DNA from: Flavobacteriales bacterium
GTDB lineage: Bacteria > Bacteroidota > Bacteroidia > UBA10329
Direction: 5' to 3'
Assembly: GCA_021739695.1 (NCBI GenBank)
Contig: JAIPBM010000006.1
Span: 124,001-188,000 of the forward strand
DNA length: 64,000 nt
Shown: positions 1 through 64,000 of the stretch, piece after piece
How positions within the stretch are numbered: position 1 is the first letter of the stretch
How the letters are laid out: each line of letters opens with the position of its first letter
The notes under the pieces: model-generated
What the model was told of the DNA's origin: nothing
The model's input: the letters and a program-made list of their open reading frames with translations, nothing else
Databases searched by the model: none
Made by a program: the position numbers and the translations under genes

Positions 1-1386
1 CTGCACATCGCAGACCCCACTTTGCTCCAAAGCGAGGGTTTGTACACCTAAGCCCGCCACTATGAAATCGCCTCCCGAAGTACCTCCCAGTATGATGTCG
101 CCCGACTGTTGATCGCAGTAAATGCTTCCCATGGCCACGAACTCATCATAGGCTCCAAGAATGAGGTCATTGGAGGTGGTAGTTCTGAGTTGAAGGGTGG
201 AAAATGCCGTGTCAGGGTTGGTGTAGGCAAACTGCATTTCAGCTGAGCCAGATTGGACAATGGTGGTCGGGCCGCGGAAAACATTGCCCCCATTATTGTT
301 GGTATTACCCCCTTTTTTCTCTAGGTACGCTGAGGAATTGAATTGATTGTTGGTCACTATCAACGAATTAGCAGAGATATTAGCAGGTGCATTTACCACC
401 GCCCCATCAATGGTCACATCATCGAGGTCAATGGTCAGACTTCCGATGTTCGGGCCATATGTGCCTTCTGAGAGATAGAATTCCTGCGCATCGGCACCTT
501 TGTTCAATATCACGCCTCCCCCAGTTCCTTGCTGTGTCAGTCCCATGATCTTCAGAAAACCATCCGTATATCCCGTACTTCCGTCAATTACGCCATTGCC
601 ACTTGTTTGGATCAGTTCGCAGGTACCGGAGGTTACAGCGATGTTCAGATCGCCTACACCGCTCTTGTTGATGATAATGTTGCCATCGACCTTCATCTTG
701 GCCGAGCCATTTCCACCTGCCAATCCGAAACTGGTTCCTGAAGGTCCTTCATCATTGATCACCACATCCTCCTGAACATAATTATACGGGTATTGATAGG
801 CCAAACGTATCCTTCTTCCAGAAATAGTTAATCCTGCAAAGCATGAATCTGCAGGATTGTTCCCCATGTTCATGTTGGCATTGGATGTGTTCTCCACATC
901 CACGTGACCATAAAATTTATTTCCGCGCCACCAGGTAGACCCGCTGCCAGTGGTCTGATGGATCTTGACACTGTCTGTACATGTAGCGTATTGAACCGTA
1001 ACGGTCGTGGCGGTCAGGTCCAACTTACAGTTCACTGTGGCATTGGTAATGGTCGTACTGTTGGTAGCACTCTGAACAATCTTTCCAGATGTTGTAGTTC
1101 CACCGTACATCAGCAGTTGGTCATTGACCGTCAGTGTATGATTATTAAGGTTCATCATACCGCTGTTGATACGATATCGTTCTATGGTCTTATCACTTGT
1201 CAGCGTAAGGTTATTGGATGCTGAATTAATGACAATGTAATCAGACGAACTTGGAACTCCGTTCGGACTCCAGTTAGTAGACGTGCCCCACGAAGTGTTC
1301 GTGGAACCTGTCCACGTATACGAAGTCTGAGCAAATAGAGAGAGGTTGAATACCGTGAGCGGAAAGAGGAGGAGAAGATTTTTCAT
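1..1386 (-). CDS. Secreted repeat-type surface protein, N-terminal part (runs off the window)
   Basis: Reading the minus strand from an ATG at 1386 gives 462 codons without a stop to the window edge, so only the N-terminal part is present. The first 20 residues (MKNLLLLFPLTVFNLSLFAQ) form a clear signal peptide ending at a typical Bacteroidota SxxAQ-like cleavage site. The rest is rich in Thr, Ser, Asn and Gly, with beta-helix-like stretches such as GSTNTSWGTSTNWSPNGVPS, as in large extracellular proteins exported by type IX secretion. The T9SS tail, if any, lies outside. The start follows a TTGACC leader, as in the next gene. The exact function is unknown. Confidence 0.8.
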   Translation of the reverse strand, partial: MKNLLLLFPLTVFNLSLFAQTSYTWTGSTNTSWGTSTNWSPNGVPSSSDYIVINSASNNLTLTSDKTIERYRINSGMMNLNNHTLTVNDQLLMYGGTTTSGKIVQSATNSTTITNATVNCKLDLTATTVTVQYATCTDSVKIHQTTGSGSTWWRGNKFYGHVDVENTSNANMNMGNNPADSCFAGLTISGRRIRLAYQYPYNYVQEDVVINDEGPSGTSFGLAGGNGSAKMKVDGNIIINKSGVGDLNIAVTSGTCELIQTSGNGVIDGSTGYTDGFLKIMGLTQQGTGGGVILNKGADAQEFYLSEGTYGPNIGSLTIDLDDVTIDGAVVNAPANISANSLIVTNNQFNSSAYLEKKGGNTNNNGGNVFRGPTTIVQSGSAEMQFAYTNPDTAFSTLQLRTTTSNDLILGAYDEFVAMGSIYCDQQSGDIILGGTSGGDFIVAGLGVQTLALEQSGVCDVQ

Positions 1387-1445
1387 GGTCAATATGTTTA
1401 GGTTCTGGTTGTCCTGCGTTGATGACGGGCGTTACTTTTTAATGG

Positions 1446-1856
1446 TTATGGATATGTGCCTTGGGCGACAGTAGGCCCTACCAAAGGGGTATTGGCATTG
1501 ACCAATTTCACCCTGAAGGCAGAAACATTTTCGAACTGCCCTAGACCTATGGTCCATGCTCCCGGTTTTCCATATACATAGGTACTGTCCGGAAATGCCT
1601 GTACTTCCAATGGGAATACCCGGTCAACATAGTTGGTAAGTCCGTCAGGGCTTTCCATGATCACTCTGACGCTTGGTGCAGAGAAATGAAAATCGATCAC
1701 GCACTCCTTTGGAGCAGCCTCCAGTGACGAAAGAGAGAGACTATTCGCATCAACATTTCCTGCCACATGGTAGTCGATACTCACAGGTGCCTGGGCGTTT
1801 GTGTTGAAGGAGATGATGGCCAAGGCCAACGTGATGAATGAGGATAACAGTTTCAT
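1446..1856 (-). CDS. Small secreted protein of unknown function
   Basis: A 136-residue protein. I chose the ATG at 1856 because it opens with a signal peptide (MKLLSSFITLALAIISFNTNAQ); the longer frame adds 28 residues that look like leader DNA. The mature part is about 115 residues with no motif I recognise, apart from a beta-rich pattern (SVRVIMESPDG, SAFRVKLVNANTP). It lies 59 bp upstream of the large secreted protein on the same strand and shares its TTGACCATGAAA start context, so the two may be co-transcribed and act together at the cell surface. Confidence 0.7.
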   Translation of the reverse strand: MKLLSSFITLALAIISFNTNAQAPVSIDYHVAGNVDANSLSLSSLEAAPKECVIDFHFSAPSVRVIMESPDGLTNYVDRVFPLEVQAFPDSTYVYGKPGAWTIGLGQFENVSAFRVKLVNANTPLVGPTVAQGTYP

Positions 1857-2178
1857 GGTCAAGTGGTTTTGATTATAGACGTCCACAATGTCATAATTTT
1901 GACCGTATAGAACAGTCGATTTACCGTTACGAGTTATCAACGATCTGACCAGACGGATATTAACTGACTGTTATGTACTAATGCGTGCAACAATTCTGTC
2001 GTTGCAGGGTTTTGAACTTATCAGCTAGTGCATTTAGTCGTAATGTTTAGGCAACATCTCGACCTTAGATCTGTGAATAACTTTCTCCGATGATCAATGT
2101 TGAATTTTGTGCTTCTACGTGATATTCGTAGTCTTGATGTGGGATTTGGAGCTGGACACAACGGATTAAAACCTTTGA
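1857..2178. other. Intergenic region between divergent genes
   Basis: About 320 bp separating the leftward secreted-protein genes from the rightward AP2/HNH-like gene. It must hold promoters for both directions. I see no clear TTTG/TAnnTTTG promoter pair, strong hairpin or convincing gene; a short leftward frame at 2065-2247 looks like chance. Confidence 0.4.
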
Positions 2179-2727
2179 ATGGTCGCTAAGCTTCCTGTAA
2201 AAAATAGAGAAAACACATATGTCCTGCTCGATGAAGATATTCTTCAAGATCTGAGGGACGATTCTGAGTTAAAGCGAAAGGCTTTCATCGAAAAACTTTC
2301 TCTCCACTCACGAAGTGGATACATATATTTCCAACGTTATCTGTCATACAAGCAGTTTCCGAAGTATGAGACCGTATACCTGCATAAGCTCATTGCGGAA
2401 CGCTACTTAGAAAAACCAATTACTGACAAGAAGCTCTTTGTTCGATTTATCGATGGTGACCCCCTCAATGTCCAGTTAGCTAATTTGGAGTGGGCGCAGA
2501 TGAAAACGATCAGAAGGGAAATGAAGGGAACCAGTTCTACGGGGTTCAGAGGCGTGACCAAAGACCGTGGTCGGTTCAGAGCCGTTATCTACGTGGGCGA
2601 CAAGAAGCATGATCTGGGATTCTTCAGCTATGCTGAGGATGCGGCAGAGGCCTACAATGACAAGTCCCGTGAGCTGTTCGGTGAAACCGGGAGTCTTAAC
2701 GTGATTGATGGAGGCAATAATCATTAG
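2179..2727 (+). CDS. AP2-domain protein with degenerate HNH-endonuclease-like half
   Basis: A 182-residue protein. The C-terminal part (about 121-170) is a clear AP2 DNA-binding domain: GFRGVTKDRGRFRAVI, then a DLGFFSYAEDAAEAYN stretch. The middle (about 70-107) follows the HNH_3 homing-endonuclease layout, with VYLHKLIAERYL followed by FIDGDPLNVQLANLEWA. The residue before IDG, usually His, is Phe here, and the metal-binding His is absent, so cleavage activity is doubtful. The family combines HNH and AP2 in phage and mobile-element endonucleases. This copy may instead be a DNA-binding remnant or regulator. It stands alone, 220 bp before a Xer-type recombinase. Confidence 0.8.
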   Translation: MVAKLPVKNRENTYVLLDEDILQDLRDDSELKRKAFIEKLSLHSRSGYIYFQRYLSYKQFPKYETVYLHKLIAERYLEKPITDKKLFVRFIDGDPLNVQLANLEWAQMKTIRREMKGTSSTGFRGVTKDRGRFRAVIYVGDKKHDLGFFSYAEDAAEAYNDKSRELFGETGSLNVIDGGNNH

Positions 2728-2949
2728 AACCCCGAGTCACTCAAAGGTCTGTTTGTTCATACCCCACTCTTGCAATACGTTCAAGTGACTGCATGGGAAA
2801 AAAAGGGAAATCCAAAAACTCTTCTTAGTGCAACCCTTAATAAGTCAGGCCTTTGAAATAATGTTGAAGAGGAACTGAAAAGGAACGTCAACTTGTTCAA
2901 CCAATCTCGTTTTCTTGCGTACCGCGTATCCTAACCAATCCAGATACGC

Positions 2950-3897
2950 ATGGAATCATTCAAACACGTTTCTTTAGATTTTCTTCGGCATTGTATATAT
3001 GAGAAAGGGCTCAATGAAAAAACCCTCAAAGCCTACCAAACAGACATTAGGCAATTCAGAGAATTCTTGGCTCTTTCAGCGCCTGATATTCAGATTCTTG
3101 AAATTGACAAATCCATACTCCTTGCATACCTGAAGAATCTTCACGAGAAACAGTACAAGGTCAAATCTATTAAGCGAAAACTCGCTTGCATAAAAGCGGT
3201 CTTCAACTATTTTGAGTTTGAAAATGATGACTTCATCAACCCGTTCAGGAAAATCAGGATTAAACTTAAGGAACCATTTGTCGTTCCAACAGTGATGAAC
3301 TTTAACGAGGTCAGAGCCATTTTTCAAAACCTGTATTCCCTGAAACTGGAAATATCGCCTTCCGATGTTTACCAATACCGGGCTCTAGTACGGGATTTAG
3401 CTGTTCTTGAGTTGTTCTTTGCTACAGGGCTCCGAGTTTCTGAGTTGACGAATCTGAAATATGACAATATCAACTTGGATGAGGGTGTACTGAAGGTGCA
3501 TGGAAAAGGAGGAAAAGACCGTGTCATTCAGCTTTGCAATGCGGGCGTTATCAAATGCCTCAAGGAGTACGAATCGCTATTTATCAATGAGATGAAATCC
3601 ACAGGCTGGTTTTTCATCAACCGACTTAGTAAAAGGTTGTCTGAACAGTCAGCCAGAAATACTGTGAAAAAGTATGCTTCCGCTGGAAACACTTCCAAGT
3701 TGATTACACCCCATACTTACCGTCACACCTTTGCCACCATGCTGCTAGAAGAAGGAGTGGACATCAAATACATCCAGAAACTTCTTGGTCATAGTTCAAT
3801 TATGACCACTCAGATTTACACACATGTAACCTCTGTCAAACAGAGGGAGATTCTCGCGACCAAGCATCCCCGAAACCGAATGTCGATGATGGTCTAG
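2950..3897 (+). CDS. Tyrosine recombinase (XerC/XerD-like)
   Basis: A 315-residue site-specific recombinase. Residues 5-90 form the SAM-like core-binding domain. The catalytic domain carries the full set: Arg162 (GLRVSEL), Lys189 in the GKGGKDR turn, His255 and Arg258 (HTYRH), His281 (LGHSS) and the nucleophile Tyr290 (IYTHV). It lacks the N-terminal arm-binding domain of phage-type integrases, so it resembles Xer or small-element recombinases more than a tRNA integrase. It precedes a glycosyltransferase/phosphotransferase pair by 27 bp, and the three may share a transcript. It could be the recombinase of a small mobile unit. Confidence 0.92.
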   Translation: MESFKHVSLDFLRHCIYEKGLNEKTLKAYQTDIRQFREFLALSAPDIQILEIDKSILLAYLKNLHEKQYKVKSIKRKLACIKAVFNYFEFENDDFINPFRKIRIKLKEPFVVPTVMNFNEVRAIFQNLYSLKLEISPSDVYQYRALVRDLAVLELFFATGLRVSELTNLKYDNINLDEGVLKVHGKGGKDRVIQLCNAGVIKCLKEYESLFINEMKSTGWFFINRLSKRLSEQSARNTVKKYASAGNTSKLITPHTYRHTFATMLLEEGVDIKYIQKLLGHSSIMTTQIYTHVTSVKQREILATKHPRNRMSMMV

Positions 3898-3924
3898 TTA
3901 TCCTATGCAGGATAACTGTCAATT

Positions 3925-5043
3925 ATGAATGGTAAGGGCTTATGTTCTATAATAATACCGTACTACAATGAAACGCACCTGATAGAAGGATGTATTTACA
4001 GCATCCTACAGTCCGTCCAGACCAAACGGGTTGAAGTGATAGTGGTAGTATCTAATCCCTCTATTGTTGAACCAAATATCGATGATGAAAGAGTTTCCAT
4101 ACTAAGAGGAGAAAAAGCACTCAGTTATCCGGAAGCGATAAATTTTGGGGCTGAAAAATCCAATGGCAAATACCTGATCTTTTCTGATTCTGATGTTTTT
4201 GTCTCGAAATCATGGTTCACCTCATTAATTCACTTTTTTATCGCTAATGAATCGAAAGGTGTTGGAATTGCAAGTTCTAAGTTGCTCAATCCCGATAACG
4301 ATTCGATTTTGGATTTCGGAATAGCGTTTAGCAATTACAATTCACCTCATTTACATCGTAGTCGAAGAAAGGACACGCCCTTAACCAACGAGAATCAGGC
4401 GGTACAAGCGGCTTGTTCAGCGTCCATGATGACCACTAGGGAAAAGTTCCATGCCGTTAGTGGGCTAAACACCAGACTTCCATACTCATACTGTGACCTT
4501 GACCTTTGCTTAAGGTACAAATCAAGAAATTGGAGTACATGGGTAGTCGCTGATGCAATTGCTTATCATCAGGGAGATTCATCCAAAATAATTTCAGGGA
4601 CAAGTAAAAGCGATGTGAAATCAAGGTTTTGGGCTTTGAATGAAGGAAATATTAGCATCGACTTACCGGATTACTTCAAGAAACACTTCGAAATATTTAA
4701 TCGATCATTTAAACTCTCAGATTCTTACCTATTAGTAGATGTCTCGACCGTTGTGGACCGGGACTGGTATTACGACATTTTCGTGAGCGACCTAGGTATT
4801 CCAATCAATGATATTTACCAAAAAGGATTTTCAACAAGGGATGCTTCCCATATTCCCCTTTATGGCTTTTTGGGTTGGAACGTTCTGAAATTGAGGTTTC
4901 CATTGTTGTTTTTTACCGATGATTTTTCTGCCTTAGTGCCGAACAAACTTTGGTGGGAAATTCGTCCTAAGGGAAAAGACATGATAATTGATAGGAACGC
5001 CAATTTTTGTTCTTCACTAGACATTATCAGAAATGATTACTAA
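3925..5043 (+). CDS. Glycosyltransferase family 2
   Basis: A 372-residue protein with a GT-A fold at its N-terminus: CSIIIPYYNETHLIEGCI is the nucleotide-sugar-binding start, and DSD (residues 88-90, in FSDSDVFVS) is the DxD-type metal and sugar-nucleotide motif. Residues 135-200 contain the acceptor-side region with a SYCDLDLCLRY segment typical of these enzymes. The last 130 residues are not a family I can name. Its stop overlaps the start of the next gene by 11 bp (5033-5043), so the two are translationally coupled. It likely transfers a sugar to a glycan, protein or small molecule handled with the neighbouring kinase-like enzyme. Confidence 0.85.
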   Translation: MNGKGLCSIIIPYYNETHLIEGCIYSILQSVQTKRVEVIVVVSNPSIVEPNIDDERVSILRGEKALSYPEAINFGAEKSNGKYLIFSDSDVFVSKSWFTSLIHFFIANESKGVGIASSKLLNPDNDSILDFGIAFSNYNSPHLHRSRRKDTPLTNENQAVQAACSASMMTTREKFHAVSGLNTRLPYSYCDLDLCLRYKSRNWSTWVVADAIAYHQGDSSKIISGTSKSDVKSRFWALNEGNISIDLPDYFKKHFEIFNRSFKLSDSYLLVDVSTVVDRDWYYDIFVSDLGIPINDIYQKGFSTRDASHIPLYGFLGWNVLKLRFPLLFFTDDFSALVPNKLWWEIRPKGKDMIIDRNANFCSSLDIIRNDY

Positions 5044-5977
5044 TTGGGACGAACGCGTTATTCGGGAATGTGAGTTTTTCGAAGGTAAACGAATAGAAAT
5101 CTATCCTATTTATCTTGATGACCCAATACATAAGTGCTTCTTGGTCCGGTCTGATAAAAACTACAAAGTTCGATTATCAAAGAAGCAATACTCTCGGACC
5201 GTGCAGGCAGAATTAGATGCAATAAGACTGTTAGAGAAGCATGTTGAGTGGACACCTACTGTTTACTATTCTAACGTAAGCAATGCAAACAGAAAATTAC
5301 TAGTTTATGAGTTCATTGAAGGCACCAGTCTAGACAAGATTGAAATCTCTGGACAGCAATTCGATAGCGATTCGATATGCAAACAGTTATCTCGAATCCT
5401 TAACCAAATTCACCAGATACCAGGAGATTATTTCGGGGAATTTGATGGTACGCATTTTGCCTCTTGGGAGCATTATCTTGGGTTTAAATTCGAAAATCAC
5501 CTTAACAAATCGCTGGAATTAAACCTGTTGGATTTATACGACCTTAAACTGATTGAAAGTAGGATTTCTCGACATTGCGATTACTTCGCTCAAGTAACAC
5601 CCACCTTCTTGCATTTTGACGTTAAACCCGCGAATATTGTGCTATCTGACGGGGGAACCGTGACACTTATTGATTTCGAACTTTCGAGATTTGGAGACCC
5701 TGCCATGGAGTATTCCAAAATGTTGACTGACTTTGGAACCACGTCTAACGTTAAAGATAAAATACTTGGAAAGTTGGCTTCAGACTGGTTCAATAATCTA
5801 AGTAAGGAACCAATAAATTTTAGCGAAATAGTGATGCTTTATCAACTCTACAATCAATTAGCGTATTATACAACAAGCCTACTTAAACACCATACACCAC
5901 GTCCTAAACTCATACCATTAATTAAACAGCAAATACAAAGCATTAGGGATTCGGAAAACTTGTTCGTCCATCGGTAA
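5033..5977 (+). CDS. Aminoglycoside phosphotransferase / choline-kinase-like enzyme
   Basis: A 314-residue protein of the APH/choline kinase superfamily. The catalytic loop HFDVKPAN (His194, Asp196, Asn201) and the metal-binding DFE (Asp214) are intact, and the N-lobe contains YKVRLSKK. Such enzymes phosphorylate small hydroxylated substrates (sugars, aminoglycosides, choline); which one cannot be told here. It is coupled to the upstream GT2 gene by an 11-bp overlap, suggesting sugar or glycan phosphorylation rather than drug resistance. Its 3' end overlaps the convergent nuclease-NTPase gene by 35 bp, an unusual tail-to-tail overlap for genes in an accessory region. Confidence 0.82.
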   Translation: MITNWDERVIRECEFFEGKRIEIYPIYLDDPIHKCFLVRSDKNYKVRLSKKQYSRTVQAELDAIRLLEKHVEWTPTVYYSNVSNANRKLLVYEFIEGTSLDKIEISGQQFDSDSICKQLSRILNQIHQIPGDYFGEFDGTHFASWEHYLGFKFENHLNKSLELNLLDLYDLKLIESRISRHCDYFAQVTPTFLHFDVKPANIVLSDGGTVTLIDFELSRFGDPAMEYSKMLTDFGTTSNVKDKILGKLASDWFNNLSKEPINFSEIVMLYQLYNQLAYYTTSLLKHHTPRPKLIPLIKQQIQSIRDSENLFVHR

Positions 5978-8900
5978 TGTTGGTTTTAGGTTCTAAGGCG
6001 TATAAGAATTCAGCAAACCTTTCGTTATCCATATTCAGAATCCGTTTTACTTGACTTCGGACTTGTTTACTCCTAATGCAGGTTTGGAGTTTTTCATCCA
6101 CATCTTCCGATTTTAGTCGAGAGAACTGACGCAGCGAAATTGCCATATCCTCGAAAAAGTACAGGTATCTTTCCTCCATTCTATTATCAACTATGATGGT
6201 GCTTAACAGTTCTAAGGCGACCAAATATGACTCGTTCTTGACACTATGATCACTGGTCACTTTTCCTAGTAGGTAATGAGATTTCCAATACGACCTATTA
6301 GAGCTGTATCGTACACATAAATCAATGGCTATTTGCGCATAGTCTGCAGGTGATTCATTAGAATGGTTCTTTCCAAGATAAAAAACAAGACTCTTAACCA
6401 TTGTCAGTTTAATCTTGTTAAACACGTCCATTCTTATATCAGCCCATAGAATACCTTGTTCAACATAATTCAATGATTCATCATACTTACCACGGATAAG
6501 GGATGTAAGCGCGCGATGGAAGTAGGCAGAAACCCTCCTTCTTTCTACGCTTTCATCTTTGGCTGCCAGAAACATCTTCCATGCCTCATCCCAATTGGCG
6601 AGGAGCTCTGTTTGTTTTTTCCGATTCTTGTAATAGATGTAACCTATGTCAATGAAATTCTTAATCATCAAAGAATGATCCTGTAATTCCGAAGCAATCT
6701 TCAGTGACTCACTTCCAACTATTTCTGCTTGTTCTGGATAATTGGCTGACTTATATGTGACACAAAGCCGATTAAGTATGGCTGCCTTTAATCTCTTTCT
6801 TTGAGCGTCCTCTGAGAATTCAAATCTTTCAAGCCTGTCAAGCTCTGATAAAAGCAGTTCGTGAGCCGAAGAATCTAAGTGGAGAGACAGAAATGAGTTG
6901 GAATATCTTATAACAAATTGGAAGTAATCATCTCCTAAAGAATAGAATCTCTTCTGATCACTTGACATAATCTCATACACCTGCTTGTAAACAGTCACTG
7001 CCATAGAAAAAGTCCCATAATCCTTTATCTCATCGCAAATCCTTGTAAATGCACGAATGATAGAGATTTGACCAAACCAGAGTGATGAAAACCTCTTTAC
7101 TGCTTCAAAGAGTTTCAAGGAAAACGTGACCTTAAGTTCCCTTGCTACTTTTCCCTCAAATAAGCAGTCTAAGCCAAAACTTACAACATCACTATCTAAA
7201 GGATCGAGCGTATTTTTCGCAATGAACCATTGAGATGGATACAGCTCTTTCAAATTAAACTTATCAGTTATGATTAGTAGACGTGAACAAATTTCTTGAT
7301 CGACCCCACTCGAAAAGAATGTTTCATAGAAGAAAGTTTGAAGTTTTTGATGGCGGAAAACCACCTGATTTGTGGATGTGACATCTAAAAAGCCAAGTTG
7401 AACAAGTTCTCGAACCTTATTAAGATGTATCTCCAACTCATCCAACAATGAGAAGGATACTTGTTGAAGTAATGCCAAGTACTTAAGCAAAACTTCAAAC
7501 TTCCGCGACTCTACCTGTTCCTGTATAAAGCGCCAACGCAATAAAAACAGCCCCTCAATCCGTGGAGGAAGTTGTTTTAGGAGTGAGTGAAAACCATTTA
7601 TGTCAAATATGTAGAAGTAGTCTTTTCTTTTTCGAATAACCCCCAAGTCAAACATATGAAGCAGAGTTTGCTCAATGTATAACGGAGATTTATCCAGTCC
7701 TTCTAACGCGAACGCAAAGGTTTTCGGATATTTCTCCCTTAGGTCTGGAATACAATGCGACACAAATTTTTCAGCGTCAGCAGTAGAGAAATCCAAAACT
7801 TCGAAGTCAAACACGAAATTGGTTCGTGCAATTCCTTTTTCCCGGACCAGATTAAACAACGTGCCAATATGAGATTGTTCTATCACAAAATCTGTATTGA
7901 AGCTAAGTACTAAGCAAATGCCAGAGGTCTTGCCTACGGATTTTCTGATTAACTCGTTTAATATTGCCCCAATGTCCTCATTGAAAAATTGTACGTTATC
8001 TATTACAAAAGCAAATTTGGAATTACTGATTTTTTCCACCAAATCATCGATTACAATCGAAAGGTTGTCTGACAAAAAACTATCCTCGTAGAGAGCTCGG
8101 ATCAATTTGTTGGTGTGTCCAGTTAACTGCTTCTTCGAATTCGAAGTACCCGCAAGAATCTCTGTTTGCGGCAGTCCAACCACCTCAGAAATCCACTTTT
8201 TGAGAACCTGAAACCCTGATGATTCACTTGCTTGAAAATCACCATCAACACTAACAATTCGAAAATTATTGCTCAGCAGGACATCATTTGTCTCCTTCAG
8301 GAGCCTGGATTTTCCAGTACCGCTACGACCATAATAAGTAAAGATTCTGCCTTTATTTATTCCTACGGTTTCGTTTTGAATTATATCTAAAAACTCAAGT
8401 CGACCACGTCCTATTATTGGTGTTGAAATCACCCATGAGCAGTTGATGTTTCCAAGTGATAGTTCTACTTCAGTTCCATCCTCACAAATGGAATACACTT
8501 TGGGCAAAGGAATGGTCTTGTGGTACTGCTCAAGTTTGAATACAAATCGATGGAACTCTATGCTAGCTTTATCAATACGAATATCAACTTTCCAATGATC
8601 TCGCTTGAGTTGTTCGCTAAGACATGAGAAGTGTCTTTTAAACTCATTTGGTTTTAAGAATAGGATGGCAGCACGGTCCGCATCTGTTTTATTAGAGACG
8701 AAAACGTCAATGCAGAAAGTTTCGTTAACGTTGAGAGCCGCGTTTTTATTCTGTAGTTGAGTAACTATCGTTTTAGACGAGTAGTCATAAGAAACATCTC
8801 GTTGGAGGTTAATTCGATATTGTAATTCTTGTTTCGTTCCAAAGTTCCGACTGCGATTTTCTATGGAAATCCCCGGGAAATACTGCTTGAGAATTGAATC

Positions 8901-9314
8901 ATGTTTAAGAATTTCCTCCTCAAGGATTTCGTCTTCAATAAGCTGGAACTTAAGACCTGTTTTCGACTTAAACTGTGTAATGTAGTTTCTAGCGTTATCA
9001 TTCAACTTAGTTGGTGTAAAAAAGAAGACCGCTTTAACCTCCTTAATCACTGCCATAACTAAAGTCGGACTTAGCGTGTCAATGGAAATATTCGCTGATC
9101 GATTTTTACACTCTACCCAATATTCGTCTGTATAGAAAAACTCATCGGTTAATCCAATTTCAAAATCTCTCTTACCATCATGGGTTCTTCTCGTCCTCTT
9201 CCAATCTAGCTTAGGATGTTGTTTTGATAAGAGATCTTGGACGAGATCCTCAAACCGCTCTCCTTTATTTTCCGACATTAAAGGCTCCCAATCAGAATCC
9301 GTTAAGAACTTCAT
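5943..9314 (-). CDS. Mrr-like nuclease / AAA-STAND NTPase / TPR protein, candidate defence gene
   Basis: A 1123-residue protein with three parts. Residues 15-105 form a PD-(D/E)xK nuclease domain of Mrr type: Glu22 in GERFEDLVQDLL, Asp50 (KRDFEIG) and Glu68-x-Lys70 (WVECKNR). Residues 300-600 form an AAA_16/STAND-like ATPase: GRGRLEFLD at 302-310, Walker A GRSGTGKSR at 329-337 and Walker B FAFVIDN at 434-440. The remaining roughly 450 residues are helical with TPR-like repeats (for example about residues 870-1000). Nuclease-NTPase-repeat proteins are the plan of Avs/STAND antiphage sensors, where the repeats sense and the nuclease kills. It is shorter than typical Avs proteins. It is convergent with the phosphotransferase gene. 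Confidence 0.8.
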   Translation of the reverse strand: MKFLTDSDWEPLMSENKGERFEDLVQDLLSKQHPKLDWKRTRRTHDGKRDFEIGLTDEFFYTDEYWVECKNRSANISIDTLSPTLVMAVIKEVKAVFFFTPTKLNDNARNYITQFKSKTGLKFQLIEDEILEEEILKHDSILKQYFPGISIENRSRNFGTKQELQYRINLQRDVSYDYSSKTIVTQLQNKNAALNVNETFCIDVFVSNKTDADRAAILFLKPNEFKRHFSCLSEQLKRDHWKVDIRIDKASIEFHRFVFKLEQYHKTIPLPKVYSICEDGTEVELSLGNINCSWVISTPIIGRGRLEFLDIIQNETVGINKGRIFTYYGRSGTGKSRLLKETNDVLLSNNFRIVSVDGDFQASESSGFQVLKKWISEVVGLPQTEILAGTSNSKKQLTGHTNKLIRALYEDSFLSDNLSIVIDDLVEKISNSKFAFVIDNVQFFNEDIGAILNELIRKSVGKTSGICLVLSFNTDFVIEQSHIGTLFNLVREKGIARTNFVFDFEVLDFSTADAEKFVSHCIPDLREKYPKTFAFALEGLDKSPLYIEQTLLHMFDLGVIRKRKDYFYIFDINGFHSLLKQLPPRIEGLFLLRWRFIQEQVESRKFEVLLKYLALLQQVSFSLLDELEIHLNKVRELVQLGFLDVTSTNQVVFRHQKLQTFFYETFFSSGVDQEICSRLLIITDKFNLKELYPSQWFIAKNTLDPLDSDVVSFGLDCLFEGKVARELKVTFSLKLFEAVKRFSSLWFGQISIIRAFTRICDEIKDYGTFSMAVTVYKQVYEIMSSDQKRFYSLGDDYFQFVIRYSNSFLSLHLDSSAHELLLSELDRLERFEFSEDAQRKRLKAAILNRLCVTYKSANYPEQAEIVGSESLKIASELQDHSLMIKNFIDIGYIYYKNRKKQTELLANWDEAWKMFLAAKDESVERRRVSAYFHRALTSLIRGKYDESLNYVEQGILWADIRMDVFNKIKLTMVKSLVFYLGKNHSNESPADYAQIAIDLCVRYSSNRSYWKSHYLLGKVTSDHSVKNESYLVALELLSTIIVDNRMEERYLYFFEDMAISLRQFSRLKSEDVDEKLQTCIRSKQVRSQVKRILNMDNERFAEFLYALEPKTNITDGRTSFPNP

Positions 9315-9437
9315 TTACAAGGTAATTGACAGTTATCGTTTATTGGTTTTCCTTATTCAAAACTTGAAGTTTGACCTAAGCAAACACATTGGCAAGGTAC
9401 ACTTCCCTTAATTCATTTCCTATGCTACAATACTGGC

Positions 9438-9764
9438 ATGGAAAAATTCCCAGAACAATTCAATTCAAACAAACCAGAAGTGGTACCAGTCCAAGCGATA
9501 ACTGTTCAAGATTTAAGCAAATTGGGGCCTGCGTTAGCAAAAGGTTTAAATGCAGCAATGGAAATCTTATTTACTGTAAGTTTTATTCACCCGAAAGCCG
9601 ATCAAAAATATTTGATTGATTCTCTCACAGATGGCGATGTCATTACTGAAGATCAAGCGCGGGATACGATTGAGAATCTTATCCAAAAGAAGATAATTGC
9701 TGAAAATCCTGATGGAACTTATAAAGCCCTTGTTAAAGTTAGACCCGAAGATGAGGCATCTTAA
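9438..9764 (+). CDS. Small hypothetical protein
   Basis: A 108-residue protein starting at ATG 9438; a shorter overlapping frame starting at 9389 looks like a shadow. The C-terminal half (ITEDQARDTIENLIQKKIIA, then a short NPDGTYK hairpin) has the shape of a winged helix, but I do not recognise a family. There is no signal peptide or membrane segment. It diverges from the nuclease-NTPase gene with a 123-bp gap and ends just before a terminator shared with the methyltransferase gene. It might be a regulator or partner of the defence gene, but this rests on position only. Confidence 0.6.
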   Translation: MEKFPEQFNSNKPEVVPVQAITVQDLSKLGPALAKGLNAAMEILFTVSFIHPKADQKYLIDSLTDGDVITEDQARDTIENLIQKKIIAENPDGTYKALVKVRPEDEAS

Positions 9765-9780
9765 ACTTATTTCTTAGCTG

Positions 9781-9805
9781 AAAAACCGCCCAAACGGGCG
9801 TTTTT
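9781..9805. terminator. Bidirectional intrinsic terminator
   Basis: A CGCCC/GGGCG stem with an AAA loop, flanked by AAAAA on the left and TTTTT on the right, so it can end transcription from both sides. It lies between the small rightward gene and the leftward methyltransferase, whose stop codon begins the right edge. Confidence 0.8.
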
Positions 9806-10437
9806 CACTTCTTAGCATTTCTCATTACTTCTACACACAACTCCTTCGGAATCTTCGACCTTTCATAGTTATTCTTCAATCCCTGTGTTCCCCCGTGACT
9901 CCCCTTAGGAGCACTGTCGTGACACTTCGAGCGAGGCTTGCACATCGGTCTTGGTTTCCAATTCGGGTTGTTCGTCCAAATGTCGGTCGGTTTCATTCTG
10001 AAGTCTCCGTATTGGCAGTACGTGACCGTATGCCTGAACGGTAGGTTCTGCATGAATTTTTGATGCCTCAGTTTACCGCGTGGGTTTTCGATGTACCAGA
10101 TCAGGTTCGGGTTGAATTTCTGGTAATGGCGAATGAGTTTGAGCGTCTTTTTTACAAGCTTGATTCCAAGCAAAGCAGTTTCAGTTACAGGAATAGAGTT
10201 TTCTGCTTTTCCTTTCCAATGCTTCCACGAGCTTGCGACTGAGAACCCTGTACATGGTGGGCTTGCCCAGATCACATCAGGAATGAATGGGATGTCTTTA
10301 GGAGTTAGTTCTAATACGTCTTTGACGAGGTCAATCTTCTCGAACGGCTTTACATCCGTTGAGAACACCTCCATATTCAGTTTTTCTGCGGCCTTGGCGA
10401 TGCTTCGGCTGCCAGCAAACAGCTCTAATATTTTCAG
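9805..10437 (-). CDS. Phage-type DNA cytosine-5 methyltransferase, start region disrupted
   Basis: From the first in-frame ATG (10374) the protein lacks motif I, but the same frame continues upstream and encodes LELFAGSRSIA, the S-adenosylmethionine-binding motif. The frame therefore begins near 10437, where only a CTG codon is available (about 210 residues). Other motifs are present: SPPCTGFS with the catalytic Cys62 and ENPRG at 117-121. The enzyme would methylate cytosine C5 in DNA, as phage and mobile-element orphan methyltransferases do. A 10-bp direct duplication separates the natural ATG from the reading frame. It is either translated from CTG, frame-restored, or a broken gene. Confidence 0.72.
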   Translation of the reverse strand: MKILELFAGSRSIAKAAEKLNMEVFSTDVKPFEKIDLVKDVLELTPKDIPFIPDVIWASPPCTGFSVASSWKHWKGKAENSIPVTETALLGIKLVKKTLKLIRHYQKFNPNLIWYIENPRGKLRHQKFMQNLPFRHTVTYCQYGDFRMKPTDIWTNNPNWKPRPMCKPRSKCHDSAPKGSHGGTQGLKNNYERSKIPKELCVEVMRNAKK

Positions 10438-10446
10438 ATATTTTCA
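10427..10446 (-). repeat. 10-bp tandem duplication at the methyltransferase start
   Basis: On the minus strand TGAAAATATC is followed directly by TGAAAATATT (9 of 10 identical). Removing one copy joins the ATG at 10447 to the methyltransferase frame and gives MKILELFAGS, a textbook family start. With both copies present that ATG is out of frame. Confidence 0.8.
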
Positions 10447-10457
10447 TCAGGTCTGAC

Positions 10458-11171
10458 CTATCTTTTGGTTCTGTGATAGAGCGTCATCCAAAGACTGTAA
10501 GGGGTTCGCAAGTTCTTGGTATTCACTCCTGGGAGCGAGTATTCCTTCAAGTGCTTTTCTCGGTAGGTTATCCCATCCTCATGAACCGTAATGGTTCGTT
10601 CCCCTTTTTGGATATAGATCGCTTCTTTATTCTGTAGCAGTTGCTCCATGCTTCCTGCTTGTTTCAGTTCCTTTTGGAAAAGTTCTATGTCATTTTCCGT
10701 GAACCGATAGTTTCCGTTGGAGTCCACCTCTTTTGTAACGGTTTCTTTTGTTATTGGCAATTTCTGTGTTGGTTGCTGGGCAGTTTTTTCTCTGCCGCCC
10801 TGGGTTTCCACAGCTTTTCCACTTGGTTCTTGGAACCTGTAGAACATCCTCAACTTGCCTTTCCGCTCTTCCGCGGTTCTGAGTTGAAGGCCTGCTTCTC
10901 CAGTCACTTGGATCAGTTTTTTCTTGATGAGTGTTGAGGTTGCATCTGTCAGGGCACGCCTTGAACAGCCTGTCTTCCTGCGAAGCTGGCTTCCACTTAT
11001 CCAATCTTTTGTTTTTCGTTGTTGCGTTCGTGGATCTCTCCATCCCCATGTTTGGCGGATGATGATGAGCAGCAACTTAAGTTCCGTGGACTTCAGCTTT
11101 GGAAGATGCTCATCGAAAAGACCGTTCGGAACTGGTGTTGTTCCGCTAAGTTGTTTGTTGTTTTCCTGCAT
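10458..11171 (-). CDS. Phage replication protein O-like / DnaD-like initiator
   Basis: A protein of about 237 residues from the ATG at 11171; an ATG at 11186 would overlap the upstream gene. The N-terminal half matches the replication-O winged-helix layout: VPNGLFDEHLPKLKSTELKL, IIRQTWGWRDP, then WISGSQLRRKTGCSRRALT and a TSTLIKKKLIQ helix. The C-terminal half is charged and ends in a domain with TITVHEDGITYREK. Such proteins bind an origin and recruit the host helicase. It sits between the small gene at 11176 and the methyltransferase, all leftward and close, forming a phage-like replication cassette within the mobile element. Confidence 0.7.
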   Translation of the reverse strand: MQENNKQLSGTTPVPNGLFDEHLPKLKSTELKLLLIIIRQTWGWRDPRTQQRKTKDWISGSQLRRKTGCSRRALTDATSTLIKKKLIQVTGEAGLQLRTAEERKGKLRMFYRFQEPSGKAVETQGGREKTAQQPTQKLPITKETVTKEVDSNGNYRFTENDIELFQKELKQAGSMEQLLQNKEAIYIQKGERTITVHEDGITYREKHLKEYSLPGVNTKNLRTPYSLWMTLYHRTKR

Positions 11172-11175
11172 AGAC

Positions 11176-11460
11176 CTACATCTCAATCTCTATCGAGGGC
11201 ATGTCGTCCGGGTGTAGTTCTTCTTCCTCCTCGTCCATGTCAAATACATGGAAGTCCGTCTCTGGTTGATGGAACAGGGTCAGGAACTTCGTTCCCTTTT
11301 CTGTGATTCGCATGGTTCCAACTTGGAACCAGAGTATGCGTTCCTTACCGTCTATTTGTACGCTCTTTTTGGTACAGATCTTTAGATATGTCATGACCTT
11401 TTCGGTTATCCGTATAATCTTCTTTCGACCATACTCTGACCGAAGGACGATGTGGTGCAC
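11176..11460 (-). CDS. Small hypothetical protein upstream of the replication gene
   Basis: A 94-residue protein with a basic beta-rich N-terminus (RSEYGRKKIIRITEKV) and an acidic tail (DMDEEEEELHPDD). No family is recognised. Its stop lies 4 bp before the replication-gene ATG, so the pair looks operonic. It could be an accessory replication or DNA-binding factor, but nothing in the sequence proves that. The 239 bp upstream (11461-11699) hold no gene I can support. Confidence 0.55.
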   Translation of the reverse strand: MHHIVLRSEYGRKKIIRITEKVMTYLKICTKKSVQIDGKERILWFQVGTMRITEKGTKFLTLFHQPETDFHVFDMDEEEEELHPDDMPSIEIEM

Positions 11461-11699
11461 TGGAAAAGGTTGGGGACACCTACAAGCACAATGCGACTTT
11501 ACGACTTTTAAGTCTTATTGTGCGACATTCAGAACTGCAAAAAATAAGCAGCACACATCAGAACGGTCACCTAAACAAGACCTAGTTAATAATGGATGCC
11601 CTTACCCTTTTCTTCTTTATGAACGATACATCGTTTCCTTCTATCAAAGTACTTTTTGATCATACATGGATGGTCTGTCTTTGACAATATCTTTTTTGG

Positions 11700-12632
11700 T
11701 CAGGCCGCAAACTTGTACGGGCTGTCAACCTTGTGCAACTTTTTCCCTTTGCTCGATTCTTTTGGTAGAAAACGTTGAAGCATTTCTCCCTGTTCTTGCA
11801 GATTGAGACGTACATAAATCTCACTGGATGTGATACTTGAGTGCCCTGCTATGCTCTGTATCTGATGGCGATTTCCGCCAGCATTCAGAACAGCATGACA
11901 TTTGCCATGCCTGAAGGCGTGGGGACGTATCGGAAAACCAAGAAAGTCACTCAGTTCCCTGCACCAGCGTTGAACCGTCCGTGGCTGTAAGCGTGTTCTC
12001 CTTCCTCGGTTTCTGGAGGTCGGTGGCGTTTGGAACAGTTCATCACTTTTGTTCATGCAGATTCGGATACCGATATACTTCATCAGTAATCGGTGACACT
12101 CGTCATTCCACATCACCATTCGAAGCTTTTTTGTTTTTAGTGTGGTGATGTAAGTATGGTTGCGGTCGGTTTGGATGTCGCTGATCTTCAATGACAGAAG
12201 TTCGGAGATTCGCATGCCTGTGTTCCAAAGCAGTTGAAAGATGACCTTTCTTGTCAGTTGGTTGTAATCATCCTCGTCCAAGGTCTCATCGATCAGGTCA
12301 ATTTGCTCCTGTGAGATGAAATCCGGAAAGGTTTCAGTGATTCGTGGACCTTGGATCAGTTCCCAACTCACGGTGCTCTCATCCTTGGCCGACCAATGTT
12401 TGAAGAAGGCCCTAATGGAATTAGCGGCCAGCGAACGGGTTCGCTCTTGGTAAATGGTTATCAGATATGCCAAGTAATCATCCACGTGGTCATCGGTGAC
12501 CGTATGCAGCTCTGGATTGTCCAGCCACTTGCAGAAGAGCATCAGGACGCTCTTATAGGTTGATAATGTTCTCACCGATAATCGGCTTGAACGACTGTTT
12601 AAATATCGTTCTATTGATTTTTCAAATTTCAT
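11700..12632 (-). CDS. Tyrosine recombinase / integrase
   Basis: A 310-residue recombinase. The start is set at the ATG at 12632 (MKFEKSIERYLN) because the longer frame would run through a hairpin. A SAM-like core-binding domain occupies about 5-95. The catalytic set is present: Arg in GMRISELL, Lys in TLKTKKLRM, HAFRHG (His and Arg), AGHSS and the Tyr of SEIYVRL. It also has a RTRLQPRTVQRW segment before HxxR. It probably integrates or excises the mobilizable element it lies in. A terminator-like hairpin lies 5 bp upstream of the ATG and may limit its expression. Confidence 0.9.
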   Translation of the reverse strand: MKFEKSIERYLNSRSSRLSVRTLSTYKSVLMLFCKWLDNPELHTVTDDHVDDYLAYLITIYQERTRSLAANSIRAFFKHWSAKDESTVSWELIQGPRITETFPDFISQEQIDLIDETLDEDDYNQLTRKVIFQLLWNTGMRISELLSLKISDIQTDRNHTYITTLKTKKLRMVMWNDECHRLLMKYIGIRICMNKSDELFQTPPTSRNRGRRTRLQPRTVQRWCRELSDFLGFPIRPHAFRHGKCHAVLNAGGNRHQIQSIAGHSSITSSEIYVRLNLQEQGEMLQRFLPKESSKGKKLHKVDSPYKFAA

Positions 12633-12637
12633 GGTAA

Positions 12638-12670
12638 AAAGGACCCACCAAAGCAATCAGTGGGCCCTTT
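12638..12670 (-). promoter_or_regulatory. Terminator-like leader hairpin directly before the recombinase start
   Basis: An 11-bp stem (AAAGGACCCAC / GTGGGCCCTTT on the plus strand, one mismatch) with an 11-nt loop. On the coding (minus) strand it is followed by a run of five T and then the ATG. This is the shape of an intrinsic terminator or attenuator placed inside the recombinase leader. It could stop readthrough from upstream or hold recombinase levels low. Confidence 0.6.
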
Positions 12671-13144
12671 GTACCTGTCCAATCTGCCGTTTCCGCGCTG
12701 AACCAGATAGTATATGACCCCATTGTTGCTTTATTCCAGTCTAACGACTGAAAGACCTCTTTCGAGGCAACGGGTTATTCTTGTTTAGGTTATTAATATT
12801 ATATACGACCATATTGAATTTGACAACCTGTTTTCCACAGGCAGGGCGGATAGTGATAACATATCTTGGATATAATGTCAATAGGTGAAGGTCGAATACC
12901 TTCCAAGGCCGATGCGCCTCTTGCCTCTCTTTGCCTGCGCTCGGGTCTGGGACACTCATCCCGTTCCACCCGTTGCGGTGAACAGATGGAACTGTATGAA
13001 AGTCCCTTTTTGACCGTGGAAGCCGTTCCGTGACCCCTTCGCATACTCGGTTTCCCTGAACCGCTTCCTTTTCTCTGTTCCCGCCCGTTATTCCCTGTCG
13101 CTGGTTATCATCCAATTGGTCTGTGTCCGTGCTTGGGTTTCTGC
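12671..13144. other. Long non-coding region with AT-rich stretch and DnaA-box-like site
   Basis: No convincing gene in about 470 bp; leftward frames at 12741-13181 and 12799-13044 have unnatural composition. An AT-rich block (about 12781-12830) is followed by TTTTCCACA at 12831-12839, which fits the DnaA-box pattern TTwTnCACA. Around it CCTGT/ACAGG forms a small hairpin. With the replication-O-like gene nearby, an origin or oriT role is possible but unproven. Confidence 0.35.
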
Positions 13145-13255
13145 TAAACACCGAATGTAGCAGGGGTCGGAAAATGTGCAAGCAATTGCCCCAGAAGGGT
13201 TGGGGTTCCTACTTGCACTTATTTCCTACTTCCCCTGCTATGGCATTGGTGTTTA
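13145..13255. repeat. 111-bp imperfect palindrome (structured DNA/RNA element)
   Basis: Outer arms TAAACACC (13145-13152) and GGTGTTTA (13248-13255), middle arms TAGCAGGGG (13158-13166) and CCCCTGCTA (13232-13240), then GTGCAAG (13176-13182) and CTTGCAC (13212-13218), and an inner CCCCA/TGGGG loop stem. Together they form one long, bulged hairpin just 21 bp upstream of the DUF7222-like gene. It may be oriT, a single-strand origin, a structured leader RNA or a small inverted-repeat element. Confidence 0.65.
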
Positions 13256-13276
13256 TCAATTAACCCTATAAGCATT

Positions 13277-13645
13277 ATGAACACTAAAGACCAAATTCGG
13301 ATCATTAACCAACTTAACGACATCGTGAAAAACGAGCATGGGACCATCCGCGCTTGCGTGGCACAAGAGGCTCTTGACTATTCAGCCGAAGACATTGAGG
13401 CATTTTTCAAAGACCTGCTTTCTCACGGATGCATCAGCGGCATGATCAATTCACTGATCTACTACGCGGACACCGCCATCTTCTTCGATAGACATTACCT
13501 TGAAATTGAAAGTCTACGCTTTGAGTACCTCGAAAATGGTGGCGAACCGCTTCAGTTCGATGGTGATCTGAAGAACGCTATGGCTTGGTTTGCTTTTGAG
13601 GAAACTGCAAGAAACTTGGTGGCTGAATTGAAAATAGACCTGTAA
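13277..13645 (+). CDS. DUF7222-like mobile-element protein
   Basis: A 122-residue acidic protein. The pattern EHGTIRACVAQEALDY, then SHGCISGMINSLIYYADT, is one I associate with DUF7222-type proteins on Bacteroidota conjugative elements and plasmids; I am moderately sure of the name and the function is unknown. There is no signal peptide or membrane segment. It stands alone on the plus strand, with a 111-bp palindrome before it and two terminators after it, so it is a self-contained transcription unit. Its stop codon lies in the loop of the first terminator. Confidence 0.65.
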   Translation: MNTKDQIRIINQLNDIVKNEHGTIRACVAQEALDYSAEDIEAFFKDLLSHGCISGMINSLIYYADTAIFFDRHYLEIESLRFEYLENGGEPLQFDGDLKNAMAWFAFEETARNLVAELKIDL

Positions 13646-13660
13646 TGGGTCTATTTTTAT
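13631..13660 (+). terminator. Intrinsic terminator overlapping the stop codon
   Basis: The stem AAAATAGACC / GGTCTATTTT with a 7-nt loop TGTAATG holding the TAA stop of the preceding gene, followed by a TTTAT run. Confidence 0.75.
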
Positions 13661-13664
13661 TGGT

Positions 13665-13694
13665 CTGAGCACTACTTGCTCAGGCTTCTTTTTT
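13665..13694 (+). terminator. Second terminator-like hairpin
   Basis: A perfect 7-bp stem CTGAGCA / TGCTCAG with loop CTACT, followed by GCTTC and six T. It is a back-up terminator 5 bp beyond the first one. Confidence 0.65.
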
Positions 13695-13766
13695 AGGGTC
13701 TGGGAAGGGTGAGGTTTTGTGGTTTTTCAGATGGTTTTTCGACTGGAATTTTATTCTCAGGTTCAG

Positions 13767-13851
13767 ACTGCTATGGCAGTGCAAGATAGCCTTGGGACAG
13801 TCTCGCTATGCTTTTGACTGCCCAAGGCGATCTTGGAAGGAGGAGTCCTTC
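13767..13851. ncRNA. Candidate structured RNA or DNA element (three consecutive hairpins)
   Basis: Three hairpins in a row: ACTGC/GCAGT (13767-13780); a long stem with arms at 13782-13802 and 13816-13835 (CAAGAT, GCCTTGGG, CAGTC against GACTG, CCCAAGGC, ATCTTG, with one bulge and one mismatch); and GAAGGA/TCCTTC (13836-13851) followed by CTCTTTTT. The last could be the terminator of a small RNA. The region 13695-13859 holds no gene. Transcription direction is unknown. Confidence 0.45.
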
Positions 13852-13859
13852 ACCTCTTT

Positions 13860-15401
13860 TTAAAGATTCGTCAGCTTTGCTGACAACCGACCTTCGGTCG
13901 AGGATACTACAATTATGTAAATGCCCGAAGGCTGGTTTTCCAGAGCAACACTTCCGAAACCTGTATTGCCCGTCATGATCTGCTCTCCCAATGAGTTGTA
14001 AACGATGAACCCTTCCGATTTGGAAACCCGGTCATTGCTGAATGAAAACTTACCTGCGCTGGGGTTTGGATATACCATCAGTTGTTTTGAACTGGGATTG
14101 TCCTCAACTGACGTGGGGATTGAATTGGGGTCAAGCTTCCAAAGTTCAGCACCTGATGTACCATCATCAGCAGAAAAATAAACAAACCCCCCAGCTTCGG
14201 TCATATGCTTCGGATTGCTATCTCCTGTTGGATTTATGTCTGCCACCATCATGGTGTTAAGCCCATCATGAACCCACAATTCTCTTCCGTTTGAACCGTT
14301 AGCAGCTGAGAAGTACAGCTTATCATCTATTACGACCAGATCTTGAGGATTGGAATTACCTGTTGGATGTATATCATGAACTAACGAAACAGTTGCCCCA
14401 TCATAGGAGAACAGCTCCCACCCATAAGTGGGGTCATCGGTCACGAAGTACAATCGGTCATCGTACTTCATCATGTCTTCCTGACCGATATTTTCAATAA
14501 TGGTCGTAAGTGTTTGTCCATTCCATTTGAACAGGTTGTTCTGCGGTAGTGGAAACCCTCCATCAGATGCCCGAAAACATAATACGGTATCAAGGACCGT
14601 CAGATCATTAGGGTACGAACCAGCACCACCGACAACGATATCAGCCACCATTTGACTTGACTGACCATCATATTTCCAAAGCTCATTTCCTGAGAAGCCA
14701 TCGTTTGAAGAATAATAGACTTCTCCATTAAAGTCGGTAAACCAAACAGGGTCACTGTCGCCTTGTCCTGGATGATTATCGCCCATTGAGTTGATTCCGA
14801 AGCCATCGAATACATACGGTTCTTGACCAGAACTTCCATTATCGGAAGCAAAAGTTAGCCCGAATTGAGTAGAGCCAATTGCACCTTCATCCAAACCTGA
14901 CGGAAGGTTGGAGAGATGTTGTACTGTTTGCCCTGAGACTCCTTTCAACTCATACAATGTGGTTTGTCCGATGCCTTTGTAGTAGTAAAAACCATCATGC
15001 GCAACCAACGGAATACTGAATGTCATCGACTGAGAAAGTGGATGAATAGAAGTGTTGATCCCATCGAATTGCCAGACCGAGGTAAAACCAGTTCCCGTAT
15101 CGACCGAGAACATCAAGAGTCCGTTCTGCTCTATCAGATGTTCCGCTTCTCCGTTCCAAGGCCCAGTATATGCATCAAAGACCGTTTGAATAGTGCTGCC
15201 TCCATCAATCTTGCGAAGTTCTCTTCCCGTACTTGGTTCAATGGAGGAGAAATAAAGTTCATCCTCGAACTCTAGCAGATTATTGGGTTCCGAACTGACT
15301 TCTCCAGGGTAATGGTCGGTCACCATTTGAACCTGCTGGCTGAAGACCAAGTGAGTGGATATTAAAAATGATAGTGTTAAGATTGTGCTTTTAGTGGTCA
15401 T
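13860..15401 (-). CDS. Secreted ELWxxDG-repeat protein with T9SS sorting tail
   Basis: A 513-residue protein from the ATG at 15401, chosen because it starts a signal peptide (MTTKSTILTLSFLISTHLVFSQ). About nine repeats of roughly 50 residues follow, each ending in variants of ELWxxDG (GNELWKYDG, GWELFSYDG, GRELWVHDG, GAELWKLDP), predicted to form a beta-propeller-like extracellular domain. The last 75 residues are a type A T9SS sorting domain: VYPNPSAGKFSFSN, then IYIIVVSSTEGRLSAKLTNL. It is exported across the outer membrane and probably anchored at the surface. It appears to be cargo of the mobilizable element. Its role (adhesion or enzyme) is unknown. Confidence 0.85.
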   Translation of the reverse strand: MTTKSTILTLSFLISTHLVFSQQVQMVTDHYPGEVSSEPNNLLEFEDELYFSSIEPSTGRELRKIDGGSTIQTVFDAYTGPWNGEAEHLIEQNGLLMFSVDTGTGFTSVWQFDGINTSIHPLSQSMTFSIPLVAHDGFYYYKGIGQTTLYELKGVSGQTVQHLSNLPSGLDEGAIGSTQFGLTFASDNGSSGQEPYVFDGFGINSMGDNHPGQGDSDPVWFTDFNGEVYYSSNDGFSGNELWKYDGQSSQMVADIVVGGAGSYPNDLTVLDTVLCFRASDGGFPLPQNNLFKWNGQTLTTIIENIGQEDMMKYDDRLYFVTDDPTYGWELFSYDGATVSLVHDIHPTGNSNPQDLVVIDDKLYFSAANGSNGRELWVHDGLNTMMVADINPTGDSNPKHMTEAGGFVYFSADDGTSGAELWKLDPNSIPTSVEDNPSSKQLMVYPNPSAGKFSFSNDRVSKSEGFIVYNSLGEQIMTGNTGFGSVALENQPSGIYIIVVSSTEGRLSAKLTNL

Positions 15402-15512
15402 GATATTTGTATTTGAGTTCATCCAAAAGTAATAGGAAATGAATAATATATTGACGTTTACGTATATTATATAGTCATTATGATTAGCTGACCCTGCAAT
15501 ACGATACATGAC

Positions 15513-15527
15513 TTTTGACGGTCAAAA
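15513..15527. promoter_or_regulatory. Operator-like palindrome before the XRE regulator
   Basis: TTTTGAC-G-GTCAAAA is a perfect 7+7 bp palindrome 3 bp upstream of the ATG at 15531. This size and position suit autorepression by the small helix-turn-helix protein it precedes. It lies in the divergent promoter region shared with the ELWxxDG gene. Confidence 0.5.
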
Positions 15528-15530
15528 CAA

Positions 15531-15848
15531 ATGGCTGCCAACATTCATATCGGTAAACTTGTACAGGACAGAGTAGGCGAAATGAACCTGTCGATAGCGG
15601 AATTCGGACGTAGGATCAATAAATCGAGGGCAAGTGTTTATCACATCTATAAAAGCTCATCAGTGGATGCTGAACTGCTTTTGGCCATATCCCTTGTTCT
15701 TGAAAAGAATCTGTTCGCACCTTATTTGGAGTTACTTCCTGATGCTGGATCAGAAAAAGCGCTTCTTTGTCAGATAGAGGAACTGAAAAAAGAATTGGAA
15801 CTGAAGGACAAGCTCATTGCCTTGATGGAGGAGAAGATACGGAAGTAG
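15531..15848 (+). CDS. XRE-type helix-turn-helix regulator with coiled-coil tail
   Basis: A 105-residue protein. Residues 5-65 match a Cro/CI-type fold (LVQDRVGEMNLSIAEFGRRI, then NKSRASVYHIYKSSSVDAEL). Residues 77-105 are a heptad coiled coil (IEELKKELELKDKLIALMEE), likely a dimerisation zipper. Such small regulators are common in Bacteroidota mobile elements. A palindrome lies directly before its start, suggesting autoregulation and possibly control of the divergent ELWxxDG gene. Its stop is 1 bp from the convergent relaxase stop region. Confidence 0.82.
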   Translation: MAANIHIGKLVQDRVGEMNLSIAEFGRRINKSRASVYHIYKSSSVDAELLLAISLVLEKNLFAPYLELLPDAGSEKALLCQIEELKKELELKDKLIALMEEKIRK

Positions 15849-15849
15849 G

Positions 15850-16695
15850 TCATCGTTCGATGTCCATTTCCCTATCGTCATTGTCTTCTCGCAGCTGTTC
15901 TAGTTGCTTTAATCGGTCATTCTGAATATCCAACTGTTCGAATTGTTCCTTTCCGATTCGCAATCTGGAGAATCGCATCTTCTTTTCATCTTCCCCAAAA
16001 TACACACCCATGAGCTTTCCACCATGGTCATACGTTCTCAGTCCCATTTCTTCGAGTTGTTGCTTGAACTCTTTGGTGTTACCTGAAAGTCGGAACAGAC
16101 GCTGAACGGTCATTGCGAGTTCATCTTTCGTCAGTGTCAGAAGTGGGTTTCTTTTCTGTTTATAGTAGGCTTTTTCTGAGTGCAAACGCTTGCCATAATT
16201 GGACATATCGATACCGATGGTCAGTTCTGGATGGTGTTCCTGCATGTAGAGGATCATTTCCTGTTGTACGGCTCTTAGCTGTCCCTTCGTCTGGCGGGTG
16301 GATGTTTTTGACATAAGTTCGTTTCCGCTGATGATCAGGTGGCTATGCCGATGGTCCTGTTTCATATGGTGACATCCGAAGACAATTGCTTTTGGAAAAG
16401 CGGTTTCGATGTAATGTCTGGACAGGTCGTCCATTATCTCCATCGTGACCTTATCACGGTCAATCGGGTTTACGGATAATATGACGTGCTTGGCCTTGTT
16501 CTTTATTCTGTTGCTGGCATGGTTAGCAAAGTTGGTTTGCAGTTGGGTGGCAATCGACCGTTGGTCGGTGCGATTAAGATTATGAAAAATACCCTGCTCA
16601 TGATGGTCCTTTATCCGCCCATCATCGGAAGCAATGTAGTTGACCACATTTGAAATGGCGTTGTAACTCTTAAGTTGAATGACCTTGATTATCAT
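15850..16695 (-). CDS. Relaxase (MobA/VirD2-type mobilization nuclease)
   Basis: A 281-residue relaxase. The metal-binding motif is clear: HH at 109-110, then HRHSHLIISG (His115, His117, His119). The N-terminus, VIQLKSYNAISNVVNYIASDDG, has Tyr11 and Tyr20 as candidate catalytic tyrosines. It would nick one strand at oriT and pilot it through a conjugation channel. It is short compared with large conjugative relaxases, as is usual for mobilizable elements. It overlaps the MobC gene by 26 bp and follows the coupling protein, forming one leftward transfer operon. Confidence 0.9.
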   Translation of the reverse strand: MIIKVIQLKSYNAISNVVNYIASDDGRIKDHHEQGIFHNLNRTDQRSIATQLQTNFANHASNRIKNKAKHVILSVNPIDRDKVTMEIMDDLSRHYIETAFPKAIVFGCHHMKQDHRHSHLIISGNELMSKTSTRQTKGQLRAVQQEMILYMQEHHPELTIGIDMSNYGKRLHSEKAYYKQKRNPLLTLTKDELAMTVQRLFRLSGNTKEFKQQLEEMGLRTYDHGGKLMGVYFGEDEKKMRFSRLRIGKEQFEQLDIQNDRLKQLEQLREDNDDREMDIER

Positions 16696-17143
16696 ACGTG
16701 TTGAGCCATGCTGTCAATCTGCCAACCTCATCCGGGTGTTGCTCCAAATACTGTTTGAGCACTTCGAAAATGCTGGGTGGAAGGGTTATTGTTTCAATGA
16801 CGGTTTCCTCCAATTGCTTTAGAAGTTCTTGCATTTGCTGAAAGCCTTTCAGATCGAGCTCCCTGCGGGAATTTGCAAACCTGACGGTCTGGTTCAGGTT
16901 ATTCCCAATTTTTTTGAACTCATAGACCATCTGTTCGAGTTTGCCATCATCGGGCAGTACATATCCATTGCCTTCCATGTCGGCCTTTATGAGTGCCTTT
17001 ATGAGCTCTGGAACCGAGAATCCGGTGCTTTTGGCATGGTTGAGAACCTTTTCCGCTTCCACTTTGGGAAGGGACACCGAGAACGTACGGTGACGTTTGC
17101 GGTATTCCTGTTTGCGTTCGGTGTCCTTACTCATGTCAGGCAT
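16670..17143 (-). CDS. MobC-like relaxosome protein
   Basis: A 157-residue protein with a ribbon-helix-helix-like N-terminus (RTFSVSLPKVEAEKVLNHAK) and the hallmark KKIGNNLNQ at 77-85 of MobC/BfmC-type accessory proteins. The rest is helical (MQELLKQLEETVIETI). MobC binds near oriT and helps the relaxase open the strands. It overlaps the coupling protein gene by 8 bp and the relaxase gene by 26 bp, so the three are translationally linked. Confidence 0.87.
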   Translation of the reverse strand: MPDMSKDTERKQEYRKRHRTFSVSLPKVEAEKVLNHAKSTGFSVPELIKALIKADMEGNGYVLPDDGKLEQMVYEFKKIGNNLNQTVRFANSRRELDLKGFQQMQELLKQLEETVIETITLPPSIFEVLKQYLEQHPDEVGRLTAWLNTYDNQGHST

Positions 17144-18593
17144 GTTCCATTACATGTTGCTTTTTGGCGGCTATTAATTGGTCAATGTCCATCAGATTGA
17201 GTTCTGATGGAACTTTGCCTTTGAAGGGTGCTGGGGGAAGCTCGCTTATCTTCCGCATCGACCTGTCTTTGAAATACGGCTTTACCTTGACCTTGGCAGG
17301 TCTGTGAGACCCAGCGACCAGCATCGCTTCGCTCTTTTCAAGGTGTATCAGTTCTGATCGGGTCAGAATTTCCCGCTGGCCTCGACCTTTGCCATCTTTA
17401 CGCTCGAAGCTCCATTTGCCTAATCGCTGTTCGAGCTCCGTTGCCAAACTCATCTCCATTCCTGGAAAGATCAGCTTGCTCCAACAGTTGTTCTTGATGG
17501 TGTTGGCATCATGCTGACCGTATCGTTCTTCCAATTGGGAGAGCGTCTGGATACAGCTCATTGCCGAAACATCGTACTTCCGTAAATTTGCCAACGCTTC
17601 CGGAAACCCTTTCACCGTAAAAGATCCCATCTCATCCGCCAATATGTTGATCGGCAAATCTCCATCTTTAGGCATCTCTTTCATGAACGCTCGGAACATG
17701 AACGTGAACAGCATCTCATAGATGAACGAGTGGTAATCGGACATAACATCCGTGAAGATGTAGAGTGCTTTTTTCTGCTTTCGGAACGCTGAAAAGTCAA
17801 TGGTGTTTACCGAAGTACAAAGAGCCAGTTCATCATCGGCAAAGGCTTTCAACGCACTTTGAATACTGCTCAGAATATTTTTGAGAACTTTCGGATCCTG
17901 AGCAATGAATGCCTTGTAATCGCTGTAGAGCCTATCATCACCATACAGCACGCAGAGCTTATCGACCTTGGTGCCTGACATCAATTCGTCATTCAACCGT
18001 TTGAGATTGACCGGATTGTGGTAGATTTTTGGGAGACACTTCAGCAGTCGTGTTTCTATCGACAGTCCAATGGATGCCGCTGAAGGCCAGAAGATATCCT
18101 TGGACGCTTTCATCTGTCTTGCCATGAGCATCTCCGCGAGCATGTTTATTTCGGTTGACGTATTGGCCAGTTCAATAGGATTGAAGCCTTCTGAAATTCG
18201 ATGGTCATTAGGCGAGAAAACCATGACCTCGGCTCCATGCTTTGCCCATTGTCCTGAACTTTTGGTATGTCCTTCGCGAGCGGGGTCAAGGAATATCATC
18301 GAGCAGTCCTCACTTCCAAATTTTATCGCACTGGGAAGTAACGTTGATACGGTCTTTCCTGAACCCGTATTTCCAATGACCAGGGCGTGCATGCGGGAAT
18401 GTTCTCTGCTGATTCTACCTGACCCGATATAGAAACCTGTTAGCCACGGTTTTATCAATCTGAACGGATTGAGCAGGTTATCATCATAATCTTGCTTGCG
18501 CTTCTCTTTCGTCAACTCTACCACCAGGGCAATTCCGATGAACAGGACGGCCAAGTGCCAGAGTTTGGGTGTATATGCGTATAAATAGTCCAT
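17136..18593 (-). CDS. Type IV coupling protein (VirD4/TraG-like)
   Basis: A 485-residue ATPase. One membrane segment near residues 10-27 is followed by ALVIGNTGSGKT (Walker A 74-81), the Walker B region INILADEMGSF, and a CIQTLSQLEERYG segment typical of TraG/TraD/VirD4. It would link the relaxosome to a type IV secretion channel. There are no channel genes in this window, so the element must borrow one. It is smaller than conjugative TraG proteins (often 600-700 residues), as seen in mobilizable elements that carry their own coupling protein. Confidence 0.9.
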   Translation of the reverse strand: MDYLYAYTPKLWHLAVLFIGIALVVELTKEKRKQDYDDNLLNPFRLIKPWLTGFYIGSGRISREHSRMHALVIGNTGSGKTVSTLLPSAIKFGSEDCSMIFLDPAREGHTKSSGQWAKHGAEVMVFSPNDHRISEGFNPIELANTSTEINMLAEMLMARQMKASKDIFWPSAASIGLSIETRLLKCLPKIYHNPVNLKRLNDELMSGTKVDKLCVLYGDDRLYSDYKAFIAQDPKVLKNILSSIQSALKAFADDELALCTSVNTIDFSAFRKQKKALYIFTDVMSDYHSFIYEMLFTFMFRAFMKEMPKDGDLPINILADEMGSFTVKGFPEALANLRKYDVSAMSCIQTLSQLEERYGQHDANTIKNNCWSKLIFPGMEMSLATELEQRLGKWSFERKDGKGRGQREILTRSELIHLEKSEAMLVAGSHRPAKVKVKPYFKDRSMRKISELPPAPFKGKVPSELNLMDIDQLIAAKKQHVMEHA

Positions 18594-18605
18594 ATCGTTT
18601 TTCTT

Positions 18606-18758
18606 TTAGTCGAGTATCAATCTGATGAGGTTCTCAATGGAATTCAGGACAAAGGCCAGTAATCGTAGCATTGCTGTGAACAGCCAGAGGATGAGCCGTC
18701 CGGTCAGTTTGAATACTGACCAGACGGCTTCCCAAAATGTGTTTCCGCTAGCTGCCAT
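18606..18758 (-). CDS. Small membrane protein
   Basis: About 50 residues from the ATG at 18758, which overlaps the upstream stop by 11 bp; longer starts at 18788 and 18806 would overlap more. The core (VFKLTGRLILWLFTAMLRLL, then a second hydrophobic stretch) is an amphipathic or membrane helix. It sits between the vWA-like membrane protein and the coupling protein in the same leftward operon, so a role in the transfer complex is possible. No family is recognised. Confidence 0.55.
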   Translation of the reverse strand: MAASGNTFWEAVWSVFKLTGRLILWLFTAMLRLLAFVLNSIENLIRLILD

Positions 18759-19524
18759 GGTTTCCGTTTCCTTGGTTGATGGCTCCATGAATGTGAACTT
18801 CTGCACCGAGTTCGGTCAGTCGGGCTCTGAGGTAGTTCGCCCGTAATCGGTATGCAGCATCTTCATTCGAATCCTTCGGTCTGTGAATCAGATGGACAAC
18901 TATGCCTGAAAGGTTCTTCAACTTCCTTGCGCCATCAAATCGGTTCCAGAGAACCTTATCATTGAATTCCAATTTCACGCTGGTATCGAAATCCGATATC
19001 CAATTGTCTCTTGGCGTGTTCTGACCGAGATCCGAATACACGTACACATATCGGTCGTCATTCGGAAATTTCTCAAGGTGGATAAGCTCTTGTATCAGCG
19101 GTTCCATGACGGCCGAATGGTCGTATCCTGTCTGTTGCTCAGCGAGCTTTGACAGTTCCTCGGAAACGGTGGCCTCCAATTTCTTGACACGGCTTTTTCT
19201 GAACAGTTCATTGTCGTCCAAAGCCCAAGTAGATGGGGCACCCCAGTCCCGAAAGGTCGGGAGGGTCAGTACCGTCAGGTCTTCGACCGCAACGTCTGTT
19301 ATCCTTCTCAGTCGTACTTCTCTTCCCTGTTTGAATGCATCCCATGAGAACTCCTGCTCATCGAATTGGAATGTCTGTTGGATTTTGAACGTATCAGTTC
19401 TATCCAGCAAAAGAGTTGCCCTATAAACGGGACGCTGTGGTGCGTTATACAGGTTCAAATAAGCCAATACTCCTGCTGTCAGGATGATGGCCATGCTTAA
19501 TACTATAATCGTTACTTTTCTCAT
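18748..19524 (-). CDS. Membrane-anchored vWA-like protein of the transfer operon
   Basis: A 258-residue protein with one N-terminal membrane anchor (VTIIVLSMAIILTAGVLAYL). The soluble part has a Rossmann-like layout resembling vWA domains: RATLLLDRTDTF at the position of the MIDAS strand, RYVYVYSDLGQNT later, and LSGIVVHLIHRP. The classical DxSxS is replaced by DRTDT, so metal binding is uncertain. Similar proteins occur beside mobilization genes in Bacteroidota, where their role is unclear. It overlaps the upstream membrane protein by 4 bp and belongs to the same operon. Confidence 0.65.
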   Translation of the reverse strand: MRKVTIIVLSMAIILTAGVLAYLNLYNAPQRPVYRATLLLDRTDTFKIQQTFQFDEQEFSWDAFKQGREVRLRRITDVAVEDLTVLTLPTFRDWGAPSTWALDDNELFRKSRVKKLEATVSEELSKLAEQQTGYDHSAVMEPLIQELIHLEKFPNDDRYVYVYSDLGQNTPRDNWISDFDTSVKLEFNDKVLWNRFDGARKLKNLSGIVVHLIHRPKDSNEDAAYRLRANYLRARLTELGAEVHIHGAINQGNGNHGS

Positions 19525-20624
19525 GATCTTGGTTCTTTTATGTTATTGTTTTTGTTTTCGAATTCATCGTGTAAAGGCGGTATATCGGTCACGAACACCC
19601 CTGATCCCTGACTGCCATGTGGTCGTCTGGAATTGTAGATGCTCTGATATTTATTGACCGTCCCTTTATAATGGTCTGCCAGATACTTCTGAAGTGACCT
19701 TGCATTGTCCATCGAGATAAGACGTGAGCCCAATCGGTTGCTTCGCTCGTTTTCGACCGCTTTTATCTCAGATATGATGTCCTTCTTTTTAGCTTCAAGC
19801 TCATCGAATTGGACGAAAACCTTGTTCTCTTCGGTAAGCTGCATTTGTTTCGCTCTGACCTCCTCAGCGAGGAATTCCGCGACCCATGCCGTGAGTGAAA
19901 AAAAGAAGGACAGGAATGCCAAAATGATAGGTCCGTAAAGTGAACCTCCATCCTGTGCCTGTAGGTAGGCGTGTCTTGAGAAGCCCAGAAAAGCGGCCAC
20001 AACTCCGTAGGTGAACAGGCCGACAGAAACCCATGCCCATTTTTCCTGCTTCGTTGTTGCATTACGGATTCGCTTGTTTAGGAATTTGGACAGAAAGTAT
20101 TTTCCTCCATTGAGCAACGCTGCCCAGAAGTAGGAAATTAGCCCGGATCCCCCTGCCGCACGTAAAGCGGGTGCCTCAAAAAGCACGTCCAGACCTAGAA
20201 GAATGAACGGTGCTTTAAGCAGCACTTGTTCATACGTTGACAATGGAGTTGGTCGCGGAATGCCATTGGCTGGATGTGCAGCAACTTCCTTTTGAACTTC
20301 ACCCAGATCCAACCTCAGTTCATTGAGTTGTTGCGTGAACTGCTTTGCCTCATGGTTGCCCAGTAACCCTTGTGAACGTGGGTTGAGGGCAATGTCAATG
20401 TCGGGAAGCAGTTCTCTGTACTGTTGACGCAGGTCTTCGATATTCACTTTGAACTCGGGAATGGTCAACGGTTCCTCACGCTGACTGCGGATCTGGGCAT
20501 CGATCTCCGATGCACTGCGTATCCTGTTGGCTTTGGTCTCAAGTTCTCCCTTGAGGTTCAGATACCCAGCCATGTCGGGCATGGTCGTGGTCGATAATCC
20601 GGTATTCTGTTGTATTGCTGTCAT
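19521..20624 (-). CDS. Multi-pass membrane protein with coiled coils, transfer operon
   Basis: A 367-residue protein: a soluble helical N-terminal region (1-130), about four hydrophobic segments between 130 and 250 (APFILLGLDVLFEAPAL, GLISYFWAALLNGG, AWVSVGLFTYGVVAAFLGFS, GPIILAFLSFFFSLTAWVAE), then a charged coiled coil (FDELEAKKKDIISEIKAVEN). No catalytic motif is seen. It is the first gene of the leftward operon that leads into the coupling protein, MobC and relaxase, with a 4-bp overlap to the next. It may be an integral part of a transfer or regulatory complex; the function is unknown. Confidence 0.7.
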   Translation of the reverse strand: MTAIQQNTGLSTTTMPDMAGYLNLKGELETKANRIRSASEIDAQIRSQREEPLTIPEFKVNIEDLRQQYRELLPDIDIALNPRSQGLLGNHEAKQFTQQLNELRLDLGEVQKEVAAHPANGIPRPTPLSTYEQVLLKAPFILLGLDVLFEAPALRAAGGSGLISYFWAALLNGGKYFLSKFLNKRIRNATTKQEKWAWVSVGLFTYGVVAAFLGFSRHAYLQAQDGGSLYGPIILAFLSFFFSLTAWVAEFLAEEVRAKQMQLTEENKVFVQFDELEAKKKDIISEIKAVENERSNRLGSRLISMDNARSLQKYLADHYKGTVNKYQSIYNSRRPHGSQGSGVFVTDIPPLHDEFENKNNNIKEPRS

Positions 20625-20833
20625 GATTTCTTAGTTTTTGTTCTTGTTTGAGGTAGGTTCTGATGTGTTATTTCATTGTAGCACGAATTGAGATGCTAGT
20701 AACTCATGGAAGGTCAAGGTCTGATCTGTTTTTAGCCATTGATTTTCAGTTGTGGCTTCTTCCCGGCTTAATTTGGACACCGAGACCGCGAATAAAAAAT
20801 CCGTGAAAGACTCAGGCCTCTTTCTCTTATCCA

Positions 20834-21184
20834 TCACCTTTCTCGTTTTTCAAGATTCCAAACGACACTATAGTAGATGGGAGATTGACCTAGCGCAAGT
20901 CTCAGGTCATTGTCCGTCATCCTTTCCTTATCAACTGGAATACTGATGTTCTTGTCGGTTACTGGATTGCGAAAGAGAGCACTTCTTGCCGTTCGGTATT
21001 TCTCCCTGTAACCGTAGTCGGTGAGTTTTTTCCTGACCTGACTAGTCTGGTAGCTTTTGAGTATTGTTTCCATTAGACCTGCTCTTTGGTAAATACGATG
21101 CATGCCTAAAGCCATCAATAGTGCCAAGTGGAGTTGAACACAATCAATTATCAACAACGCTAAATCAATACCGCATTCAAACAA
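20834..21184 (-). CDS. Hypothetical basic protein, start uncertain
   Basis: Up to 116 residues. Only the part from about 21073 (METILKSYQTSQVRKKLTDY) looks protein-like throughout, so the true product may be about 79 residues. It contains GYREKYRTARSALFRNP and NDLRLALGQSPIYYSVVWN, with no motif I can name. It lies between the transfer operon and the RtcR-like regulator and is divergent from the latter; the inverted repeat at 21262-21298 lies in that divergent gap. The 209 bp on its other side (20625-20833) show nothing notable. Confidence 0.4.
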   Translation of the reverse strand: MFECGIDLALLIIDCVQLHLALLMALGMHRIYQRAGLMETILKSYQTSQVRKKLTDYGYREKYRTARSALFRNPVTDKNISIPVDKERMTDNDLRLALGQSPIYYSVVWNLEKRER

Positions 21185-21261
21185 CTGATTTTCAGATTAT
21201 TAACATCCGTCTTTTCCTTAACCGTGAGTACTTAGCTAACGAAAGACCTAGGTCACATGAC

Positions 21262-21298
21262 TAATCAATAAATGATGTCATCTATCATTTATTGATTA
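21262..21298. repeat. Perfect 15-bp inverted repeat upstream of the RtcR-like gene
   Basis: TAATCAATAAATGAT and its exact reverse complement ATCATTTATTGATTA flank a 7-bp spacer (GTCATCT). The centre lies about 38 bp before the ATG at 21318. It is AT-rich and lacks a following T-run, so it looks more like an operator than a terminator. Confidence 0.7.
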
Positions 21299-21317
21299 CT
21301 TTTCCAAAAATGAGCCA

Positions 21318-22739
21318 ATGAAAAAAGTATTGATTTCTTGGATGGCCAAGGAGAATGATTTCGATAAAGAGAGTGGAGCGGTCAGGTCTAATGGCCCCAC
21401 ATGTTCAATACATCAACACCATTATCAATATGACGAGCACATCCTGCTTACCTCGTCTAAAAGTTCGTCTGAAGATATTCGGTACCAGCATCTTGTAACC
21501 TACTTGAGGCGTTCTTTCGGCAATCAGATTGTTGAATGTGCCATGGGAATTAATGACGTGATAGACCTGAGTGAAATACTTGCGAAGGTTACAAGTCTTC
21601 TCTTGAAGTATCGCAATAGTGAGATTACCGTTTTCATATCTCCGGGCACTCCATCAATGCAAGTGGCCTGGTATCTCTCCCATTATAGTTTGGGACTTAA
21701 TATGAAACTCTTCCAAATGCGTAGACCTGAACATAGCGAAAACGCTATTCCTAAACAGATATGGGTTAAAATGGAGTTGTCGTCCTACATTTCCTCTGCT
21801 ATAATCAGACAAGATGAGTTGGACAAGAAATTCCCTTCCGCCCATATTATAACAGGGATCTTGAAGCCCATTTATGCCAAAGCTGAGCGAATAGCTTCCA
21901 CTGATCAGGTCCGAGTTCTGATACTAGGAGATACAGGAACAGGAAAAGAACAAGTCGCTCGGTTTATTCATGACAACTCACCAAGGAAGCAGAAGGCGTT
22001 CATAAAGGTGAATTGTTCAGCCATAGGTGATAATCTTTTGGAAAGCAGGCTGTTCGGTTACGTAAAGGGTGCCTTTACAGGTGCTGACAAGAATGAAGAT
22101 GGGATTTTTCATGCCTCGGATGGCGGAACAGTCTTCCTTGACGAGATTGGAGACATCAGTCCGTACATGCAACAATCTCTATTGCGATTCCTTCAAGAAG
22201 GAGAAATACAGCGGGTCGGTTCATCTAGACCCGAAAAAGTGAACGTCCGAGTATTGACTGCAACCAATCGTGACCTATACGCAAAGTCCAGCAATGGCAG
22301 CTTTCGTCAGGACCTGTATTACAGGTTGTCAGTTTGTGAGTTAATCATGCCATCATTGAGGTCGTATCCTCTGAGTGAAAAGGAGGAAATTTTCACCCAC
22401 ATATGGAGAAAGTCAGTTCAAATTCTAGGTAAACGTGCTCCAAAACTGCCAAGCCCATTGAAAAGAACATTAATAGAACACACTTACCCTGGGAATTTCA
22501 GAGAGTTAGAAAATACTCTTTTAGGGATAATTGCAGAAAGCTCTGACATTGTGCGAAAAGAAAATATTCCTAGAAGAATTCTTCAGCCAATTGGCACCGA
22601 CTCAGTCAAACTCGAGGAGGTGGTAAAATCACATATAAAAATGGTTTATTTAGAATACGGTGAAAATGCGGTTCGAACGGCACGTGCTTTAGGTGTCAGT
22701 GTTAACACTGTAAAGAAAAAATTAGGCGAGGCTCGGTAA
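21318..22739 (+). CDS. RtcR-like sigma54-dependent activator with CARF-like sensor domain
   Basis: A 473-residue regulator. Residues 1-185 match the RtcR N-terminal (CARF-type) layout, with NGPTCSIHQHHYQYDEHILL early and VFISPGTPSMQVAWYLSHY later. Residues 190-420 are a sigma54-interacting AAA+ domain: GDTGTGKE (204-211) is Walker A, GAFTGA (251-256) is the sigma54-contact loop and is intact, and GGTVFLDEIGD is Walker B. The C-terminus (about 452-472) is a Fis-type helix-turn-helix. It should switch on a sigma54 promoter on binding a nucleotide or RNA-derived ligand. It converges with the four-gene operon, its stop 2 bp from that operon's end. Confidence 0.85.
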   Translation: MKKVLISWMAKENDFDKESGAVRSNGPTCSIHQHHYQYDEHILLTSSKSSSEDIRYQHLVTYLRRSFGNQIVECAMGINDVIDLSEILAKVTSLLLKYRNSEITVFISPGTPSMQVAWYLSHYSLGLNMKLFQMRRPEHSENAIPKQIWVKMELSSYISSAIIRQDELDKKFPSAHIITGILKPIYAKAERIASTDQVRVLILGDTGTGKEQVARFIHDNSPRKQKAFIKVNCSAIGDNLLESRLFGYVKGAFTGADKNEDGIFHASDGGTVFLDEIGDISPYMQQSLLRFLQEGEIQRVGSSRPEKVNVRVLTATNRDLYAKSSNGSFRQDLYYRLSVCELIMPSLRSYPLSEKEEIFTHIWRKSVQILGKRAPKLPSPLKRTLIEHTYPGNFRELENTLLGIIAESSDIVRKENIPRRILQPIGTDSVKLEEVVKSHIKMVYLEYGENAVRTARALGVSVNTVKKKLGEAR

Positions 22740-22741
22740 AT

Positions 22742-24319
22742 CTATACGGCTATCTCCTTCAAAGCATCAACGACAAACTTTAAATCAATGGCCTCACTAG
22801 GTAAATGCTCCTGATGCGCTTTTGTCCTATTTAAAAGAAAATCGGCATAGCGACCCTCAGCATTCTTAAGTTGGAACCACCTGTCATCTTCAACATTTGT
22901 AACTTTGTCCGATAGTTTTATCCACACTTCCTCGGGAACGGTAGGTCCGTTGTTAATCGCTTTCGAGTTAATCGTTTTGTCGTTTAAAATCATAACACCA
23001 AACCCATTATTTCCTCCTGAAGTATAATCTGCATTAATCAAAGCCTTAACAGCAGTAGCTACATTAGGATAATGAGGATTTGTCACTTCCACATTGTACA
23101 CTACCAAAGGCGAGTCGTAATTCAACGTACGATTTCTGGTGTCTGATTCCCGTTGTTTAGGAACGAAGTTCTTTTCAGTAATCTCAACCTTTTCAACCCA
23201 CCCGAAACGCGCTTGGTGTTTTCCCTTTTCCACAGTTACGGACTTAATGTCATCGGTGATTTCACGGAATGTGACCTGATTTTGAAACAGAACTTGCCAG
23301 AGATGCATCATAACAAAGTTAGCCACCGGCACTCCCCAGCATTTGTACAATGAATAGCACACATAGTGTACTATTAGATTTTGTGGCTTTATCTTATTTC
23401 CTTCATCGTCCTTCCAAATCGCATTATCGATTGTTTTATGATTCCCAACCTTGTAATTGTGAAAAAACATTCCTGCTACGGATTTAAAGGCCTTTGATTC
23501 CCCCTGAAGAAGAGTTTTCTTTACAAAATAATCCAGACTACCCTTCGCACTTCGTTCCATGTCCGTCTTTTGCCTGTCGTTCAATTCCCCGAGGGGAAGT
23601 AGTTTATTTTCGTAGCAGAAAATAACGGCAATCACGCAAGCGTCAACAATTGCCCTTTTCCAATTTTCCGTTAAATACTTTGTCGTAGGCTCAGCCGACA
23701 AATCATCTCCTCCTAAGAAGAATGGAATGTCATGCATGCTTGAGATAATATTCTTAATGTTGTAGGTATGGGCACCTGCATGTGAGTCAGAATAGTTTAC
23801 CTCATCCAGAACAGTTTGAATTGAGCTTGGAAGCTCTCCAGAATAGAATGCTTCCGCTACTAGTTGACTACATGACGGCTTCGTTCTGGTTCCATCCGCG
23901 TGATGCTCATCATAGAACGCCAACGCTTTTGCACCACCAGACTCATCTGCATGAATACCAAATACAACTCCCGAAGACCATGACATTCTAGCGTACGAAT
24001 CGTCCTCAGCAGACATAAGTACATGATCGGAAACCTCTATGTCTTTCAAATGGGGCGGGAGGATTGCTCGAAAGAATAATTCAGCAAAATATTCATCCAA
24101 ATGCGCATTCTTGTGAATAATGGTTCGCTTAAGTTTTGTCGTTTTCTGCGTATCAAACCTAGTCAGCTTTGTCTTATCATGTTTTTCAAGCACTTTGTAC
24201 AAATACTGAGCGCTTGCATATGTGATAGCATTAAGAATTCCGCCTTTTTCAGAAATAAGATCCTCACATAACAGAATTCTATTAGCATTGATTATCGATG
24301 TCCTTTCTTGCTGATTCAT
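22742..24319 (-). CDS. MYG1/DHH-like phosphoesterase candidate, putative effector
   Basis: A 525-residue protein. Its N-terminal third has features of the MYG1-type branch of DHH-like phosphoesterases: IIHKNAHLDEYFAELFFRA (His73, Asp75), a GVVFGIHADESGG stretch, and FYDEHHADG (residues 135-143) aligned with the DHH motif, followed by SCSQLVAEAF. The C-terminus (NNGFGVMILN, VPEEVWIKLSD) could be the matching substrate domain. If so it would cleave phosphodiester bonds in nucleic acid or nucleotides. The assignment is from motif reading only. It ends an operon with PP2C, kinase and vWA genes, overlapping the PP2C gene by 4 bp. Confidence 0.55.
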   Translation of the reverse strand: MNQQERTSIINANRILLCEDLISEKGGILNAITYASAQYLYKVLEKHDKTKLTRFDTQKTTKLKRTIIHKNAHLDEYFAELFFRAILPPHLKDIEVSDHVLMSAEDDSYARMSWSSGVVFGIHADESGGAKALAFYDEHHADGTRTKPSCSQLVAEAFYSGELPSSIQTVLDEVNYSDSHAGAHTYNIKNIISSMHDIPFFLGGDDLSAEPTTKYLTENWKRAIVDACVIAVIFCYENKLLPLGELNDRQKTDMERSAKGSLDYFVKKTLLQGESKAFKSVAGMFFHNYKVGNHKTIDNAIWKDDEGNKIKPQNLIVHYVCYSLYKCWGVPVANFVMMHLWQVLFQNQVTFREITDDIKSVTVEKGKHQARFGWVEKVEITEKNFVPKQRESDTRNRTLNYDSPLVVYNVEVTNPHYPNVATAVKALINADYTSGGNNGFGVMILNDKTINSKAINNGPTVPEEVWIKLSDKVTNVEDDRWFQLKNAEGRYADFLLNRTKAHQEHLPSEAIDLKFVVDALKEIAV

Positions 24320-25188
24320 GTTTTCTTATCAGTATTAGTTCTAATAACAGAAATAAAAGTTGCATCATCGGTAGGCCAATCACGCCCTTCCTTCTTCTTC
24401 AGCACCTCCTTAACAACCCTTTTTTGAAATTCTCTCCTTCTATCTTGAAACCCATTCTTTAATCCTACTATTTTCGAGTCAAAAAAGAAAGAGCCGAACT
24501 CTGGAGTTTCCAATACATCCGTGTCTAGAAGGCCATCCGTGGCAATAAGTAGACTATCCAGATTCTTTGTATTCCCACTACCTACTATTTTCATTGATAC
24601 CAAAGCTTCCTCATCTCCACTATTGAATTCAACGAAATTGTTGGATAAGTATTTCCCAGAAGAACTAGTTACCGTCATCCGATTCCCGTTGATAAAGACA
24701 TCACCATCACCACAATTAAGAATGACGTAATATTTCTCTGTGATAACAAAAACCGTCAGAGTGGATGACATCAGATTATTCAAAAACTGTTTCCTTTCAA
24801 ACTTCCAAGGGTGTACTGCGTTGATGGTTCGAGCTAACCGATAATTTATAAGTCTCTCAAACTCTAATGGAAAACCAGCCAGCGAAACTTTATTCTTCAA
24901 AACAATCCTGCGTGCAATTCGGACACCAAGAAAACTAAGGAAATAGGCACCTACCTGATTGAACGAGTGACCATTGAGATTTGTCCCACTCGTACAACCG
25001 TCAGCGATAGTTCCTACTAGAAGTCTTTTTCCAATATAGATGCTTGCAGAATCCTGATTTCCGATACTACTTTCTTTATGCATCAATCCTTCCTGGCTCA
25101 TCCCAAATACCGAAAACGACAATCCAGTGCTATTGTCCGAATCCGTAAGAAAATCTACGTTGTACTCAAAAGGCCCCATCATATTCAA
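24316..25188 (-). CDS. PP2C-type protein phosphatase
   Basis: A 290-residue protein of the PPM/PP2C fold. It shows NQDSASI (Asp46), IADGCTSGTN (Asp63-Gly64), the TDGLLDTD strand and TDDATFISV near the end, the metal-binding aspartates expected of the family. It would remove phosphates from Ser/Thr, most simply reversing the adjacent kinase-like protein. There is no signal peptide or membrane segment. It overlaps the kinase gene and the MYG1-like gene by 4 bp each (ATGA-type junctions), so the products are made together. Confidence 0.82.
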   Translation of the reverse strand: MNMMGPFEYNVDFLTDSDNSTGLSFSVFGMSQEGLMHKESSIGNQDSASIYIGKRLLVGTIADGCTSGTNLNGHSFNQVGAYFLSFLGVRIARRIVLKNKVSLAGFPLEFERLINYRLARTINAVHPWKFERKQFLNNLMSSTLTVFVITEKYYVILNCGDGDVFINGNRMTVTSSSGKYLSNNFVEFNSGDEEALVSMKIVGSGNTKNLDSLLIATDGLLDTDVLETPEFGSFFFDSKIVGLKNGFQDRRREFQKRVVKEVLKKKEGRDWPTDDATFISVIRTNTDKKT

Positions 25189-26249
25189 GGTATCTTAAGT
25201 CCGTACTGATCCATGAATAACTTTACTTCTTCTGGGTCGTTCTTGTCCTGACCTAAAAGCTCGAATTCATTTTCCGATGACTTTATCTTCCTTCTTTGAA
25301 TATAAACGGTGCTTCTTGGACCATGGTAATAATATTTGCGTTCACCTTTTACAAAAACATCTTCGAAGTACTTGAAAATGTCAGGGCAATTCTCCGATAA
25401 GTACTGAAGCCTGTCAGACACAGCATCGAATAAAGGATTGCGTTCAATGTTCAAACCTGAGTTCTCAATTTTAGATTGGTTTTTGAGAACGAAGTCAAGC
25501 CAACTAACCCCTAAGTTCTTTTTGTAATCGGTATCTGTCGGGTCTGTTGTCTGATAAAAATGCGGCTTTACCCCCACTAGTAGCTCAAAAGCAACCACGG
25601 CCATAGCATAGATATCACTATCAGTATTATACAGGAAAAACCTTGCTCGACCTTTGCCATCAGTCTTGACGGTTGGATCAACATATTCTTTGCGTCTTGT
25701 AGTACTGAAAAATCCACCAACCTGTACAGAGTCAAAATCCACAAGTACCGGAGCCAAGGTTTGTTCATTTATCAATATGTTTTCTGGGTTAATATCCCCT
25801 ACGACAACCCCGACCTTATGAAAAACCTCCAAATAGTGATTTAGCGCATGCACGATGGAAAGCAGGTTTTCATCAACCAAGTTCGTTCTTCCATAAGAAA
25901 GCCCATTGCTGGAATATTTGATGTCATTAAGATCTAAATGGTTGGGATAATAACGCATCATAAACCCACAGAAGTGTTTAGTTCCAACTTCGTAGACAGG
26001 AGCTTCAGGAAAAGCTACGAAATTTTCAATTCCCAATAGGAACTTTTGATTTCTGTTAATCAGCGTAATAACCTTTCGTTCATTAAATGCTGTTCTCTTG
26101 TCTGGATTATAAACCTTAACGCACTTGACAACACCCTCAACATTAGTTGTCCATAATTCCCCTTCACCACCGAACTTTCCAGTGCTAGTTAATTGTCTTT
26201 TTTCTTTGTTGATTATTACCTCCATGGATTTACTATGTATTCTTTGCAT
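25185..26249 (-). CDS. Ser/Thr protein-kinase-like protein of TerY-P type
   Basis: A 354-residue protein. The glycine-rich loop GKFGGEGELW lies at 24-33 with a Lys about 12 residues on (VVKCVKV). The catalytic loop reads VVGDINPENIL (Asp152, Asn157) instead of HRD, and the metal site reads LVDFDSVQ (Asp171) instead of DFG. The GDxNPxN and DFDSxQ forms are what I recall for kinases of the TerY-P triad. It likely phosphorylates a partner, perhaps the vWA protein. The ATG at 26249 overlaps the vWA gene by 17 bp; an ATG at 26225 would leave a short gap and is equally possible. Confidence 0.82.
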   Translation of the reverse strand: MQRIHSKSMEVIINKEKRQLTSTGKFGGEGELWTTNVEGVVKCVKVYNPDKRTAFNERKVITLINRNQKFLLGIENFVAFPEAPVYEVGTKHFCGFMMRYYPNHLDLNDIKYSSNGLSYGRTNLVDENLLSIVHALNHYLEVFHKVGVVVGDINPENILINEQTLAPVLVDFDSVQVGGFFSTTRRKEYVDPTVKTDGKGRARFFLYNTDSDIYAMAVVAFELLVGVKPHFYQTTDPTDTDYKKNLGVSWLDFVLKNQSKIENSGLNIERNPLFDAVSDRLQYLSENCPDIFKYFEDVFVKGERKYYYHGPRSTVYIQRRKIKSSENEFELLGQDKNDPEEVKLFMDQYGLKIP

Positions 26250-27492
26250 TCGTAGAGAAGAGTTGAAAGGCCCTTCTGATTGATTCAGCGTCAGTATTGT
26301 CTATCGAAATTGACTCGTTGAAATTCAGTTCTTCCCGTATTGATTCCAATTTGTCGTTTGAAAATTCACTTCCTGTAAGACCTATCAATACGCTTGAAAC
26401 GAGAAACGATTTTTTATTATCTCTGCTCCTTAACTCTTCAAGCCTTTTTCGGATTTGATTGACTTTAGCAATTTTCTTACTCGCATAAGCCTCGGGGCTT
26501 TTGGAAACTTCTATACCGTCTGTAATCGTATCCTCTCCATCAGTTATGACACCGATAGAAACCTTATCGATTCGTTTATGGCTTTCTTCAACCTCCCGAA
26601 GCTCATTGTACACTACTCTCAGGGATTCATCAATCGTATCATAAAGAGCGGTCATTCCACCTGGTCGGTATCCCTCGCCACCTAGAGTGACAACCTTGTC
26701 AGACCCTTCCATTGCCTCCAAATACTCGGGCGGATTGATAAGGTGCTTACGACTATCAAATGTGTATTGATATATCTTCAAGTAGCCATCTTTGCATATT
26801 GCGCTACCTCGAAGTGCTTGCAATGCTTTCTTATGGGCTTCACCAATTGCCAACCTCAATCGTGCCACAGCATTCTTATAATCCTGTGAATCCCATTTAT
26901 CCCAATTTGATTGATCATCGAGAAACGGCCAGATCATAGACTGGGAACTATCAATCAAGAGAATCACGCAATATTCCTCTCGCTCTATGTATCTACGTTC
27001 TCGTCTTTCAGGTACTACTTTAAAAAGCGGTTGTAAAGCCTCGCGTTCTGAATTTGACAGGTTCGTTATAGAAACCAAAGAGTACCTCCGATAATTCGTC
27101 AAGTACCATTCCATAACTATTTGAAGCCCCAGCATTAATTGCTGAAACTCTCGTTCGATAAGCTCAAAATCATCCTTATAAGTATTCCAATTCCTTTTTT
27201 CAGTAATATCTCCAATGTTTTTTCTCACCTTTTGTAAGATTCCACTTCTAAAAGTGTATTTATTCGTTTGCTTGTTTTTTGAAGAAAAGAATTCCTTCTT
27301 ATCAACAGTATACAAGGGTGACCTAAAGTCAGAGGAAGATTTATCAATATGAAACTCATGTATACAGATGCTTTGCATCAAACTGATAACGGCGTCCCTA
27401 GCGTCTCGAAGGGCATCGGTAGGTTCTCTACTGACTCCAATAGCTTTACAGTATTCCCTCACTGCTTTCAGTTCATATGAATTTAACTCCAT
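26233..27492 (-). CDS. vWA-domain protein (TerY-like), first gene of the operon
   Basis: A 419-residue protein. The first 160 residues are helical and unassigned. From about 172 comes a vWA domain: CVILLIDSSQSM with the MIDAS DSSQS at 181-185, a GEGYRPGGMTALYDTI stretch bearing the MIDAS threonine, and VSIGVITDGEDT. vWA domains bind partners through a metal ion. Together with a kinase and PP2C it forms the triad seen beside tellurite-resistance and other stress and conflict genes. It starts the leftward operon; the 151 bp upstream contain no convincing GG-N10-GC sigma54 promoter that I could see. Confidence 0.83.
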   Translation of the reverse strand: MELNSYELKAVREYCKAIGVSREPTDALRDARDAVISLMQSICIHEFHIDKSSSDFRSPLYTVDKKEFFSSKNKQTNKYTFRSGILQKVRKNIGDITEKRNWNTYKDDFELIEREFQQLMLGLQIVMEWYLTNYRRYSLVSITNLSNSEREALQPLFKVVPERRERRYIEREEYCVILLIDSSQSMIWPFLDDQSNWDKWDSQDYKNAVARLRLAIGEAHKKALQALRGSAICKDGYLKIYQYTFDSRKHLINPPEYLEAMEGSDKVVTLGGEGYRPGGMTALYDTIDESLRVVYNELREVEESHKRIDKVSIGVITDGEDTITDGIEVSKSPEAYASKKIAKVNQIRKRLEELRSRDNKKSFLVSSVLIGLTGSEFSNDKLESIREELNFNESISIDNTDAESIRRAFQLFSTNAKNT

Positions 27493-27643
27493 GGCAAAAA
27501 TTGAATATTAGAACAACGCAAAAGCAAGTTAGCATTATTAAATCAAGATTCAGGCTGGAGAGACTTAACATCAGTAAGATATCAAGGCACCGACTACTAA
27601 TTGGTAATAGAGTTTGAATCGTTTTTGGTGTATCAGTGATGGG

Positions 27644-28993
27644 CTAATTCCCAGTAATCAGCTCATTGAGCCGAACATCTAGGCTCGATTTCTTATGACG
27701 TTCTTCGAAATATACCCTTGTAATACCAGGATGCCCATGACCCAAACCTTTTCCGATTATTTCTTCGGAAACATTTGCATCAAGAGCAGCATTAACCCAT
27801 CCGTACCTTGCGTCATACGTGGTTATCTTCTTCCCTATTCCTGCCATTCCAGCAAGCATTTCAAGATTGCTGTTTTGCTTCTTTAATGCCCTTCTTCGTC
27901 TATTACGCTCAGTGACTTTGGTATTTGATGATTTTGTTTTTGCGTTGATGGCTCGAATACCGTTGTTCACTTGCTCTACATCATAAATATCAAAAGCAAG
28001 GTCATGCGGATTCTTGCCTCGCGTGAAGTATTCCCAAATGCTTGCTGCTTCTCTGGTGAGAGCGACATCAATCCGTTTGTTCTTTCGCTTTCGGATGGTT
28101 TTGGTTCGTTCGTAGGAAATGAACTGCCCCACTCTATCTGACACGAGAAGTTTAGCTAAATCAACAAAGTTCATTCCTTGGCAATTAAACATGAAGAGAA
28201 AGCGGGCACGGGCTTTCCAGAGGTCAGATCCTTGTTCTAATTCAAGTCTTCTCAGGTTTGCTATATCAGTTGAAGAAATGGAATCAACCTCTTTGGTTTC
28301 GTACGGAATACCAACGATTCGGAAGGGTTGAAAATCAGAAGGAACAAAGTTTCTTTTCTCCTTTATTGACTGGTTTATTATTGCTCGAACCGCTCGCATG
28401 TATACACCTGTAGTATTGGGTTGCCAAAGACGTTTTACACCTTCAATTTCAGTTTCTGCCCAGACCTTGAATTCTTCTAAGAATTGCTCGTTGATTTCAA
28501 TGAGCGTGATGTCTTTCCCTTTATTGAATTTGATAAAGGCATGTATTCCGTCTCGATACCAACTGGCTTTGCCTACTCGGTTTGTTGCTAACGCACGACC
28601 AATGAGCAGCTGCCCCCAATTCTGAAGTGTTCCCTCGGTTGACTGTGTGTAACGGACTTTTTGGACCGTGTCCGCAGTAGTGTTTCCTCCCCTCTTTATA
28701 GCAATGGTGAGTTCGGTCTTAATATCTGAAATGTTCATTACTCGGAGCTCTAAAGCATTCGATTCCAAATAGATATTCGCTTTTTGAACGGTCGCCTCAA
28801 GACGACTTTGAAGACGTTTGTAGTTATCGATACCAGATACCGATTGTGCCTTTGCATTCCATTGCTTCGGTAGCAATCGTATATCAAGGGGAATTGTTCG
28901 TGTCTTACCTTTGTGTGCTACTTGAAGAACGAGTGGATAGGTGTCCGCGTTATCTGAATAACGCTTGTCTAGATGAAGTTTTACATGTGCCAT
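27644..28993 (-). CDS. Bacteroidota-type tyrosine integrase next to the tRNA attachment site
   Basis: A 449-residue integrase. It has an arm-binding domain (1-90, with RTIPLDIRLLPKQWNAKA), a SAM-like domain (about 120-220) and a catalytic domain. The LGHGHPGITRVYFEE motif at the end carries the His and the Tyr nucleophile. The first catalytic Arg position reads CQGMNFVDLAKL and the HxxR position reads TYDARYGW, as in the divergent GMxFVD group of Bacteroidota recombinases. Its 5' end lies about 150 bp from the tRNA-Asp 3' half, the usual layout for an integrase and its attachment site. It probably inserted the island. Confidence 0.88.
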   Translation of the reverse strand: MAHVKLHLDKRYSDNADTYPLVLQVAHKGKTRTIPLDIRLLPKQWNAKAQSVSGIDNYKRLQSRLEATVQKANIYLESNALELRVMNISDIKTELTIAIKRGGNTTADTVQKVRYTQSTEGTLQNWGQLLIGRALATNRVGKASWYRDGIHAFIKFNKGKDITLIEINEQFLEEFKVWAETEIEGVKRLWQPNTTGVYMRAVRAIINQSIKEKRNFVPSDFQPFRIVGIPYETKEVDSISSTDIANLRRLELEQGSDLWKARARFLFMFNCQGMNFVDLAKLLVSDRVGQFISYERTKTIRKRKNKRIDVALTREAASIWEYFTRGKNPHDLAFDIYDVEQVNNGIRAINAKTKSSNTKVTERNRRRRALKKQNSNLEMLAGMAGIGKKITTYDARYGWVNAALDANVSEEIIGKGLGHGHPGITRVYFEERHKKSSLDVRLNELITGN

Positions 28994-29142
28994 GAGTAGT
29001 GTTTTTTGCTACTCAAATTTGCGTGTATTTTGCGTGTATTGCTGGTTCAAAAAGGGCTAATTTGGGAAATGGTCAATTCACAAATTGTTGATAACCAGTC
29101 ATTTGGTATTAAATGGTTTCATATGAACACTAAAATTTCCTC

Positions 29143-29184
29143 CTGTCACGCAGGGGGTCGCGGGTTCGAGTCCCGTCCGGACCG
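29143..29184 (+). other. 3' half of a tRNA-Asp gene, probable island attachment site
   Basis: The sequence begins with the anticodon loop CTGTCAC (anticodon GTC, 29145-29147), then GCAGG, the T-arm CGGGTTCGAGTCCCG (29161-29175), the 3' acceptor strand CCGGACC and discriminator G. The D arm, 5' acceptor strand and 5' anticodon strand are absent upstream. It is a truncated copy, as left at one end of an element integrated into the 3' part of a tRNA gene. The intact tRNA-Asp should lie at the other end of the island, outside this window. Confidence 0.8.
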
Positions 29185-29186
29185 CT

Positions 29187-29217
29187 AAAGCCTTTCAGAA
29201 ATGAGAGGCTTTTTTTA
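29187..29217 (+). terminator. tRNA terminator
   Basis: The stem AAAGCCTTTCA / TGAGAGGCTTT (one mismatch) with loop GAAA, followed by more T. It directly follows the tRNA-Asp half and was probably the original tRNA terminator. Confidence 0.8.
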
Positions 29218-29289
29218 TTCATGAATACGTCCATGAAAATCTGAAACCATCGTGCAGCTTTGATCATACTTTTACAGCAAATATTTATC

Positions 29290-30222
29290 ATGAAGAATTA
29301 CTTATTAGTGGGACTGTTTGCGACAACTTTATGGAGCTGTGGCGATAAGCAGAATACCGCCAATTCCGGTGAAGTGGTTGAATTGGAAGAAGAAAAATCG
29401 ATCAATGTGAACTTCGACCTTCAAGGACACAGAGGAGCGAGAGGATTATTTCCGGAGAACAGTATCGAAGGTTTTCTTGCTGCAGTAGAATTGCAGGTGA
29501 ACACCGTTGAGATGGATGTAGTGGTAACGAAAGATGGGAAAGTGGTGGTTTCGCACGAGCCTTGGGTGAGTTCGGTGATATGCTGGGGACTGGAAGACAA
29601 GCCTGTTCCTGAAGGAAAAGGTCTGGTTATTTACCAAATGACATACGATCAGCTGACCAATTACAACTGCGGAAGCCAAGTTCATCCTGATTTTCCGCTG
29701 CAAGCGAAAATGGCAACATTTAAACCGCTACTAAGTGATGTGATCACTGAAGTGGAAGCCAACGCATCGGCATTGGAGTTGGAACCTCTGAAATACAGCA
29801 TTGAAATAAAGAGTACACCTGAAGGAGATGGCGTTTTCCATCCAGCTCCGAAGGAATTCTGCGAGTTGGTTCTGAACGTGATCAAGCAAGGAAACATTAA
29901 GGACAGAGCGATTATTCAATCGTTTGATGTGCGGGCATTGCAGGCAATGAAACAATTGGAACCTTCCATTCCTGTGGCGCTGCTGATTTCGGAAACGGAT
30001 GGATTTGAAAAGGACCTAGAAAAGCTTGGTTTTACACCTGAAATCTACAGTCCGAATTTTCATTTGGTGAATGAGCAACTGGTGAATTCGTGCAAGCAGA
30101 ATGGAATTAAACTTATTCCGTGGACGGTGAACGAGGAAGAAGATATGGTTGAATTGCTGGAGATGGGTGTTGATGGCCTCATTACCGATTATCCGGATGT
30201 GGCCTTAACGCTGAAAATGTGA
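29290..30222 (+). CDS. Glycerophosphodiester phosphodiesterase lipoprotein
   Basis: A 310-residue protein from the ATG at 29290 (the longer frame adds 10 residues before the signal). Residues 1-17 are a lipoprotein signal ending in LWSC (Cys17). GHRGARGLFPEN (His47, Arg48, Glu57), EMD (Glu74, Asp76) and SHE (His89) are the active-site residues of the GDPD TIM barrel. It hydrolyses glycerophosphodiesters to glycerol-3-phosphate and an alcohol, probably at the cell envelope. It is the first backbone gene after the island's right attachment site. Confidence 0.92.
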   Translation: MKNYLLVGLFATTLWSCGDKQNTANSGEVVELEEEKSINVNFDLQGHRGARGLFPENSIEGFLAAVELQVNTVEMDVVVTKDGKVVVSHEPWVSSVICWGLEDKPVPEGKGLVIYQMTYDQLTNYNCGSQVHPDFPLQAKMATFKPLLSDVITEVEANASALELEPLKYSIEIKSTPEGDGVFHPAPKEFCELVLNVIKQGNIKDRAIIQSFDVRALQAMKQLEPSIPVALLISETDGFEKDLEKLGFTPEIYSPNFHLVNEQLVNSCKQNGIKLIPWTVNEEEDMVELLEMGVDGLITDYPDVALTLKM

Positions 30223-30223
30223 T

Positions 30224-30544
30224 TCAGTCTTCGAGTTTGGCCCAAACAACGCCTTGCTCGTTGCCAATTTTCATGACGTTTCCTTCAAGTTCTAAAGGTC
30301 TGCACAGAATGGATACCTGATAGATGTGATCGGAAGATGAAATTTCCTTTTCGAGTTGCATTTTGAGATTCTGGAATCGGTATGGAATGCGTTTTACATC
30401 TTCTTCGGATGCAAACCGGATCAGGAACGTTGAACGCTTTTCAATCTGTAGTTCGGCTTGCTTAGACTCAACTGTCACTTGCTTGGAAGGAGTGCAGGCA
30501 CTGAACAACACGACAATTGAAAGTAAATAGAATGAACTGCGCAT
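30224..30544 (-). CDS. Small lipoprotein of unknown function
   Basis: A 106-residue protein with a signal peptide and lipobox (LFSAC, Cys17), followed by a compact domain containing RSTFLIRFASEEDVKRIPYR. No family is recognised. It is convergent with the GDPD gene, with stops 1 bp apart, so the two genes share a tight tail-to-tail junction. Probably a periplasm-facing lipid-anchored protein. Confidence 0.75.
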   Translation of the reverse strand: MRSSFYLLSIVVLFSACTPSKQVTVESKQAELQIEKRSTFLIRFASEEDVKRIPYRFQNLKMQLEKEISSSDHIYQVSILCRPLELEGNVMKIGNEQGVVWAKLED

Positions 30545-30795
30545 GGCGTGAATTTAATGGAGATCGGTGATCTGCGCGAAGGAAAGCCATTTTGACGTTG
30601 GAATGTTTGAGGGGCCGCGCGTTAGGGAATGAAGCGGCATCCTTTTTTGTTTTTCACAAAAAAGATATAGCGGAATGCCCGACCCTGATTTTTCATCGGG
30701 GGAACGCCCAAAAAGCAACATTGAAAAGCATTAATTGTGAGGAAATTGAATGGGTTCGGACCTTCGTATATTCGTGGAACCGAAATGATGCTGAA

Positions 30796-31152
30796 ATGAA
30801 CATTGAAGAATTGCGGATTTTCTGCCTATCGCTGAAGGGTGTTGAAGAGGGTTTTCCGTTTGGAGAAGAAACGTTGGTGTTTAAAGTGATGGGGAAGATC
30901 TTCTGTCTGTGTGGATTGGAAAACAATCCGGTGCGATGCAATTTGAAGTGCGATCCTGAACGTGCGATTGAACTGAGAGAAGAATATTCAGGAGTGATTC
31001 CGGGTTATCACATGAACAAGCAGCATTGGAATACGATTGTTTTTGACGGGTCGTTTTCGGATGAATTGGCGAAGCAATGGATCATTGATTCGTATGATCT
31101 GATTGCCGCATCTTTGCCCAAACAACTAAAGGCTGAACTTGCAGCACTGTGA
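30796..31152 (+). CDS. MmcQ/YjbR-family protein
   Basis: A 118-residue protein from the ATG at 30796; the 204 bp of open frame before it look non-coding. It matches the MmcQ/YjbR layout: SLKGVEEGFPFGEETLVFKV at the N-terminus, LKCDPERAIELREEY in the middle and GYHMNKQHWNTIVFDGSFS near the end. The family has a CyaY-like fold and is proposed to bind DNA; its exact role is unknown. Its stop overlaps the start of the DUF502 gene (TGATG), so the two are coupled. Confidence 0.87.
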   Translation: MNIEELRIFCLSLKGVEEGFPFGEETLVFKVMGKIFCLCGLENNPVRCNLKCDPERAIELREEYSGVIPGYHMNKQHWNTIVFDGSFSDELAKQWIIDSYDLIAASLPKQLKAELAAL

Positions 31153-31763
31153 TGAAAAGTTTCCTTCGAAAATCGGCCGGTTATTTCCTTCAAGGACTGT
31201 TGTTCATTACGCCAATTGGCGTGACGGTATTCGTAATCGTCTGGTTCGTGAACTTGCTAGATGACCTTTTTGCACCCGTGTTTGAAGGTTTGCTTCCTTA
31301 TCACATTCCTGGATTTGGACTTCTATTTGCGTTTTTTTGGCTGGCGCTGCTTGGATATTTGATCGCTCATTTGGTTTCTCGATCGGCCGAAACGTGGTTC
31401 GATGGACTGATGAAACGTGCGCCATTGGTGAAGGTGATCTATTTTTCTGTAAAAGATCTGATCACGGTTTTCTTCGGGAAAGAAGACAAAATGGGCAAAC
31501 CAGTGAAAGTGCTGGTGCAACGTGATCCTGCTCAGTACAAGTTTGGTTTTGTGACGCGCCACGACATGACGGATTACAAACTGAGCGAAGAATTCATTTC
31601 CGTTTACATGCCTTTTTCGTACGGAGTAATGGGAAATCAGATGGCGGTCAGAAAGGAGGATGTGGAATATCTTGACCTACCCTCTTCCGAAGTGATGAAA
31701 TTCATTGTATCGGGCGGTGTGGTTCAGAAGAACGATGCCGACAGCTCAAATACCACGAAGTAG
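31152..31763 (+). CDS. DUF502 inner-membrane protein
   Basis: About 203 residues. Two membrane helices (FLQGLLFITPIGVTVFVIVW and LLFAFFWLALLGYLIAHLV) flank a short loop, then a soluble domain with LVKVIYFSVKDLITVFFG and GFVTRHDMTDYK, the DUF502 pattern. The function is unknown. I prefer the ATG at 31152, overlapping the upstream stop; a GTG at 31149 is the alternative. Its end overlaps the convergent hemD gene by 18 bp. Confidence 0.88.
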   Translation: MKSFLRKSAGYFLQGLLFITPIGVTVFVIVWFVNLLDDLFAPVFEGLLPYHIPGFGLLFAFFWLALLGYLIAHLVSRSAETWFDGLMKRAPLVKVIYFSVKDLITVFFGKEDKMGKPVKVLVQRDPAQYKFGFVTRHDMTDYKLSEEFISVYMPFSYGVMGNQMAVRKEDVEYLDLPSSEVMKFIVSGGVVQKNDADSSNTTK

Positions 31764-32402
31764 TTTTATCACATCTTCTTCTTTTGGCGATGCAGGAATG
31801 AGCACATTCCTAATTCCTTGTACAGCCAGAAAATCTGCCGTAGTGTGCCCAATGGCAATGACGGTTTTTCCTTTCAAAGAAGCATTGTTCGAATACGATT
31901 TTGCATTTGAAGGACTTGTCAAATAGACAATTTCCGTCTCCGGAATGTCGATATCGTCTTTCAGAATGGTTCTATAGATCGGAAGAAATGTTCTCTGGTT
32001 GGCAGGAATGGCCGAACGGATCTTTTCCGAACCTCCATCGGCACCAACAAACAGCACAGAACCACGGCCAATTGTTCGGGCAAGCAGATCACCCAACTCG
32101 TTCATGTTGCCTGTTTTGCCTATGAAATCTGGGAAGATTCCAAAATTCTTGACGGCTTTTGCCGTGGCTTCTCCAACCACACCGACTTTGGTGGTTTCGG
32201 GAATGGAATATGAATTCAATAGAATCTTTGCGCCATTGGAACTGGCGATGAAAATCCAATCGAATTCAGCATCAATTCTAAACGGAATGGGTTCTACATG
32301 AATGAGCGATTGACCATGGAATTCCCAATCGTTTTCTTGAAGAAATGCGAGAAGCAAACTGTTTCCAGTAAGACTTCTCGATATGAAAATGGAGCGTTTC
32401 AA
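31746..32402 (-). CDS. hemD: Uroporphyrinogen-III synthase
   Basis: A protein of about 218 residues with low but recognisable similarity to HemD: RSIFISRSLTGNS at the start, FDWIFIASSNGAKILL, VGVVGEATAKAVKNFG and VIAIGHTTADFLAVQG near the end, the usual two-domain pattern. It closes hydroxymethylbilane with D-ring inversion to uroporphyrinogen III. I place the start at a TTG (32402) that overlaps the hemC stop as TTGA; upstream codons in this frame lie inside hemC. Being third after hemA and hemC supports the assignment. Confidence 0.85.
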   Translation of the reverse strand: MKRSIFISRSLTGNSLLLAFLQENDWEFHGQSLIHVEPIPFRIDAEFDWIFIASSNGAKILLNSYSIPETTKVGVVGEATAKAVKNFGIFPDFIGKTGNMNELGDLLARTIGRGSVLFVGADGGSEKIRSAIPANQRTFLPIYRTILKDDIDIPETEIVYLTSPSNAKSYSNNASLKGKTVIAIGHTTADFLAVQGIRNVLIPASPKEEDVIKLLRGI

Positions 32403-33292
32403 GCTTTGAGAGAAGCAACTGTTTCTTGTGCGAGAGTTTCCACATCGGAACCGATATTTTCGGAGATACGAACGGGCGCATCCCAAGCATCGGCCACACA
32501 AGCGCGTACCTTCAGTTGGCCGTTATGCTCAACGCAATAAGCTCCAAGCGGCATCTGACAACCGCCTTCGAACAGGTTCAGTATTCTGCGCTCCACTCCT
32601 ATTCTTCTGGCCACGTTATGGTCATTCAATTTTCCGACAATCTCAGCCGTTTCCGCATCGTTTTGGCGAATCTGTAAACCAAGTACGCCTTGCGCTGGTG
32701 CTGGAATGAATTCGGTTGGATCCAATTTCACTACATCGAATTCAGAAAGATCCAATTTTAAGCGTTCCACACCTGCCGATGCAAGCATGATAGCATCATA
32801 ATTTCCTTCGCGAAGCTTGTTGATCCTTGTAGGAACATTCCCTCGCAGATCTTTTATCTCCACATCTTTTCTGAAGTGAAGAAGTTGTGATTTCCGTCTG
32901 GCTGATGAGGTTCCAATGACAGCATTCAGCGGCAGTTGCCATTTCTGCGAAGCATCCGATTTCACTTTTCTAATGAGCAACATATCTGACGGATCTTCGC
33001 GCTCAGAAACAGCTGCAATGATCAATCCTTCGGGATGTTCGGTTGGCAGATCTTTGTGCGAATGAACCGCAAGATCGATCTCTCCAGAAAGCAATTTTTC
33101 TTCCAATTCCTTGGTAAAAAAGCCTTTGCCTTCCATCTTATCAAAACTCAAATGCTGAATGATATCGCCTTGCGTTTTGATGATCTTGATCTCAACTTCC
33201 TGTCCGAGCGCTTTCAACTGAGCTTCTACATGATGGGCTTGCCACAATGCAAGATCACTTCCTCTCGAACCGATAATTATCTTTCTACTCAT
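32399..33292 (-). CDS. hemC: Hydroxymethylbilane synthase (porphobilinogen deaminase)
   Basis: A 297-residue enzyme with all family marks: GSRGSDLALWQA, HSHKDLPTEHPEGL, GTSSARRKSQLL, DLRGNVPTRINKL, and GGCQMPLGAY with Cys245 holding the dipyrromethane cofactor. It links four porphobilinogens into hydroxymethylbilane in heme synthesis. It overlaps hemA and hemD by 4 bp each, so the heme genes are translated as one unit. Confidence 0.96.
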   Translation of the reverse strand: MSRKIIIGSRGSDLALWQAHHVEAQLKALGQEVEIKIIKTQGDIIQHLSFDKMEGKGFFTKELEEKLLSGEIDLAVHSHKDLPTEHPEGLIIAAVSEREDPSDMLLIRKVKSDASQKWQLPLNAVIGTSSARRKSQLLHFRKDVEIKDLRGNVPTRINKLREGNYDAIMLASAGVERLKLDLSEFDVVKLDPTEFIPAPAQGVLGLQIRQNDAETAEIVGKLNDHNVARRIGVERRILNLFEGGCQMPLGAYCVEHNGQLKVRACVADAWDAPVRISENIGSDVETLAQETVASLKA

Positions 33293-34512
33293 CCTTTTAA
33301 CATGATCTCTTTAGCCATTTTCATGGGCACACTGATGTATTTCTTCTCCATGTATTCCATCATTTTCTCCAAAACCTCACGCGATTTTGGGTCCAATGCT
33401 TCCAACTCTTTATTAAAAACCTGATTGATGGCACGCTCACGGATTTCCTTCACCACTTTCGGAATTTCCTTCATCGAAAGTTCCACTTTCCGCTCGCGTA
33501 GCAAACGGTCAAATTCGTTCATCTTATCGTTGATGAGCCGCTTGCAAACCTCCAGTTCCTTTTGTCGTTGTTCCAGATTCTTGCGTGCTTCCTCCTTCAG
33601 ATTTTCGATGCCGATGTAATGGATATTGTTCTTCCGAAGCACTTCTAATTCAATGTCGGAAGGAACAGCCAGATCAACCACCACCTTTTGAGAAAGGTCA
33701 GAACCGATCAACTGCCGATAAAGACGATTGTTGATAATGGGCTGCGAAGCGCCCGTACAGCTGATCAGAATATCGAAAGGCTCGTTGAAATCCTTCAATT
33801 CACTCAACGGAAATGCGTTTCCTTTCAGCGATGCGGCCAACTCCTCAGCCTTTGCCAAGGTTCGGTTGAAAACCGTCACCTTTCCGAATGGCGCTTTTTT
33901 TAGATACAGTGCCATGGTCTGATTGGTCTGTCCCGCACCAATAATGACAATATGTGGCGGATGATCGATTTCCACTTCGCGCATTTTACGATACGCCAAA
34001 GACACCACCGAAACCGGATTCTGCGCGATCTGCGTTTGTGTGTAAATGAGCTTGGCCGTTTCAATAGCCGAGCGGACCAGCAAGCGCAATCGATCTCCGG
34101 TCAGACCCAGTTTCTGGCATTTTTCATAGGCTTCGCGAACTTGTGTGATGATCTCGCGTTCGCCCACCACAAGCGAATCGATGGAACTTGACACGTAATA
34201 AAGATGCTGAAGCGACTTTTCGCCTTCAAAGGTTCTGCTGTGGTTGGTAGCCCAATCAATGTCGGTTGAATTCCATTCTGGATTAAAAGCAGCAAAGAAT
34301 TTCCTTCGGAAAGGCTCGTCCAACTCATGCTCCGAGATCATCATGAATTCAACTCGGTTACAAGTCGAAACGTAAAGCAGTTCCTCCAACCCAAGCGATG
34401 CTTTCAAATTAGAAAGCCGAGCTTCCAAAGCATCGTCTTCGATGTGCAACCGACCAATGTCTTTCAACTCGGTGGTTTTGTGCGTAAATGCGATGGTTTT
34501 AAAATGCTCCAT
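33289..34512 (-). CDS. hemA: Glutamyl-tRNA reductase
   Basis: A 407-residue protein. STCNRVEF with Cys51 is the catalytic site that forms a thioester with glutamate from Glu-tRNA; GAGQTN at 192-197 is the NADPH-binding turn; and a C-terminal dimerisation helix follows. It catalyses the first committed step of C5-pathway heme synthesis. It leads the hemA-hemC-hemD operon. The terminator for mscL lies just before it, so the heme operon must start its own transcript between about 34513 and 34585. Confidence 0.96.
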   Translation of the reverse strand: MEHFKTIAFTHKTTELKDIGRLHIEDDALEARLSNLKASLGLEELLYVSTCNRVEFMMISEHELDEPFRRKFFAAFNPEWNSTDIDWATNHSRTFEGEKSLQHLYYVSSSIDSLVVGEREIITQVREAYEKCQKLGLTGDRLRLLVRSAIETAKLIYTQTQIAQNPVSVVSLAYRKMREVEIDHPPHIVIIGAGQTNQTMALYLKKAPFGKVTVFNRTLAKAEELAASLKGNAFPLSELKDFNEPFDILISCTGASQPIINNRLYRQLIGSDLSQKVVVDLAVPSDIELEVLRKNNIHYIGIENLKEEARKNLEQRQKELEVCKRLINDKMNEFDRLLRERKVELSMKEIPKVVKEIRERAINQVFNKELEALDPKSREVLEKMMEYMEKKYISVPMKMAKEIMLKG

Positions 34513-34585
34513 GAAGTGATTTGGACTTCGCAGCGCGAAGATCGTTCAGCAATTTGTTTGCTATGTCACGGAAATGTCACGGAAT

Positions 34586-34619
34586 AAAAAAGCCGTTCCA
34601 TTTGCGGTGGAACGGCTTT
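34586..34619 (-). terminator. Intrinsic terminator of mscL
   Basis: A perfect 12-bp stem AAAGCCGTTCCA / TGGAACGGCTTT with a 7-nt loop. On the minus strand it ends in a run of T, placing it as the terminator of the leftward mscL gene ahead of hemA. Confidence 0.88.
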
Positions 34620-34638
34620 GGATCTAAATCCGAAAAGA

Positions 34639-35058
34639 TTATTTCTTCAGTAAATCTCTGATCTCTCCCAAAAGAACTTCTTCATTTGAAGGAGCTGGTG
34701 GAGCAGCAGGCGCAGCTGGTGCAGCTTCTTCTTTCTTCTTGGCAGCATTCATGGCTTTTACCATCAAGAAAATGGCAAATGCTACGATCAGAAAATCGAA
34801 TGTTACTTGGATGAAATTGCCGTAGTTGATAGATACAGCTGCTGCAGTTTCAACTCCATCAGCTCCCATAACTGCTTCAGAAAGTACGAATTTCAAATCC
34901 TTGAAATCCATTCCACCGATCAACAACCCCAATGGAGGCATTAGCACATCGGACACAAACGAGGCTACTATTTTCCCAAATGCACCTCCGATAATGATAC
35001 CGATGGCCATGTCCATTACATTGCCTTTCATGGCAAACTCTTTAAACTCTTTTAGCAT
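34639..35058 (-). CDS. mscL: Large-conductance mechanosensitive channel
   Basis: A 139-residue protein with the MscL signature: [20 protein letters not shown] at the N-terminus and first helix, [15 protein letters not shown], and the second helix [20 protein letters not shown]. An Ala/Pro-rich linker and the conserved C-terminal helix ([14 protein letters not shown]) follow. As a pentamer it opens under membrane tension to release solutes on osmotic downshift. It is a single-gene unit with a strong terminator. Confidence 0.96.
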
Positions 35059-35168
35059 GATCTTTTGATTTTATGGTTAATGCTGGAAAAATACGTGAAA
35101 TACTTATTTCGGTGCATAACGTTAATTGAGAGTTATTACCATGAATTCAGGTAGCGTATTTTTGCTGA

Positions 35169-36353
35169 ATGATGCGACAGCTTCTTTCCCTCCTTCTTCT
35201 TATTCCGTTTCAATTATCTGCTCAACCGGAAATCACGCTTTCTGAAAACAGCAAAGTGAGTTTGGTAACCTGCGGGCCAGGCGAAGAATTGTACGAAGCT
35301 TTTGGTCACACGGCCATCCGAATCTATGATCCCAGCCTTGGTTTTGATGCGGTTTACAACTACGGAACCTTCGATTTCAATCAACCGAATTTCTATTGGA
35401 ACTTCGTTCAAGGACGTTCGATGTATATGCTGGATGTGAACCGATACGCCAATTTTGTCAGGGCTTATCAGTATTACAACCGTTCGGTTCGAGAGCAATT
35501 CTTGAATTTGACCTTAGGCGAAAAACAGGCTTTGTTTGATAAGCTTACGTGGAACGCACAAGAAGAAAACCGGGAATATCTCTACGATTATTTCTTCGAC
35601 AATTGCTCTACGCGTCCGCGCGATGTGATCAATGACGCATTGGGCGGGAAAATTGAATTTGATTCGACCTTTTTGGGAGATGATCGACTTTCGATTCGTC
35701 AGCTCACCGATCTCTACATCATCAAGGAACAGCCTTGGGGCGATCTTGGAATCGATCTTTGTTTAGGTGCGGTGATTGATAAACCTGCCACTTCCATGCA
35801 ATACATGTTCCTTCCGGAAAAACTGGAAGAGGCTTTTGATCATGCATACGTTTTGCGTGATGGAGAACGCATTCCGCTTGTGGAAGAAAAACAGACAACG
35901 TTCCAAGCTGCGCCAGTGGTCAGAGAGAAAAGTTGGTTTGTGCCGCAAGTGGTTTTCGTTGGTTTTCTGCTTATCAGTGCTGTGTTTCTCACCATTTTCC
36001 GCGTTGCAAAAAGATCAACACGCATTTTTGATGGGCTGCTTTTCATGGCAACAAGTTTTATCGGCTGGAACGCGATTTTCCTTTGGTTCTTCACCAACCA
36101 TTTTTCTGCCGATTACAACTGGAACATCCTTTGGTCGTTGCCCACAAATGCCATTTTCGGATATGCGCTAATGAAGAAAGAACGTTCAAAATGGACGCGC
36201 ACATATGCCCTGTTCTTAATTCTGCTCTACGCTGGACTTCTGGTCGGATGGAATTACGTGCCACAATTGTTGCACTACTCGCTCAGATTCTTGGTGGTTT
36301 TGCTCCTGTTTGTTGCCGTAGGCGTTTTCAGAACAAGCAGCCCAAAACAATAG
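35169..36353 (+). CDS. DUF4105 protein, probable lipoprotein N-acyltransferase (Lnb-type)
   Basis: A 394-residue protein. A signal peptide (LLSLLLLIPFQLSAQ) is followed by the DUF4105 domain with candidate catalytic His47 (AFGHTAIRI) and Cys146 (FFDNCSTRP), and then by several membrane helices from about residue 255 to 385. DUF4105 proteins have been reported as the Bacteroides lipoprotein N-acyltransferase Lnb. I recall this from the literature and have not checked alignment here. The product would complete tri-acylation of lipoproteins at the inner membrane. Confidence 0.8.
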   Translation: MMRQLLSLLLLIPFQLSAQPEITLSENSKVSLVTCGPGEELYEAFGHTAIRIYDPSLGFDAVYNYGTFDFNQPNFYWNFVQGRSMYMLDVNRYANFVRAYQYYNRSVREQFLNLTLGEKQALFDKLTWNAQEENREYLYDYFFDNCSTRPRDVINDALGGKIEFDSTFLGDDRLSIRQLTDLYIIKEQPWGDLGIDLCLGAVIDKPATSMQYMFLPEKLEEAFDHAYVLRDGERIPLVEEKQTTFQAAPVVREKSWFVPQVVFVGFLLISAVFLTIFRVAKRSTRIFDGLLFMATSFIGWNAIFLWFFTNHFSADYNWNILWSLPTNAIFGYALMKKERSKWTRTYALFLILLYAGLLVGWNYVPQLLHYSLRFLVVLLLFVAVGVFRTSSPKQ

Positions 36354-36362
36354 CTTCAATTT

Positions 36363-36746
36363 TCAGCTTGCTTGTACCAACTTTATCTGCATAACGGTGG
36401 CAATGCTCAGTGCGCGCTCCTTTGCCAAATGCGCTTTCATGCCTGAGAAATGATTGTCAACGGTTTGGTTGAAATGTTGCAACCATCGGTCGAAATGCTC
36501 CTTCTTCAAAGGTTCTTTTGTGTTCAGATCCATGTGAACGCGCATCGGATTTCCTGCATATTTATTGGATCCTAAAAGCTGATCCTCCCAAAAATCAACA
36601 AGCCTCGGAAGATGTTCATCCAGATCAAGTGCTACAACTTCCGTAAAAAGAAAGCCTACCAGTTCATCAACCAGCAACTTATCGTAGAATTCTCGAATGA
36701 TCAATTCAATGTCAGACCGCGTTTCGATGTCTCGTAAAGCGGTCAT
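36363..36746 (-). CDS. Group III truncated hemoglobin
   Basis: A 127-residue globin. It shows the group III pattern: IREFYDKLLVDELVGFLF at the start, HLPRLVDFWEDQLLG in the middle and KKEHFDRWLQHFNQTVDNHF with the proximal-His region. It likely binds oxygen or nitric oxide; its physiological role is not settled. It overlaps the upstream hypothetical gene by 4 bp and belongs to a leftward group with that gene and the PIG-L deacetylase. Confidence 0.87.
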   Translation of the reverse strand: MTALRDIETRSDIELIIREFYDKLLVDELVGFLFTEVVALDLDEHLPRLVDFWEDQLLGSNKYAGNPMRVHMDLNTKEPLKKEHFDRWLQHFNQTVDNHFSGMKAHLAKERALSIATVMQIKLVQAS

Positions 36747-37213
36747 TTCGATAATGATTCGAGGTTATCGAACATGATATTCTTGTTTTTCAGTTTACCC
36801 TCTTCCAACTGTTCAATCAGTTGTTCAATGGCACAACAGTAGTCGTTATACAGCACTTCCAAACTGATATGAAGCACTTTTTCGGAGAAACCAAGATGTT
36901 GTTCAACAGCGTTGGAATGAACGACAATGGAATTGGCGGGTAGCATGCAATGCGCAAGATGGCTGCGCAATTGACCATAAAGATCCAATTGCCGATTGGC
37001 ATTGGCGTACTCGGCAGGAAACAACTTTCGTACAGCAATGGCAAACCGTTTCTTTCCTTGACCTTTTGCTTTAAACGGAAGCGGATCTAAAAGTGCACCG
37101 GCCGTTTCTATTCCGTGAACCATGCTGATGAGCAAGTTCAACTGAACATCCGAAGCTTTCATCTTCTTCACTTCGTCCAATAAAAATTGCTGCGCGAAGC
37201 GTTTAGAATCCAT
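36743..37213 (-). CDS. Hypothetical helical protein
   Basis: A 156-residue helical protein without signal peptide or membrane segment. It contains KKRFAIAVRKLFPAEYANAN and RSHLAHCMLPANSIVVH; no family is recognised. It meets the PIG-L gene at 37213 (1-bp overlap) and the globin gene by a 4-bp overlap, so all three are likely co-translated. Confidence 0.7.
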   Translation of the reverse strand: MDSKRFAQQFLLDEVKKMKASDVQLNLLISMVHGIETAGALLDPLPFKAKGQGKKRFAIAVRKLFPAEYANANRQLDLYGQLRSHLAHCMLPANSIVVHSNAVEQHLGFSEKVLHISLEVLYNDYCCAIEQLIEQLEEGKLKNKNIMFDNLESLSK

Positions 37214-37923
37214 CAGAGCTTATCGGTAAGTTCCGCCAAAGGTGGTTTGTGATCTTCTCCAAAAATTTCGAAATACACATGGTGGCCAACACTTTGGCGC
37301 ACGCCACTTGCAGCAATCGTGTCTTGATAAGTAACGTAGCAATCAAGTGCCTTGTCCATCATTTCGCGGTTTTCAGTATTAGCGGTAACGATGCAATCGA
37401 TATTTTCTTCGGAAGAATGTTTCAACCTGATTCCTCCCGAAAATGTTGGTCCGCCACCATCAGGAATTGTGAATAAAGCCAAACGCTTCAGATAGCTGGC
37501 ACCTTCATCTTTCATATCGAGATACAACCTTTTCACCACGGCATGACAAACCAAATGATCGTGAAATCCGCTGATTCCGTGCACCGCATAGGTTACGATT
37601 ATCTCAGGTTTCAATCGTTCAATTTCTTGCTTGATCTCGCTGGCAATTGCTCTCGGATCCATTTCCGAAAGGCCGCTGTCTGGCATGTCAAGAACAGTCA
37701 TACCACTTAAACCAACCGTTTTCTCTACGTCCAACATCTCTTTGTGGCGCAGCTCTCCCATTTCTTCGACCGACAAACCCAGATCGAAGCGTTTTTTAGT
37801 GGCTCCGCCTTTGGTTAGCGTCAGTAGAAAAACATCATCGCCACGCTCCAACTGGTGGTGCATGGCGATAACAGGTCCGAACGATTCATCGTCCGGATGA
37901 GGGAAAATGTATAAAATGCGCAT
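37213..37923 (-). CDS. PIG-L / LmbE-family deacetylase
   Basis: A 236-residue zinc hydrolase. PHPDDESFG (His9, Asp11, Asp12) is the metal and catalytic motif, and SGFHDHLVCHAVVK carries the later metal-binding His. The family removes acetyl groups from N-acetylglucosamine-type substrates such as bacillithiol, mycothiol or GPI precursors; the substrate here is unknown. It ends 1 bp before the downstream gene and lies 1 bp after the coiled-coil lipoprotein stop. Confidence 0.9.
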   Translation of the reverse strand: MRILYIFPHPDDESFGPVIAMHHQLERGDDVFLLTLTKGGATKKRFDLGLSVEEMGELRHKEMLDVEKTVGLSGMTVLDMPDSGLSEMDPRAIASEIKQEIERLKPEIIVTYAVHGISGFHDHLVCHAVVKRLYLDMKDEGASYLKRLALFTIPDGGGPTFSGGIRLKHSSEENIDCIVTANTENREMMDKALDCYVTYQDTIAASGVRQSVGHHVYFEIFGEDHKPPLAELTDKL

Positions 37924-37924
37924 T

Positions 37925-38794
37925 CTAGTTTGTGGCGATTACCAGCACTTTAGAATTCCTCCAAAATGCATCTGGGTCGCTGATCACCAATTTGGCTACT
38001 TTTTTACCTTCCTCAACAAATTCGTATGAGTCTTTAGGATGTGGAGTAACCAACTCAGCTTTCTTGGCATCGATGGCTATTTCCTTCACTTCTTGGATAT
38101 TCACTTCAGCAAGGTCTTCCAAGTTCATATCTTCAGATACGACTTTCACACCACCCAGACCGAGAAACGCTCCTTCCTTGTCAACGATGTTCTTTTCGCG
38201 CAACTCCTTGGTCGTTCCCAAAATCCAAAATCCTTTTTGCAACTCATCTTCTTTCGTTTGCAAGGCCTGGTTCTTTTCCTGAATCACTTGAATTCTTCGT
38301 TCGTTCTCCAATGCCAAGCGATCCACGCTTGACATCAACTTGTCGATGTAGATGTTCGCTTCTGCCAAACCTTCTTTCAGCATCGCAATTTCTTCGTCTT
38401 TCTTTTTCAGATCATTCTTCAAATTAGTCAGCATCTGCTTCAGGTTATCAGACGAAATAGAACTTTGCTCAAGTTTTTTCTCCAGCGTTTCTATCTGACT
38501 TCTTGTGCGCTTCATGTTATCGTAAATGAGCATCATATCGTCTACAATGGCATCTTCTGCATTTGTAGAAGTTTCGCCCGAAATGGCACGTGCCGTAACA
38601 ATCCCTTCCAATTCCTTGATGCTATCCAAGTTCGTTTGGATGTTATTGAGCGATGCGATGAACGAATCGATGTCTTGATCTTTCTGAGCTGCCAATTGCT
38701 GCATTTCAGTCAGTTTCAGTTCAAGTTCCTTCTCTCTTTGGTCGCACGATGCTAAGAACAGCATGCTCATTAATATGATTCCGATGTTTTTCAT
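37925..38794 (-). CDS. Coiled-coil lipoprotein of unknown function
   Basis: About 289 residues from the ATG at 38794 (MKNIGIILMSMLFLASC, lipobox Cys17); the longer frame adds 6 residues. Residues 20-200 form long coiled coils (ELELKLTEMQQLAAQKDQDI and DNLKQMLTNLKNDLKKKDEE). The C-terminal part has a small globular domain (GFWILGTTKELREKNIVDKE) seen in Bacteroidota envelope proteins of unknown role. It lies in the leftward group with the PIG-L gene. Confidence 0.82.
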   Translation of the reverse strand: MKNIGIILMSMLFLASCDQREKELELKLTEMQQLAAQKDQDIDSFIASLNNIQTNLDSIKELEGIVTARAISGETSTNAEDAIVDDMMLIYDNMKRTRSQIETLEKKLEQSSISSDNLKQMLTNLKNDLKKKDEEIAMLKEGLAEANIYIDKLMSSVDRLALENERRIQVIQEKNQALQTKEDELQKGFWILGTTKELREKNIVDKEGAFLGLGGVKVVSEDMNLEDLAEVNIQEVKEIAIDAKKAELVTPHPKDSYEFVEEGKKVAKLVISDPDAFWRNSKVLVIATN

Positions 38795-39050
38795 GATAAG
38801 TTGGTTTTTCAAAAATTGAAATTAGAACAAATGAACGGCACCGACCATCACATTCGTAGCATCCAATCCAAATTTAGTGCTTCCGATCAGAGATCAGGTC
38901 TCTACTTCAATCAATTTTGTTCCAATTAGCTAACGAAACACTTTAACAGACATTATTGGCGGTTTGAAAATCTAACAGATCTTAACAACTGTTTGGCAAC
39001 TTATTAGCTTCATTTTCGACTTTCGCACGATAGTTGCTTACTTTCGCCTT

Positions 39051-39827
39051 ATGTCAAAAACAACAAAAACCATTATGCCTTTATTGAATCGATTATCTCT
39101 TGCTGCCGTCCTATTTTGTATTTCATTTTCTGCTTCTGCGCAAGTAGTTGGCGGAATGAACTTCAAGCTTGAAAAACTCTACATCGAAGAAAAATTTGAA
39201 GATGTTGCCTACAAAGGAGAGAAAATGCTGGAGGACGACAAGTACAGCAAAGACCCTGAGATCTACCTATACGTTGCAATGGCCTGGTACGAGATCAGCC
39301 AGACAAATGACGAGAAGAAGAAAGAGGAATATCCGAACGCACTGCGCGATGCTTTTAAATATGCAGCTCGTTTTTACAAGAAAGACAAGGAAGGAACTTG
39401 GTATGATGACAATGCCGATTTCTTCAACGATCTGGCAAAAGGCGGAATTGCAGAAGCAGCTCAATACGTAGATGATGATAAAAAGTTGAGAAACGCTGTT
39501 TCGACCTATAAATACATGACCAAAGCGATGCCTGAAGATTACAACCTATTGTTCTTCAAAGGTGTGCTCGAAAACAAGAATCGAAATACAGGACAAGCAG
39601 AGCGCGACATTCAGCAAGCGATGAACGGACTTATTCCATTGTATGAGAATCCTAAATACAAACCAAGCAAAGCCACAGCGCCTGCTTTGGAAGATGGCAT
39701 GCTTAGATGGACAGATGCGATGCTTGAAATGAACTATGCCGATTCTGCCAAAAAGACCATCAACTGGGCTTTGAAGTTTTTCCCTGAAAGCGAAAAAGTA
39801 AAAGCAAAAGCAGAGAAGCTGAAATAG
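39051..39827 (+). CDS. Secreted TPR-like protein
   Basis: A 258-residue protein. A signal peptide with a longer N-region (SLAAVLFCISFSASAQ) is followed by helical pairs of TPR type (DPEIYLYVAMAWYEISQTND; YNLLFFKGVLENKNRNTGQA; YADSAKKTINWALKFFPESE). It probably scaffolds protein contacts in the periplasm or at the envelope; no enzyme motif is seen. It ends at a convergent junction with an inverted repeat holding both stop codons. Confidence 0.8.
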   Translation: MSKTTKTIMPLLNRLSLAAVLFCISFSASAQVVGGMNFKLEKLYIEEKFEDVAYKGEKMLEDDKYSKDPEIYLYVAMAWYEISQTNDEKKKEEYPNALRDAFKYAARFYKKDKEGTWYDDNADFFNDLAKGGIAEAAQYVDDDKKLRNAVSTYKYMTKAMPEDYNLLFFKGVLENKNRNTGQAERDIQQAMNGLIPLYENPKYKPSKATAPALEDGMLRWTDAMLEMNYADSAKKTINWALKFFPESEKVKAKAEKLK

Positions 39828-39853
39828 CTTACCGCGGAAACGCTATTTCGGTT
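39818..39853. repeat. Inverted repeat at a convergent gene junction
   Basis: GAAATAGC and GCTATTTC form an 8-bp stem that contains the stop codons of both flanking genes. There is no T-run, so it may slow polymerases or stabilise mRNA ends rather than act as a strong terminator. Confidence 0.45.
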
Positions 39854-40187
39854 CGTATTGGTAAAGTAAGATCTGCGAATTGCAGATCTTGAAACGCATA
39901 CGTTCCAAATCCGATTCCAACTGATATTCTTTGCAAGGCGTGTCTCTCACCTTGCTTTCGTTAAAAAGCACATCAGATTCTTTGATGCGCGAAACAAGCA
40001 GTGAGTCGGCAAAGGGTAATTCAATTCCTTGTGCAATAACCACGGAATCAACTGCAAGTTCTTCAATCACTCGGTCGGCTGGAAGCCACGCAGGGAAATC
40101 CCGATCCCGGATCAAAAGAGCATAAACCAACAGACAACCTAAGGCTGTGCCGAAGGCAAAATATCCAAAGCGCTGAAAGAAGTTCAT
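39843..40187 (-). CDS. Single-pass membrane protein, unknown function
   Basis: A 114-residue protein with one N-terminal membrane helix (FGYFAFGTALGCLLVYALLI) and a small outer domain containing KVRDTPCKEYQLESDLERMR and ICNSQILLYQYEPK. No family is recognised. It overlaps the upstream TPR gene by 4 bp, so the pair is coupled. Confidence 0.75.
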   Translation of the reverse strand: MNFFQRFGYFAFGTALGCLLVYALLIRDRDFPAWLPADRVIEELAVDSVVIAQGIELPFADSLLVSRIKESDVLFNESKVRDTPCKEYQLESDLERMRFKICNSQILLYQYEPK

Positions 40188-40858
40188 TTGCCTGTGTTTC
40201 CTTTTAGCAGATTTCCCGTAAAGCGTAGGAATTCAGAACGCTGTTCCTTATTGGTAAAAACGGAACGTATCGTATCCCAATAAGTGTTTGTCACTTCTTT
40301 TACTTCTCGCTCTTCAGATGTGAGTTGAATGGTGTGGTCGCCAGCTTTCATGGAAAGCGTGTCGGCTTCCTCAAACCTCCGCTGCGCGGATGATTTATAT
40401 CCTTGTTGCTCCTCGCACATTCCTAAATTATTGAGCGTGATCGGGTCTTCAGGATCGAGTTCAATCGCTTTTTTATAATCGGCAATTGCTCCTTCCACAT
40501 CACCAAATCCGTTTCTGACAAAAGCGCGTAACGAATAGCGATAACTGTAGTTCGGGTCCAATTCCACGCATCGGTTCAGGTCAGACATGGCGCCATCGGT
40601 ATCTTTCAGTCTGAGTTTTGTGACTCCCCTATCACTGAGGTACGTTACATTATTGGGCGATAGTTCCAGTGCGCGGTCGAACTCAATAAGTGCCATAGGA
40701 ATCTTATCCAATTTCAAATGGCATAAAGCAACATAATAGATGGCTAAATGATTTACGGGATTGGAATCTACCGCCAATTGAAAACGCTTTAGAGCAGATT
40801 CAAGTTCTCCTTTCTGTAATGCGATTTTTCCTTCTTCAATATGCTCGTCAGTTATCAT
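40184..40858 (-). CDS. TPR-repeat protein
   Basis: A 224-residue cytosolic protein with about four TPR units, including DGAMSDLNRCVELDPNYSYR and GAIADYKKAIELDPEDPITL. These are protein-binding helices, and no other domain is seen. It overlaps the small membrane protein by 4 bp. It starts 24 bp after the large helicase-nuclease stop, probably on the same transcript. Confidence 0.88.
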   Translation of the reverse strand: MITDEHIEEGKIALQKGELESALKRFQLAVDSNPVNHLAIYYVALCHLKLDKIPMALIEFDRALELSPNNVTYLSDRGVTKLRLKDTDGAMSDLNRCVELDPNYSYRYSLRAFVRNGFGDVEGAIADYKKAIELDPEDPITLNNLGMCEEQQGYKSSAQRRFEEADTLSMKAGDHTIQLTSEEREVKEVTNTYWDTIRSVFTNKEQRSEFLRFTGNLLKGNTGK

Positions 40859-40882
40859 GGTGCAAAGTTACTGATGCGTTGG

Positions 40883-43800
40883 TCAAACTTTCACAATTCG
40901 TTCTTCATCCAAATAAACCAGCAGACCTTCCACTTGTTCGAAACCCAATTCGTGCATTGCTTCTTTGTAAACTGCCATTTGTTGATGATGTTTCTTCAAC
41001 TCTCCGCCCGTTTTGTAATCCAACACCCAAGCATGATCATCTGCAGAAACCACACGGTCTGGACGAACCCATTTACCATTCGCAAGTTGGATATCAGCTT
41101 CATTCCTGATCTGTTTTCCATCCGAATAGAGTGCCACCAATTCGTCTTTTGACATAAGATGTTGAATCTTCGTTTTCAACGATTCTGTTTCTGCCTTTCC
41201 TATTCTACCATCTTCAACCAAAAGGGCCAATGCTGCATCAATGTCTTTTTCTGTTTCGATGGTCGCCATCGCTTCATGGATCAGAATACCCAGATTTCGA
41301 GCATCATTTGGATCTGCGGTTTTCCATCGCTCTTTGGATGGTCGTGAAATGCTTATCCGTTGCTTCCAAAAAGGATCACCTGTTGATGCGATTACGTAAT
41401 CATTCTTTTTCCCCTCCTTCTTCTCTGTCTTTACCCGATCACCGAGTTGAAAACTGAATTGTTCTCTCACCTTTGAATCCAGCACGGAAACATGCTCGAA
41501 AATATATTGGATGGCTGTAGATGGCGATGAATCTTTGGCATTCGCATTTTTCAATTTTCCACTCACATACAATCTCTCTTTGGCACGTGTAAGCGCAACG
41601 TACATTTCGTTCAGCATATCCATTTGCTGAACAGCCACTTCACGATTCAGGTCTTCTGCAAACGGAGTGGCAGAAAGCGAATCGCTCGCTTGTACACGCA
41701 ATCGGTCGAGCGGTTTGGTTCGCTCATCATCCATATAAACCCAAATGGAATTTTTCTTCCTTGGGTCAGGATAATCGGCATACGGATGCATGACGACCGG
41801 AAACTCCAAGCCTTTGCTTTTGTGTATGGTCAGCAAGCGAATGGAGTCGCTGTTTTCGGAAAGCGCAATGGATCTTTTGGCTCTTTTCTCAGACCAAAAC
41901 TCCAGAAATCCTGACATATCGTTTCCAGTGGTTTTGCCAAAACCCAACACTTCATCCATAAAATAAGTGATGTACGCATCCTTCGCATTATTGAATACTG
42001 CGTGTTTGAGATGCTCAAAAATTCCAAAAAGCGATTCTTGCTTCAGCGCTGCCCAACTGAGCGTTGGAAACAGTTCTGCCAAAAGCTGAATGACCAAGGT
42101 TGGGTCTTTTCTCTGGTTGACGAACATCAATCTTTCGGAGGTCATTTCGGTGTCGTTCCGCACCAATCCTAAATTCTGAATGAGTTCGGCAATATTCACC
42201 CGATTTTCGGGCACATGAGCAAATGTGGCAAGATTAACGAGCAAGCGAACGCTTGGTGAACTGTTGATTAACAGTGATTCGTTGGAAACCACCTGAAGCT
42301 CGTTACTTATAAGGTACTGCGCCAGTTTTACCGCTTCCTTATTCGTTCGGCAAATAATGGCAATATCGCCAGCGGCAAAACCATCTGCAATGCAATCTCT
42401 CACCCATTCAAGAATGCAATCCTGCACCATCGCGTCATATTCTTCCCTGTTAGATTCGCCTGGAAAGAAGCGAAGGGAAACCAAACCTTGGCGTTTGCTA
42501 GAAGGCGTCTGCTCGTTTCCTTCGTACATCTTCTGAAGCGATTCGGGCATGTAGGTCTTGAGCGAACTGAACAGCGCGTTATTGAAATTGACCACTGTTT
42601 CTGAAGAACGATAATTGAAAGCGAGATTTTCAACCTCCGCATTGGCCTTCAACACTTGTTCGCGTTGATTGATCACCAAGCTCATTTGCGGTTGATCAGC
42701 TAACTGCTCTTTCAAATAATCGGTACGATGAATGTCTGGCAATTGCACAAATTGCTGCACATCACCACCTCGCCAGCGGTAAATGCTTTGCTTCGCATCG
42801 CCCACAACCAGGCAAAGATTATCGTGCGCCAAACTTTCGTCAATCAGCGGCAGCAAATTGAACCACTGAAGCACACTCGTATCTTGAAACTCATCTACCA
42901 GAAAATGCTTGTATTTGTGTCCGATACGTTCGTAAATGAACGGTGCAGTTTCGGTCATTACCACCTTGCTTACGATATGGTTGAATTCCCCAATGTGCAG
43001 TAGTTCTTCTTCCGTTTGCAACTGCTGTTGAATGCGCTGCATTTCATCTAAAAGCGCAATGCTGTAAATGTGGTCGAACACCAGTTGCAGGAACCAGTTT
43101 TCAGCGTTTATCTGAATGATCTGCCGCGTGTTCTCTGCCAGTTGCATTTTTATTGCGTCCAAGGCCATTTCATCTGCAGAAGTTGCTTTTCCGCTCATCC
43201 ATTTGTCCTCTTCGAGTGTCTTAATGACGTAGCTATTGGGATCTTTAACCGATCCTTTTGACGCGTTGCTCAAGAAGCCATAAATACCTTTCGCTCCTTG
43301 AAAAAACTTATCCGCGCTTAAGCCATTTGCTTGGATTTCGCCTAAACTGCTCTGTCCAAGTGCTACCATCCGAGCGGCACTAGCAGAAAGTTTCGACCGT
43401 AGTTCACTGCGGAGCTCGTTGAATTCTTGCAGTCCGATTGTTCGGAGTCTTTCCAGATGGAATCTGCTCTCTTCGCTAAAAAGTGTGGAAGCAAATTGTT
43501 CGAGCAGCGCATCTATCGACCAATTCCCTTCTTCATCAATCCGAGATTGTACCACGTCAATAAGCGCAGCGGTCAAAACCCTATCCTCGCCAACCATCTG
43601 CAAGAGCTGCTTCACCACCTCGTGCTTGATTCTATCCGTATCAAGTTCAACTTCAAAATTGATGGAAAGTCCAAGATCTTGGGCAAAGGTTCGAATCACC
43701 TTGTGCGTAAAATGGTCGATAGTGCTGATGCTGATGTCGGAATAATGGTGAAGCATATGCCGAAGCGTTTGCTGCGCACGCATTTGCAGCACCGATTCTG

Positions 43801-44047
43801 ACACGTTCAATTCGGACATTAACAAGCTTGCCATAGCATCTTCTTCTTTCGATCCGCTGGCAAGCTTAGATAGTACGTTGACCACACGGGTCTTCATTTC
43901 TTCAGCAGCCTTGTTCGTAAAAGTGATGGCCAGAATTCCCCGATATAAATCGGGCTTCTCTGCCAACAAGGCGAGCCTGAGGTATTCCTTTACGAGGGTA
44001 AAGGTTTTTCCAGACCCTGCAGATGAACGATAGATTTTAAATGGCAC
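40883..44047 (-). CDS. AddA/RecB-like UvrD-family helicase-nuclease
   Basis: A 1054-residue enzyme. Walker A is SSAGSGKTFT (8-17); AITFTNKAAEEMKTRV, LVDEFQDTSVLQWF, VVGDAKQSIYRWRGGD and LLTIHKSKGLEFP are SF1 helicase motifs. At the C-terminus, RPDRVV (Asp997) and DYKTG (Asp1010, Lys1012) with HHQQMAVYK form a RecB-type nuclease. It should process double-strand breaks for recombination and cut linear DNA such as phage genomes. An AddB-like partner is not adjacent in this window. Confidence 0.92.
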   Translation of the reverse strand: MPFKIYRSSAGSGKTFTLVKEYLRLALLAEKPDLYRGILAITFTNKAAEEMKTRVVNVLSKLASGSKEEDAMASLLMSELNVSESVLQMRAQQTLRHMLHHYSDISISTIDHFTHKVIRTFAQDLGLSINFEVELDTDRIKHEVVKQLLQMVGEDRVLTAALIDVVQSRIDEEGNWSIDALLEQFASTLFSEESRFHLERLRTIGLQEFNELRSELRSKLSASAARMVALGQSSLGEIQANGLSADKFFQGAKGIYGFLSNASKGSVKDPNSYVIKTLEEDKWMSGKATSADEMALDAIKMQLAENTRQIIQINAENWFLQLVFDHIYSIALLDEMQRIQQQLQTEEELLHIGEFNHIVSKVVMTETAPFIYERIGHKYKHFLVDEFQDTSVLQWFNLLPLIDESLAHDNLCLVVGDAKQSIYRWRGGDVQQFVQLPDIHRTDYLKEQLADQPQMSLVINQREQVLKANAEVENLAFNYRSSETVVNFNNALFSSLKTYMPESLQKMYEGNEQTPSSKRQGLVSLRFFPGESNREEYDAMVQDCILEWVRDCIADGFAAGDIAIICRTNKEAVKLAQYLISNELQVVSNESLLINSSPSVRLLVNLATFAHVPENRVNIAELIQNLGLVRNDTEMTSERLMFVNQRKDPTLVIQLLAELFPTLSWAALKQESLFGIFEHLKHAVFNNAKDAYITYFMDEVLGFGKTTGNDMSGFLEFWSEKRAKRSIALSENSDSIRLLTIHKSKGLEFPVVMHPYADYPDPRKKNSIWVYMDDERTKPLDRLRVQASDSLSATPFAEDLNREVAVQQMDMLNEMYVALTRAKERLYVSGKLKNANAKDSSPSTAIQYIFEHVSVLDSKVREQFSFQLGDRVKTEKKEGKKNDYVIASTGDPFWKQRISISRPSKERWKTADPNDARNLGILIHEAMATIETEKDIDAALALLVEDGRIGKAETESLKTKIQHLMSKDELVALYSDGKQIRNEADIQLANGKWVRPDRVVSADDHAWVLDYKTGGELKKHHQQMAVYKEAMHELGFEQVEGLLVYLDEERIVKV

Positions 44048-44082
44048 AGTCTGAAGTTAAGGATGTTGTTCTTATTAATGTC

Positions 44083-44829
44083 TCATCCAAGCTCTTCCAA
44101 CGGAAAAATAACCGGTCTGCTTGGTGCCGCATCATTCTCGAAAGGTGCTACTTGCAAATTGAGTAAGTACAAGCCATCTACAACGTTTGATGGAATAAAA
44201 GCCAGTTCGGTTATGGTGCAATCCATTCTTGGCGCAGTCGGATAATTCCAAAATGCGCGATGTCCCAATAATTCTCCGCCATCCTCTTCCCTATCCACGC
44301 TTGGAAGATCCAAAATCAAATGCTTGCAACCGCTTTGTACCAATTTGGTAATTGCCAGATGATGAACAAATGGCGGATTTGTTCCGGAATAATTCCGCTC
44401 GCGTTTATCTACCTCATTCGGTAATGTTCTGATGATTACCGAATCGGTTTGTTTCAATGCTGAAAGCTGATCAGCCAAAATGATACAATCCCCATTATCC
44501 ATTATTGTTGGAGCGACTGAAATGAGTTGCGCAACTGAATGATGCTGCTTGAAATACTTGTTTACGCTATAAATGGTCTTGTCGATATGACCCAAGCACT
44601 CAGTGTGAGTGCCATTCCCGTGTGGATTAAAATGAACATCTCTATAATTCACGGGAGCACCCAAAGCAACTTCACCAACCCAATCACCCATTTTGAAGGG
44701 CTCCATTCTCACAGGATGCGCGAAGTATGCATTCAGTTTCCCATTTTCCGAAACCGGTATGGAGAGGTCTATTCCTGTAGATAGATCTGCGTAATAATTC
44801 TTCCCGTTATGAGCAACTGAAACGTCCAT
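44083..44829 (-). CDS. Cyclase-family metal hydrolase (kynurenine-formamidase-like)
   Basis: A 248-residue protein. VHFNPHGNGTHTECLGH holds the HGxxTHxE/D-type metal-binding motif of the cyclase/formamidase family, and LGHRAFWNYPTAPRMDCTIT near the end is the second conserved block. Related enzymes hydrolyse N-formylkynurenine or similar ring amides; the substrate is unknown here. It abuts the nuclease gene stop by 1 bp on the same strand. Confidence 0.87.
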   Translation of the reverse strand: MDVSVAHNGKNYYADLSTGIDLSIPVSENGKLNAYFAHPVRMEPFKMGDWVGEVALGAPVNYRDVHFNPHGNGTHTECLGHIDKTIYSVNKYFKQHHSVAQLISVAPTIMDNGDCIILADQLSALKQTDSVIIRTLPNEVDKRERNYSGTNPPFVHHLAITKLVQSGCKHLILDLPSVDREEDGGELLGHRAFWNYPTAPRMDCTITELAFIPSNVVDGLYLLNLQVAPFENDAAPSRPVIFPLEELG

Positions 44830-45630
44830 TTACTTAATCCACGCTTTGATCCATGCCATGTTAGTGTTCGCTTCAATATTGTTTTCTTGGGCATCATCTA
44901 ATTGCCAAAGAAGGTCTAAACCGCTGCGTTTTTCCACCTCATCAATGGACACGATCTTGGAAATCACCGAATCATTTCTGCCACTTGCCTGATCCATAAT
45001 GAAGGCTGCCTGCTGGAAAGAATTAGGTCCCGATGGGAGAATTACAACCTTCCAATAGCCACTTGGTACTTTATGGGTTTCGTTGGCCTTTGGTAATGGC
45101 GGCATGGTACGCTCGTAAAGCGGACCTGTCATTACATACACTTCCTTGTTCCCTTGCAGGATGAGGTCACGAACGGCATCTTCCAGTTTCACCCAAGGAC
45201 CTTGATTGAGGTCGGATTTTTGGGGTGTAATGTTGCTTAGCAAATTGGTCTGTGACGCCAAAAGTGAATTCTTAAATGATCCAAGAGGTGCTTGATGTCC
45301 ACGTTCGTAGTCTTCCGAACCGTTGGCACCAGTATAGTCCGATGCTTCTAGCGTTTCATCTCCATCAAGCCATTCTTCCGATTTCCAGTTCCGTTCAAGC
45401 CCCAGTTCTCCATCTACTTCATGAATGGTTAGTCTGTAAGCTACCCAATCTGCAAACTTGGTTTCATCATTACTGCTAAGCGCATAAATGTCATGAATGA
45501 TAAGGTCGTTGGTTGCAGGCGCTCCAAACGGAAAACCACCAAAAAAATGCTTACAATGAATTTCGGGTCTTGACTGCCCTACAACCGTGGTGGTCAGCAA
45601 CAAGAGCATTAATTGTATGATATTCTTCAT
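44830..45630 (-). CDS. Secreted DNA/RNA non-specific endonuclease
   Basis: About 266 residues from the ATG at 45630 (signal peptide NIIQLMLLLLTTTVVGQ). The NUC1-type active site reads YERGHQAPLGSF (the family form is DRGH; here Glu-Arg-Gly-His) and LLSNITPQ with the metal-binding Asn. It then has TGPLYER and GYWKVVILP. It probably degrades extracellular nucleic acid. It lies downstream of the giant HYR gene but is separated from it by a terminator. Confidence 0.88.
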   Translation of the reverse strand: MKNIIQLMLLLLTTTVVGQSRPEIHCKHFFGGFPFGAPATNDLIIHDIYALSSNDETKFADWVAYRLTIHEVDGELGLERNWKSEEWLDGDETLEASDYTGANGSEDYERGHQAPLGSFKNSLLASQTNLLSNITPQKSDLNQGPWVKLEDAVRDLILQGNKEVYVMTGPLYERTMPPLPKANETHKVPSGYWKVVILPSGPNSFQQAAFIMDQASGRNDSVISKIVSIDEVEKRSGLDLLWQLDDAQENNIEANTNMAWIKAWIK

Positions 45631-45668
45631 TCGAAATATTTGCAACTAAAATAGCTTGGTACCGATGG

Positions 45669-45706
45669 AAAAAACAATGCCCCGCTCATAAATTATGAAC
45701 GGGGCA
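45669..45706 (-). terminator. Intrinsic terminator of the giant HYR gene
   Basis: TGCCCCG and CGGGGCA with CTCATAA / TTATGAA (one mismatch) form a 14-bp stem. On the minus strand it is followed by TTGTTTTTT, so it ends transcription after the giant gene's stop at 45728. Confidence 0.88.
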
Positions 45707-45727
45707 ATGCAAATGGTTCTACGTCAA

Positions 45728-48700
45728 TTACTTGACCACCACAAGCCTTTGCTGAAGGACCTTATCATTATCGAGTGCAATTCTCAATATGTAAACTCCT
45801 TCGGCTTCATTGTGAAGATCGATCATCGTTGTTCCAGCGAATGAAGTCAGATTGATACTTCCAAGCACTTGTTTTCCCATAAGATCGAACACAGCTAATT
45901 GCATGTCCGACTGACGATCGAGCGAATAGCTGATGGTGAAAACACCTGTAGACGGATTTGGATAGATGTCCATACTTAAACCAAACTCCTCAATTCCTGT
46001 GGCGCAAGGCGAATTCTGATCAAAGGTGAATTCTTCGATAAAACTAGTCACGGTACATCCATAGGAATCCACAATTGTTACCGTGTAATTTCCACTAGCC
46101 GTAGGACAGTAAGTCACGTTTGTTGCATTCGCAATTGGAGCTCCGTTCAACGACCATTGATAAGAAGAAGCAGTGTCATTTGAACAGCTCAGCAATCCAT
46201 CAACCGTTGATATGATATTCGGAGTAACCTGATCAAAGAATGAAACAAGCACCGTATCCGTGTTACTTACGCAACCGTCCTGGTTAATTACGGATAGCCA
46301 ATAACTGGCCTCATTTGTCACCGTTATGCTAGCAACACTTGCACCTGTGCTCCAGTTATATTGAGAATATCCAGAACCTGCAGTCAACACCACTGATTCT
46401 CCTTGACAAATCTGTACAGGTCCGCTTGGTTGAATCTGAATCTCGAATGGAGCATCTTGTCCAATGCTCACATTTCCGACAACGCTACATCCGTTAACAT
46501 CAGAAACGGTGACCGAGAAGTTTCCAGCAGGAAGAGCATTAGGATTGAATCCTCCCCAGTTTTCAGTGTATGGTCCAGTTCCACCTGTAACAGTTACTGT
46601 TGCCGTGCCATCATTACCGCTATTGCAAGTAACATCTGTTCCTACAACTTCAACTTCCATTTCAACCACATCCACGAAGAATGTACAGCTAGCTGTATTT
46701 CCATCCTCATCTTCCGCTATAATGGTTGTGTTCAACTGTCCGGTAATTACAGTGCCAACAGCTGGAGATTGCGTCAAAGTCACCGTTCCGCAGGCATCTG
46801 AAGCAGTTGCTAATGTTGTGTAATCGAGCAACGCGAAGTTGCAATTAGCACTCAACTGAAGTACCTGATCAGATGGACATATTACCGTTGGAGGCAATAC
46901 ATCATCGACCGTTAAATTGAACGCACAATTGTCACTATTGCCATTATCATCCTCAACTGTAATCTGAATACCATACGTTCCAGTTCCAAAAATTGTGCTT
47001 CCTGCTGCAGGAATCTGCTGATATGATAATGTTATATCGCAATTATCTTCCGCACTCATCAAGCTTGTATAATTTGGAACGGTGAATGAACACGAGCTAT
47101 TCAGCGTGGCAAGCTGATCAGAAGGACATTGTACGATTACTGGATCAGTGTTGTCCTCAGGAATCACACCAAAGGTACAGGTCGCTTCATTTCCATTATC
47201 ATCCTCCACTGTCATGGTAACTGCAGTTCCTGTCAAAATAAATGTTCCCTGAGGAGGAAACTGACTCACCGCCATTCCTGATGCACAGTTGTCTGAAGCA
47301 GTTACAAGTGTAGAGTAGTCTTCAACCACAAATTGGCAGTTTGCATCCAACGAAACGAACTGAGCGTTCGGACAAACAATTGTAGGTGTAACATCATCAG
47401 ATGGGACAACATTGAATGTACAAGAAACCGAATTTCCGTTCAAATCTGATACCGTTATCAAAATCTGTGTAGTTGAACTGATGGCCGTTCCTTCTATTGG
47501 AGACTGGGTAATGCTGGTAGCATTACAATTGTCGCTAGCAACTACTTCTGGCTTGTAATCTTCCAACAGGAACTCACAATTCTCATTCAAACTAACGAAG
47601 ACCGTTGAAGGACAGGTCACTGTCGGATCTGAATTATCTGAAGGATTGACCACGAATGAGCAGGCGTCTGAATTTCCATTGCCGTCATCAACGGTCAAGG
47701 TTACCGTTACAGTACCAGCAATTGATGTTCCCGCTAGGATATCCTGAGTGACAACCAAGTTTAAACCACAGTTATCGTCTACAACCGCCATTCCAGTATA
47801 ATCTGGCAGAATAAACGCACAATTCGCATTGAACGACACGTCTTGATCTTGAGGACATGTTATGGTAGGGTCTGTTTCGTCAGCTGGAATAACTGAGAAC
47901 GAACAACTTGCTGTGTTTCCATTTCCGTCTTGCGCTGTAAGCGTGACAGAACTAGTTGAACTAATGAGTGTGCCAGCAGATGGACTTTGCGTAATTACAA
48001 AGGTGTTGGAACAGTTGTCAGTAGCTGTTACAAACCCGATGTAATCAGAAATTTCGAACTGGCAGTCTGAGTTGAGAGACACATTCTGATCAGGCGCACA
48101 AACAACTGTTGGCGGTGTATTGTCTTCAGGAGTAACGTTGAACGAACAAGTTGAGCTATTGCCGTTGCCGTCATTGGCAGTTAGTGTAACCGCAGTTAAT
48201 GAAGTGACACTCGTTCCAGCCAATGGGCTTTGACTTACCAAAATGACAGTAGAACAATTATCGGAAGCAACTCCAGCAACTGTAAAATCAGCCAAGCTGT
48301 ATATACAATTCTGGTCGAGGTCAACAGCTAGATCTGATGGACACACGATCACTGGGTCAACATTATCCTCTGGTTGAACTACGAAAGCACAACTTGAAGT
48401 ATTGTTGTTGTCATCTGAAGCTGTTAAGGTCACAATCGTATTTGAACTTTGGGTTGAACCAACTGCTGGCGACTGAGACACAATAATCAGCGAACTACAG
48501 TTGTCATCAGTGACAGCCAATCCTGTAAAGTCTGATAACCCAAATTCACAGTTTCCATCCAGCTGAGCTACTTGAGCAGATGGACATGTGATACTTGGAG
48601 CCAAATTATCGTAAGGAGCTACGCTGAACGTGCATGAAGTAGAATTTCCGTTATCATCCTCAGCTGTCAATGTGATGACGCTAGTTCCTCCGATCATGCT

Positions 48701-51700
48701 TCCCGAAGTAGGACTTTGGGTTATGGTTGGAGTTAGATCGCAGTTATCAATTGATGATGCTTGCCCAGAGTAATCTGGAAGTTGGAACATGCAATTCGCA
48801 TCAAAAAATGCTTGCTGATTCCCGATACACGTAATACTCGGAGCGATATTGTCAATCAGATCAACCGTAAATTGACATGTTGATTGATTTCCAAGATTAT
48901 CTTCAGAACTAATCGTAACTGTGGTAAAACCAGTGATTACGGTGCCAACTGCTGGGCTTTGCGCCAATGAAACCGGACCACAATTGTCAGAAGAAACAGT
49001 AAGCAACATGTAATCTGGCAAAGTGAACTGACAGTTGATGTTTGAGCCTACTACTTGATCCAATGGACAGGTGACAACTGGCGGAGTTTCATCACTTACA
49101 ACGAATGAACAACTGGCTGTGTTGCCATCAACATCTGTTGAAGACAAGGTTACGGTTGTTACCCCAGTAATGACCGAGCTAGGTGCTGGAAGCTGAGACA
49201 CAACTGGATTCGCATCGCAATTGTCGCTTGTTGTAGCTAATCCAGTGTAATCCGGAATCGTCAATTGACAAATATTATTGAACAATTCCGTCTGATTGGA
49301 TGGACATGTAACTACAGGTGCTTCATTGTCCTCAACAGTGATTGTGAAACTGCAAGAAACTGATTGTCCGTTACCATCTGTGGCCGAAAAAGTTATCTGC
49401 GAATCTCCAAGTGGGAAAGAATCTCCACTTGAAAGCCCTGATTGCAACATAGGAACAATAGATTGATTGCAGTTATCTGTAACCGTTGGATCATCATAAG
49501 TTACAACGGCCTGACACGTGTTCGGTTCAACATAGGCAACAATACCATTCGGACATACCATCAATGGGTCTTCAGTGTCTTCAACAGTTACAGAGAAAGA
49601 ACAAAGGCTGGTATTTCCCGAACCATCGGTTGCAGAGTATCTGATTGGCGTTGTTCCCAATGGGAAAGTCGAACCAGAAGCAAGTCCCAACGTCAAGACT
49701 GGAGTAATTGAACCTGTGCAATTATCGGTAACCGTAGGAAGTGCGTAAGTGACAACCGCATCGCAATTGCCTGGGTCATTATTTACCGTAACACTTGGAG
49801 GACAGGTAATTACTGGATCTTCATCGTCCTCAACGGTCACAATAAAGCTACATGTCGATGCATTTCCGTTAGAATCATCCGCTTCATACGTAACGGTGGT
49901 TGCACCAACAGAGAATGTTGAACCTGATGCAAGCCCTGCTTCCAAGGTAGGAACAATTGGAGTCGTGCAGTTGTCAGTTACAACTGGTGTACTGTAAGTA
50001 ACGGTAGCTCCACAGGTTCCGATCTCCGAGTTAACGGTTACGTTGACCGGGCAAACAATGATTGGATCTTCAGTATCACTCACCGTGACATCAAACTCAC
50101 AATTTGTAGTATTTCCATTGCCATCATCAGCCACATAAACCACGTTGGTCAAACCAACTGGGAAGATTGTTCCGCTTGCTTGACCTTGCGTCAACTGAGG
50201 CACAACAACACCAGCGCAATTATCCAAAGCTGTAATGGTTGCATAAGTAACCAGCGCACCGCAGATTCCCAGATCATTTACCTGTACAATATCTGTAGGA
50301 CAGCCGAAAATGGTTGGCGGATTGACATCCTCCGGAGAAACGGTAAATGAACAGATTCCAACATTTCCAGTTAGGTCTGTTGCTGAGATGGTCACAACTG
50401 TAGCACCACCGATCAACGATCCTGCTAATGGTGTTTGGGTCACCGTTCCACTTGGGCCACAGTTATCCGATACAGTTGGAACACCAGTGTAATTGGCAAC
50501 AATAAACTGACAATTGGCACTTAAAGGAACCGTCTGATCGGTAGGACAATTAGTAAGAACCGGCAAGGAATTATCCTCCAAAATGATGTTGAACGTACAT
50601 GTCGCACTATTGGAATTTGCATCCAACGCGGTCATCGTAATAGAAGCAGATGTTCCAGATACGATTCCAGTACTTGGGCTTTGAATGATGGTAGGATTCA
50701 AGTCACAATTATCTGATACCGTGACCAGCGAAGTATAATCAACGATGGCAAAATCACAGCTTGCAGAAAGATCCACAGCAAAACTTGCTGGGCAAGTGAT
50801 GACAGGAACTTGATGATCCTCTGGGAGGATATCGAATGTACATGTTGAAGTATTACCTGCATCATCGGTCACAGTAATGGAAACCGTAGTTGTTCCACTG
50901 ATAATGGTTCCAATTCCAGGAGATTGGGTTACAAATGGTGTATTATCGCAATCATCTGAAAAGGTCGATAAGCTTGTATAATCAATCACCGTGAACTCAC
51001 AATTTGCAGTGAAATTCGGGGTCTGGTTAGGAGGACAAGTAAGCGATGGAGCGGTATCATCAACAGGCGAAACGTTAAAGCTGCAATTGTTTGTGTTTCC
51101 CGCATCATCTGTTGCTGTAATCGTCACTAATACGTTTCCAGAATAGTCTCCTGTAGCTGGAGTTTGAACTAGATTAGGATTCGAACAGTTATCGCTAAAA
51201 GATACTTGACCTGTATAGTCAGCCAAGGTGAACTCACAATTTGAGTTGGCACTAACGGTGACATCCGCAGGACATGAAATAGATGGTGCTTGATTGTCTT
51301 CCGTTGTAACGGTAAACGAACAAGTTCCTACATTATTTCCGCCATCAGTTACCGAGAACGAAATTGTCGTAATTGCTTCTCCTGAAATGGTAGTTGTAGC
51401 TATTGGGCTCTGAGTGATTGAGAAAGGTGATGAATCGCAATTATCAGAAACAAAAACAAGTGGTGTGTAATCTGGAAGATCGAATTCGCAATTAGCGTCC
51501 AACGCAACTGTAGTATTGGCAGGACAGAACAGAACAGGCGCAGTTTGATCTTCTGGACTTACCGTCATGGTACAAGAACCAACATTTCCTGAAGGATCAA
51601 TCGTTGAAAGCGTAACAACCGCAGAACCACCAATGAGTGAACCTGCGACCGGGCTCTGAGTGAACACGAAGGAACTAGTGCAATTATCTGTTGCACTTAC

Positions 51701-54700
51701 AAAGCTACCGCCTGTGTAATCGGGCAGCGTAAACGAACATTGCCCCCCTGTTGGAACCGTGATTACTGGTTGCAAACACGATACAGAAGGAACACCAATG
51801 TCACTTGGGATAACTTCAAACGAGCAGCTCACCTGATTTAGGTCTGCATCCGTTGCTGTAAGGGTAACAGTTGTTTGAGAGGTGATGTAATCACCCACAA
51901 TAACATCTTGAGCAACAGTTGGCGAACCACAATTATCTGTTGCAACTGCCAATCCTGTATAATCAATCAATTGATATTGACAGTTTCCATCAAAATTAAC
52001 CTGCAGATTTCCTGGGCATGTAATAGTAGGATCTGTCTGGTCATTTTCAGTAATTGTAAATGTGCAACTTGAGAAGTTGTTGTCAGCATCAACTACGGTC
52101 AGCGTTACAACCGCACTTCCTGAAAAACTAGATCCCACAGCTGGCGTTTGCGTTACGTCTGGAAATGGATCACAATTATCGTCTGTGCTACCAGCAGCAG
52201 TATAATCAGGCACCACAAATTGACAGAGTGCATTGGAGCTCACATCCAGATCCAGTGGACAAATGATGGTAGGATTCACTTGGTCTTCAATTGTATATGT
52301 ATATGTACAATCACCAGTGTTTCCACTTGCATCCTCAACAGTAAGCGTAACCGTGGTGATTCCTGCAATAAGGACTGTTGATACTGCAGGAGACTGAGTA
52401 ACAGTTGGGCTTGCATCACAATTATCTGAAATAACCAATTCATGGTTATTTGTTTCATTTATCATGACGTACTGACAATTAACATCAGTACTCACAATTG
52501 TATCTGTTGGGCAAGAAATGGTTGGTGCAGTATTATCAACGGCTGAAACGGTGAATGTGCAAGTGCTGGTGTTGGTAGCATCGTCTGTAGCCGTCAAGGT
52601 TACAGTAGTTACCGTTCCTATAGAAATGCCCGTTGCTGGAACTGGATCTTGGGTCACTGTAACTGTAGGGTCACAAAAATCTGTAGCAACGGCTTGACCA
52701 GTATAACTTACTAAGTCATAAAGACAAGAAGCATTGGTACTCACTACCTGATTTTGTGGACAAACGATCGAAGGAGCTGTTTGATCCGTTGGAAGTACAT
52801 CAAACTGGCATGTGGCTGTATTTCCAGCACCATCCGTAGCAGTAAGCACTATTGTGGTATTTGCTCCAAGTGATGTTCCTACCGAAACTGACTGAGTGAC
52901 CACAACACTACTTGGGCAATTATCCTGTACACCTGTTGCCAGACCGGTCATATCTATCATGTTGTATGTACACGTAGAATTGAGAGCGACCGTTTGATCG
53001 GTCGGACAAGTGATGGTTGGAGGCGTATTGTCATCAGGAATGACATTGAAGGTACATTGAGTAGAATTGTTAGCGGCATCAACAGCCGTTATCAGAATAG
53101 ATGTTGAACCAGTAATGACCTGACCACTTCCTGGAAATTGCGTCACGGTCAGCGAGTTGCTGCAATTATCAGTTGCAGTAGCCATTGCGGTATAGTCCAC
53201 CAATGTAAACGCACAATTGGCATCAAAATCTTCTAGCTGAGCAGTAGGACAAACCAACGTTGGTGCAGTCACATCGACTGGGCTTACTGTGATCGCACAA
53301 TAATTGGAATTACCGGCATCATCAGTGGCCGTGATAGTAACCGTGGTATTGCTCTGATTACTGATCACCGTACCAAAACCAGGGCTTTGTGTAATATTCA
53401 ATGACAGATCGCAATTATCTGAGAATGATGCATTTCCAGTTAGATCCGCAAGCGTATAATTACAGTTGGCATCATAATTTACGGTAATGGCCGATTGAGG
53501 ACAGACATCAACTGTTGGCCCTTGGCTGTCAATAGGAGTAATGTTGAATTGGCAAGTTCCTGCGTTACCACTAGCATCTGTAGCTGTCAAGGTAACCGTT
53601 GTCTGGCCTTGAATTACAGTTTGCGAGCTAGGAGATTGAGTAATGATAGGAGCATTGTCGCAATTATCCATATCCGAAAGCAATCCAACATAATTGCTCG
53701 TTCTGGTTCCAACTACAAACTCACAACTTCCGTCAAACAGAACATTCAGATTCGACCCGCATGTGATGACCGGAGCAGTAACGTCATTCAGTAAAACTTG
53801 GAACGTACAAGAAATTGAATTTGGAACAGTCGCACCGTCAGTTGCTGTGAGCGTGACCGTTACGGTCGGATTAACAGTAAAATCATATACTGTTCCGCTT
53901 GCAGGCAATTGCGAAATAGTAACCGAAGAACAAGCTTCTGTGGATGTGGCAAATGATGTGAAATCGGCTAAGTTGTATTCACAATTTGAGTTTACGTTAA
54001 CTTGCTGCGCTTGAGGACAAGCCAAACTTGGCGGAATATTGTCTTCAAGATTTAGCGTGAACTGGCACGAATAGTGGTTTCCAGCAACATCTGTTCCTGT
54101 AATAGTCACTAACGATGAATTAGACCCGATTGCTGTTCCAGCAGAAGGCGTTTGAGTAAGAGCAACACTTCCCGGACAGTTGTCAGTTGCTGTTACCAAA
54201 CCTGTGAAATCAGTAATGGCATACGCGCAATTGGCGTTGTAATATGCTGTTTGAGTACCGGGGCAAGTAACGGTTGGCGGAGTATTATCCAGAACCGTTA
54301 CATTGAATGTACACGTGCTTTGATTAGGATTTGGCACAGCATCATCAGTAGCCACCAAAGTAACCGTGTAAGTTCCTGAAACCGTTGCACCGACAGATGG
54401 TTGAGTTACAACGGGAGTTCCTCCACAATTGTCGGTTGCAACAACAGATGGAAGTGTTGTGTAATCCGGTAGAACCGCTTCACATCCTGATGTTGCTGCT
54501 ATCGTACGATCAGCAGGACAAATAATCGAAGGTGGAAGAAGATCATTTGGTTGAGCCAAGAAAGTGCATGGAACGGAATTGGCACCATCAGAGACAGTTA
54601 CCGTAACAGATACTGGATTGAGGTGTAATGTTCCTGCCGATGGCGTTTGAGTGAATGTAAAACTAGGATTACAAACATCTGAAGCTGTAAGTCCAATTGT

Positions 54701-57079
54701 GAAATCGGGCATTAAAAACTGGCAACTATTATTGACAGCAACAAGTTGTGGTGCAGTCGGGCAGTTGTCAAACGTTGGAGGAGTATTATCAAACGGAGTT
54801 ACGGTCCAAGCACATGAACTTTCATTTCCTGCATCATCGGTTGCCGTTATCGTAATAGTTGTCTCAACCGTAATGATTCCTGCTGATGGTACTTGAACAA
54901 CGGAAGCCAAAACACAATTATCTGCAATACCCGGATCTCCAGTAAAATCTGCAAGCACATATTGGCAGTTTGGGAAGGTGGTAGTAACAGATGATGGACA
55001 AACCACATCAGGGAATTCGTTATCCTCAACGGTTACAACGAAAACGCAGTTGACAGGGGAATTTCCCGAGCCATCGACCACAGAATATTCAACCGTTGTG
55101 GCACCGATCGGAAATACATCTCCATTTCCGAGAGCGGAAACCTGTGTAATTGTAGGATTGGCCGTACAGTTATCATCTGCATCAATCGTAAAATTCACTA
55201 GTGCTGTGCATACGTCCGGATCTGTAGAAACAGTAAAGTTAGACGGACAAGGATCCCATTCAGGATCTTCAGTATCAGCAACCGTAAAGCTGAACGTACA
55301 ATCAGTGGTGTTGTTAGAAGCATCTCTCACTTCATAGCCAATCGTATAACTGCCATTTTGAAATGTGTTACCGCTACTTAATGGTATTTGATCCGTTCTA
55401 CTTAATGGATTAGACGGTAAACTGCAATTATCGGCAGGTACAGGATTTGCCCAAGTAACTTGTGCGCCACATGCCCCAGGGCTGTACGTAACAACAGCTG
55501 TTGGGCAGCTGATAGTAGGAGGTTGATTATCTGCCACAGTAACCGAAAAGGAACATGTCCCTACGTTTCCACTCGCATCAGATGCAGAATAACTCACGGT
55601 CGAAACTCCGACTGGAAAATTTGGTCCACCTGGGTTTGGTCCTGAAGATTGAGAGGCACTTCCTGATCCACTACAGTTATCAGAAACTGAAACTCCACCC
55701 CAATTAACGGTGGCAGCGCATAAGCCTGCGTCTGTTGTAGCATTGATATTTGCCGGACAGGTTAGAACAGGTAATGTGTTGTCATTAACCTGCACCACGA
55801 AAGAACAACTCGCTGAATTCGCACCATCCGAAGCCGTAAAAGACAAATTGTGAGTTCCCACGTTAAAGTTTCCTCCGTTGATGCTAGCATTACCTGTCAA
55901 CACTACGTTGGATGGACAATTATCTGTAGCAGAAACCGTGTACGGAACATTTGCCAAACAATTTCCAGACCCAGAAACAGCTGTCAAAGTTCCAGTAGGG
56001 CAGGTAATAACAGGTGAAGTATTATCAGATACGGTAACGACAAACGAACAATCAGTGAAGTTTCCTGCAGGGTCCGTGGCTCTCCAAGTTACAGTGGTTG
56101 CTCCAGATGGGAAATCAGAACCTGAAGGCAAACCGCCAATCAATACTGGAGAAATATTTCCAGCGCAAACATCAGTCGCTGTTGGATTTGCATATGTGAC
56201 GTTCGTACCGCAGGCTGAAGGAGCTGTAAAACTAGTAGGACAAGAAGTAAACGTTGGTGCCTGACCGTCTGTAATTGTAACGGTGAATGATTGACTTGCA
56301 GAATTATTACCGTAAGAATCTGTGGCCTGATAAGTGACGGTGGTGACTCCTAATGGAAATATGCTTCCCGATGCAGGTCCTGCTGTTCGAGTAACCGTTG
56401 TAGTACCACAATTGTCTGTTGCAGTAGGAGTAGTCCAAGTTACAACTCTCCCACATGTTCCAGCGGTTGTCTGCAAATTCATGTTGCTTGGCATACCAGA
56501 TAGTACTGGCAATGTATTATCCGTGGCAGTCACGATGGTAATTGAATACTGATCGACACAAAGAGGGTCATCAGCTCCACTATCACCTGCCCGTAAGTTC
56601 CATGTACCAAAAGCAGAGGTATTATTGAAATCATTTAAGTTACCTCCGCCCGCAGGACCAAACGTACCTGCCTGTGGCGTTCCTCCTGCAATAGTAGGCT
56701 GAGGAGAACCTTGATTGAACACAGTAGTGATGGCCGACATGGTCTCATCGCCATCATAGTACCCAGGTGGAATCAGAACCTCCTGATTACCAGTTGGACC
56801 ATCCAATCGGAAACTCGTTTCTTCGTGATAAGAAAAACCAATTCCTGGTGCCGTGCACGAACCATCCGTTTTTGCCCAAGTGATTGACACATTTACATCA
56901 GTAACCCGACAACCAGAACCGAAATCTGAACGGCTGAACGTGATTGCATCAAGTCCACTACAGTAAGTGCCGCAACCATCAATTGTTACAGATCCTACGG
57001 CTGTAGATTTCGTTACGGTCTGTGAAAAAGCGCTAGTACCAGCAAATAGTGCAAAAAAGATAAAGTAGAGATTTCTCAT
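45728..57079 (-). CDS. Giant secreted HYR-repeat protein with T9SS sorting domain
   Basis: A 3783-residue protein. The signal peptide is MRNLYFIFFALFAGTSAFSQ. Residues about 25-190 look like a proprotein-convertase P-type domain (SFRLDGPTGNQEVLIPPGYY, FGTWNLRAGDSGADD). Then come about 40 HYR-type (immunoglobulin-like) repeats of about 80-90 residues, with linkers of the form DNxxPxxxCP. After them come one SprB-like repeat (VTCNSGNDGTATVTVTGGTG), two further Ig-like modules and a type A T9SS tail (IYPNPSTGVFTISYS, then VLQQRLVVVK). It is exported over the outer membrane and likely works as a surface adhesin or stalk. It has its own terminator. Confidence 0.95.
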   Translation of the reverse strand: MRNLYFIFFALFAGTSAFSQTVTKSTAVGSVTIDGCGTYCSGLDAITFSRSDFGSGCRVTDVNVSITWAKTDGSCTAPGIGFSYHEETSFRLDGPTGNQEVLIPPGYYDGDETMSAITTVFNQGSPQPTIAGGTPQAGTFGPAGGGNLNDFNNTSAFGTWNLRAGDSGADDPLCVDQYSITIVTATDNTLPVLSGMPSNMNLQTTAGTCGRVVTWTTPTATDNCGTTTVTRTAGPASGSIFPLGVTTVTYQATDSYGNNSASQSFTVTITDGQAPTFTSCPTSFTAPSACGTNVTYANPTATDVCAGNISPVLIGGLPSGSDFPSGATTVTWRATDPAGNFTDCSFVVTVSDNTSPVITCPTGTLTAVSGSGNCLANVPYTVSATDNCPSNVVLTGNASINGGNFNVGTHNLSFTASDGANSASCSFVVQVNDNTLPVLTCPANINATTDAGLCAATVNWGGVSVSDNCSGSGSASQSSGPNPGGPNFPVGVSTVSYSASDASGNVGTCSFSVTVADNQPPTISCPTAVVTYSPGACGAQVTWANPVPADNCSLPSNPLSRTDQIPLSSGNTFQNGSYTIGYEVRDASNNTTDCTFSFTVADTEDPEWDPCPSNFTVSTDPDVCTALVNFTIDADDNCTANPTITQVSALGNGDVFPIGATTVEYSVVDGSGNSPVNCVFVVTVEDNEFPDVVCPSSVTTTFPNCQYVLADFTGDPGIADNCVLASVVQVPSAGIITVETTITITATDDAGNESSCAWTVTPFDNTPPTFDNCPTAPQLVAVNNSCQFLMPDFTIGLTASDVCNPSFTFTQTPSAGTLHLNPVSVTVTVSDGANSVPCTFLAQPNDLLPPSIICPADRTIAATSGCEAVLPDYTTLPSVVATDNCGGTPVVTQPSVGATVSGTYTVTLVATDDAVPNPNQSTCTFNVTVLDNTPPTVTCPGTQTAYYNANCAYAITDFTGLVTATDNCPGSVALTQTPSAGTAIGSNSSLVTITGTDVAGNHYSCQFTLNLEDNIPPSLACPQAQQVNVNSNCEYNLADFTSFATSTEACSSVTISQLPASGTVYDFTVNPTVTVTLTATDGATVPNSISCTFQVLLNDVTAPVITCGSNLNVLFDGSCEFVVGTRTSNYVGLLSDMDNCDNAPIITQSPSSQTVIQGQTTVTLTATDASGNAGTCQFNITPIDSQGPTVDVCPQSAITVNYDANCNYTLADLTGNASFSDNCDLSLNITQSPGFGTVISNQSNTTVTITATDDAGNSNYCAITVSPVDVTAPTLVCPTAQLEDFDANCAFTLVDYTAMATATDNCSNSLTVTQFPGSGQVITGSTSILITAVDAANNSTQCTFNVIPDDNTPPTITCPTDQTVALNSTCTYNMIDMTGLATGVQDNCPSSVVVTQSVSVGTSLGANTTIVLTATDGAGNTATCQFDVLPTDQTAPSIVCPQNQVVSTNASCLYDLVSYTGQAVATDFCDPTVTVTQDPVPATGISIGTVTTVTLTATDDATNTSTCTFTVSAVDNTAPTISCPTDTIVSTDVNCQYVMINETNNHELVISDNCDASPTVTQSPAVSTVLIAGITTVTLTVEDASGNTGDCTYTYTIEDQVNPTIICPLDLDVSSNALCQFVVPDYTAAGSTDDNCDPFPDVTQTPAVGSSFSGSAVVTLTVVDADNNFSSCTFTITENDQTDPTITCPGNLQVNFDGNCQYQLIDYTGLAVATDNCGSPTVAQDVIVGDYITSQTTVTLTATDADLNQVSCSFEVIPSDIGVPSVSCLQPVITVPTGGQCSFTLPDYTGGSFVSATDNCTSSFVFTQSPVAGSLIGGSAVVTLSTIDPSGNVGSCTMTVSPEDQTAPVLFCPANTTVALDANCEFDLPDYTPLVFVSDNCDSSPFSITQSPIATTTISGEAITTISFSVTDGGNNVGTCSFTVTTEDNQAPSISCPADVTVSANSNCEFTLADYTGQVSFSDNCSNPNLVQTPATGDYSGNVLVTITATDDAGNTNNCSFNVSPVDDTAPSLTCPPNQTPNFTANCEFTVIDYTSLSTFSDDCDNTPFVTQSPGIGTIISGTTTVSITVTDDAGNTSTCTFDILPEDHQVPVITCPASFAVDLSASCDFAIVDYTSLVTVSDNCDLNPTIIQSPSTGIVSGTSASITMTALDANSNSATCTFNIILEDNSLPVLTNCPTDQTVPLSANCQFIVANYTGVPTVSDNCGPSGTVTQTPLAGSLIGGATVVTISATDLTGNVGICSFTVSPEDVNPPTIFGCPTDIVQVNDLGICGALVTYATITALDNCAGVVVPQLTQGQASGTIFPVGLTNVVYVADDGNGNTTNCEFDVTVSDTEDPIIVCPVNVTVNSEIGTCGATVTYSTPVVTDNCTTPIVPTLEAGLASGSTFSVGATTVTYEADDSNGNASTCSFIVTVEDDEDPVITCPPSVTVNNDPGNCDAVVTYALPTVTDNCTGSITPVLTLGLASGSTFPLGTTPIRYSATDGSGNTSLCSFSVTVEDTEDPLMVCPNGIVAYVEPNTCQAVVTYDDPTVTDNCNQSIVPMLQSGLSSGDSFPLGDSQITFSATDGNGQSVSCSFTITVEDNEAPVVTCPSNQTELFNNICQLTIPDYTGLATTSDNCDANPVVSQLPAPSSVITGVTTVTLSSTDVDGNTASCSFVVSDETPPVVTCPLDQVVGSNINCQFTLPDYMLLTVSSDNCGPVSLAQSPAVGTVITGFTTVTISSEDNLGNQSTCQFTVDLIDNIAPSITCIGNQQAFFDANCMFQLPDYSGQASSIDNCDLTPTITQSPTSGSMIGGTSVITLTAEDDNGNSTSCTFSVAPYDNLAPSITCPSAQVAQLDGNCEFGLSDFTGLAVTDDNCSSLIIVSQSPAVGSTQSSNTIVTLTASDDNNNTSSCAFVVQPEDNVDPVIVCPSDLAVDLDQNCIYSLADFTVAGVASDNCSTVILVSQSPLAGTSVTSLTAVTLTANDGNGNSSTCSFNVTPEDNTPPTVVCAPDQNVSLNSDCQFEISDYIGFVTATDNCSNTFVITQSPSAGTLISSTSSVTLTAQDGNGNTASCSFSVIPADETDPTITCPQDQDVSFNANCAFILPDYTGMAVVDDNCGLNLVVTQDILAGTSIAGTVTVTLTVDDGNGNSDACSFVVNPSDNSDPTVTCPSTVFVSLNENCEFLLEDYKPEVVASDNCNATSITQSPIEGTAISSTTQILITVSDLNGNSVSCTFNVVPSDDVTPTIVCPNAQFVSLDANCQFVVEDYSTLVTASDNCASGMAVSQFPPQGTFILTGTAVTMTVEDDNGNEATCTFGVIPEDNTDPVIVQCPSDQLATLNSSCSFTVPNYTSLMSAEDNCDITLSYQQIPAAGSTIFGTGTYGIQITVEDDNGNSDNCAFNLTVDDVLPPTVICPSDQVLQLSANCNFALLDYTTLATASDACGTVTLTQSPAVGTVITGQLNTTIIAEDEDGNTASCTFFVDVVEMEVEVVGTDVTCNSGNDGTATVTVTGGTGPYTENWGGFNPNALPAGNFSVTVSDVNGCSVVGNVSIGQDAPFEIQIQPSGPVQICQGESVVLTAGSGYSQYNWSTGASVASITVTNEASYWLSVINQDGCVSNTDTVLVSFFDQVTPNIISTVDGLLSCSNDTASSYQWSLNGAPIANATNVTYCPTASGNYTVTIVDSYGCTVTSFIEEFTFDQNSPCATGIEEFGLSMDIYPNPSTGVFTISYSLDRQSDMQLAVFDLMGKQVLGSINLTSFAGTTMIDLHNEAEGVYILRIALDNDKVLQQRLVVVK

Positions 57080-57168
57080 ATGAGGGTTGAAGTTGCTTAA
57101 TCCACGAAAGTATGGATTTTCAACTTTGCGTTAAACGATTAAAAACAGGTGTTTGTCGAAAAAAATAA

Positions 57169-59034
57169 TCAATCTGCAGTTTGAATACGAATCAGCTCGT
57201 TTTTCAAACCTTGGTCATGAGGATATAGAATCAACCCGCGCTCTAAGGCAGCCTTCGCCTTTTCTTTTTGGTCAAGTTTCAAATAAAGTCGGGCTATTAA
57301 AGAATGATAAGCAGAAGACGACACACCCAATTTCTCGCCTTCGAGCATTGTTTCTATGGCTTTATCTTGTTTAGAAGTATTGAACTCACATATAGCCAAT
57401 AAGTAGTGGAAATCAGAATTCTTTGCCCCATTCTCCAATGCTTTCTCAAAATATGGTGTAGCTTCATCATACTTATCGAAACTCATATAATACTTTCCCA
57501 TCTGAACGAATGGAGGAGAAAGGTTCGGATACTTCACTAAAGCCTTTTCGAATACCACCTTTGCTTTATCAGGAAAGCCAAATTCCATGTATGCAGCTCC
57601 AAGATCCATGTAGACGTTAAACAATCTATCTGTCAATTCGAAGGTGTGTTCGTAATAATGGAGCAATTCAGCACTAGCTTGAGTCTGCTTTGCATACGGC
57701 AGTTCGTAATAATGTCGATGTAACAACAGCGCGTAGTTGTAATTAGCGCGAACACAGTTTTTCAAGTTCGGCAGGTCCGTCTTAAGTAATGTATCGTTGT
57801 CCTTCCAAGCTAAATTTCTTTTCCAAGTTGCGGCTGACAAAGGAATTACAGCCAGTCCGAAAACGATGCTGATAAAAACTGGCTTCACTTTCAATCTGTA
57901 CATGGAAAGCAATGCGATCCCTATTCCTAGCGATGGTACGAATATGAACCTTTCAGCGAAAATATCGGGAGCAATTTGAACCAAGTGCAGATAAATGGAA
58001 GCTGTGACCAAAAAGAATGTGAGTCCAAAACCCAATTCAGACCTTTTACGGAATCCATGAACGATACCAGCCACAATTCCGATCAGAACAATAAGAGATA
58101 ACCAAACCCTGTAATCGCCCCAATGCATGATTGGGAATTGATTGTAGCTATAATCATGAAGCAACGGTAGTGGCATCACCAATCTATACACGAAATAGCC
58201 GAGTAGAAAAATAGCAGTGGCAATCCGTTCAGAAAAGCTCGCCCCAAACAAGGGGTTCCCAACAAATCCATCCTGATGGAACACCCCTTTCTGGTAAAGA
58301 AGAAAATCGTTTGACTGAAAGAAAACATCAGAATAAACAAACATTCTAGATGCGAGAAGAACCAATAAAATCACAATTGCTGGCACACACTTCTTCAGAT
58401 ATTCCTTTTTATCGTCTGTGTGAACCACAAACCAAGGAAGAATAAAGGCAATTCCACAAAAGGTAATGGCACTTTCTTTTGAAAGAAAGCCGAGTAACAC
58501 TAAAATCCCACTCGCCCAAAACAATATTTGTTTTTTCTCAAGAAGTGCCTTCCGATACACGAGAAGACCACTTAAACCGAATATCATTGCAAGTATCTCG
58601 TCTCTACTTTTGATGTTGGCAACCACCTCGGTATGAATAGGATGGGCAACGAACAGAATTGTGATAAGCACATTACCCCATTGAAACTGCGGAAAAAATG
58701 AATGCAGAAAAAAGAATACCAAAGCACACAGGATACCGTAATAAAACATGTTCATTCTGTGGCTCGCAGCCGGATTCATTCCAAAAAGCTGAACATCAGT
58801 AGCAAAAGAGAGCAAGGATATTGGACGATATCCGTATCTATTTTGCGTTTCGTTTGATTTGATATTCTCGAAAAGTTCCGGAATGTCCTTCAATCCATTT
58901 TGAACTCGCGTGTTTTCGGTTAGCACAATGGCATCATCCCAAGCATAATCATGTTCAGCAGTATTGGAATATTGCAACACGGCCAGTAGGAATACCACCA
59001 GAAGCTTAATCCATATTGTGCTGTACCATTTCAT
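57169..59034 (-). CDS. TMTC-like membrane glycosyltransferase with TPR tail
   Basis: A 621-residue protein. The first about 410 residues hold about ten membrane helices of a GT-C fold, with HDYAWDDAIVLTEN near the start (the acidic pair of this family) and LFVAHPIHTEVVANIKSRDE. The last about 190 residues are TPR repeats (FPDKAKVVFEKALVKYPNLS, DEATPYFEKALENGAKNSDF). It resembles TMTC/O-mannosyltransferase-type proteins that glycosylate exported proteins. It follows the dehydrogenase gene by 19 bp in a leftward polysaccharide cluster. Confidence 0.85.
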   Translation of the reverse strand: MKWYSTIWIKLLVVFLLAVLQYSNTAEHDYAWDDAIVLTENTRVQNGLKDIPELFENIKSNETQNRYGYRPISLLSFATDVQLFGMNPAASHRMNMFYYGILCALVFFFLHSFFPQFQWGNVLITILFVAHPIHTEVVANIKSRDEILAMIFGLSGLLVYRKALLEKKQILFWASGILVLLGFLSKESAITFCGIAFILPWFVVHTDDKKEYLKKCVPAIVILLVLLASRMFVYSDVFFQSNDFLLYQKGVFHQDGFVGNPLFGASFSERIATAIFLLGYFVYRLVMPLPLLHDYSYNQFPIMHWGDYRVWLSLIVLIGIVAGIVHGFRKRSELGFGLTFFLVTASIYLHLVQIAPDIFAERFIFVPSLGIGIALLSMYRLKVKPVFISIVFGLAVIPLSAATWKRNLAWKDNDTLLKTDLPNLKNCVRANYNYALLLHRHYYELPYAKQTQASAELLHYYEHTFELTDRLFNVYMDLGAAYMEFGFPDKAKVVFEKALVKYPNLSPPFVQMGKYYMSFDKYDEATPYFEKALENGAKNSDFHYLLAICEFNTSKQDKAIETMLEGEKLGVSSSAYHSLIARLYLKLDQKEKAKAALERGLILYPHDQGLKNELIRIQTAD

Positions 59035-59053
59035 CTTTATTTGTTGAAGCCGA

Positions 59054-60169
59054 TTATCTCGCCAAAGCCGGTTCTGGTTCGAATGTAAATAAGCCAGGAT
59101 AAAGCACTTTCACTTGATCGATCACTTCCACTGAATCCCGAATGACAACCTTTTTTCCATGTTGTGTTAAAGCAACAGCTAATCGGAGTTGCTGCGATTC
59201 GGTTATTTGTGCTGTTCCTTTCTTGTAAGCAACCCCTTGAAATACCACTTCATCCTGATGGTTAGATAAGAAATGTTGCAACTGAAATTCAAAATGCTCA
59301 TCATTCACCTTATCGGTAGCCTTGCTAAGCTGAAGTGGGTATTCCAACATTTCTCCAAACTTGCCCAATGCTCGATTGTCTCTGGGAAAACATGGCCCTC
59401 CGAACCCGAAGCCATAACCAAGATACTTTGGTCCAATACGGGAATCTGAACCTATCGCAGACAAAATTTTGTCTGGATCTGCTCCTGCCTTTACTGCAAG
59501 ATCACCAATTGAATTGGCGAATGAAATCTTTGTGGTAAGGAAGCAGTTTGTAGCAAGTTTAGCAATCTCAGCACTCAACGGATCCATTCGGCAGTAAACA
59601 GGATCGTTCTCTACCATTCGTTCGTAAATGGCCTGTAATCTTTCTCCGACCAATTCATTTGCCTCTCCTATCAGCACCTGATCGGGGCTCATCTGATTCT
59701 TAATGATATCTCCCTGTGCAATAAACTCCGGATTGTAGCTAACCGTAAACCCCAACGCTGAAAGTCTTTGCCCCAAATCCGAACAATATCCGGGCATCGT
59801 GGTGCAGCCGATGTAGAGATTCCTAGGCTCCGTTGATGAAGATAAAACATGCAGCTTCGCCACTACCCTTTCAATCTGAGAATGATCATAACCCCCATCA
59901 GGCAATGAAGGAGTTGCAACCATGATGAATATATCTGTGATCTCCTGTTCTGAGATACATTCAATATCATCCGTCAGCATTAATCGTGTAGATGAAGCCA
60001 ACATTTCGTTTACCTGTGGCTCTTGGCTTTTAAATGTTCCATCCTGCAAAGATTTCAGGTATTGAGCGTGGGTTTCAACTCCCCAAACCTCAAAACCTGC
60101 TCTCTCTAGGTTCAACGCAAAACAAATACCCAGTTTACCTACACCAATTACGGCTATCTTTTCAAGCAT
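59054..60169 (-). CDS. UDP-glucose/GDP-mannose dehydrogenase family enzyme
   Basis: A 371-residue protein. The NAD-binding turn is GVGKLG (9-14), and the catalytic Cys260 sits in GFGFGGPCFPRDN. ATNCFLTTKISFANSIGDLA is the helix carrying the conserved Lys. The enzyme oxidises a nucleotide sugar to its uronic acid. It is somewhat short for the family (usually 390-450 residues). It overlaps the upstream glycosyltransferase gene by 8 bp, so its product probably feeds the glycan made by this cluster. Confidence 0.9.
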   Translation of the reverse strand: MLEKIAVIGVGKLGICFALNLERAGFEVWGVETHAQYLKSLQDGTFKSQEPQVNEMLASSTRLMLTDDIECISEQEITDIFIMVATPSLPDGGYDHSQIERVVAKLHVLSSSTEPRNLYIGCTTMPGYCSDLGQRLSALGFTVSYNPEFIAQGDIIKNQMSPDQVLIGEANELVGERLQAIYERMVENDPVYCRMDPLSAEIAKLATNCFLTTKISFANSIGDLAVKAGADPDKILSAIGSDSRIGPKYLGYGFGFGGPCFPRDNRALGKFGEMLEYPLQLSKATDKVNDEHFEFQLQHFLSNHQDEVVFQGVAYKKGTAQITESQQLRLAVALTQHGKKVVIRDSVEVIDQVKVLYPGLFTFEPEPALAR

Positions 60170-61214
60170 TCTCCGTACTTTTTCCAGTAAAGGTATACTC
60201 TTTAAACTCCTGATTCGCCCAACCCCAGTCGTCCTTATTCAACCCCCAGTTTCTTTGATCTTTTACCATCTTCATACCCGCCCGATGGACAATTGAATAA
60301 TCCAAGCTCGGTTTGTCAGAAATGAATCGAATTGTTTGAATGATGTCTTCGGATTCCCAACCATTCTCATGATCGATATGATAAACACAAGCATCATACG
60401 GGAACAACACTTGTTTCATGCCCATTGCACTTGCAGACCAAAGTCCCATACTATCTATATGTATCGAGTACATATCAAGCTCCGCGTAGCCATCAATCTT
60501 GAACCAATCTTCTCTACTCATAAGCGTAAAATCACCACAAGCCATAAAATCGATGGTAAAGTGCGGGAACTCGCCTTGATGCGTCTTTTTCCAAACAGAT
60601 ATCAGGCCCCAATTGATGAGTTTAGCCAACCTTGGGAAATTATAGATCACTGAAGGCAAGGTAAGCGCTTCATAACCTGGTGACTTACCCAATCTTCGGA
60701 TAACATTTGACTCACAAAACTTCAACTGCTTATCAAGTGTGTCAAAATCGAGAACGTCCTTCGGCACGTCACATCGATTTGAGCGATAGAACTTCCCCTT
60801 CTCCAGTTTCTTTTCACTTAGATATCGGAATGCCGCATCGCTGAAAAGGATATCGATATTGGTGCAAAGCACAAACTCACCTTTTGCCCTGCGGATTCCA
60901 ACATTCTTGGCTATCATCTGATACAACGGCAACGCATCAGAAAATCGGTATCTATAGTGAATTTCCTGAGGTACTACAATGATCCTAAGCGAGACCGGAA
61001 CATCATTGGTCGGATGTTCAAGCACATCTTTTAGCAAGGGTTTACCTGCTGGAGGATTCCATTCTACGATGACCAGTTCTACAGGCAATTGGAATTTGCG
61101 TGCCTGAACGTACACGCTATTCACAAAGGCCTGCGTCCGCTTAAGGAGGTCGCCTCCATGATTGTCGTTTCGGGTAGTGGCAACAATGGAAAGGTAGCAC
61201 GGAGAATCTATCAC
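60162..61214 (-). CDS. Glycosyltransferase, GT2-like, paralog 1
   Basis: A 350-residue protein. YLSIVATTRNDNHGGDLLKR is the GT-A start, AKNVGIRRAKGEFVLCTNID the acceptor-sugar region with the metal-binding NID at the DxD position, and CGDFTLMSREDWFKIDGYAE the later conserved block. There is no membrane segment. It shares nearly the same layout with the next upstream gene, pointing to tandem duplication. The substrate is unknown; it works in the polysaccharide cluster. Confidence 0.85.
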   Translation of the reverse strand: MIDSPCYLSIVATTRNDNHGGDLLKRTQAFVNSVYVQARKFQLPVELVIVEWNPPAGKPLLKDVLEHPTNDVPVSLRIIVVPQEIHYRYRFSDALPLYQMIAKNVGIRRAKGEFVLCTNIDILFSDAAFRYLSEKKLEKGKFYRSNRCDVPKDVLDFDTLDKQLKFCESNVIRRLGKSPGYEALTLPSVIYNFPRLAKLINWGLISVWKKTHQGEFPHFTIDFMACGDFTLMSREDWFKIDGYAELDMYSIHIDSMGLWSASAMGMKQVLFPYDACVYHIDHENGWESEDIIQTIRFISDKPSLDYSIVHRAGMKMVKDQRNWGLNKDDWGWANQEFKEYTFTGKSTENA

Positions 61215-61281
61215 GGGGCGGAGGTTATTCTAAACAATCTTCAAATTTAGTTTTATTGAAGGAAGCACATCCAGAGTGCAC

Positions 61282-62322
61282 TTACAGTACACACTCCTCG
61301 AACTGGTAATTGGCCCAACCCCAATCTGGTCTATTTATCCCCCAGTTTGAACCTTCTTTCACCATTTTCATTCCGCCCCGATGGATGATTGAATAATCGA
61401 GACTGGGCTTATCTGCCAAGAAACGAATGGTCTTCATAACATCATCAGATTCCCAACCGTTTTCGTGATCGATGTGATACACGCACGCATAATAGGGGAA
61501 AATCACCTGTTCCATTTCAATGGCACACGCAGACCAAAGTCCCATACTGTCTATATGTATAGAATACATGTCGAGTTCAGGGTAACCATCTATTTTCAAC
61601 CAATCGACCTTGGCCATAAGCGTAAAGTCGCCACAGGTTACCGTATCCATTCTGAAATAGGGAAACTCACCAGGATGTCTTAGCCTCCACAAATACAACC
61701 AGACCGAATTGAAAAAAGCCGCTACTCGCGGAAACCAATAAATGAACTTTGGAAGTGCCACGGCTTCCTGACCTTGGGTTTTACCCATTCTACGGAACAT
61801 GTTCTGCGATGCGTACTTTAACTGCCCATCGAATGATTTGACATCCATGATTTCCTTTGGGACATCGCAACGATTAGTACGATAGTATTTGCCTTTCTTC
61901 AAAGACCGATTTGACAGAATATCAAAGCACTCATTTGAGAAAACTATATCAATGTTGGTACAAAGAACGAACCCACCTTTTGCACGCCTTATACCAACAT
62001 TCTTAGCCGTCATTTGATAAAGTCCAATCGATTTGGAAAACGCATATGAGTTGTGCACTTCAGGAGGTACTACAATAACCCGCAGCATGACTGGTACATC
62101 TAAACCGGGCCCAATAAGTACCTCTTTTAGCAATGGCCTGTCTGCTGGTGGATTCCACTCTACGAGTATCAATTCCACTTGGAGTCCTGTTCGTTTTGCC
62201 TGATGATAAACGCTGTTAAGAAAGGTCTGAGTTCTTCTCAGCAGATCTCCTCCGTGGTCATCATTACGAGTGGTGGCCACGATGGATAGGTAAAAGGAAG
62301 TTTCTGACAAGAGCTGATCCAT
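61282..62322 (-). CDS. Glycosyltransferase, GT2-like, paralog 2
   Basis: A 346-residue protein closely matching the neighbour over its whole length: FYLSIVATTRNDDHGGDLLR, EWNPPADRPLLKEV, AKNVGIRRAKGGFVLCTNID and CGDFTLMAKVDWLKIDGYPE. The C-terminal WGINRPDWGWANYQFEE also matches. Divergence is clear in the middle (residues 170-210), where the acceptor side may differ. It lies 67 bp upstream of paralog 1. Confidence 0.85.
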   Translation of the reverse strand: MDQLLSETSFYLSIVATTRNDDHGGDLLRRTQTFLNSVYHQAKRTGLQVELILVEWNPPADRPLLKEVLIGPGLDVPVMLRVIVVPPEVHNSYAFSKSIGLYQMTAKNVGIRRAKGGFVLCTNIDIVFSNECFDILSNRSLKKGKYYRTNRCDVPKEIMDVKSFDGQLKYASQNMFRRMGKTQGQEAVALPKFIYWFPRVAAFFNSVWLYLWRLRHPGEFPYFRMDTVTCGDFTLMAKVDWLKIDGYPELDMYSIHIDSMGLWSACAIEMEQVIFPYYACVYHIDHENGWESDDVMKTIRFLADKPSLDYSIIHRGGMKMVKEGSNWGINRPDWGWANYQFEECVL

Positions 62323-62371
62323 ACTTTAAGTATTCCAAATGTAAGCGATGATGAACAAGCAATGACAACTT

Positions 62372-63403
62372 TCACTTCAGAGTCATCACTGGAAGATCGT
62401 AATTGGCCAGACCCCAATCTTGTGGATTTCCGCTACGAGCATCGCCCGTTTTCAACAGTTTCTCAATCTTTTGCCTGAATTCCCTATGAGCCATTTCCTG
62501 ATCAGACTTACCGCTCACCTTGGCATCAAATCTACGCTCATGCTCCTTGTGGAAAATAGGCTTGAAAAAGGTGCGTTCTTTCAACCCATATTCAGATGCT
62601 CGAAGAACCATCATTGAATCTACATGAAGAGAAATTCGCGAAATCTGATCATACCCCCCCAGCTCTAACCACACTTTACGCTCCATAAGCATAAAATCTC
62701 CGCTTGCATTACAATGGCGCTGGTATTCTATCCTATCGTAATACACAGGAATCCTCAGAAGATCCAAAAAAGGCCGCAAGTAAATCGTACTACTTCTCCA
62801 TTTGTTTGACACGGAAACCCAAAACCAAAGAAACAAATAGCTCAACCAATCATAACCTGCAATAGAGACCTCTTGCCCTTTAAACCATATTTTAAAGGCC
62901 GATTCAGATAATTGCTCGGAAGGACCAGTTCCGTCTAATTCGAACTCACGGTTGCTAAAATCAATCCGATTGGCGCGGTAGTATTTCCCTGCACGAAGGT
63001 TCATCAAACATGGGAAGAGATCAGTACTAAGAAGGACATCCGGATTCATTACCAGAAGAAAATCGCCATTCGCCCTTCTGATTCCAACATTCTTGGCAAG
63101 ATATTCTACAAAAGGTACAGGTTTAACCCCTGTTTGAGTAACAAATTTTTCATGAATTTCAGGCAACACAGTTATCACCTTCACTTCCACATTACCCTCA
63201 GACACAGGCCAAGAAATAAAACGCTGAATAGGTTCGTTGTAAGGAACTGGATTGTAATTCACAAATATCAACTCTGAAGATATACCGTTCTTCTTCAGAT
63301 TCTTTACCGTCCAAGAAACGAACATTTGCAGACGTTCACGGAATTCACCCCCATAATCATCGTTACGGATCGCAATAACAATAGAAAGAAACGGTCTTGA
63401 CAA
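62372..63403 (-). CDS. Glycosyltransferase, GT2-like, more distant paralog
   Basis: A 343-residue protein with the same plan (FLSIVIAIRNDDYGGEFRER, LAKNVGIRRANGDFLLVMNP with NPD at the metal site, ASGDFMLMERKVWLELGGYD, and a C-terminal DWGLANYDLP) but lower similarity than the other two. A short insertion around 100-120 and a hydrophobic stretch near 180-195 (WLSYLFLWFWVSV) set it apart. It sits 49 bp upstream of paralog 2. Confidence 0.83.
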   Translation of the reverse strand: MSRPFLSIVIAIRNDDYGGEFRERLQMFVSWTVKNLKKNGISSELIFVNYNPVPYNEPIQRFISWPVSEGNVEVKVITVLPEIHEKFVTQTGVKPVPFVEYLAKNVGIRRANGDFLLVMNPDVLLSTDLFPCLMNLRAGKYYRANRIDFSNREFELDGTGPSEQLSESAFKIWFKGQEVSIAGYDWLSYLFLWFWVSVSNKWRSSTIYLRPFLDLLRIPVYYDRIEYQRHCNASGDFMLMERKVWLELGGYDQISRISLHVDSMMVLRASEYGLKERTFFKPIFHKEHERRFDAKVSGKSDQEMAHREFRQKIEKLLKTGDARSGNPQDWGLANYDLPVMTLK

Positions 63404-63440
63404 CTATGATATTTTAAGGAATAAGTCGAAGATAACCAGC

Positions 63441-64000
63441 TTATTGCAATGAATCCATCACTTGATAGTCTAAGTTCAAAGTTGCTAGCTCCTTTACGAG
63501 AATTTGCTCCAGGTAATCAGCATACGCCAAATGGCCTTCATCATTAAAATGACCATCCTCTCGATCGTACATCCAAACCTCAGAGTTATGCTGGTAATAT
63601 GGAACTTCACCAAAAAGATTCGGAATCAGTTCAGCACCATTTAACTTGCCGTTTTTAAATTCAGGAATTACTGACATTACAAATTTAGCACCTATGGAAT
63701 CACAGAAACGCTGCATTTCCTCAGATTGAACAGCTGTTATAGGTGATTGTGGAAACTTTTCTCCGATAAAGAAATGATGGTCAATAAGGCCAAGATTGAC
63801 CAAATATTCCCAACACAGCGTGCTAAAAACTGTAGTTGAAAAAATCTTATTAATCAAGGTGTTTTGGGGGATAATCATGTTCTTCATTATATTTTCATAA
63901 GCCTCATTTGCCGTTGGAAAGGAAACCCCAAAATGATTGCTGTAGATTACCCCTGCATTGGTATGGTAGTTCAACGGTACTTTTTCACTCAGCTTTCGTT
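63441..64000 (-). CDS. SGNH-hydrolase-like protein, C-terminal part (runs off the window)
   Basis: The frame is open from the window edge (the last 26 bases read RKLSEKVPL before a TTG at 63974), so the N-terminus lies outside. The visible part, about 186 residues, ends in DREDGHFNDEGHLAYADYLE, the DxxH catalytic pair of SGNH/GDSL hydrolases, which remove acyl groups from sugars among other substrates. The catalytic Ser and the GxxND block would lie upstream. Beside glycosyltransferases it may be a polysaccharide O-acyl-modifying or deacylating enzyme. Confidence 0.65.
   Translation of the reverse strand, partial: RKLSEKVPLNYHTNAGVIYSNHFGVSFPTANEAYENIMKNMIIPQNTLINKIFSTTVFSTLCWEYLVNLGLIDHHFFIGEKFPQSPITAVQSEEMQRFCDSIGAKFVMSVIPEFKNGKLNGAELIPNLFGEVPYYQHNSEVWMYDREDGHFNDEGHLAYADYLEQILVKELATLNLDYQVMDSLQ

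What the first reader, a model, noticed from the sequence alone, without database searches (positions are those of the whole stretch)
5943..9314. Compact nuclease-NTPase-TPR protein, possible Avs-like antiphage sensor
An Mrr-type nuclease (Asp50, Glu68, Lys70), a GRxxEL-type STAND ATPase and TPR-like repeats in one 1123-residue chain match the effector-switch-sensor design of STAND defence proteins, but in a smaller format. It lies among recombinases in accessory DNA.
Basis: partly seen in the sequence, partly recalled or inferred. Interest (0 to 1): 0.6.

Follow-up and report, generated by a model that had tools for sequence, protein, structure and literature searches.

The report
Invertible recombinase-driven defence gene cassette
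The predicted phage-sensing nuclease is real, but it is one half of a 5.4-kb DNA segment that a neighbouring recombinase can probably flip, and the same flip design, with other gene pairs including a known anti-phage system, occurs in many unrelated bacteria; this suggests that cells swap or re-dose immune genes by inverting DNA.

Summary
In detail: window 5943-9314 (-) encodes an 1123-aa protein with an Mrr-type nuclease domain, a STAND-like NTPase and TPR-type helical repeats. Fold search gives a STAND-TPR protein first and Avs4 third. It matches no Avs profile, so it is STAND-type but not an Avs member.

The larger finding is what surrounds it. The gene is convergent cargo of a segment bounded by an inverted, dif-like 17-nt site (GATAA-N7-TTAT) directly downstream of a Xer-like recombinase (2950-3897). 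This recombinase family has the site at its 3' end in 58 of 83 loci. Where at least 1 kb of downstream sequence exists, 32 of 35 loci carry an inverted copy with an identical spacer, none a direct copy. Three gene pairs occur in opposite orientations in different genomes, and assemblies break at the sites. Cargo is exchangeable and includes Thoeris in Akkermansia. In the window the cassette lies in an ICE slot that sister elements fill with Qat plus type III RM, PDC-M12 or an Upx-like gene.

Best reading: a phase-variable, modular conflict/defence cassette. Inversion is well supported by comparison, though not shown in this genome; anti-phage function and the effect of flipping on expression are inferred.

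The parts
2950..3897 (+). Xer-like tyrosine recombinase (315 aa), proposed invertase
   Evidence: Phage_integrase PF00589 139 bits; XerC/XerD models 228-235 bits, below their cut-offs; R/K/H-x-x-R/H/Y motifs present; 45-60% identical relatives head the same cassette
3911..3927 (+). left recombination site, GATAACTGTCAATTATG; last 3 nt are the glycosyltransferase start codon
   Evidence: inverted repeat with 9321-9337; motif test
3925..5043 (+). GT2 glycosyltransferase, cargo of the left end
   Evidence: PF00535 62.9 bits; homologues in the same position in L021, L046, L065, L076, L063
5033..5977 (+). APH/kinase-fold protein, second gene of the left cargo operon
   Evidence: PF01636 68.6 bits; weak PD-T4-6/mad6 kinase-motif similarity
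5943..9314 (-). Mrr-STAND-TPR protein (1123 aa), convergent cargo of the right end; 35-nt tail overlap with the kinase gene
8877..9272 (-). Mrr-type nuclease domain, about residues 15-146 (D50, E68, K70)
   Evidence: PF04471 above cut-off; alignment
7515..8417 (-). STAND-like NTPase region, about residues 300-600
   Evidence: Walker A 329-336, FAFVIDN 434-440; fold matches
6000..7247 (-). helical, TPR-like repeats, about residues 690-1105
   Evidence: AlphaFold2 model; LGN-type TPR fold matches
9321..9337 (-). right recombination site, inverted copy GATAACTGTCAATTACC
9338..9437 (-). outer flank in which most Bacteroidota relatives have an inward promoter; weak candidate only in the window (AAGTTTTG, 28 nt before the core)
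9805..10374 (-). ICE anchor gene; sequence to its left is variable defence-type cargo in sister elements (context, not part of the cassette)

Best explanation
The Mrr-STAND-TPR gene is one of two convergent cargoes of a recombinase-controlled invertible cassette that sits in the cargo slot of an integrative conjugative element. The Xer-like recombinase (2950-3897) recombines two inverted dif-like sites (3911-3927 and 9321-9337) and flips the 5.4-kb segment between them. Flipping exchanges which cargo, glycosyltransferase + kinase or Mrr-STAND-TPR, is coupled to the recombinase gene and which sits at the outer end, where most Bacteroidota relatives have a separate inward promoter. Because the two reading frames overlap tail-to-tail, transcription from the two ends should interfere, so a flip should re-set the ratio of the two products (reciprocal dosage) rather than act as a plain on/off switch. 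The Mrr-STAND-TPR protein itself most likely works as a STAND immune sensor: the repeats bind a phage or stress cue, the NTPase oligomerises, the Mrr domains cut DNA. Shown from sequence: architecture, inverted sites, conserved cassette design, opposite orientations of the same pair in different genomes, assembly breaks at the sites, defence-slot context. Inferred: flipping in this particular genome, effect on expression, ligand, DNA cutting, anti-phage protection.
For: Site test that selects by motif only: core within -25..+180 nt of the recombinase stop in 58 of 83 loci (2.2% in random stretches); 32 of 35 loci with downstream sequence have an inverted copy with an identical 7-nt spacer, 0 a direct copy, 0 with another locus's spacer. 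Same gene pair in opposite orientation: L062/L080, L074/L081, L089/L123. Assembly evidence: 25 of 83 contigs end within 300 nt downstream of the recombinase against 5 upstream, 10 within 3 nt of the core end; G475 contig C50 is exactly the 3131-nt segment between two sites and C5 starts at the same site; in L065, itself a GT/Mrr-STAND cassette, the contig end joins the STAND side to the recombinase 3' end over 99 nt. GT/Mrr-STAND cassette in seven other loci, L124 and L076 atypical. Outer -7 promoter element at a fixed distance in 14 of 22 Bacteroidota loci (mean 3.0 in other windows), 1 of 22 on the left. Convergent ends overlap in 18 of 28. Defence: Thoeris (ThsA 7e-165, ThsB 2.5e-13) in the same design in Akkermansia; STAND-TPR and TIR-like cargo elsewhere; ICE slot with Qat, type III RM, PDC-M12, Upx-like. 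Fold matches 6mfv, Avs4, Avs5, plant NLRs.
Against: No reads or RNA data for this genome: only one orientation is seen here, and all eight GT/Mrr-STAND cassettes have the glycosyltransferase next to the recombinase. The window's right-hand promoter is weak and its two sites are identical over only 15 nt. Thoeris needs both its proteins (established knowledge), which argues against strictly exclusive expression. Several cargo pairs (methyltransferase or spermidine synthase with a protein of unknown family) have no known defence role. No protection or nuclease activity has been tested.
Confidence: 0.65

Rival explanations
1. Orientation-neutral two-gene system: both cargoes are always expressed, one from each flank, and work together (GT/kinase makes or hides a signal or self-mark, Mrr-STAND-TPR is the effector). 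The inverted sites mainly serve acquisition or exchange of modules; flipping has little effect on expression.
For: Outer inward promoter in 14 of 22 Bacteroidota loci; the Akkermansia cassette is Thoeris, whose two proteins are both required (established knowledge); cargo differs between collinear Akkermansia loci; recombinase relatedness does not follow cargo type, e.g. the L063 recombinase is 78% identical to that of L080 with different cargo.
Against: The Akkermansia exchange boundary lies about 140 nt beyond the right site and the spacers differ, so it was not a simple site-to-site exchange. Tail-to-tail overlap predicts interference. Assembly breaks suggest that flipping is frequent, which wants a reason.
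Confidence: 0.3
2. Strict either/or switch: only the gene next to the recombinase is expressed, the other is silent storage, so cells alternate between a surface-glycan change (GT) and an intracellular nuclease sensor, as phage Mu and Moraxella alternate tail fibres or pilins.
For: Start codons of both cargo genes lie at or near the inner edge of the sites and the recombinase stop codon lies at the left site; the same pair occurs in both orientations.
Against: Inward promoter element on the outer flank in most Bacteroidota loci; Thoeris as cargo.
Confidence: 0.2
3. The Mrr-STAND-TPR gene is an ordinary stand-alone defence gene; the neighbouring recombinase and the inverted repeat are remnants of mobile DNA without a regulatory role.
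For: Recombinases are common in such islands; the window's arms are identical over only 15 nt.
Against: Recombinase, sites, glycosyltransferase and STAND gene recur together in eight loci including a Firmicute; identical spacers in 32 of 35 loci.
Confidence: 0.08
4. The STAND-TPR protein is a regulator of the glycan genes rather than an immune effector.
For: STAND-TPR proteins include transcription regulators (MalT type, established knowledge), and the usual partner here is a glycosyltransferase.
Against: N-terminal Mrr nuclease domain with conserved D-ExK and no DNA-binding output domain found; defence slot of the ICE.
Confidence: 0.07

Closest known systems
Avs (AVAST) STAND antiphage sensors, especially Avs4
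   Same: N-terminal nuclease, central STAND NTPase, C-terminal helical-repeat sensor; Avs4-portal complex (8dgf) is the third PDB fold match, Avs5 (9jap) is also listed
   Different: No Avs profile match; 1123 aa against 1534 aa for the Avs4 chain; lies in an invertible cassette with a glycosyltransferase
STAND protein with TPR sensor, PDB 6mfv
   Same: Best fold match over NTPase and repeat regions (E 1.3e-10)
   Different: 641-residue chain, 13% identity; invertible locus not known for it
Invertible segments with two convergent gene sets: phage Mu G, phage P1 C, Moraxella pilin (Piv)
   Same: Recombinase beside an inverted-repeat-bounded segment with convergent gene sets (established knowledge; Moraxella is listed in PMC11868660 and P1 in PMC12529663)
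   Different: There the alternatives are related surface or tail proteins; here the two cargoes are unrelated, cargo types are exchangeable, and the sites are dif-like
Gut invertons and hsdS shufflons
   Same: Tyrosine recombinases and short inverted repeats; surface or defence genes affected (PMC11892184)
   Different: Those flip promoters or parts of specificity genes; here whole gene pairs are flipped between fixed flanks
PinQ inversion in E. coli (PMC12529663)
   Same: DNA inversion by a recombinase that affects phage infection; [quoted passage not shown]
   Different: Serine recombinase, cryptic-prophage segment, block of phage adsorption
Thoeris
   Same: ThsA and ThsB are the cargo of the same cassette design in Akkermansia locus L066
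   Different: Not present in the window; genes normally lie in one direction (established knowledge)

Membership tests
Avs (AVAST) | sequence match to Avs profiles | tested here: not met
   PADLOC scans of the protein and of seven relatives gave no Avs hit
Avs (AVAST) | effector (such as a nuclease) - STAND NTPase - helical-repeat sensor in one chain | tested here: met
   Mrr_cat, Walker A/B, helical repeats
Avs (AVAST) | recognition of phage terminase or portal by the C-terminal repeats | not testable with these tools
   needs co-expression with phage proteins
STAND NTPases | P-loop NTPase with Walker A and B followed by superstructure-forming repeats | tested here: met
   Invariant G329/G332/G334/K335/D439 in 8 relatives; fold matches 6mfv, SAMD9, Avs4, NLRs; sequence profiles only below cut-off
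Mrr/REase-like nuclease | D ... E-x-K catalytic core in an Mrr_cat domain | tested here: met
   PF04471 above cut-off; D50, E68, K70 conserved except in the N-terminally truncated L076
Site-specific invertible (phase-variable) element | recombinase gene next to a segment bounded by inverted sites with identical core | tested here: met
Site-specific invertible (phase-variable) element | both orientations occur | tested here: inconclusive
   met for the cassette family; not shown for the window itself, for which no reads were available
Site-specific invertible (phase-variable) element | orientation changes expression | not testable with these tools
   needs RNA data; promoter statistics only
XerC/XerD housekeeping recombinases | equivalog score | tested here: not met
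   234.7 bits against cut-off 329.6 for XerD, 227.8 against 335.15 for XerC
Thoeris (for the window) | ThsA and ThsB | tested here: not met
   seen only in L066; window proteins gave no Ths hit

The most novel reading that the evidence does not exclude
A previously unrecognised class of modular genetic element: a Xer-like recombinase plus a two-site slot that holds exchangeable, convergent two-gene conflict modules (GT/Mrr-STAND-TPR, ATP-grasp/STAND-TPR, SHMT-like/STAND-TPR, Thoeris A/B, TIR-like/GT and others), flips them at dif-like sites and so makes immunity phase-variable in Bacteroidota, Firmicutes, Akkermansia and other bacteria.
Probability: 0.55. Interest if true: 0.88.

Novelty: new variant of a known kind. 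Interest (0 to 1): 0.8.

Why it matters
Recombinases beside defence genes are usually written off as markers of mobile DNA; PMC12529663 says their function in phage defence is unknown and reports one case. Here a recombinase family is tied by its own recombination sites to pairs of genes that include STAND sensors and a recognised Thoeris system, with evidence that the segments flip in natural populations and that their cargo is exchanged. If true, costly or suicidal immune genes are bet-hedged by DNA inversion. The idea is testable by simple PCR and reporter assays, and the 17-nt site plus recombinase is a search key for new two-gene defence systems.

Tried and rejected
Close relatives by sequence alone: none in 394 other genomes of the phylum at E <= 1e-10, nor in plasmids, phages, IMG/VR or a single-query GTDB scan; one 25% identical relative turned up at lower stringency and led to the cassette. 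Housekeeping function: rejected, present in 1 of 9 genomes of the genus. Avs membership: rejected. A single-sequence AlphaFold model was useless (pLDDT 36). My first idea, a strict either/or switch, was weakened by the outer promoter element and by Thoeris as cargo. The first spacer test (29 of 29 identical) was partly circular, because those loci had been chosen for having inverted repeats; it was replaced, which picks sites by motif only. A first attempt at that test failed through a wrong spacer length. A sigma-70 promoter test in seven non-Bacteroidota loci was negative. A pure site-to-site cassette exchange in Akkermansia does not fit the breakpoints. Two papers on gene-altering inversions (Milman 2023, Chanin 2024) were not held, so they may contain examples of this design.
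Full report
WHAT WAS CHECKED. The ORF at 5943-9314 (-) is open over 1123 aa. Pfam finds Mrr_cat at residues 15-116 above its cut-off, and AAA_22/ATPase_2/AAA_16 below cut-off at 322-474. D50, E68, K70, Walker A GRSGTGKS (329-336) and FAFVIDN (434-440) are present.

HOW COMMON. At E <= 1e-10 no relative was found in 394 other genomes of the phylum, nor in the other eight genomes of the genus, plasmids, phages or IMG/VR. A looser search gave one full-length relative at 25% identity (L002/L021, genome G458).

THE NEIGHBOURS GIVE THE CLUE. In L021 the relative overlaps tail-to-tail with a glycosyltransferase similar to window 3925-5043 (28%), and beyond it lies a recombinase 52% identical to window 2950-3897. 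Searching with the recombinase brought further loci. One, L037, has recombinase, glycosyltransferases and a convergent Mrr-STAND-TPR protein of 1056 aa that is only weakly similar to the window protein.

INVERTED SITES. In window, L021 and L037 the segment from just after the recombinase stop to just before the STAND start codon is bounded by inverted repeats. A systematic scan found this layout in 29 non-redundant loci. The core is 17 nt, GATAA-N7-TTAT-C/G, which resembles the ATAA...TTAT centre of dif sites (established knowledge) and suits a Xer-like enzyme. A test that picks sites by motif only: 58 of 83 loci have the core at the recombinase 3' end (2.2% expected in random stretches); of 35 with at least 1 kb downstream, 32 have an inverted copy with an identical spacer, none a direct copy, and the spacers of other loci never match.

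EVIDENCE THAT SEGMENTS FLIP. (a) Three homologous gene pairs sit in opposite orientations in different genomes: L062/L080, L074/L081, L089/L123. (b) 25 of 83 contigs end within 300 nt downstream of the recombinase against 5 upstream; 10 end within 3 nt of the core. Inverted repeats this short should not break an assembly unless both orientations are present (inference). (c) Contig C50 of G475 is exactly one segment of 3131 nt with a site at each end, and C5 starts at the same site. (d) In L065, itself a GT/Mrr-STAND cassette, the contig runs from the STAND side through the site into 67 nt of the recombinase 3' end, a 99-nt overlap that reads as the flipped junction. For the window itself there is no such evidence, because reads were not available.

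ANATOMY AND EXPRESSION. Start codons of both inner genes lie at or near the inner edge of the sites; in the window the last three nucleotides of the left core are the glycosyltransferase ATG. In most loci the left gene follows the recombinase stop within some 30 nt. On the right, outside the segment, 14 of 22 Bacteroidota loci have a -7 element (TAnnTTTG, at least 5 of 6) 14-22 nt before the core, against a mean of 3.0 in other windows, 1 on the left flank and 3 in the outward direction. The window's own right promoter is weak. Convergent reading frames overlap in 18 of 28 loci. I therefore favour a reciprocal-dosage switch over a strict on/off switch; this step is inference.

CARGO. GT (with kinase or other genes)/Mrr-STAND-TPR in eight loci, of which L076 lacks the nuclease N-terminus and L124 has an extra gene at the right end; ATP-grasp/AAA protein, TPR in L083 (L074, L081, L083); SHMT-like/AAA or TPR protein (L089, L123); AAA-TPR in L110; TIR-like/GT + deacetylase (L130); Thoeris ThsB/ThsA in Akkermansia L066 (ThsA 7e-165); methyltransferase or spermidine synthase with proteins without a Pfam hit (L062, L080, L084, L100). 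Akkermansia-type loci L066 and L089 are collinear at 79-88% DNA identity with recombinases 87% identical, but the segment between is Thoeris in one and SHMT/STAND in the other. Recombinase relatedness does not follow cargo. The slot is thus exchangeable.

DEFENCE CONTEXT OF THE WINDOW. The cassette lies beside a conserved ICE gene (9805-10374). In sister elements the same side of that gene holds Qat plus type III RM (G399), PDC-M12 (G396) or an Upx-like gene (same genome, contig C6 left of the window), whereas in the copy on C10 no defence system was recognised by eye (PADLOC). This supports, but does not prove, a defence role.

STRUCTURE AND FAMILY. The alignment-based model (pLDDT 64.5) matches STAND-TPR protein 6mfv first, SAMD9 second, Avs4 third, then among others plant NLRs and Avs5. 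No PADLOC Avs profile matches. It works like a STAND immune sensor; it is not filed as Avs.

LIMITS. The recombinase loci are the 80 best of 508 found, plus those; promoter statistics rest on 22 loci; literature was searched only in open-access full text, where nothing of this design was found, and two relevant papers were not held.

Noticed in passing
L066:9662-13290 (Akkermansia, NZ_FXYA01000214.1): A Thoeris system (ThsB-like TIR and ThsA, PADLOC 7e-165) arranged as a convergent pair between inverted dif-like sites beside a recombinase; a genome in which flipping could be tested directly.
   Followed up: partly
L148:3776-13523 (genome G399): QatABCD and a type III RM system beside the same ICE anchor gene as in the window.
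   Followed up: yes
L151:2394-6197 (same contig as the window, to its left): 1267-aa Upx-like protein beside a second copy of the anchor gene, suggesting neighbouring or tandem ICE remnants.
   Followed up: partly
window 21318-27492: RtcR-like sigma-54 activator next to a cluster that looks like kinase, PP2C-type, von Willebrand-type and a 525-aa protein on the ICE; could be another conflict or stress module. No PADLOC hit for the two proteins tested.
   Followed up: partly
L106, sites near -4, +1715 and about +5800 from the recombinase end: A locus with three copies of the site; its outer part is homologous to the cargo of L040, so segments may be arranged in tandem.
   Followed up: no
L046:1993-6135: A Cas9 gene lies upstream of a GT/Mrr-STAND cassette.
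   Followed up: no
L021:53-9303: eCIS-type components (Pvc16_N, eCIS_core) and several glycosyltransferases near the G458 cassette.
   Followed up: no
window 2179-2727: HNH-like/AP2-like gene just left of the cassette, possibly a homing-type endonuclease.
   Followed up: no
window 45728-57079: 3783-aa predicted secreted protein made of many similar repeats (HYR-like by eye).
   Followed up: no

What the first reader, a model, noticed from the sequence alone, without database searches (positions are those of the whole stretch)
21318..27492. CARF-type RtcR-like activator facing a vWA-kinase-PP2C-MYG1-like operon
Seen: a sigma54 activator with an RtcR-like N-terminal domain, intact GAFTGA and Walker motifs, converging 2 bp from a four-gene operon whose genes overlap: vWA (DSSQS), kinase with GDINPEN and DFDSVQ, PP2C, and a 525-aa protein with DEHH. 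Known: vWA-kinase-PP2C sets form the TerY-P triad of stress and conflict systems, and RtcR CARF domains sense RNA-repair-type ligands. Inference: damage or infection makes a ligand, the activator turns on the operon, and reversible phosphorylation gates the DHH-like effector. I know of no described system with exactly this set.
Basis: partly seen in the sequence, partly recalled or inferred. Interest (0 to 1): 0.82.

Follow-up and report, generated by a model that had tools for sequence, protein, structure and literature searches.

The report
Rare phospho-switch cassette on defence island
Four overlapping bacterial genes (a vWA protein, a protein kinase, its opposing phosphatase and an unknown 525-residue protein) form a very rare cassette that is also found, in the same order, in a bacterium of another phylum; here it rides on a mobile island that also carries known anti-phage genes, and the transcription activator beside it is probably a separate defence regulator rather than a fixed part of the set.

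Summary
In detail: a CARF-AAA+-HTH sigma-54 activator (21318-22739, +) lies tail-to-tail, 2 bp apart, with four overlapping - strand genes: vWA, kinase, PP2C and a 525-aa protein.

The four genes are a genuine unit: one Anaerolineales MAG has all four in the same order at 42-49% identity. The activator is not part of it: no such CARF was found in that genome, and the stretches around five activator relatives lack the four genes but carry type I RM, type III-B CRISPR or BREX genes.

A paired operator-like motif with 20-bp spacing precedes the activator's own gene and those of two of the five relatives; none precedes the operon. Direct control of the operon is unsupported.

'MYG1/DHH' is only a motif-level lead: profile tests failed, the second H of DEHH is not conserved, folds were unusable.

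The locus is the integrase end of a ~49-kb tRNA-Asp island whose other end carries CBASS-NucC. Best reading: a TerY-P-like phospho-switch defence cassette with an undescribed effector, beside an independent CARF activator.

The parts
26233..27492 (-). vWA protein, 419 aa, MIDAS residues D181-x-S183-x-S185, T281, D318, with an N-terminal extension of about 170 aa
   Evidence: ORF; homologue in L038 at 49% identity with these residues conserved and without the extension; no Pfam family near cut-off; weak match to a phage family of unknown function (E 0.0019); 1 of 296 genomes of the phylum sample, its own
25185..26249 (-). Ser/Thr protein kinase, 354 aa, GDINPEN catalytic loop and DFD; no CxxC pairs by eye, so no zinc ribbon seen
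   Evidence: Pkinase 30.4 bits vs cut-off 31.7; homologue 42% identical with the motif residues kept, itself above the Pkinase cut-off
24316..25188 (-). PP2C-type phosphatase, 290 aa, aspartates D46, D63, D218, D274, D275 conserved
   Evidence: PP2C_2 41.6 bits; homologue 46% identical
22742..24319 (-). 525-aa protein of unknown fold, candidate effector; conserved H69-x3-H73-x-D75-E76, D137-E138-H139, D178
   Evidence: no Pfam, NCBIfam, PADLOC or PHROG match; homologue 46% identical in L038
21318..22739 (+). CARF-AAA+-HTH sigma-54 activator (RtcR_PspF2 type), convergent with the operon
   Evidence: PADLOC PDLC01995 399 bits, residues 2-470; Sigma54_activat 1e-62; NCBIfam RtcR over residues 1-407, 247 bits, far below its cut-off of 650
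21262..21298 (.). perfect 15-bp inverted repeat with 7-nt spacer; reads as two ATCAATnATTGAT-like sites exactly 20 bp apart (21264, 21284), candidate operator of the activator
   Evidence: the only such pair in the window; same pair and spacing upstream of the relatives in L039 and L040 (not in L072, L073, L074); 0 of 2000 shuffles in each of the three; motif derived from these same loci
27644..28993 (-). tyrosine integrase, 151 bp upstream of the operon on the same strand
   Evidence: Phage_int_SAM_5 and Arm-DNA-bind_5 over cut-off
29142..29185 (+). right end of the island: 44-bp 3' part of tRNA-Asp(GTC), exact direct repeat of G000:C6:104099-104142
   Evidence: intact tRNA-Asp at the left copy
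15850..18593 (-). mobilisation module of the island: relaxase (15850-16695) and T4SS-type coupling protein (17136-18593), with an ORF between them (16670-17143) that was not scanned
   Evidence: PF03432 (25.4 vs 24.6 bits) and PF02534; ORFs

Best explanation
The four - strand genes are a TerY-P-like phospho-switch defence cassette. Kinase and PP2C set the phosphorylation state of the vWA adaptor and/or of the 525-aa protein, which is the output enzyme, possibly a metal-dependent phosphoesterase or nuclease. Infection or damage flips the switch and frees the effector. The cassette is rare cargo at the integrase end of a ~49-kb mobilisable island that also carries CBASS. The neighbouring CARF-sigma-54 activator belongs to a regulator family that accompanies several different defence systems; it most likely controls itself and what lies divergent from it through its own paired operator. 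A regulatory tie to the cassette is possible but unproven. Shown: conserved gene order, conserved active-site residues, island ends, operator-like repeat, defence context. Inferred: anti-phage role, phospho-gating, effector chemistry, and what the activator controls.
For: Same four-gene order at 42-49% identity in a Chloroflexota MAG; vWA, kinase and PP2C active-site residues conserved in both. vWA-PP2C-kinase triads recur beside other modules on rhizobial plasmids, in CoCoNuTs as TerY-P, and as stand-alone antiphage TerY-P-like triads (PMC11090510 passages, citing Gao 2020, which I did not read). Island bounded by 44-bp tRNA-Asp repeats with CBASS cyclase, E1-E2, JAB and NucC at the far end. 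A caspase-domain gene about 140 bp downstream in the MAG. Five of 5 activator relatives with N-terminal identity of 35% or more to the window protein lie within about 5 kb of RM, type III-B CRISPR or BREX genes.
Against: Only two examples of the cassette were found, so co-occurrence cannot be tested statistically. No experiment shows defence. The 525-aa protein has no recognised fold or family. The kinase lacks the zinc ribbon of classical TerY-P. The MAG locus was not bounded as a mobile or defence island. Activator, operon and integrase share GC3 of 0.37-0.41, unlike the coupling protein and the two genes beside it (0.51-0.55), which would fit joint acquisition of activator and operon.
Confidence: 0.5

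Rival explanations
1. One reading: all five genes are one system, and the CARF activator senses a damage ligand and directly turns on the vWA-kinase-PP2C-effector operon from a sigma-54 promoter.
For: Adjacency and the 2-bp convergent junction; shared GC3 of activator and operon; RtcR homologues often precede TerY-P-containing Type II CoCoNuT operons (PMC11090510, passages); RpoN is present in the genome.
Against: No RtcR-type CARF found in the other genome that carries the operon (a three-sequence profile, and the MAG may be incomplete). The 14-20 kb stretches around 5 activator relatives lack the operon genes. No GG-N10-GC site in 27481-27760 and no operator-like site there. The activator is convergent, whereas 4 of 5 relatives are divergent from a defence or helicase-nuclease gene. 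Caveat: only 1 of 5 relatives (L039) shows a clear -24/-12 site, and 3 of 5 lack the exact operator pair, so absence of these sites is weak evidence.
Confidence: 0.18
2. The cassette is a stress or metal-response phospho-switch of the TerY-P type with no anti-phage role; its island setting is incidental.
For: TerY-P triads are linked to tellurite resistance and proposed metal sensing (stated in PMC11090510).
Against: No Ter genes were recognised among the neighbouring proteins scanned; no zinc ribbon on the kinase; the island carries CBASS-NucC.
Confidence: 0.15
3. The cassette serves the mobile element itself, for example gating integrase or excision by phosphorylation, since it lies directly downstream of the integrase on the same strand.
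For: 151-bp gap to the integrase on the same strand; same GC3 as the integrase.
Against: In the Chloroflexota MAG no integrase was recognised among the 12 proteins scanned around the operon.
Confidence: 0.12

Closest known systems
TerY-P triad (vWA + PP2C + Ser/Thr kinase) of Type II/III-A CoCoNuTs, and OB-fold TerY-P-like antiphage triads (both as described in PMC11090510; passages read)
   Same: the same three protein types in one operon, a proposed phosphorylation switch in defence loci; RtcR homologues are often found with Type II CoCoNuTs
   Different: kinase without zinc ribbon (by eye) or recognised OB-fold; no CoCoNuT core genes recognised among the neighbours scanned; a fourth, dedicated 525-aa protein; activator convergent, not leading a superoperon
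Actinobacterial GAP1-N2 conflict systems with linked kinase, PP2C and vWA genes (PMC7159879, one passage read)
   Same: kinase, PP2C and vWA genes side by side in a proposed conflict system
   Different: no GAP1-N2 GTPase recognised here; different phyla; [quoted passage not shown]
RtcR_PspF2 (CARF-AAA-HTH) family of PADLOC; RtcR-like proteins associated with restriction-modification systems (PMC4012209, passages read)
   Same: full-length profile match, 399 bits; defence-gene neighbourhoods in relatives
   Different: here the nearest operon is convergent and is not an RM system
RtcR of E. coli (PMC9650030, passages read)
   Same: CARF-AAA+-HTH order; NCBIfam RtcR alignment over residues 1-407
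   Different: below the RtcR cut-offs of NCBIfam and Pfam; no rtcBA-type gene recognised among the neighbours scanned; E. coli RtcR needs RtcA and RtcB, and oligoadenylates are not its signal
vWA-PP2C-kinase triads beside or near His-Xaa-Ser (Hxs) genes on Rhizobium and Sinorhizobium plasmids
   Same: three-gene triad; kinase 25-27% identical
   Different: gene order vWA-PP2C-kinase; Hxs genes near; no 525-aa relative in the stretches held
MYG1 exonuclease family (PF03690)
   Same: an HxxxHxDE-like segment and a later D-x-H in similar order, by eye
   Different: no significant profile match; D-E-H instead of DHH; about 200 residues longer

Membership tests
TerY-P triad | vWA domain with intact MIDAS (DxSxS..T..D) | tested here: met
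   residues invariant between window and L038; no profile-level support for the window protein and only E 0.07 for L038
TerY-P triad | PP2C-type phosphatase with metal ligands | tested here: met
   PP2C_2 over cut-off; D46, D63, D218, D274, D275 conserved; their role is from general knowledge
TerY-P triad | Ser/Thr kinase with catalytic motifs | tested here: met
   Pkinase just below cut-off in the window protein, above it in L038; motifs conserved
TerY-P triad | C-terminal zinc ribbon (or OB-fold) on the kinase | tested here: not met
   no CxxC pairs by eye; no domain found there; OB-fold not tested structurally. Filed as TerY-P-like only
RtcR_PspF2 (CARF-AAA-HTH) regulators | full-length profile match | tested here: met
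   PDLC01995, 399 bits, residues 2-470
RtcR_PspF2 (CARF-AAA-HTH) regulators | CARF fold of the N-terminal domain | tested here: inconclusive
   PADLOC CARF profiles match weakly (E 4e-4 and above); profile A5 finds proteins with Pfam RtcR over cut-off (2 checked, L049 and L050); against the PDB the best weak match is a hypothetical protein not labelled CARF (E 0.16), then Csm6' (0.17) and Card1 (0.28); no structure predicted
RtcR_PspF2 (CARF-AAA-HTH) regulators | divergent target operon with sigma-54 promoter (layout seen in relatives, not a formal criterion) | tested here: not met
   operon convergent, no -24/-12 site found; clear site in 1 of 5 relatives (L039)
MYG1 / DHH superfamily | significant profile similarity to MYG1 | tested here: not met
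   hhalign probability 0.6%, E 0.1, only the first motif aligned (variants); hmmsearch scores not above shuffles
MYG1 / DHH superfamily | conserved DHH motif | tested here: not met
   D-E-H-H in the window, D-E-H-G in L038
MYG1 / DHH superfamily | DHH fold | tested here: inconclusive
   two AlphaFold2 runs with mean pLDDT 40.9 and 38.7; no PDB match at E 0.001
CoCoNuT (Type II) | McrB/McrC-like and helicase/nuclease core genes with the triad | tested here: not met
   none recognised among the neighbouring proteins scanned

The most novel reading that the evidence does not exclude
The cassette is a new stand-alone antiphage system: a vWA-kinase-PP2C phospho-switch that licenses an enzyme of an undescribed family. 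On the same island, the CARF sigma-54 activator reads cyclic oligonucleotides made by the CBASS cyclases at the far end, so that one alarm molecule both triggers NucC and changes transcription. (Against the second half: E. coli RtcR does not respond to oligoadenylates, PMC9650030 passages. For it: one relative sits beside cas10.)
Probability: 0.12. Interest if true: 0.8.

Novelty: new variant of a known kind. Interest (0 to 1): 0.52.

Why it matters
If right, it adds a dedicated, previously undescribed effector to the vWA-kinase-PP2C switches, and two independent loci in different phyla give a minimal set for direct tests of phospho-gated defence. The CARF sigma-54 activators beside RM, type III-B CRISPR and BREX genes, with a shared paired operator in three of the six loci compared, make the target and ligand of this regulator family testable.

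Tried and rejected
MYG1/DHH assignment of the 525-aa protein: BLASTP against a recalled human MYG1 gave only chance-level pieces (best E 4.2). Pfam MYG1_exonuc was found in 0 of 148 genomes of the phylum sample, and its 14 controls were also silent, so that search shows nothing either way. Eight of the 73 plasmid records with a MYG1 match were fetched and aligned; profile-profile and shuffle tests were negative.

Structure: AlphaFold2 on the full-length protein and on residues 55-245 (2 sequences each) gave mean pLDDT 40.9 and 38.7.

PADLOC PDLC01995 over the phylum sample was swamped by AAA+ domains (296 of 296 genomes), so I used the N-terminal profile A5. It matched 13 of 296 genomes: the 3 strong ones (E below 1e-80) are the three sequences the profile was built from; 10 are weak (E 5.8e-9 to 1.7e-5), of which 3 were looked at (L049, L050: 332-aa proteins; L056: a 552-aa CARF-AAA protein). 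At the G124 place the ORF seen was an ordinary NtrC-type response regulator, and it was dropped. L056/L071 (25-30% identical) was not counted among the five relatives.

Relatives of the cassette were sought without success in viral contigs, plasmids and phages; a kinase search of plasmids gave 23 records of weakly similar kinases. Relatives of the activator's N-terminus: 3 plasmid records, no viral contig. The 367-aa protein beside the mobilisation genes had no plasmid match. Putative sigma-54 sites elsewhere in the island are at shuffle level.
Full report
What is there. One search confirms five ORFs at the given coordinates: a + strand activator (21318-22739) and, tail-to-tail at 2 bp, four - strand genes with overlaps of 4, 4 and 17 bp: vWA (26233-27492), kinase (25185-26249), PP2C (24316-25188), 525-aa protein (22742-24319). 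Pfam, NCBIfam and PADLOC support the activator; Pfam supports the PP2C, and the kinase just below its cut-off; they give nothing usable for the vWA and the 525-aa protein. The vWA assignment rests on the MIDAS pattern, conserved in the homologue, whose own Pfam VWA match is weak (E 0.07). Codon statistics agree that all five are coding (the training set included some of the same genes, so this is a weak check).

The four-gene unit. A scan of one genome for each of 84,980 species with the 525-aa protein confirmed 1 of 23 candidate stretches: an Anaerolineales (Chloroflexota) MAG, locus L038. That locus reads vWA (5236-6006), kinase (6029-7075), PP2C (7072-7959), 525-aa homologue (7962-9548): the same order, with genes that overlap or lie 2 to 22 bp apart. 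Identities are 49, 42, 46 and 46%. The MIDAS residues, the kinase GDINP-N and DFD motifs and the PP2C aspartates are invariant between the two. The L038 vWA lacks the N-terminal extension of about 170 residues. The unit is very rare. With the single 525-aa protein, 1 of 296 genomes of the phylum sample matched (its own); with the two-sequence profile, 1 of 201 and 1 of 396 genomes around the MAG (the MAG itself; these sets overlap in part) and 1 of 9 of its own family (its own). No match was found in 72,556 plasmid records, 50,697 phage records or viral contigs. The vWA matched 1 of 296 (its own). The genome-contig scan starts from short exact peptide seeds, so distant relatives may have been missed.

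The activator looks like a separate module. Its N-terminus is RtcR/CARF-type by profile: PADLOC RtcR_PspF2 over residues 2-470, 399 bits, although Pfam RtcR is below cut-off. A three-sequence profile of this domain found nothing in the MAG genome (its completeness is not told). In the 296-genome sample it matched 13, the three strong ones being the sequences it was built from. Five relatives with N-terminal identity of 35% or more to the window protein were read: L039 (type I RM with a TIR protein), L040 (HsdM-type and other N6 methylases), L072 (Aureispira plasmid, divergent type III-B CRISPR genes with cas10), L073 (Hymenobacter plasmid, RM genes 4.7 kb downstream on the same strand), L074 (Hymenobacter plasmid, BREX-1 genes 3.7 kb upstream and a divergent UvrD/PDDEXK helicase). 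In the 14-20 kb stretches held, none contains a relative of the vWA, kinase, PP2C or 525-aa protein (tblastn E 1e-3). [quoted passage not shown]

Wiring. A perfect 15-bp inverted repeat ends 19 bp before the activator's start codon. Read as two ATCAATnATTGAT-like sites, it has the same 20-bp spacing as pairs upstream of the activators in L039 and L040. Each is the only such pair in its locus, and 0 of 2000 dinucleotide shuffles of each of these three upstream regions reproduce it. The motif was derived from these same loci, so the shuffle figure is optimistic; L072 has one similar site without its partner, and L073 and L074 have no pair. In L039 a sigma-54 promoter matching the consensus at every scored position (TGGCACTGGGCTTGCA) lies between this operator and the divergent hsdM. 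In the window neither the operator nor any GG-N10-GC site was found in 27481-27760, upstream of vWA. Because only one of five relatives shows a clear -24/-12 site and only two of five the operator pair, these absences are weak evidence; the convergent layout and the MAG without a detected activator add to them. RpoN is present in the genome, so the activator can work. Against my reading, activator, operon and integrase share GC3 of 0.37-0.41, while the coupling protein and the two genes beside it have 0.51-0.55, which would fit joint acquisition.

The island. A 44-bp 3' part of tRNA-Asp is repeated exactly at contig positions 104099-104142 and 153142-153185, with an intact tRNA-Asp(GTC) at the left copy and the integrase (window 27644-28993) next to the right copy. 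This bounds an element of about 49 kb with relaxase and coupling protein. Its left end carries a CBASS set: cyclase, E1-E2, JAB, NucC and a second cyclase. An HD-CE/HATPase protein, an Upx-related protein and a protein with an Mrr-type domain lie on the same element.

The 525-aa protein. By eye its HxxxHxDE and D-E-H segments recall MYG1 and the DHH superfamily (a recalled lead). Tests did not support membership: hhalign against eight MYG1 proteins gave probability 0.6%, hmmsearch scores were not above shuffles, the second H of DEHH is G in the homologue, and both AlphaFold2 models are unusable. I keep 'metal-dependent phosphoesterase or nuclease' only as a guess from the conserved H/D/E residues.

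Mechanism and verdict. The most likely reading is a TerY-P-like phospho-switch in which kinase and phosphatase set the state of vWA and effector until a trigger releases the effector. Gene order and active-site residues are shown; gating, trigger and effector chemistry are inferred. The zinc ribbon that marks classical TerY-P kinases was not seen, so I file it as TerY-P-like, a new variant of a known kind. For the bolder idea that the activator reads CBASS-made cyclic oligonucleotides, one relative lies beside cas10, but E. coli RtcR does not respond to oligoadenylates (PMC9650030, passages). Literature searches for this combination listed no paper that I could recognise as describing the four-gene set; I read passages of five papers only. 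Most subscription papers, including the 2020 CARF survey, are not held, so a description there cannot be excluded.

Noticed in passing
L048:3888-8441 (G000:C6, left end of the island, outside the window): CBASS-type set with two cyclases of the same PADLOC family (315 and 262 aa) flanking E1-E2, JAB and NucC; why two cyclases is unexplained.
   Followed up: partly
L072:6827-9443 (Aureispira plasmid NZ_CP133672.1): A CARF sigma-54 activator divergent from a type III-B CRISPR operon starting with cmr1-cas10; a candidate cOA-responsive transcriptional loop.
   Followed up: partly
L039:9937-10039: A sigma-54 promoter matching the consensus plus a paired operator between an RtcR_PspF2 gene and a divergent type I RM operon with a TIR-domain protein.
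   Followed up: yes
L038:9688-10968: Caspase (Peptidase_C14) plus Lcl_C protein about 140 bp downstream of the four-gene operon in the Chloroflexota MAG, possibly a fifth member there.
   Followed up: no
window 5943-9314: 1123-aa protein with an Mrr-type nuclease domain and a sub-threshold AAA match, a probable defence gene on the same island.
   Followed up: partly
window 18748-20624 and 20834-21184: Divergent from the activator: 367-aa and 258-aa proteins and a doubtful 116-aa ORF without recognised families; they would be the activator's natural divergent targets.
   Followed up: partly
L034, L035, L036: vWA-PP2C-kinase triads next to or near His-Xaa-Ser (hxsABC) genes on rhizobial plasmids.
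   Followed up: no
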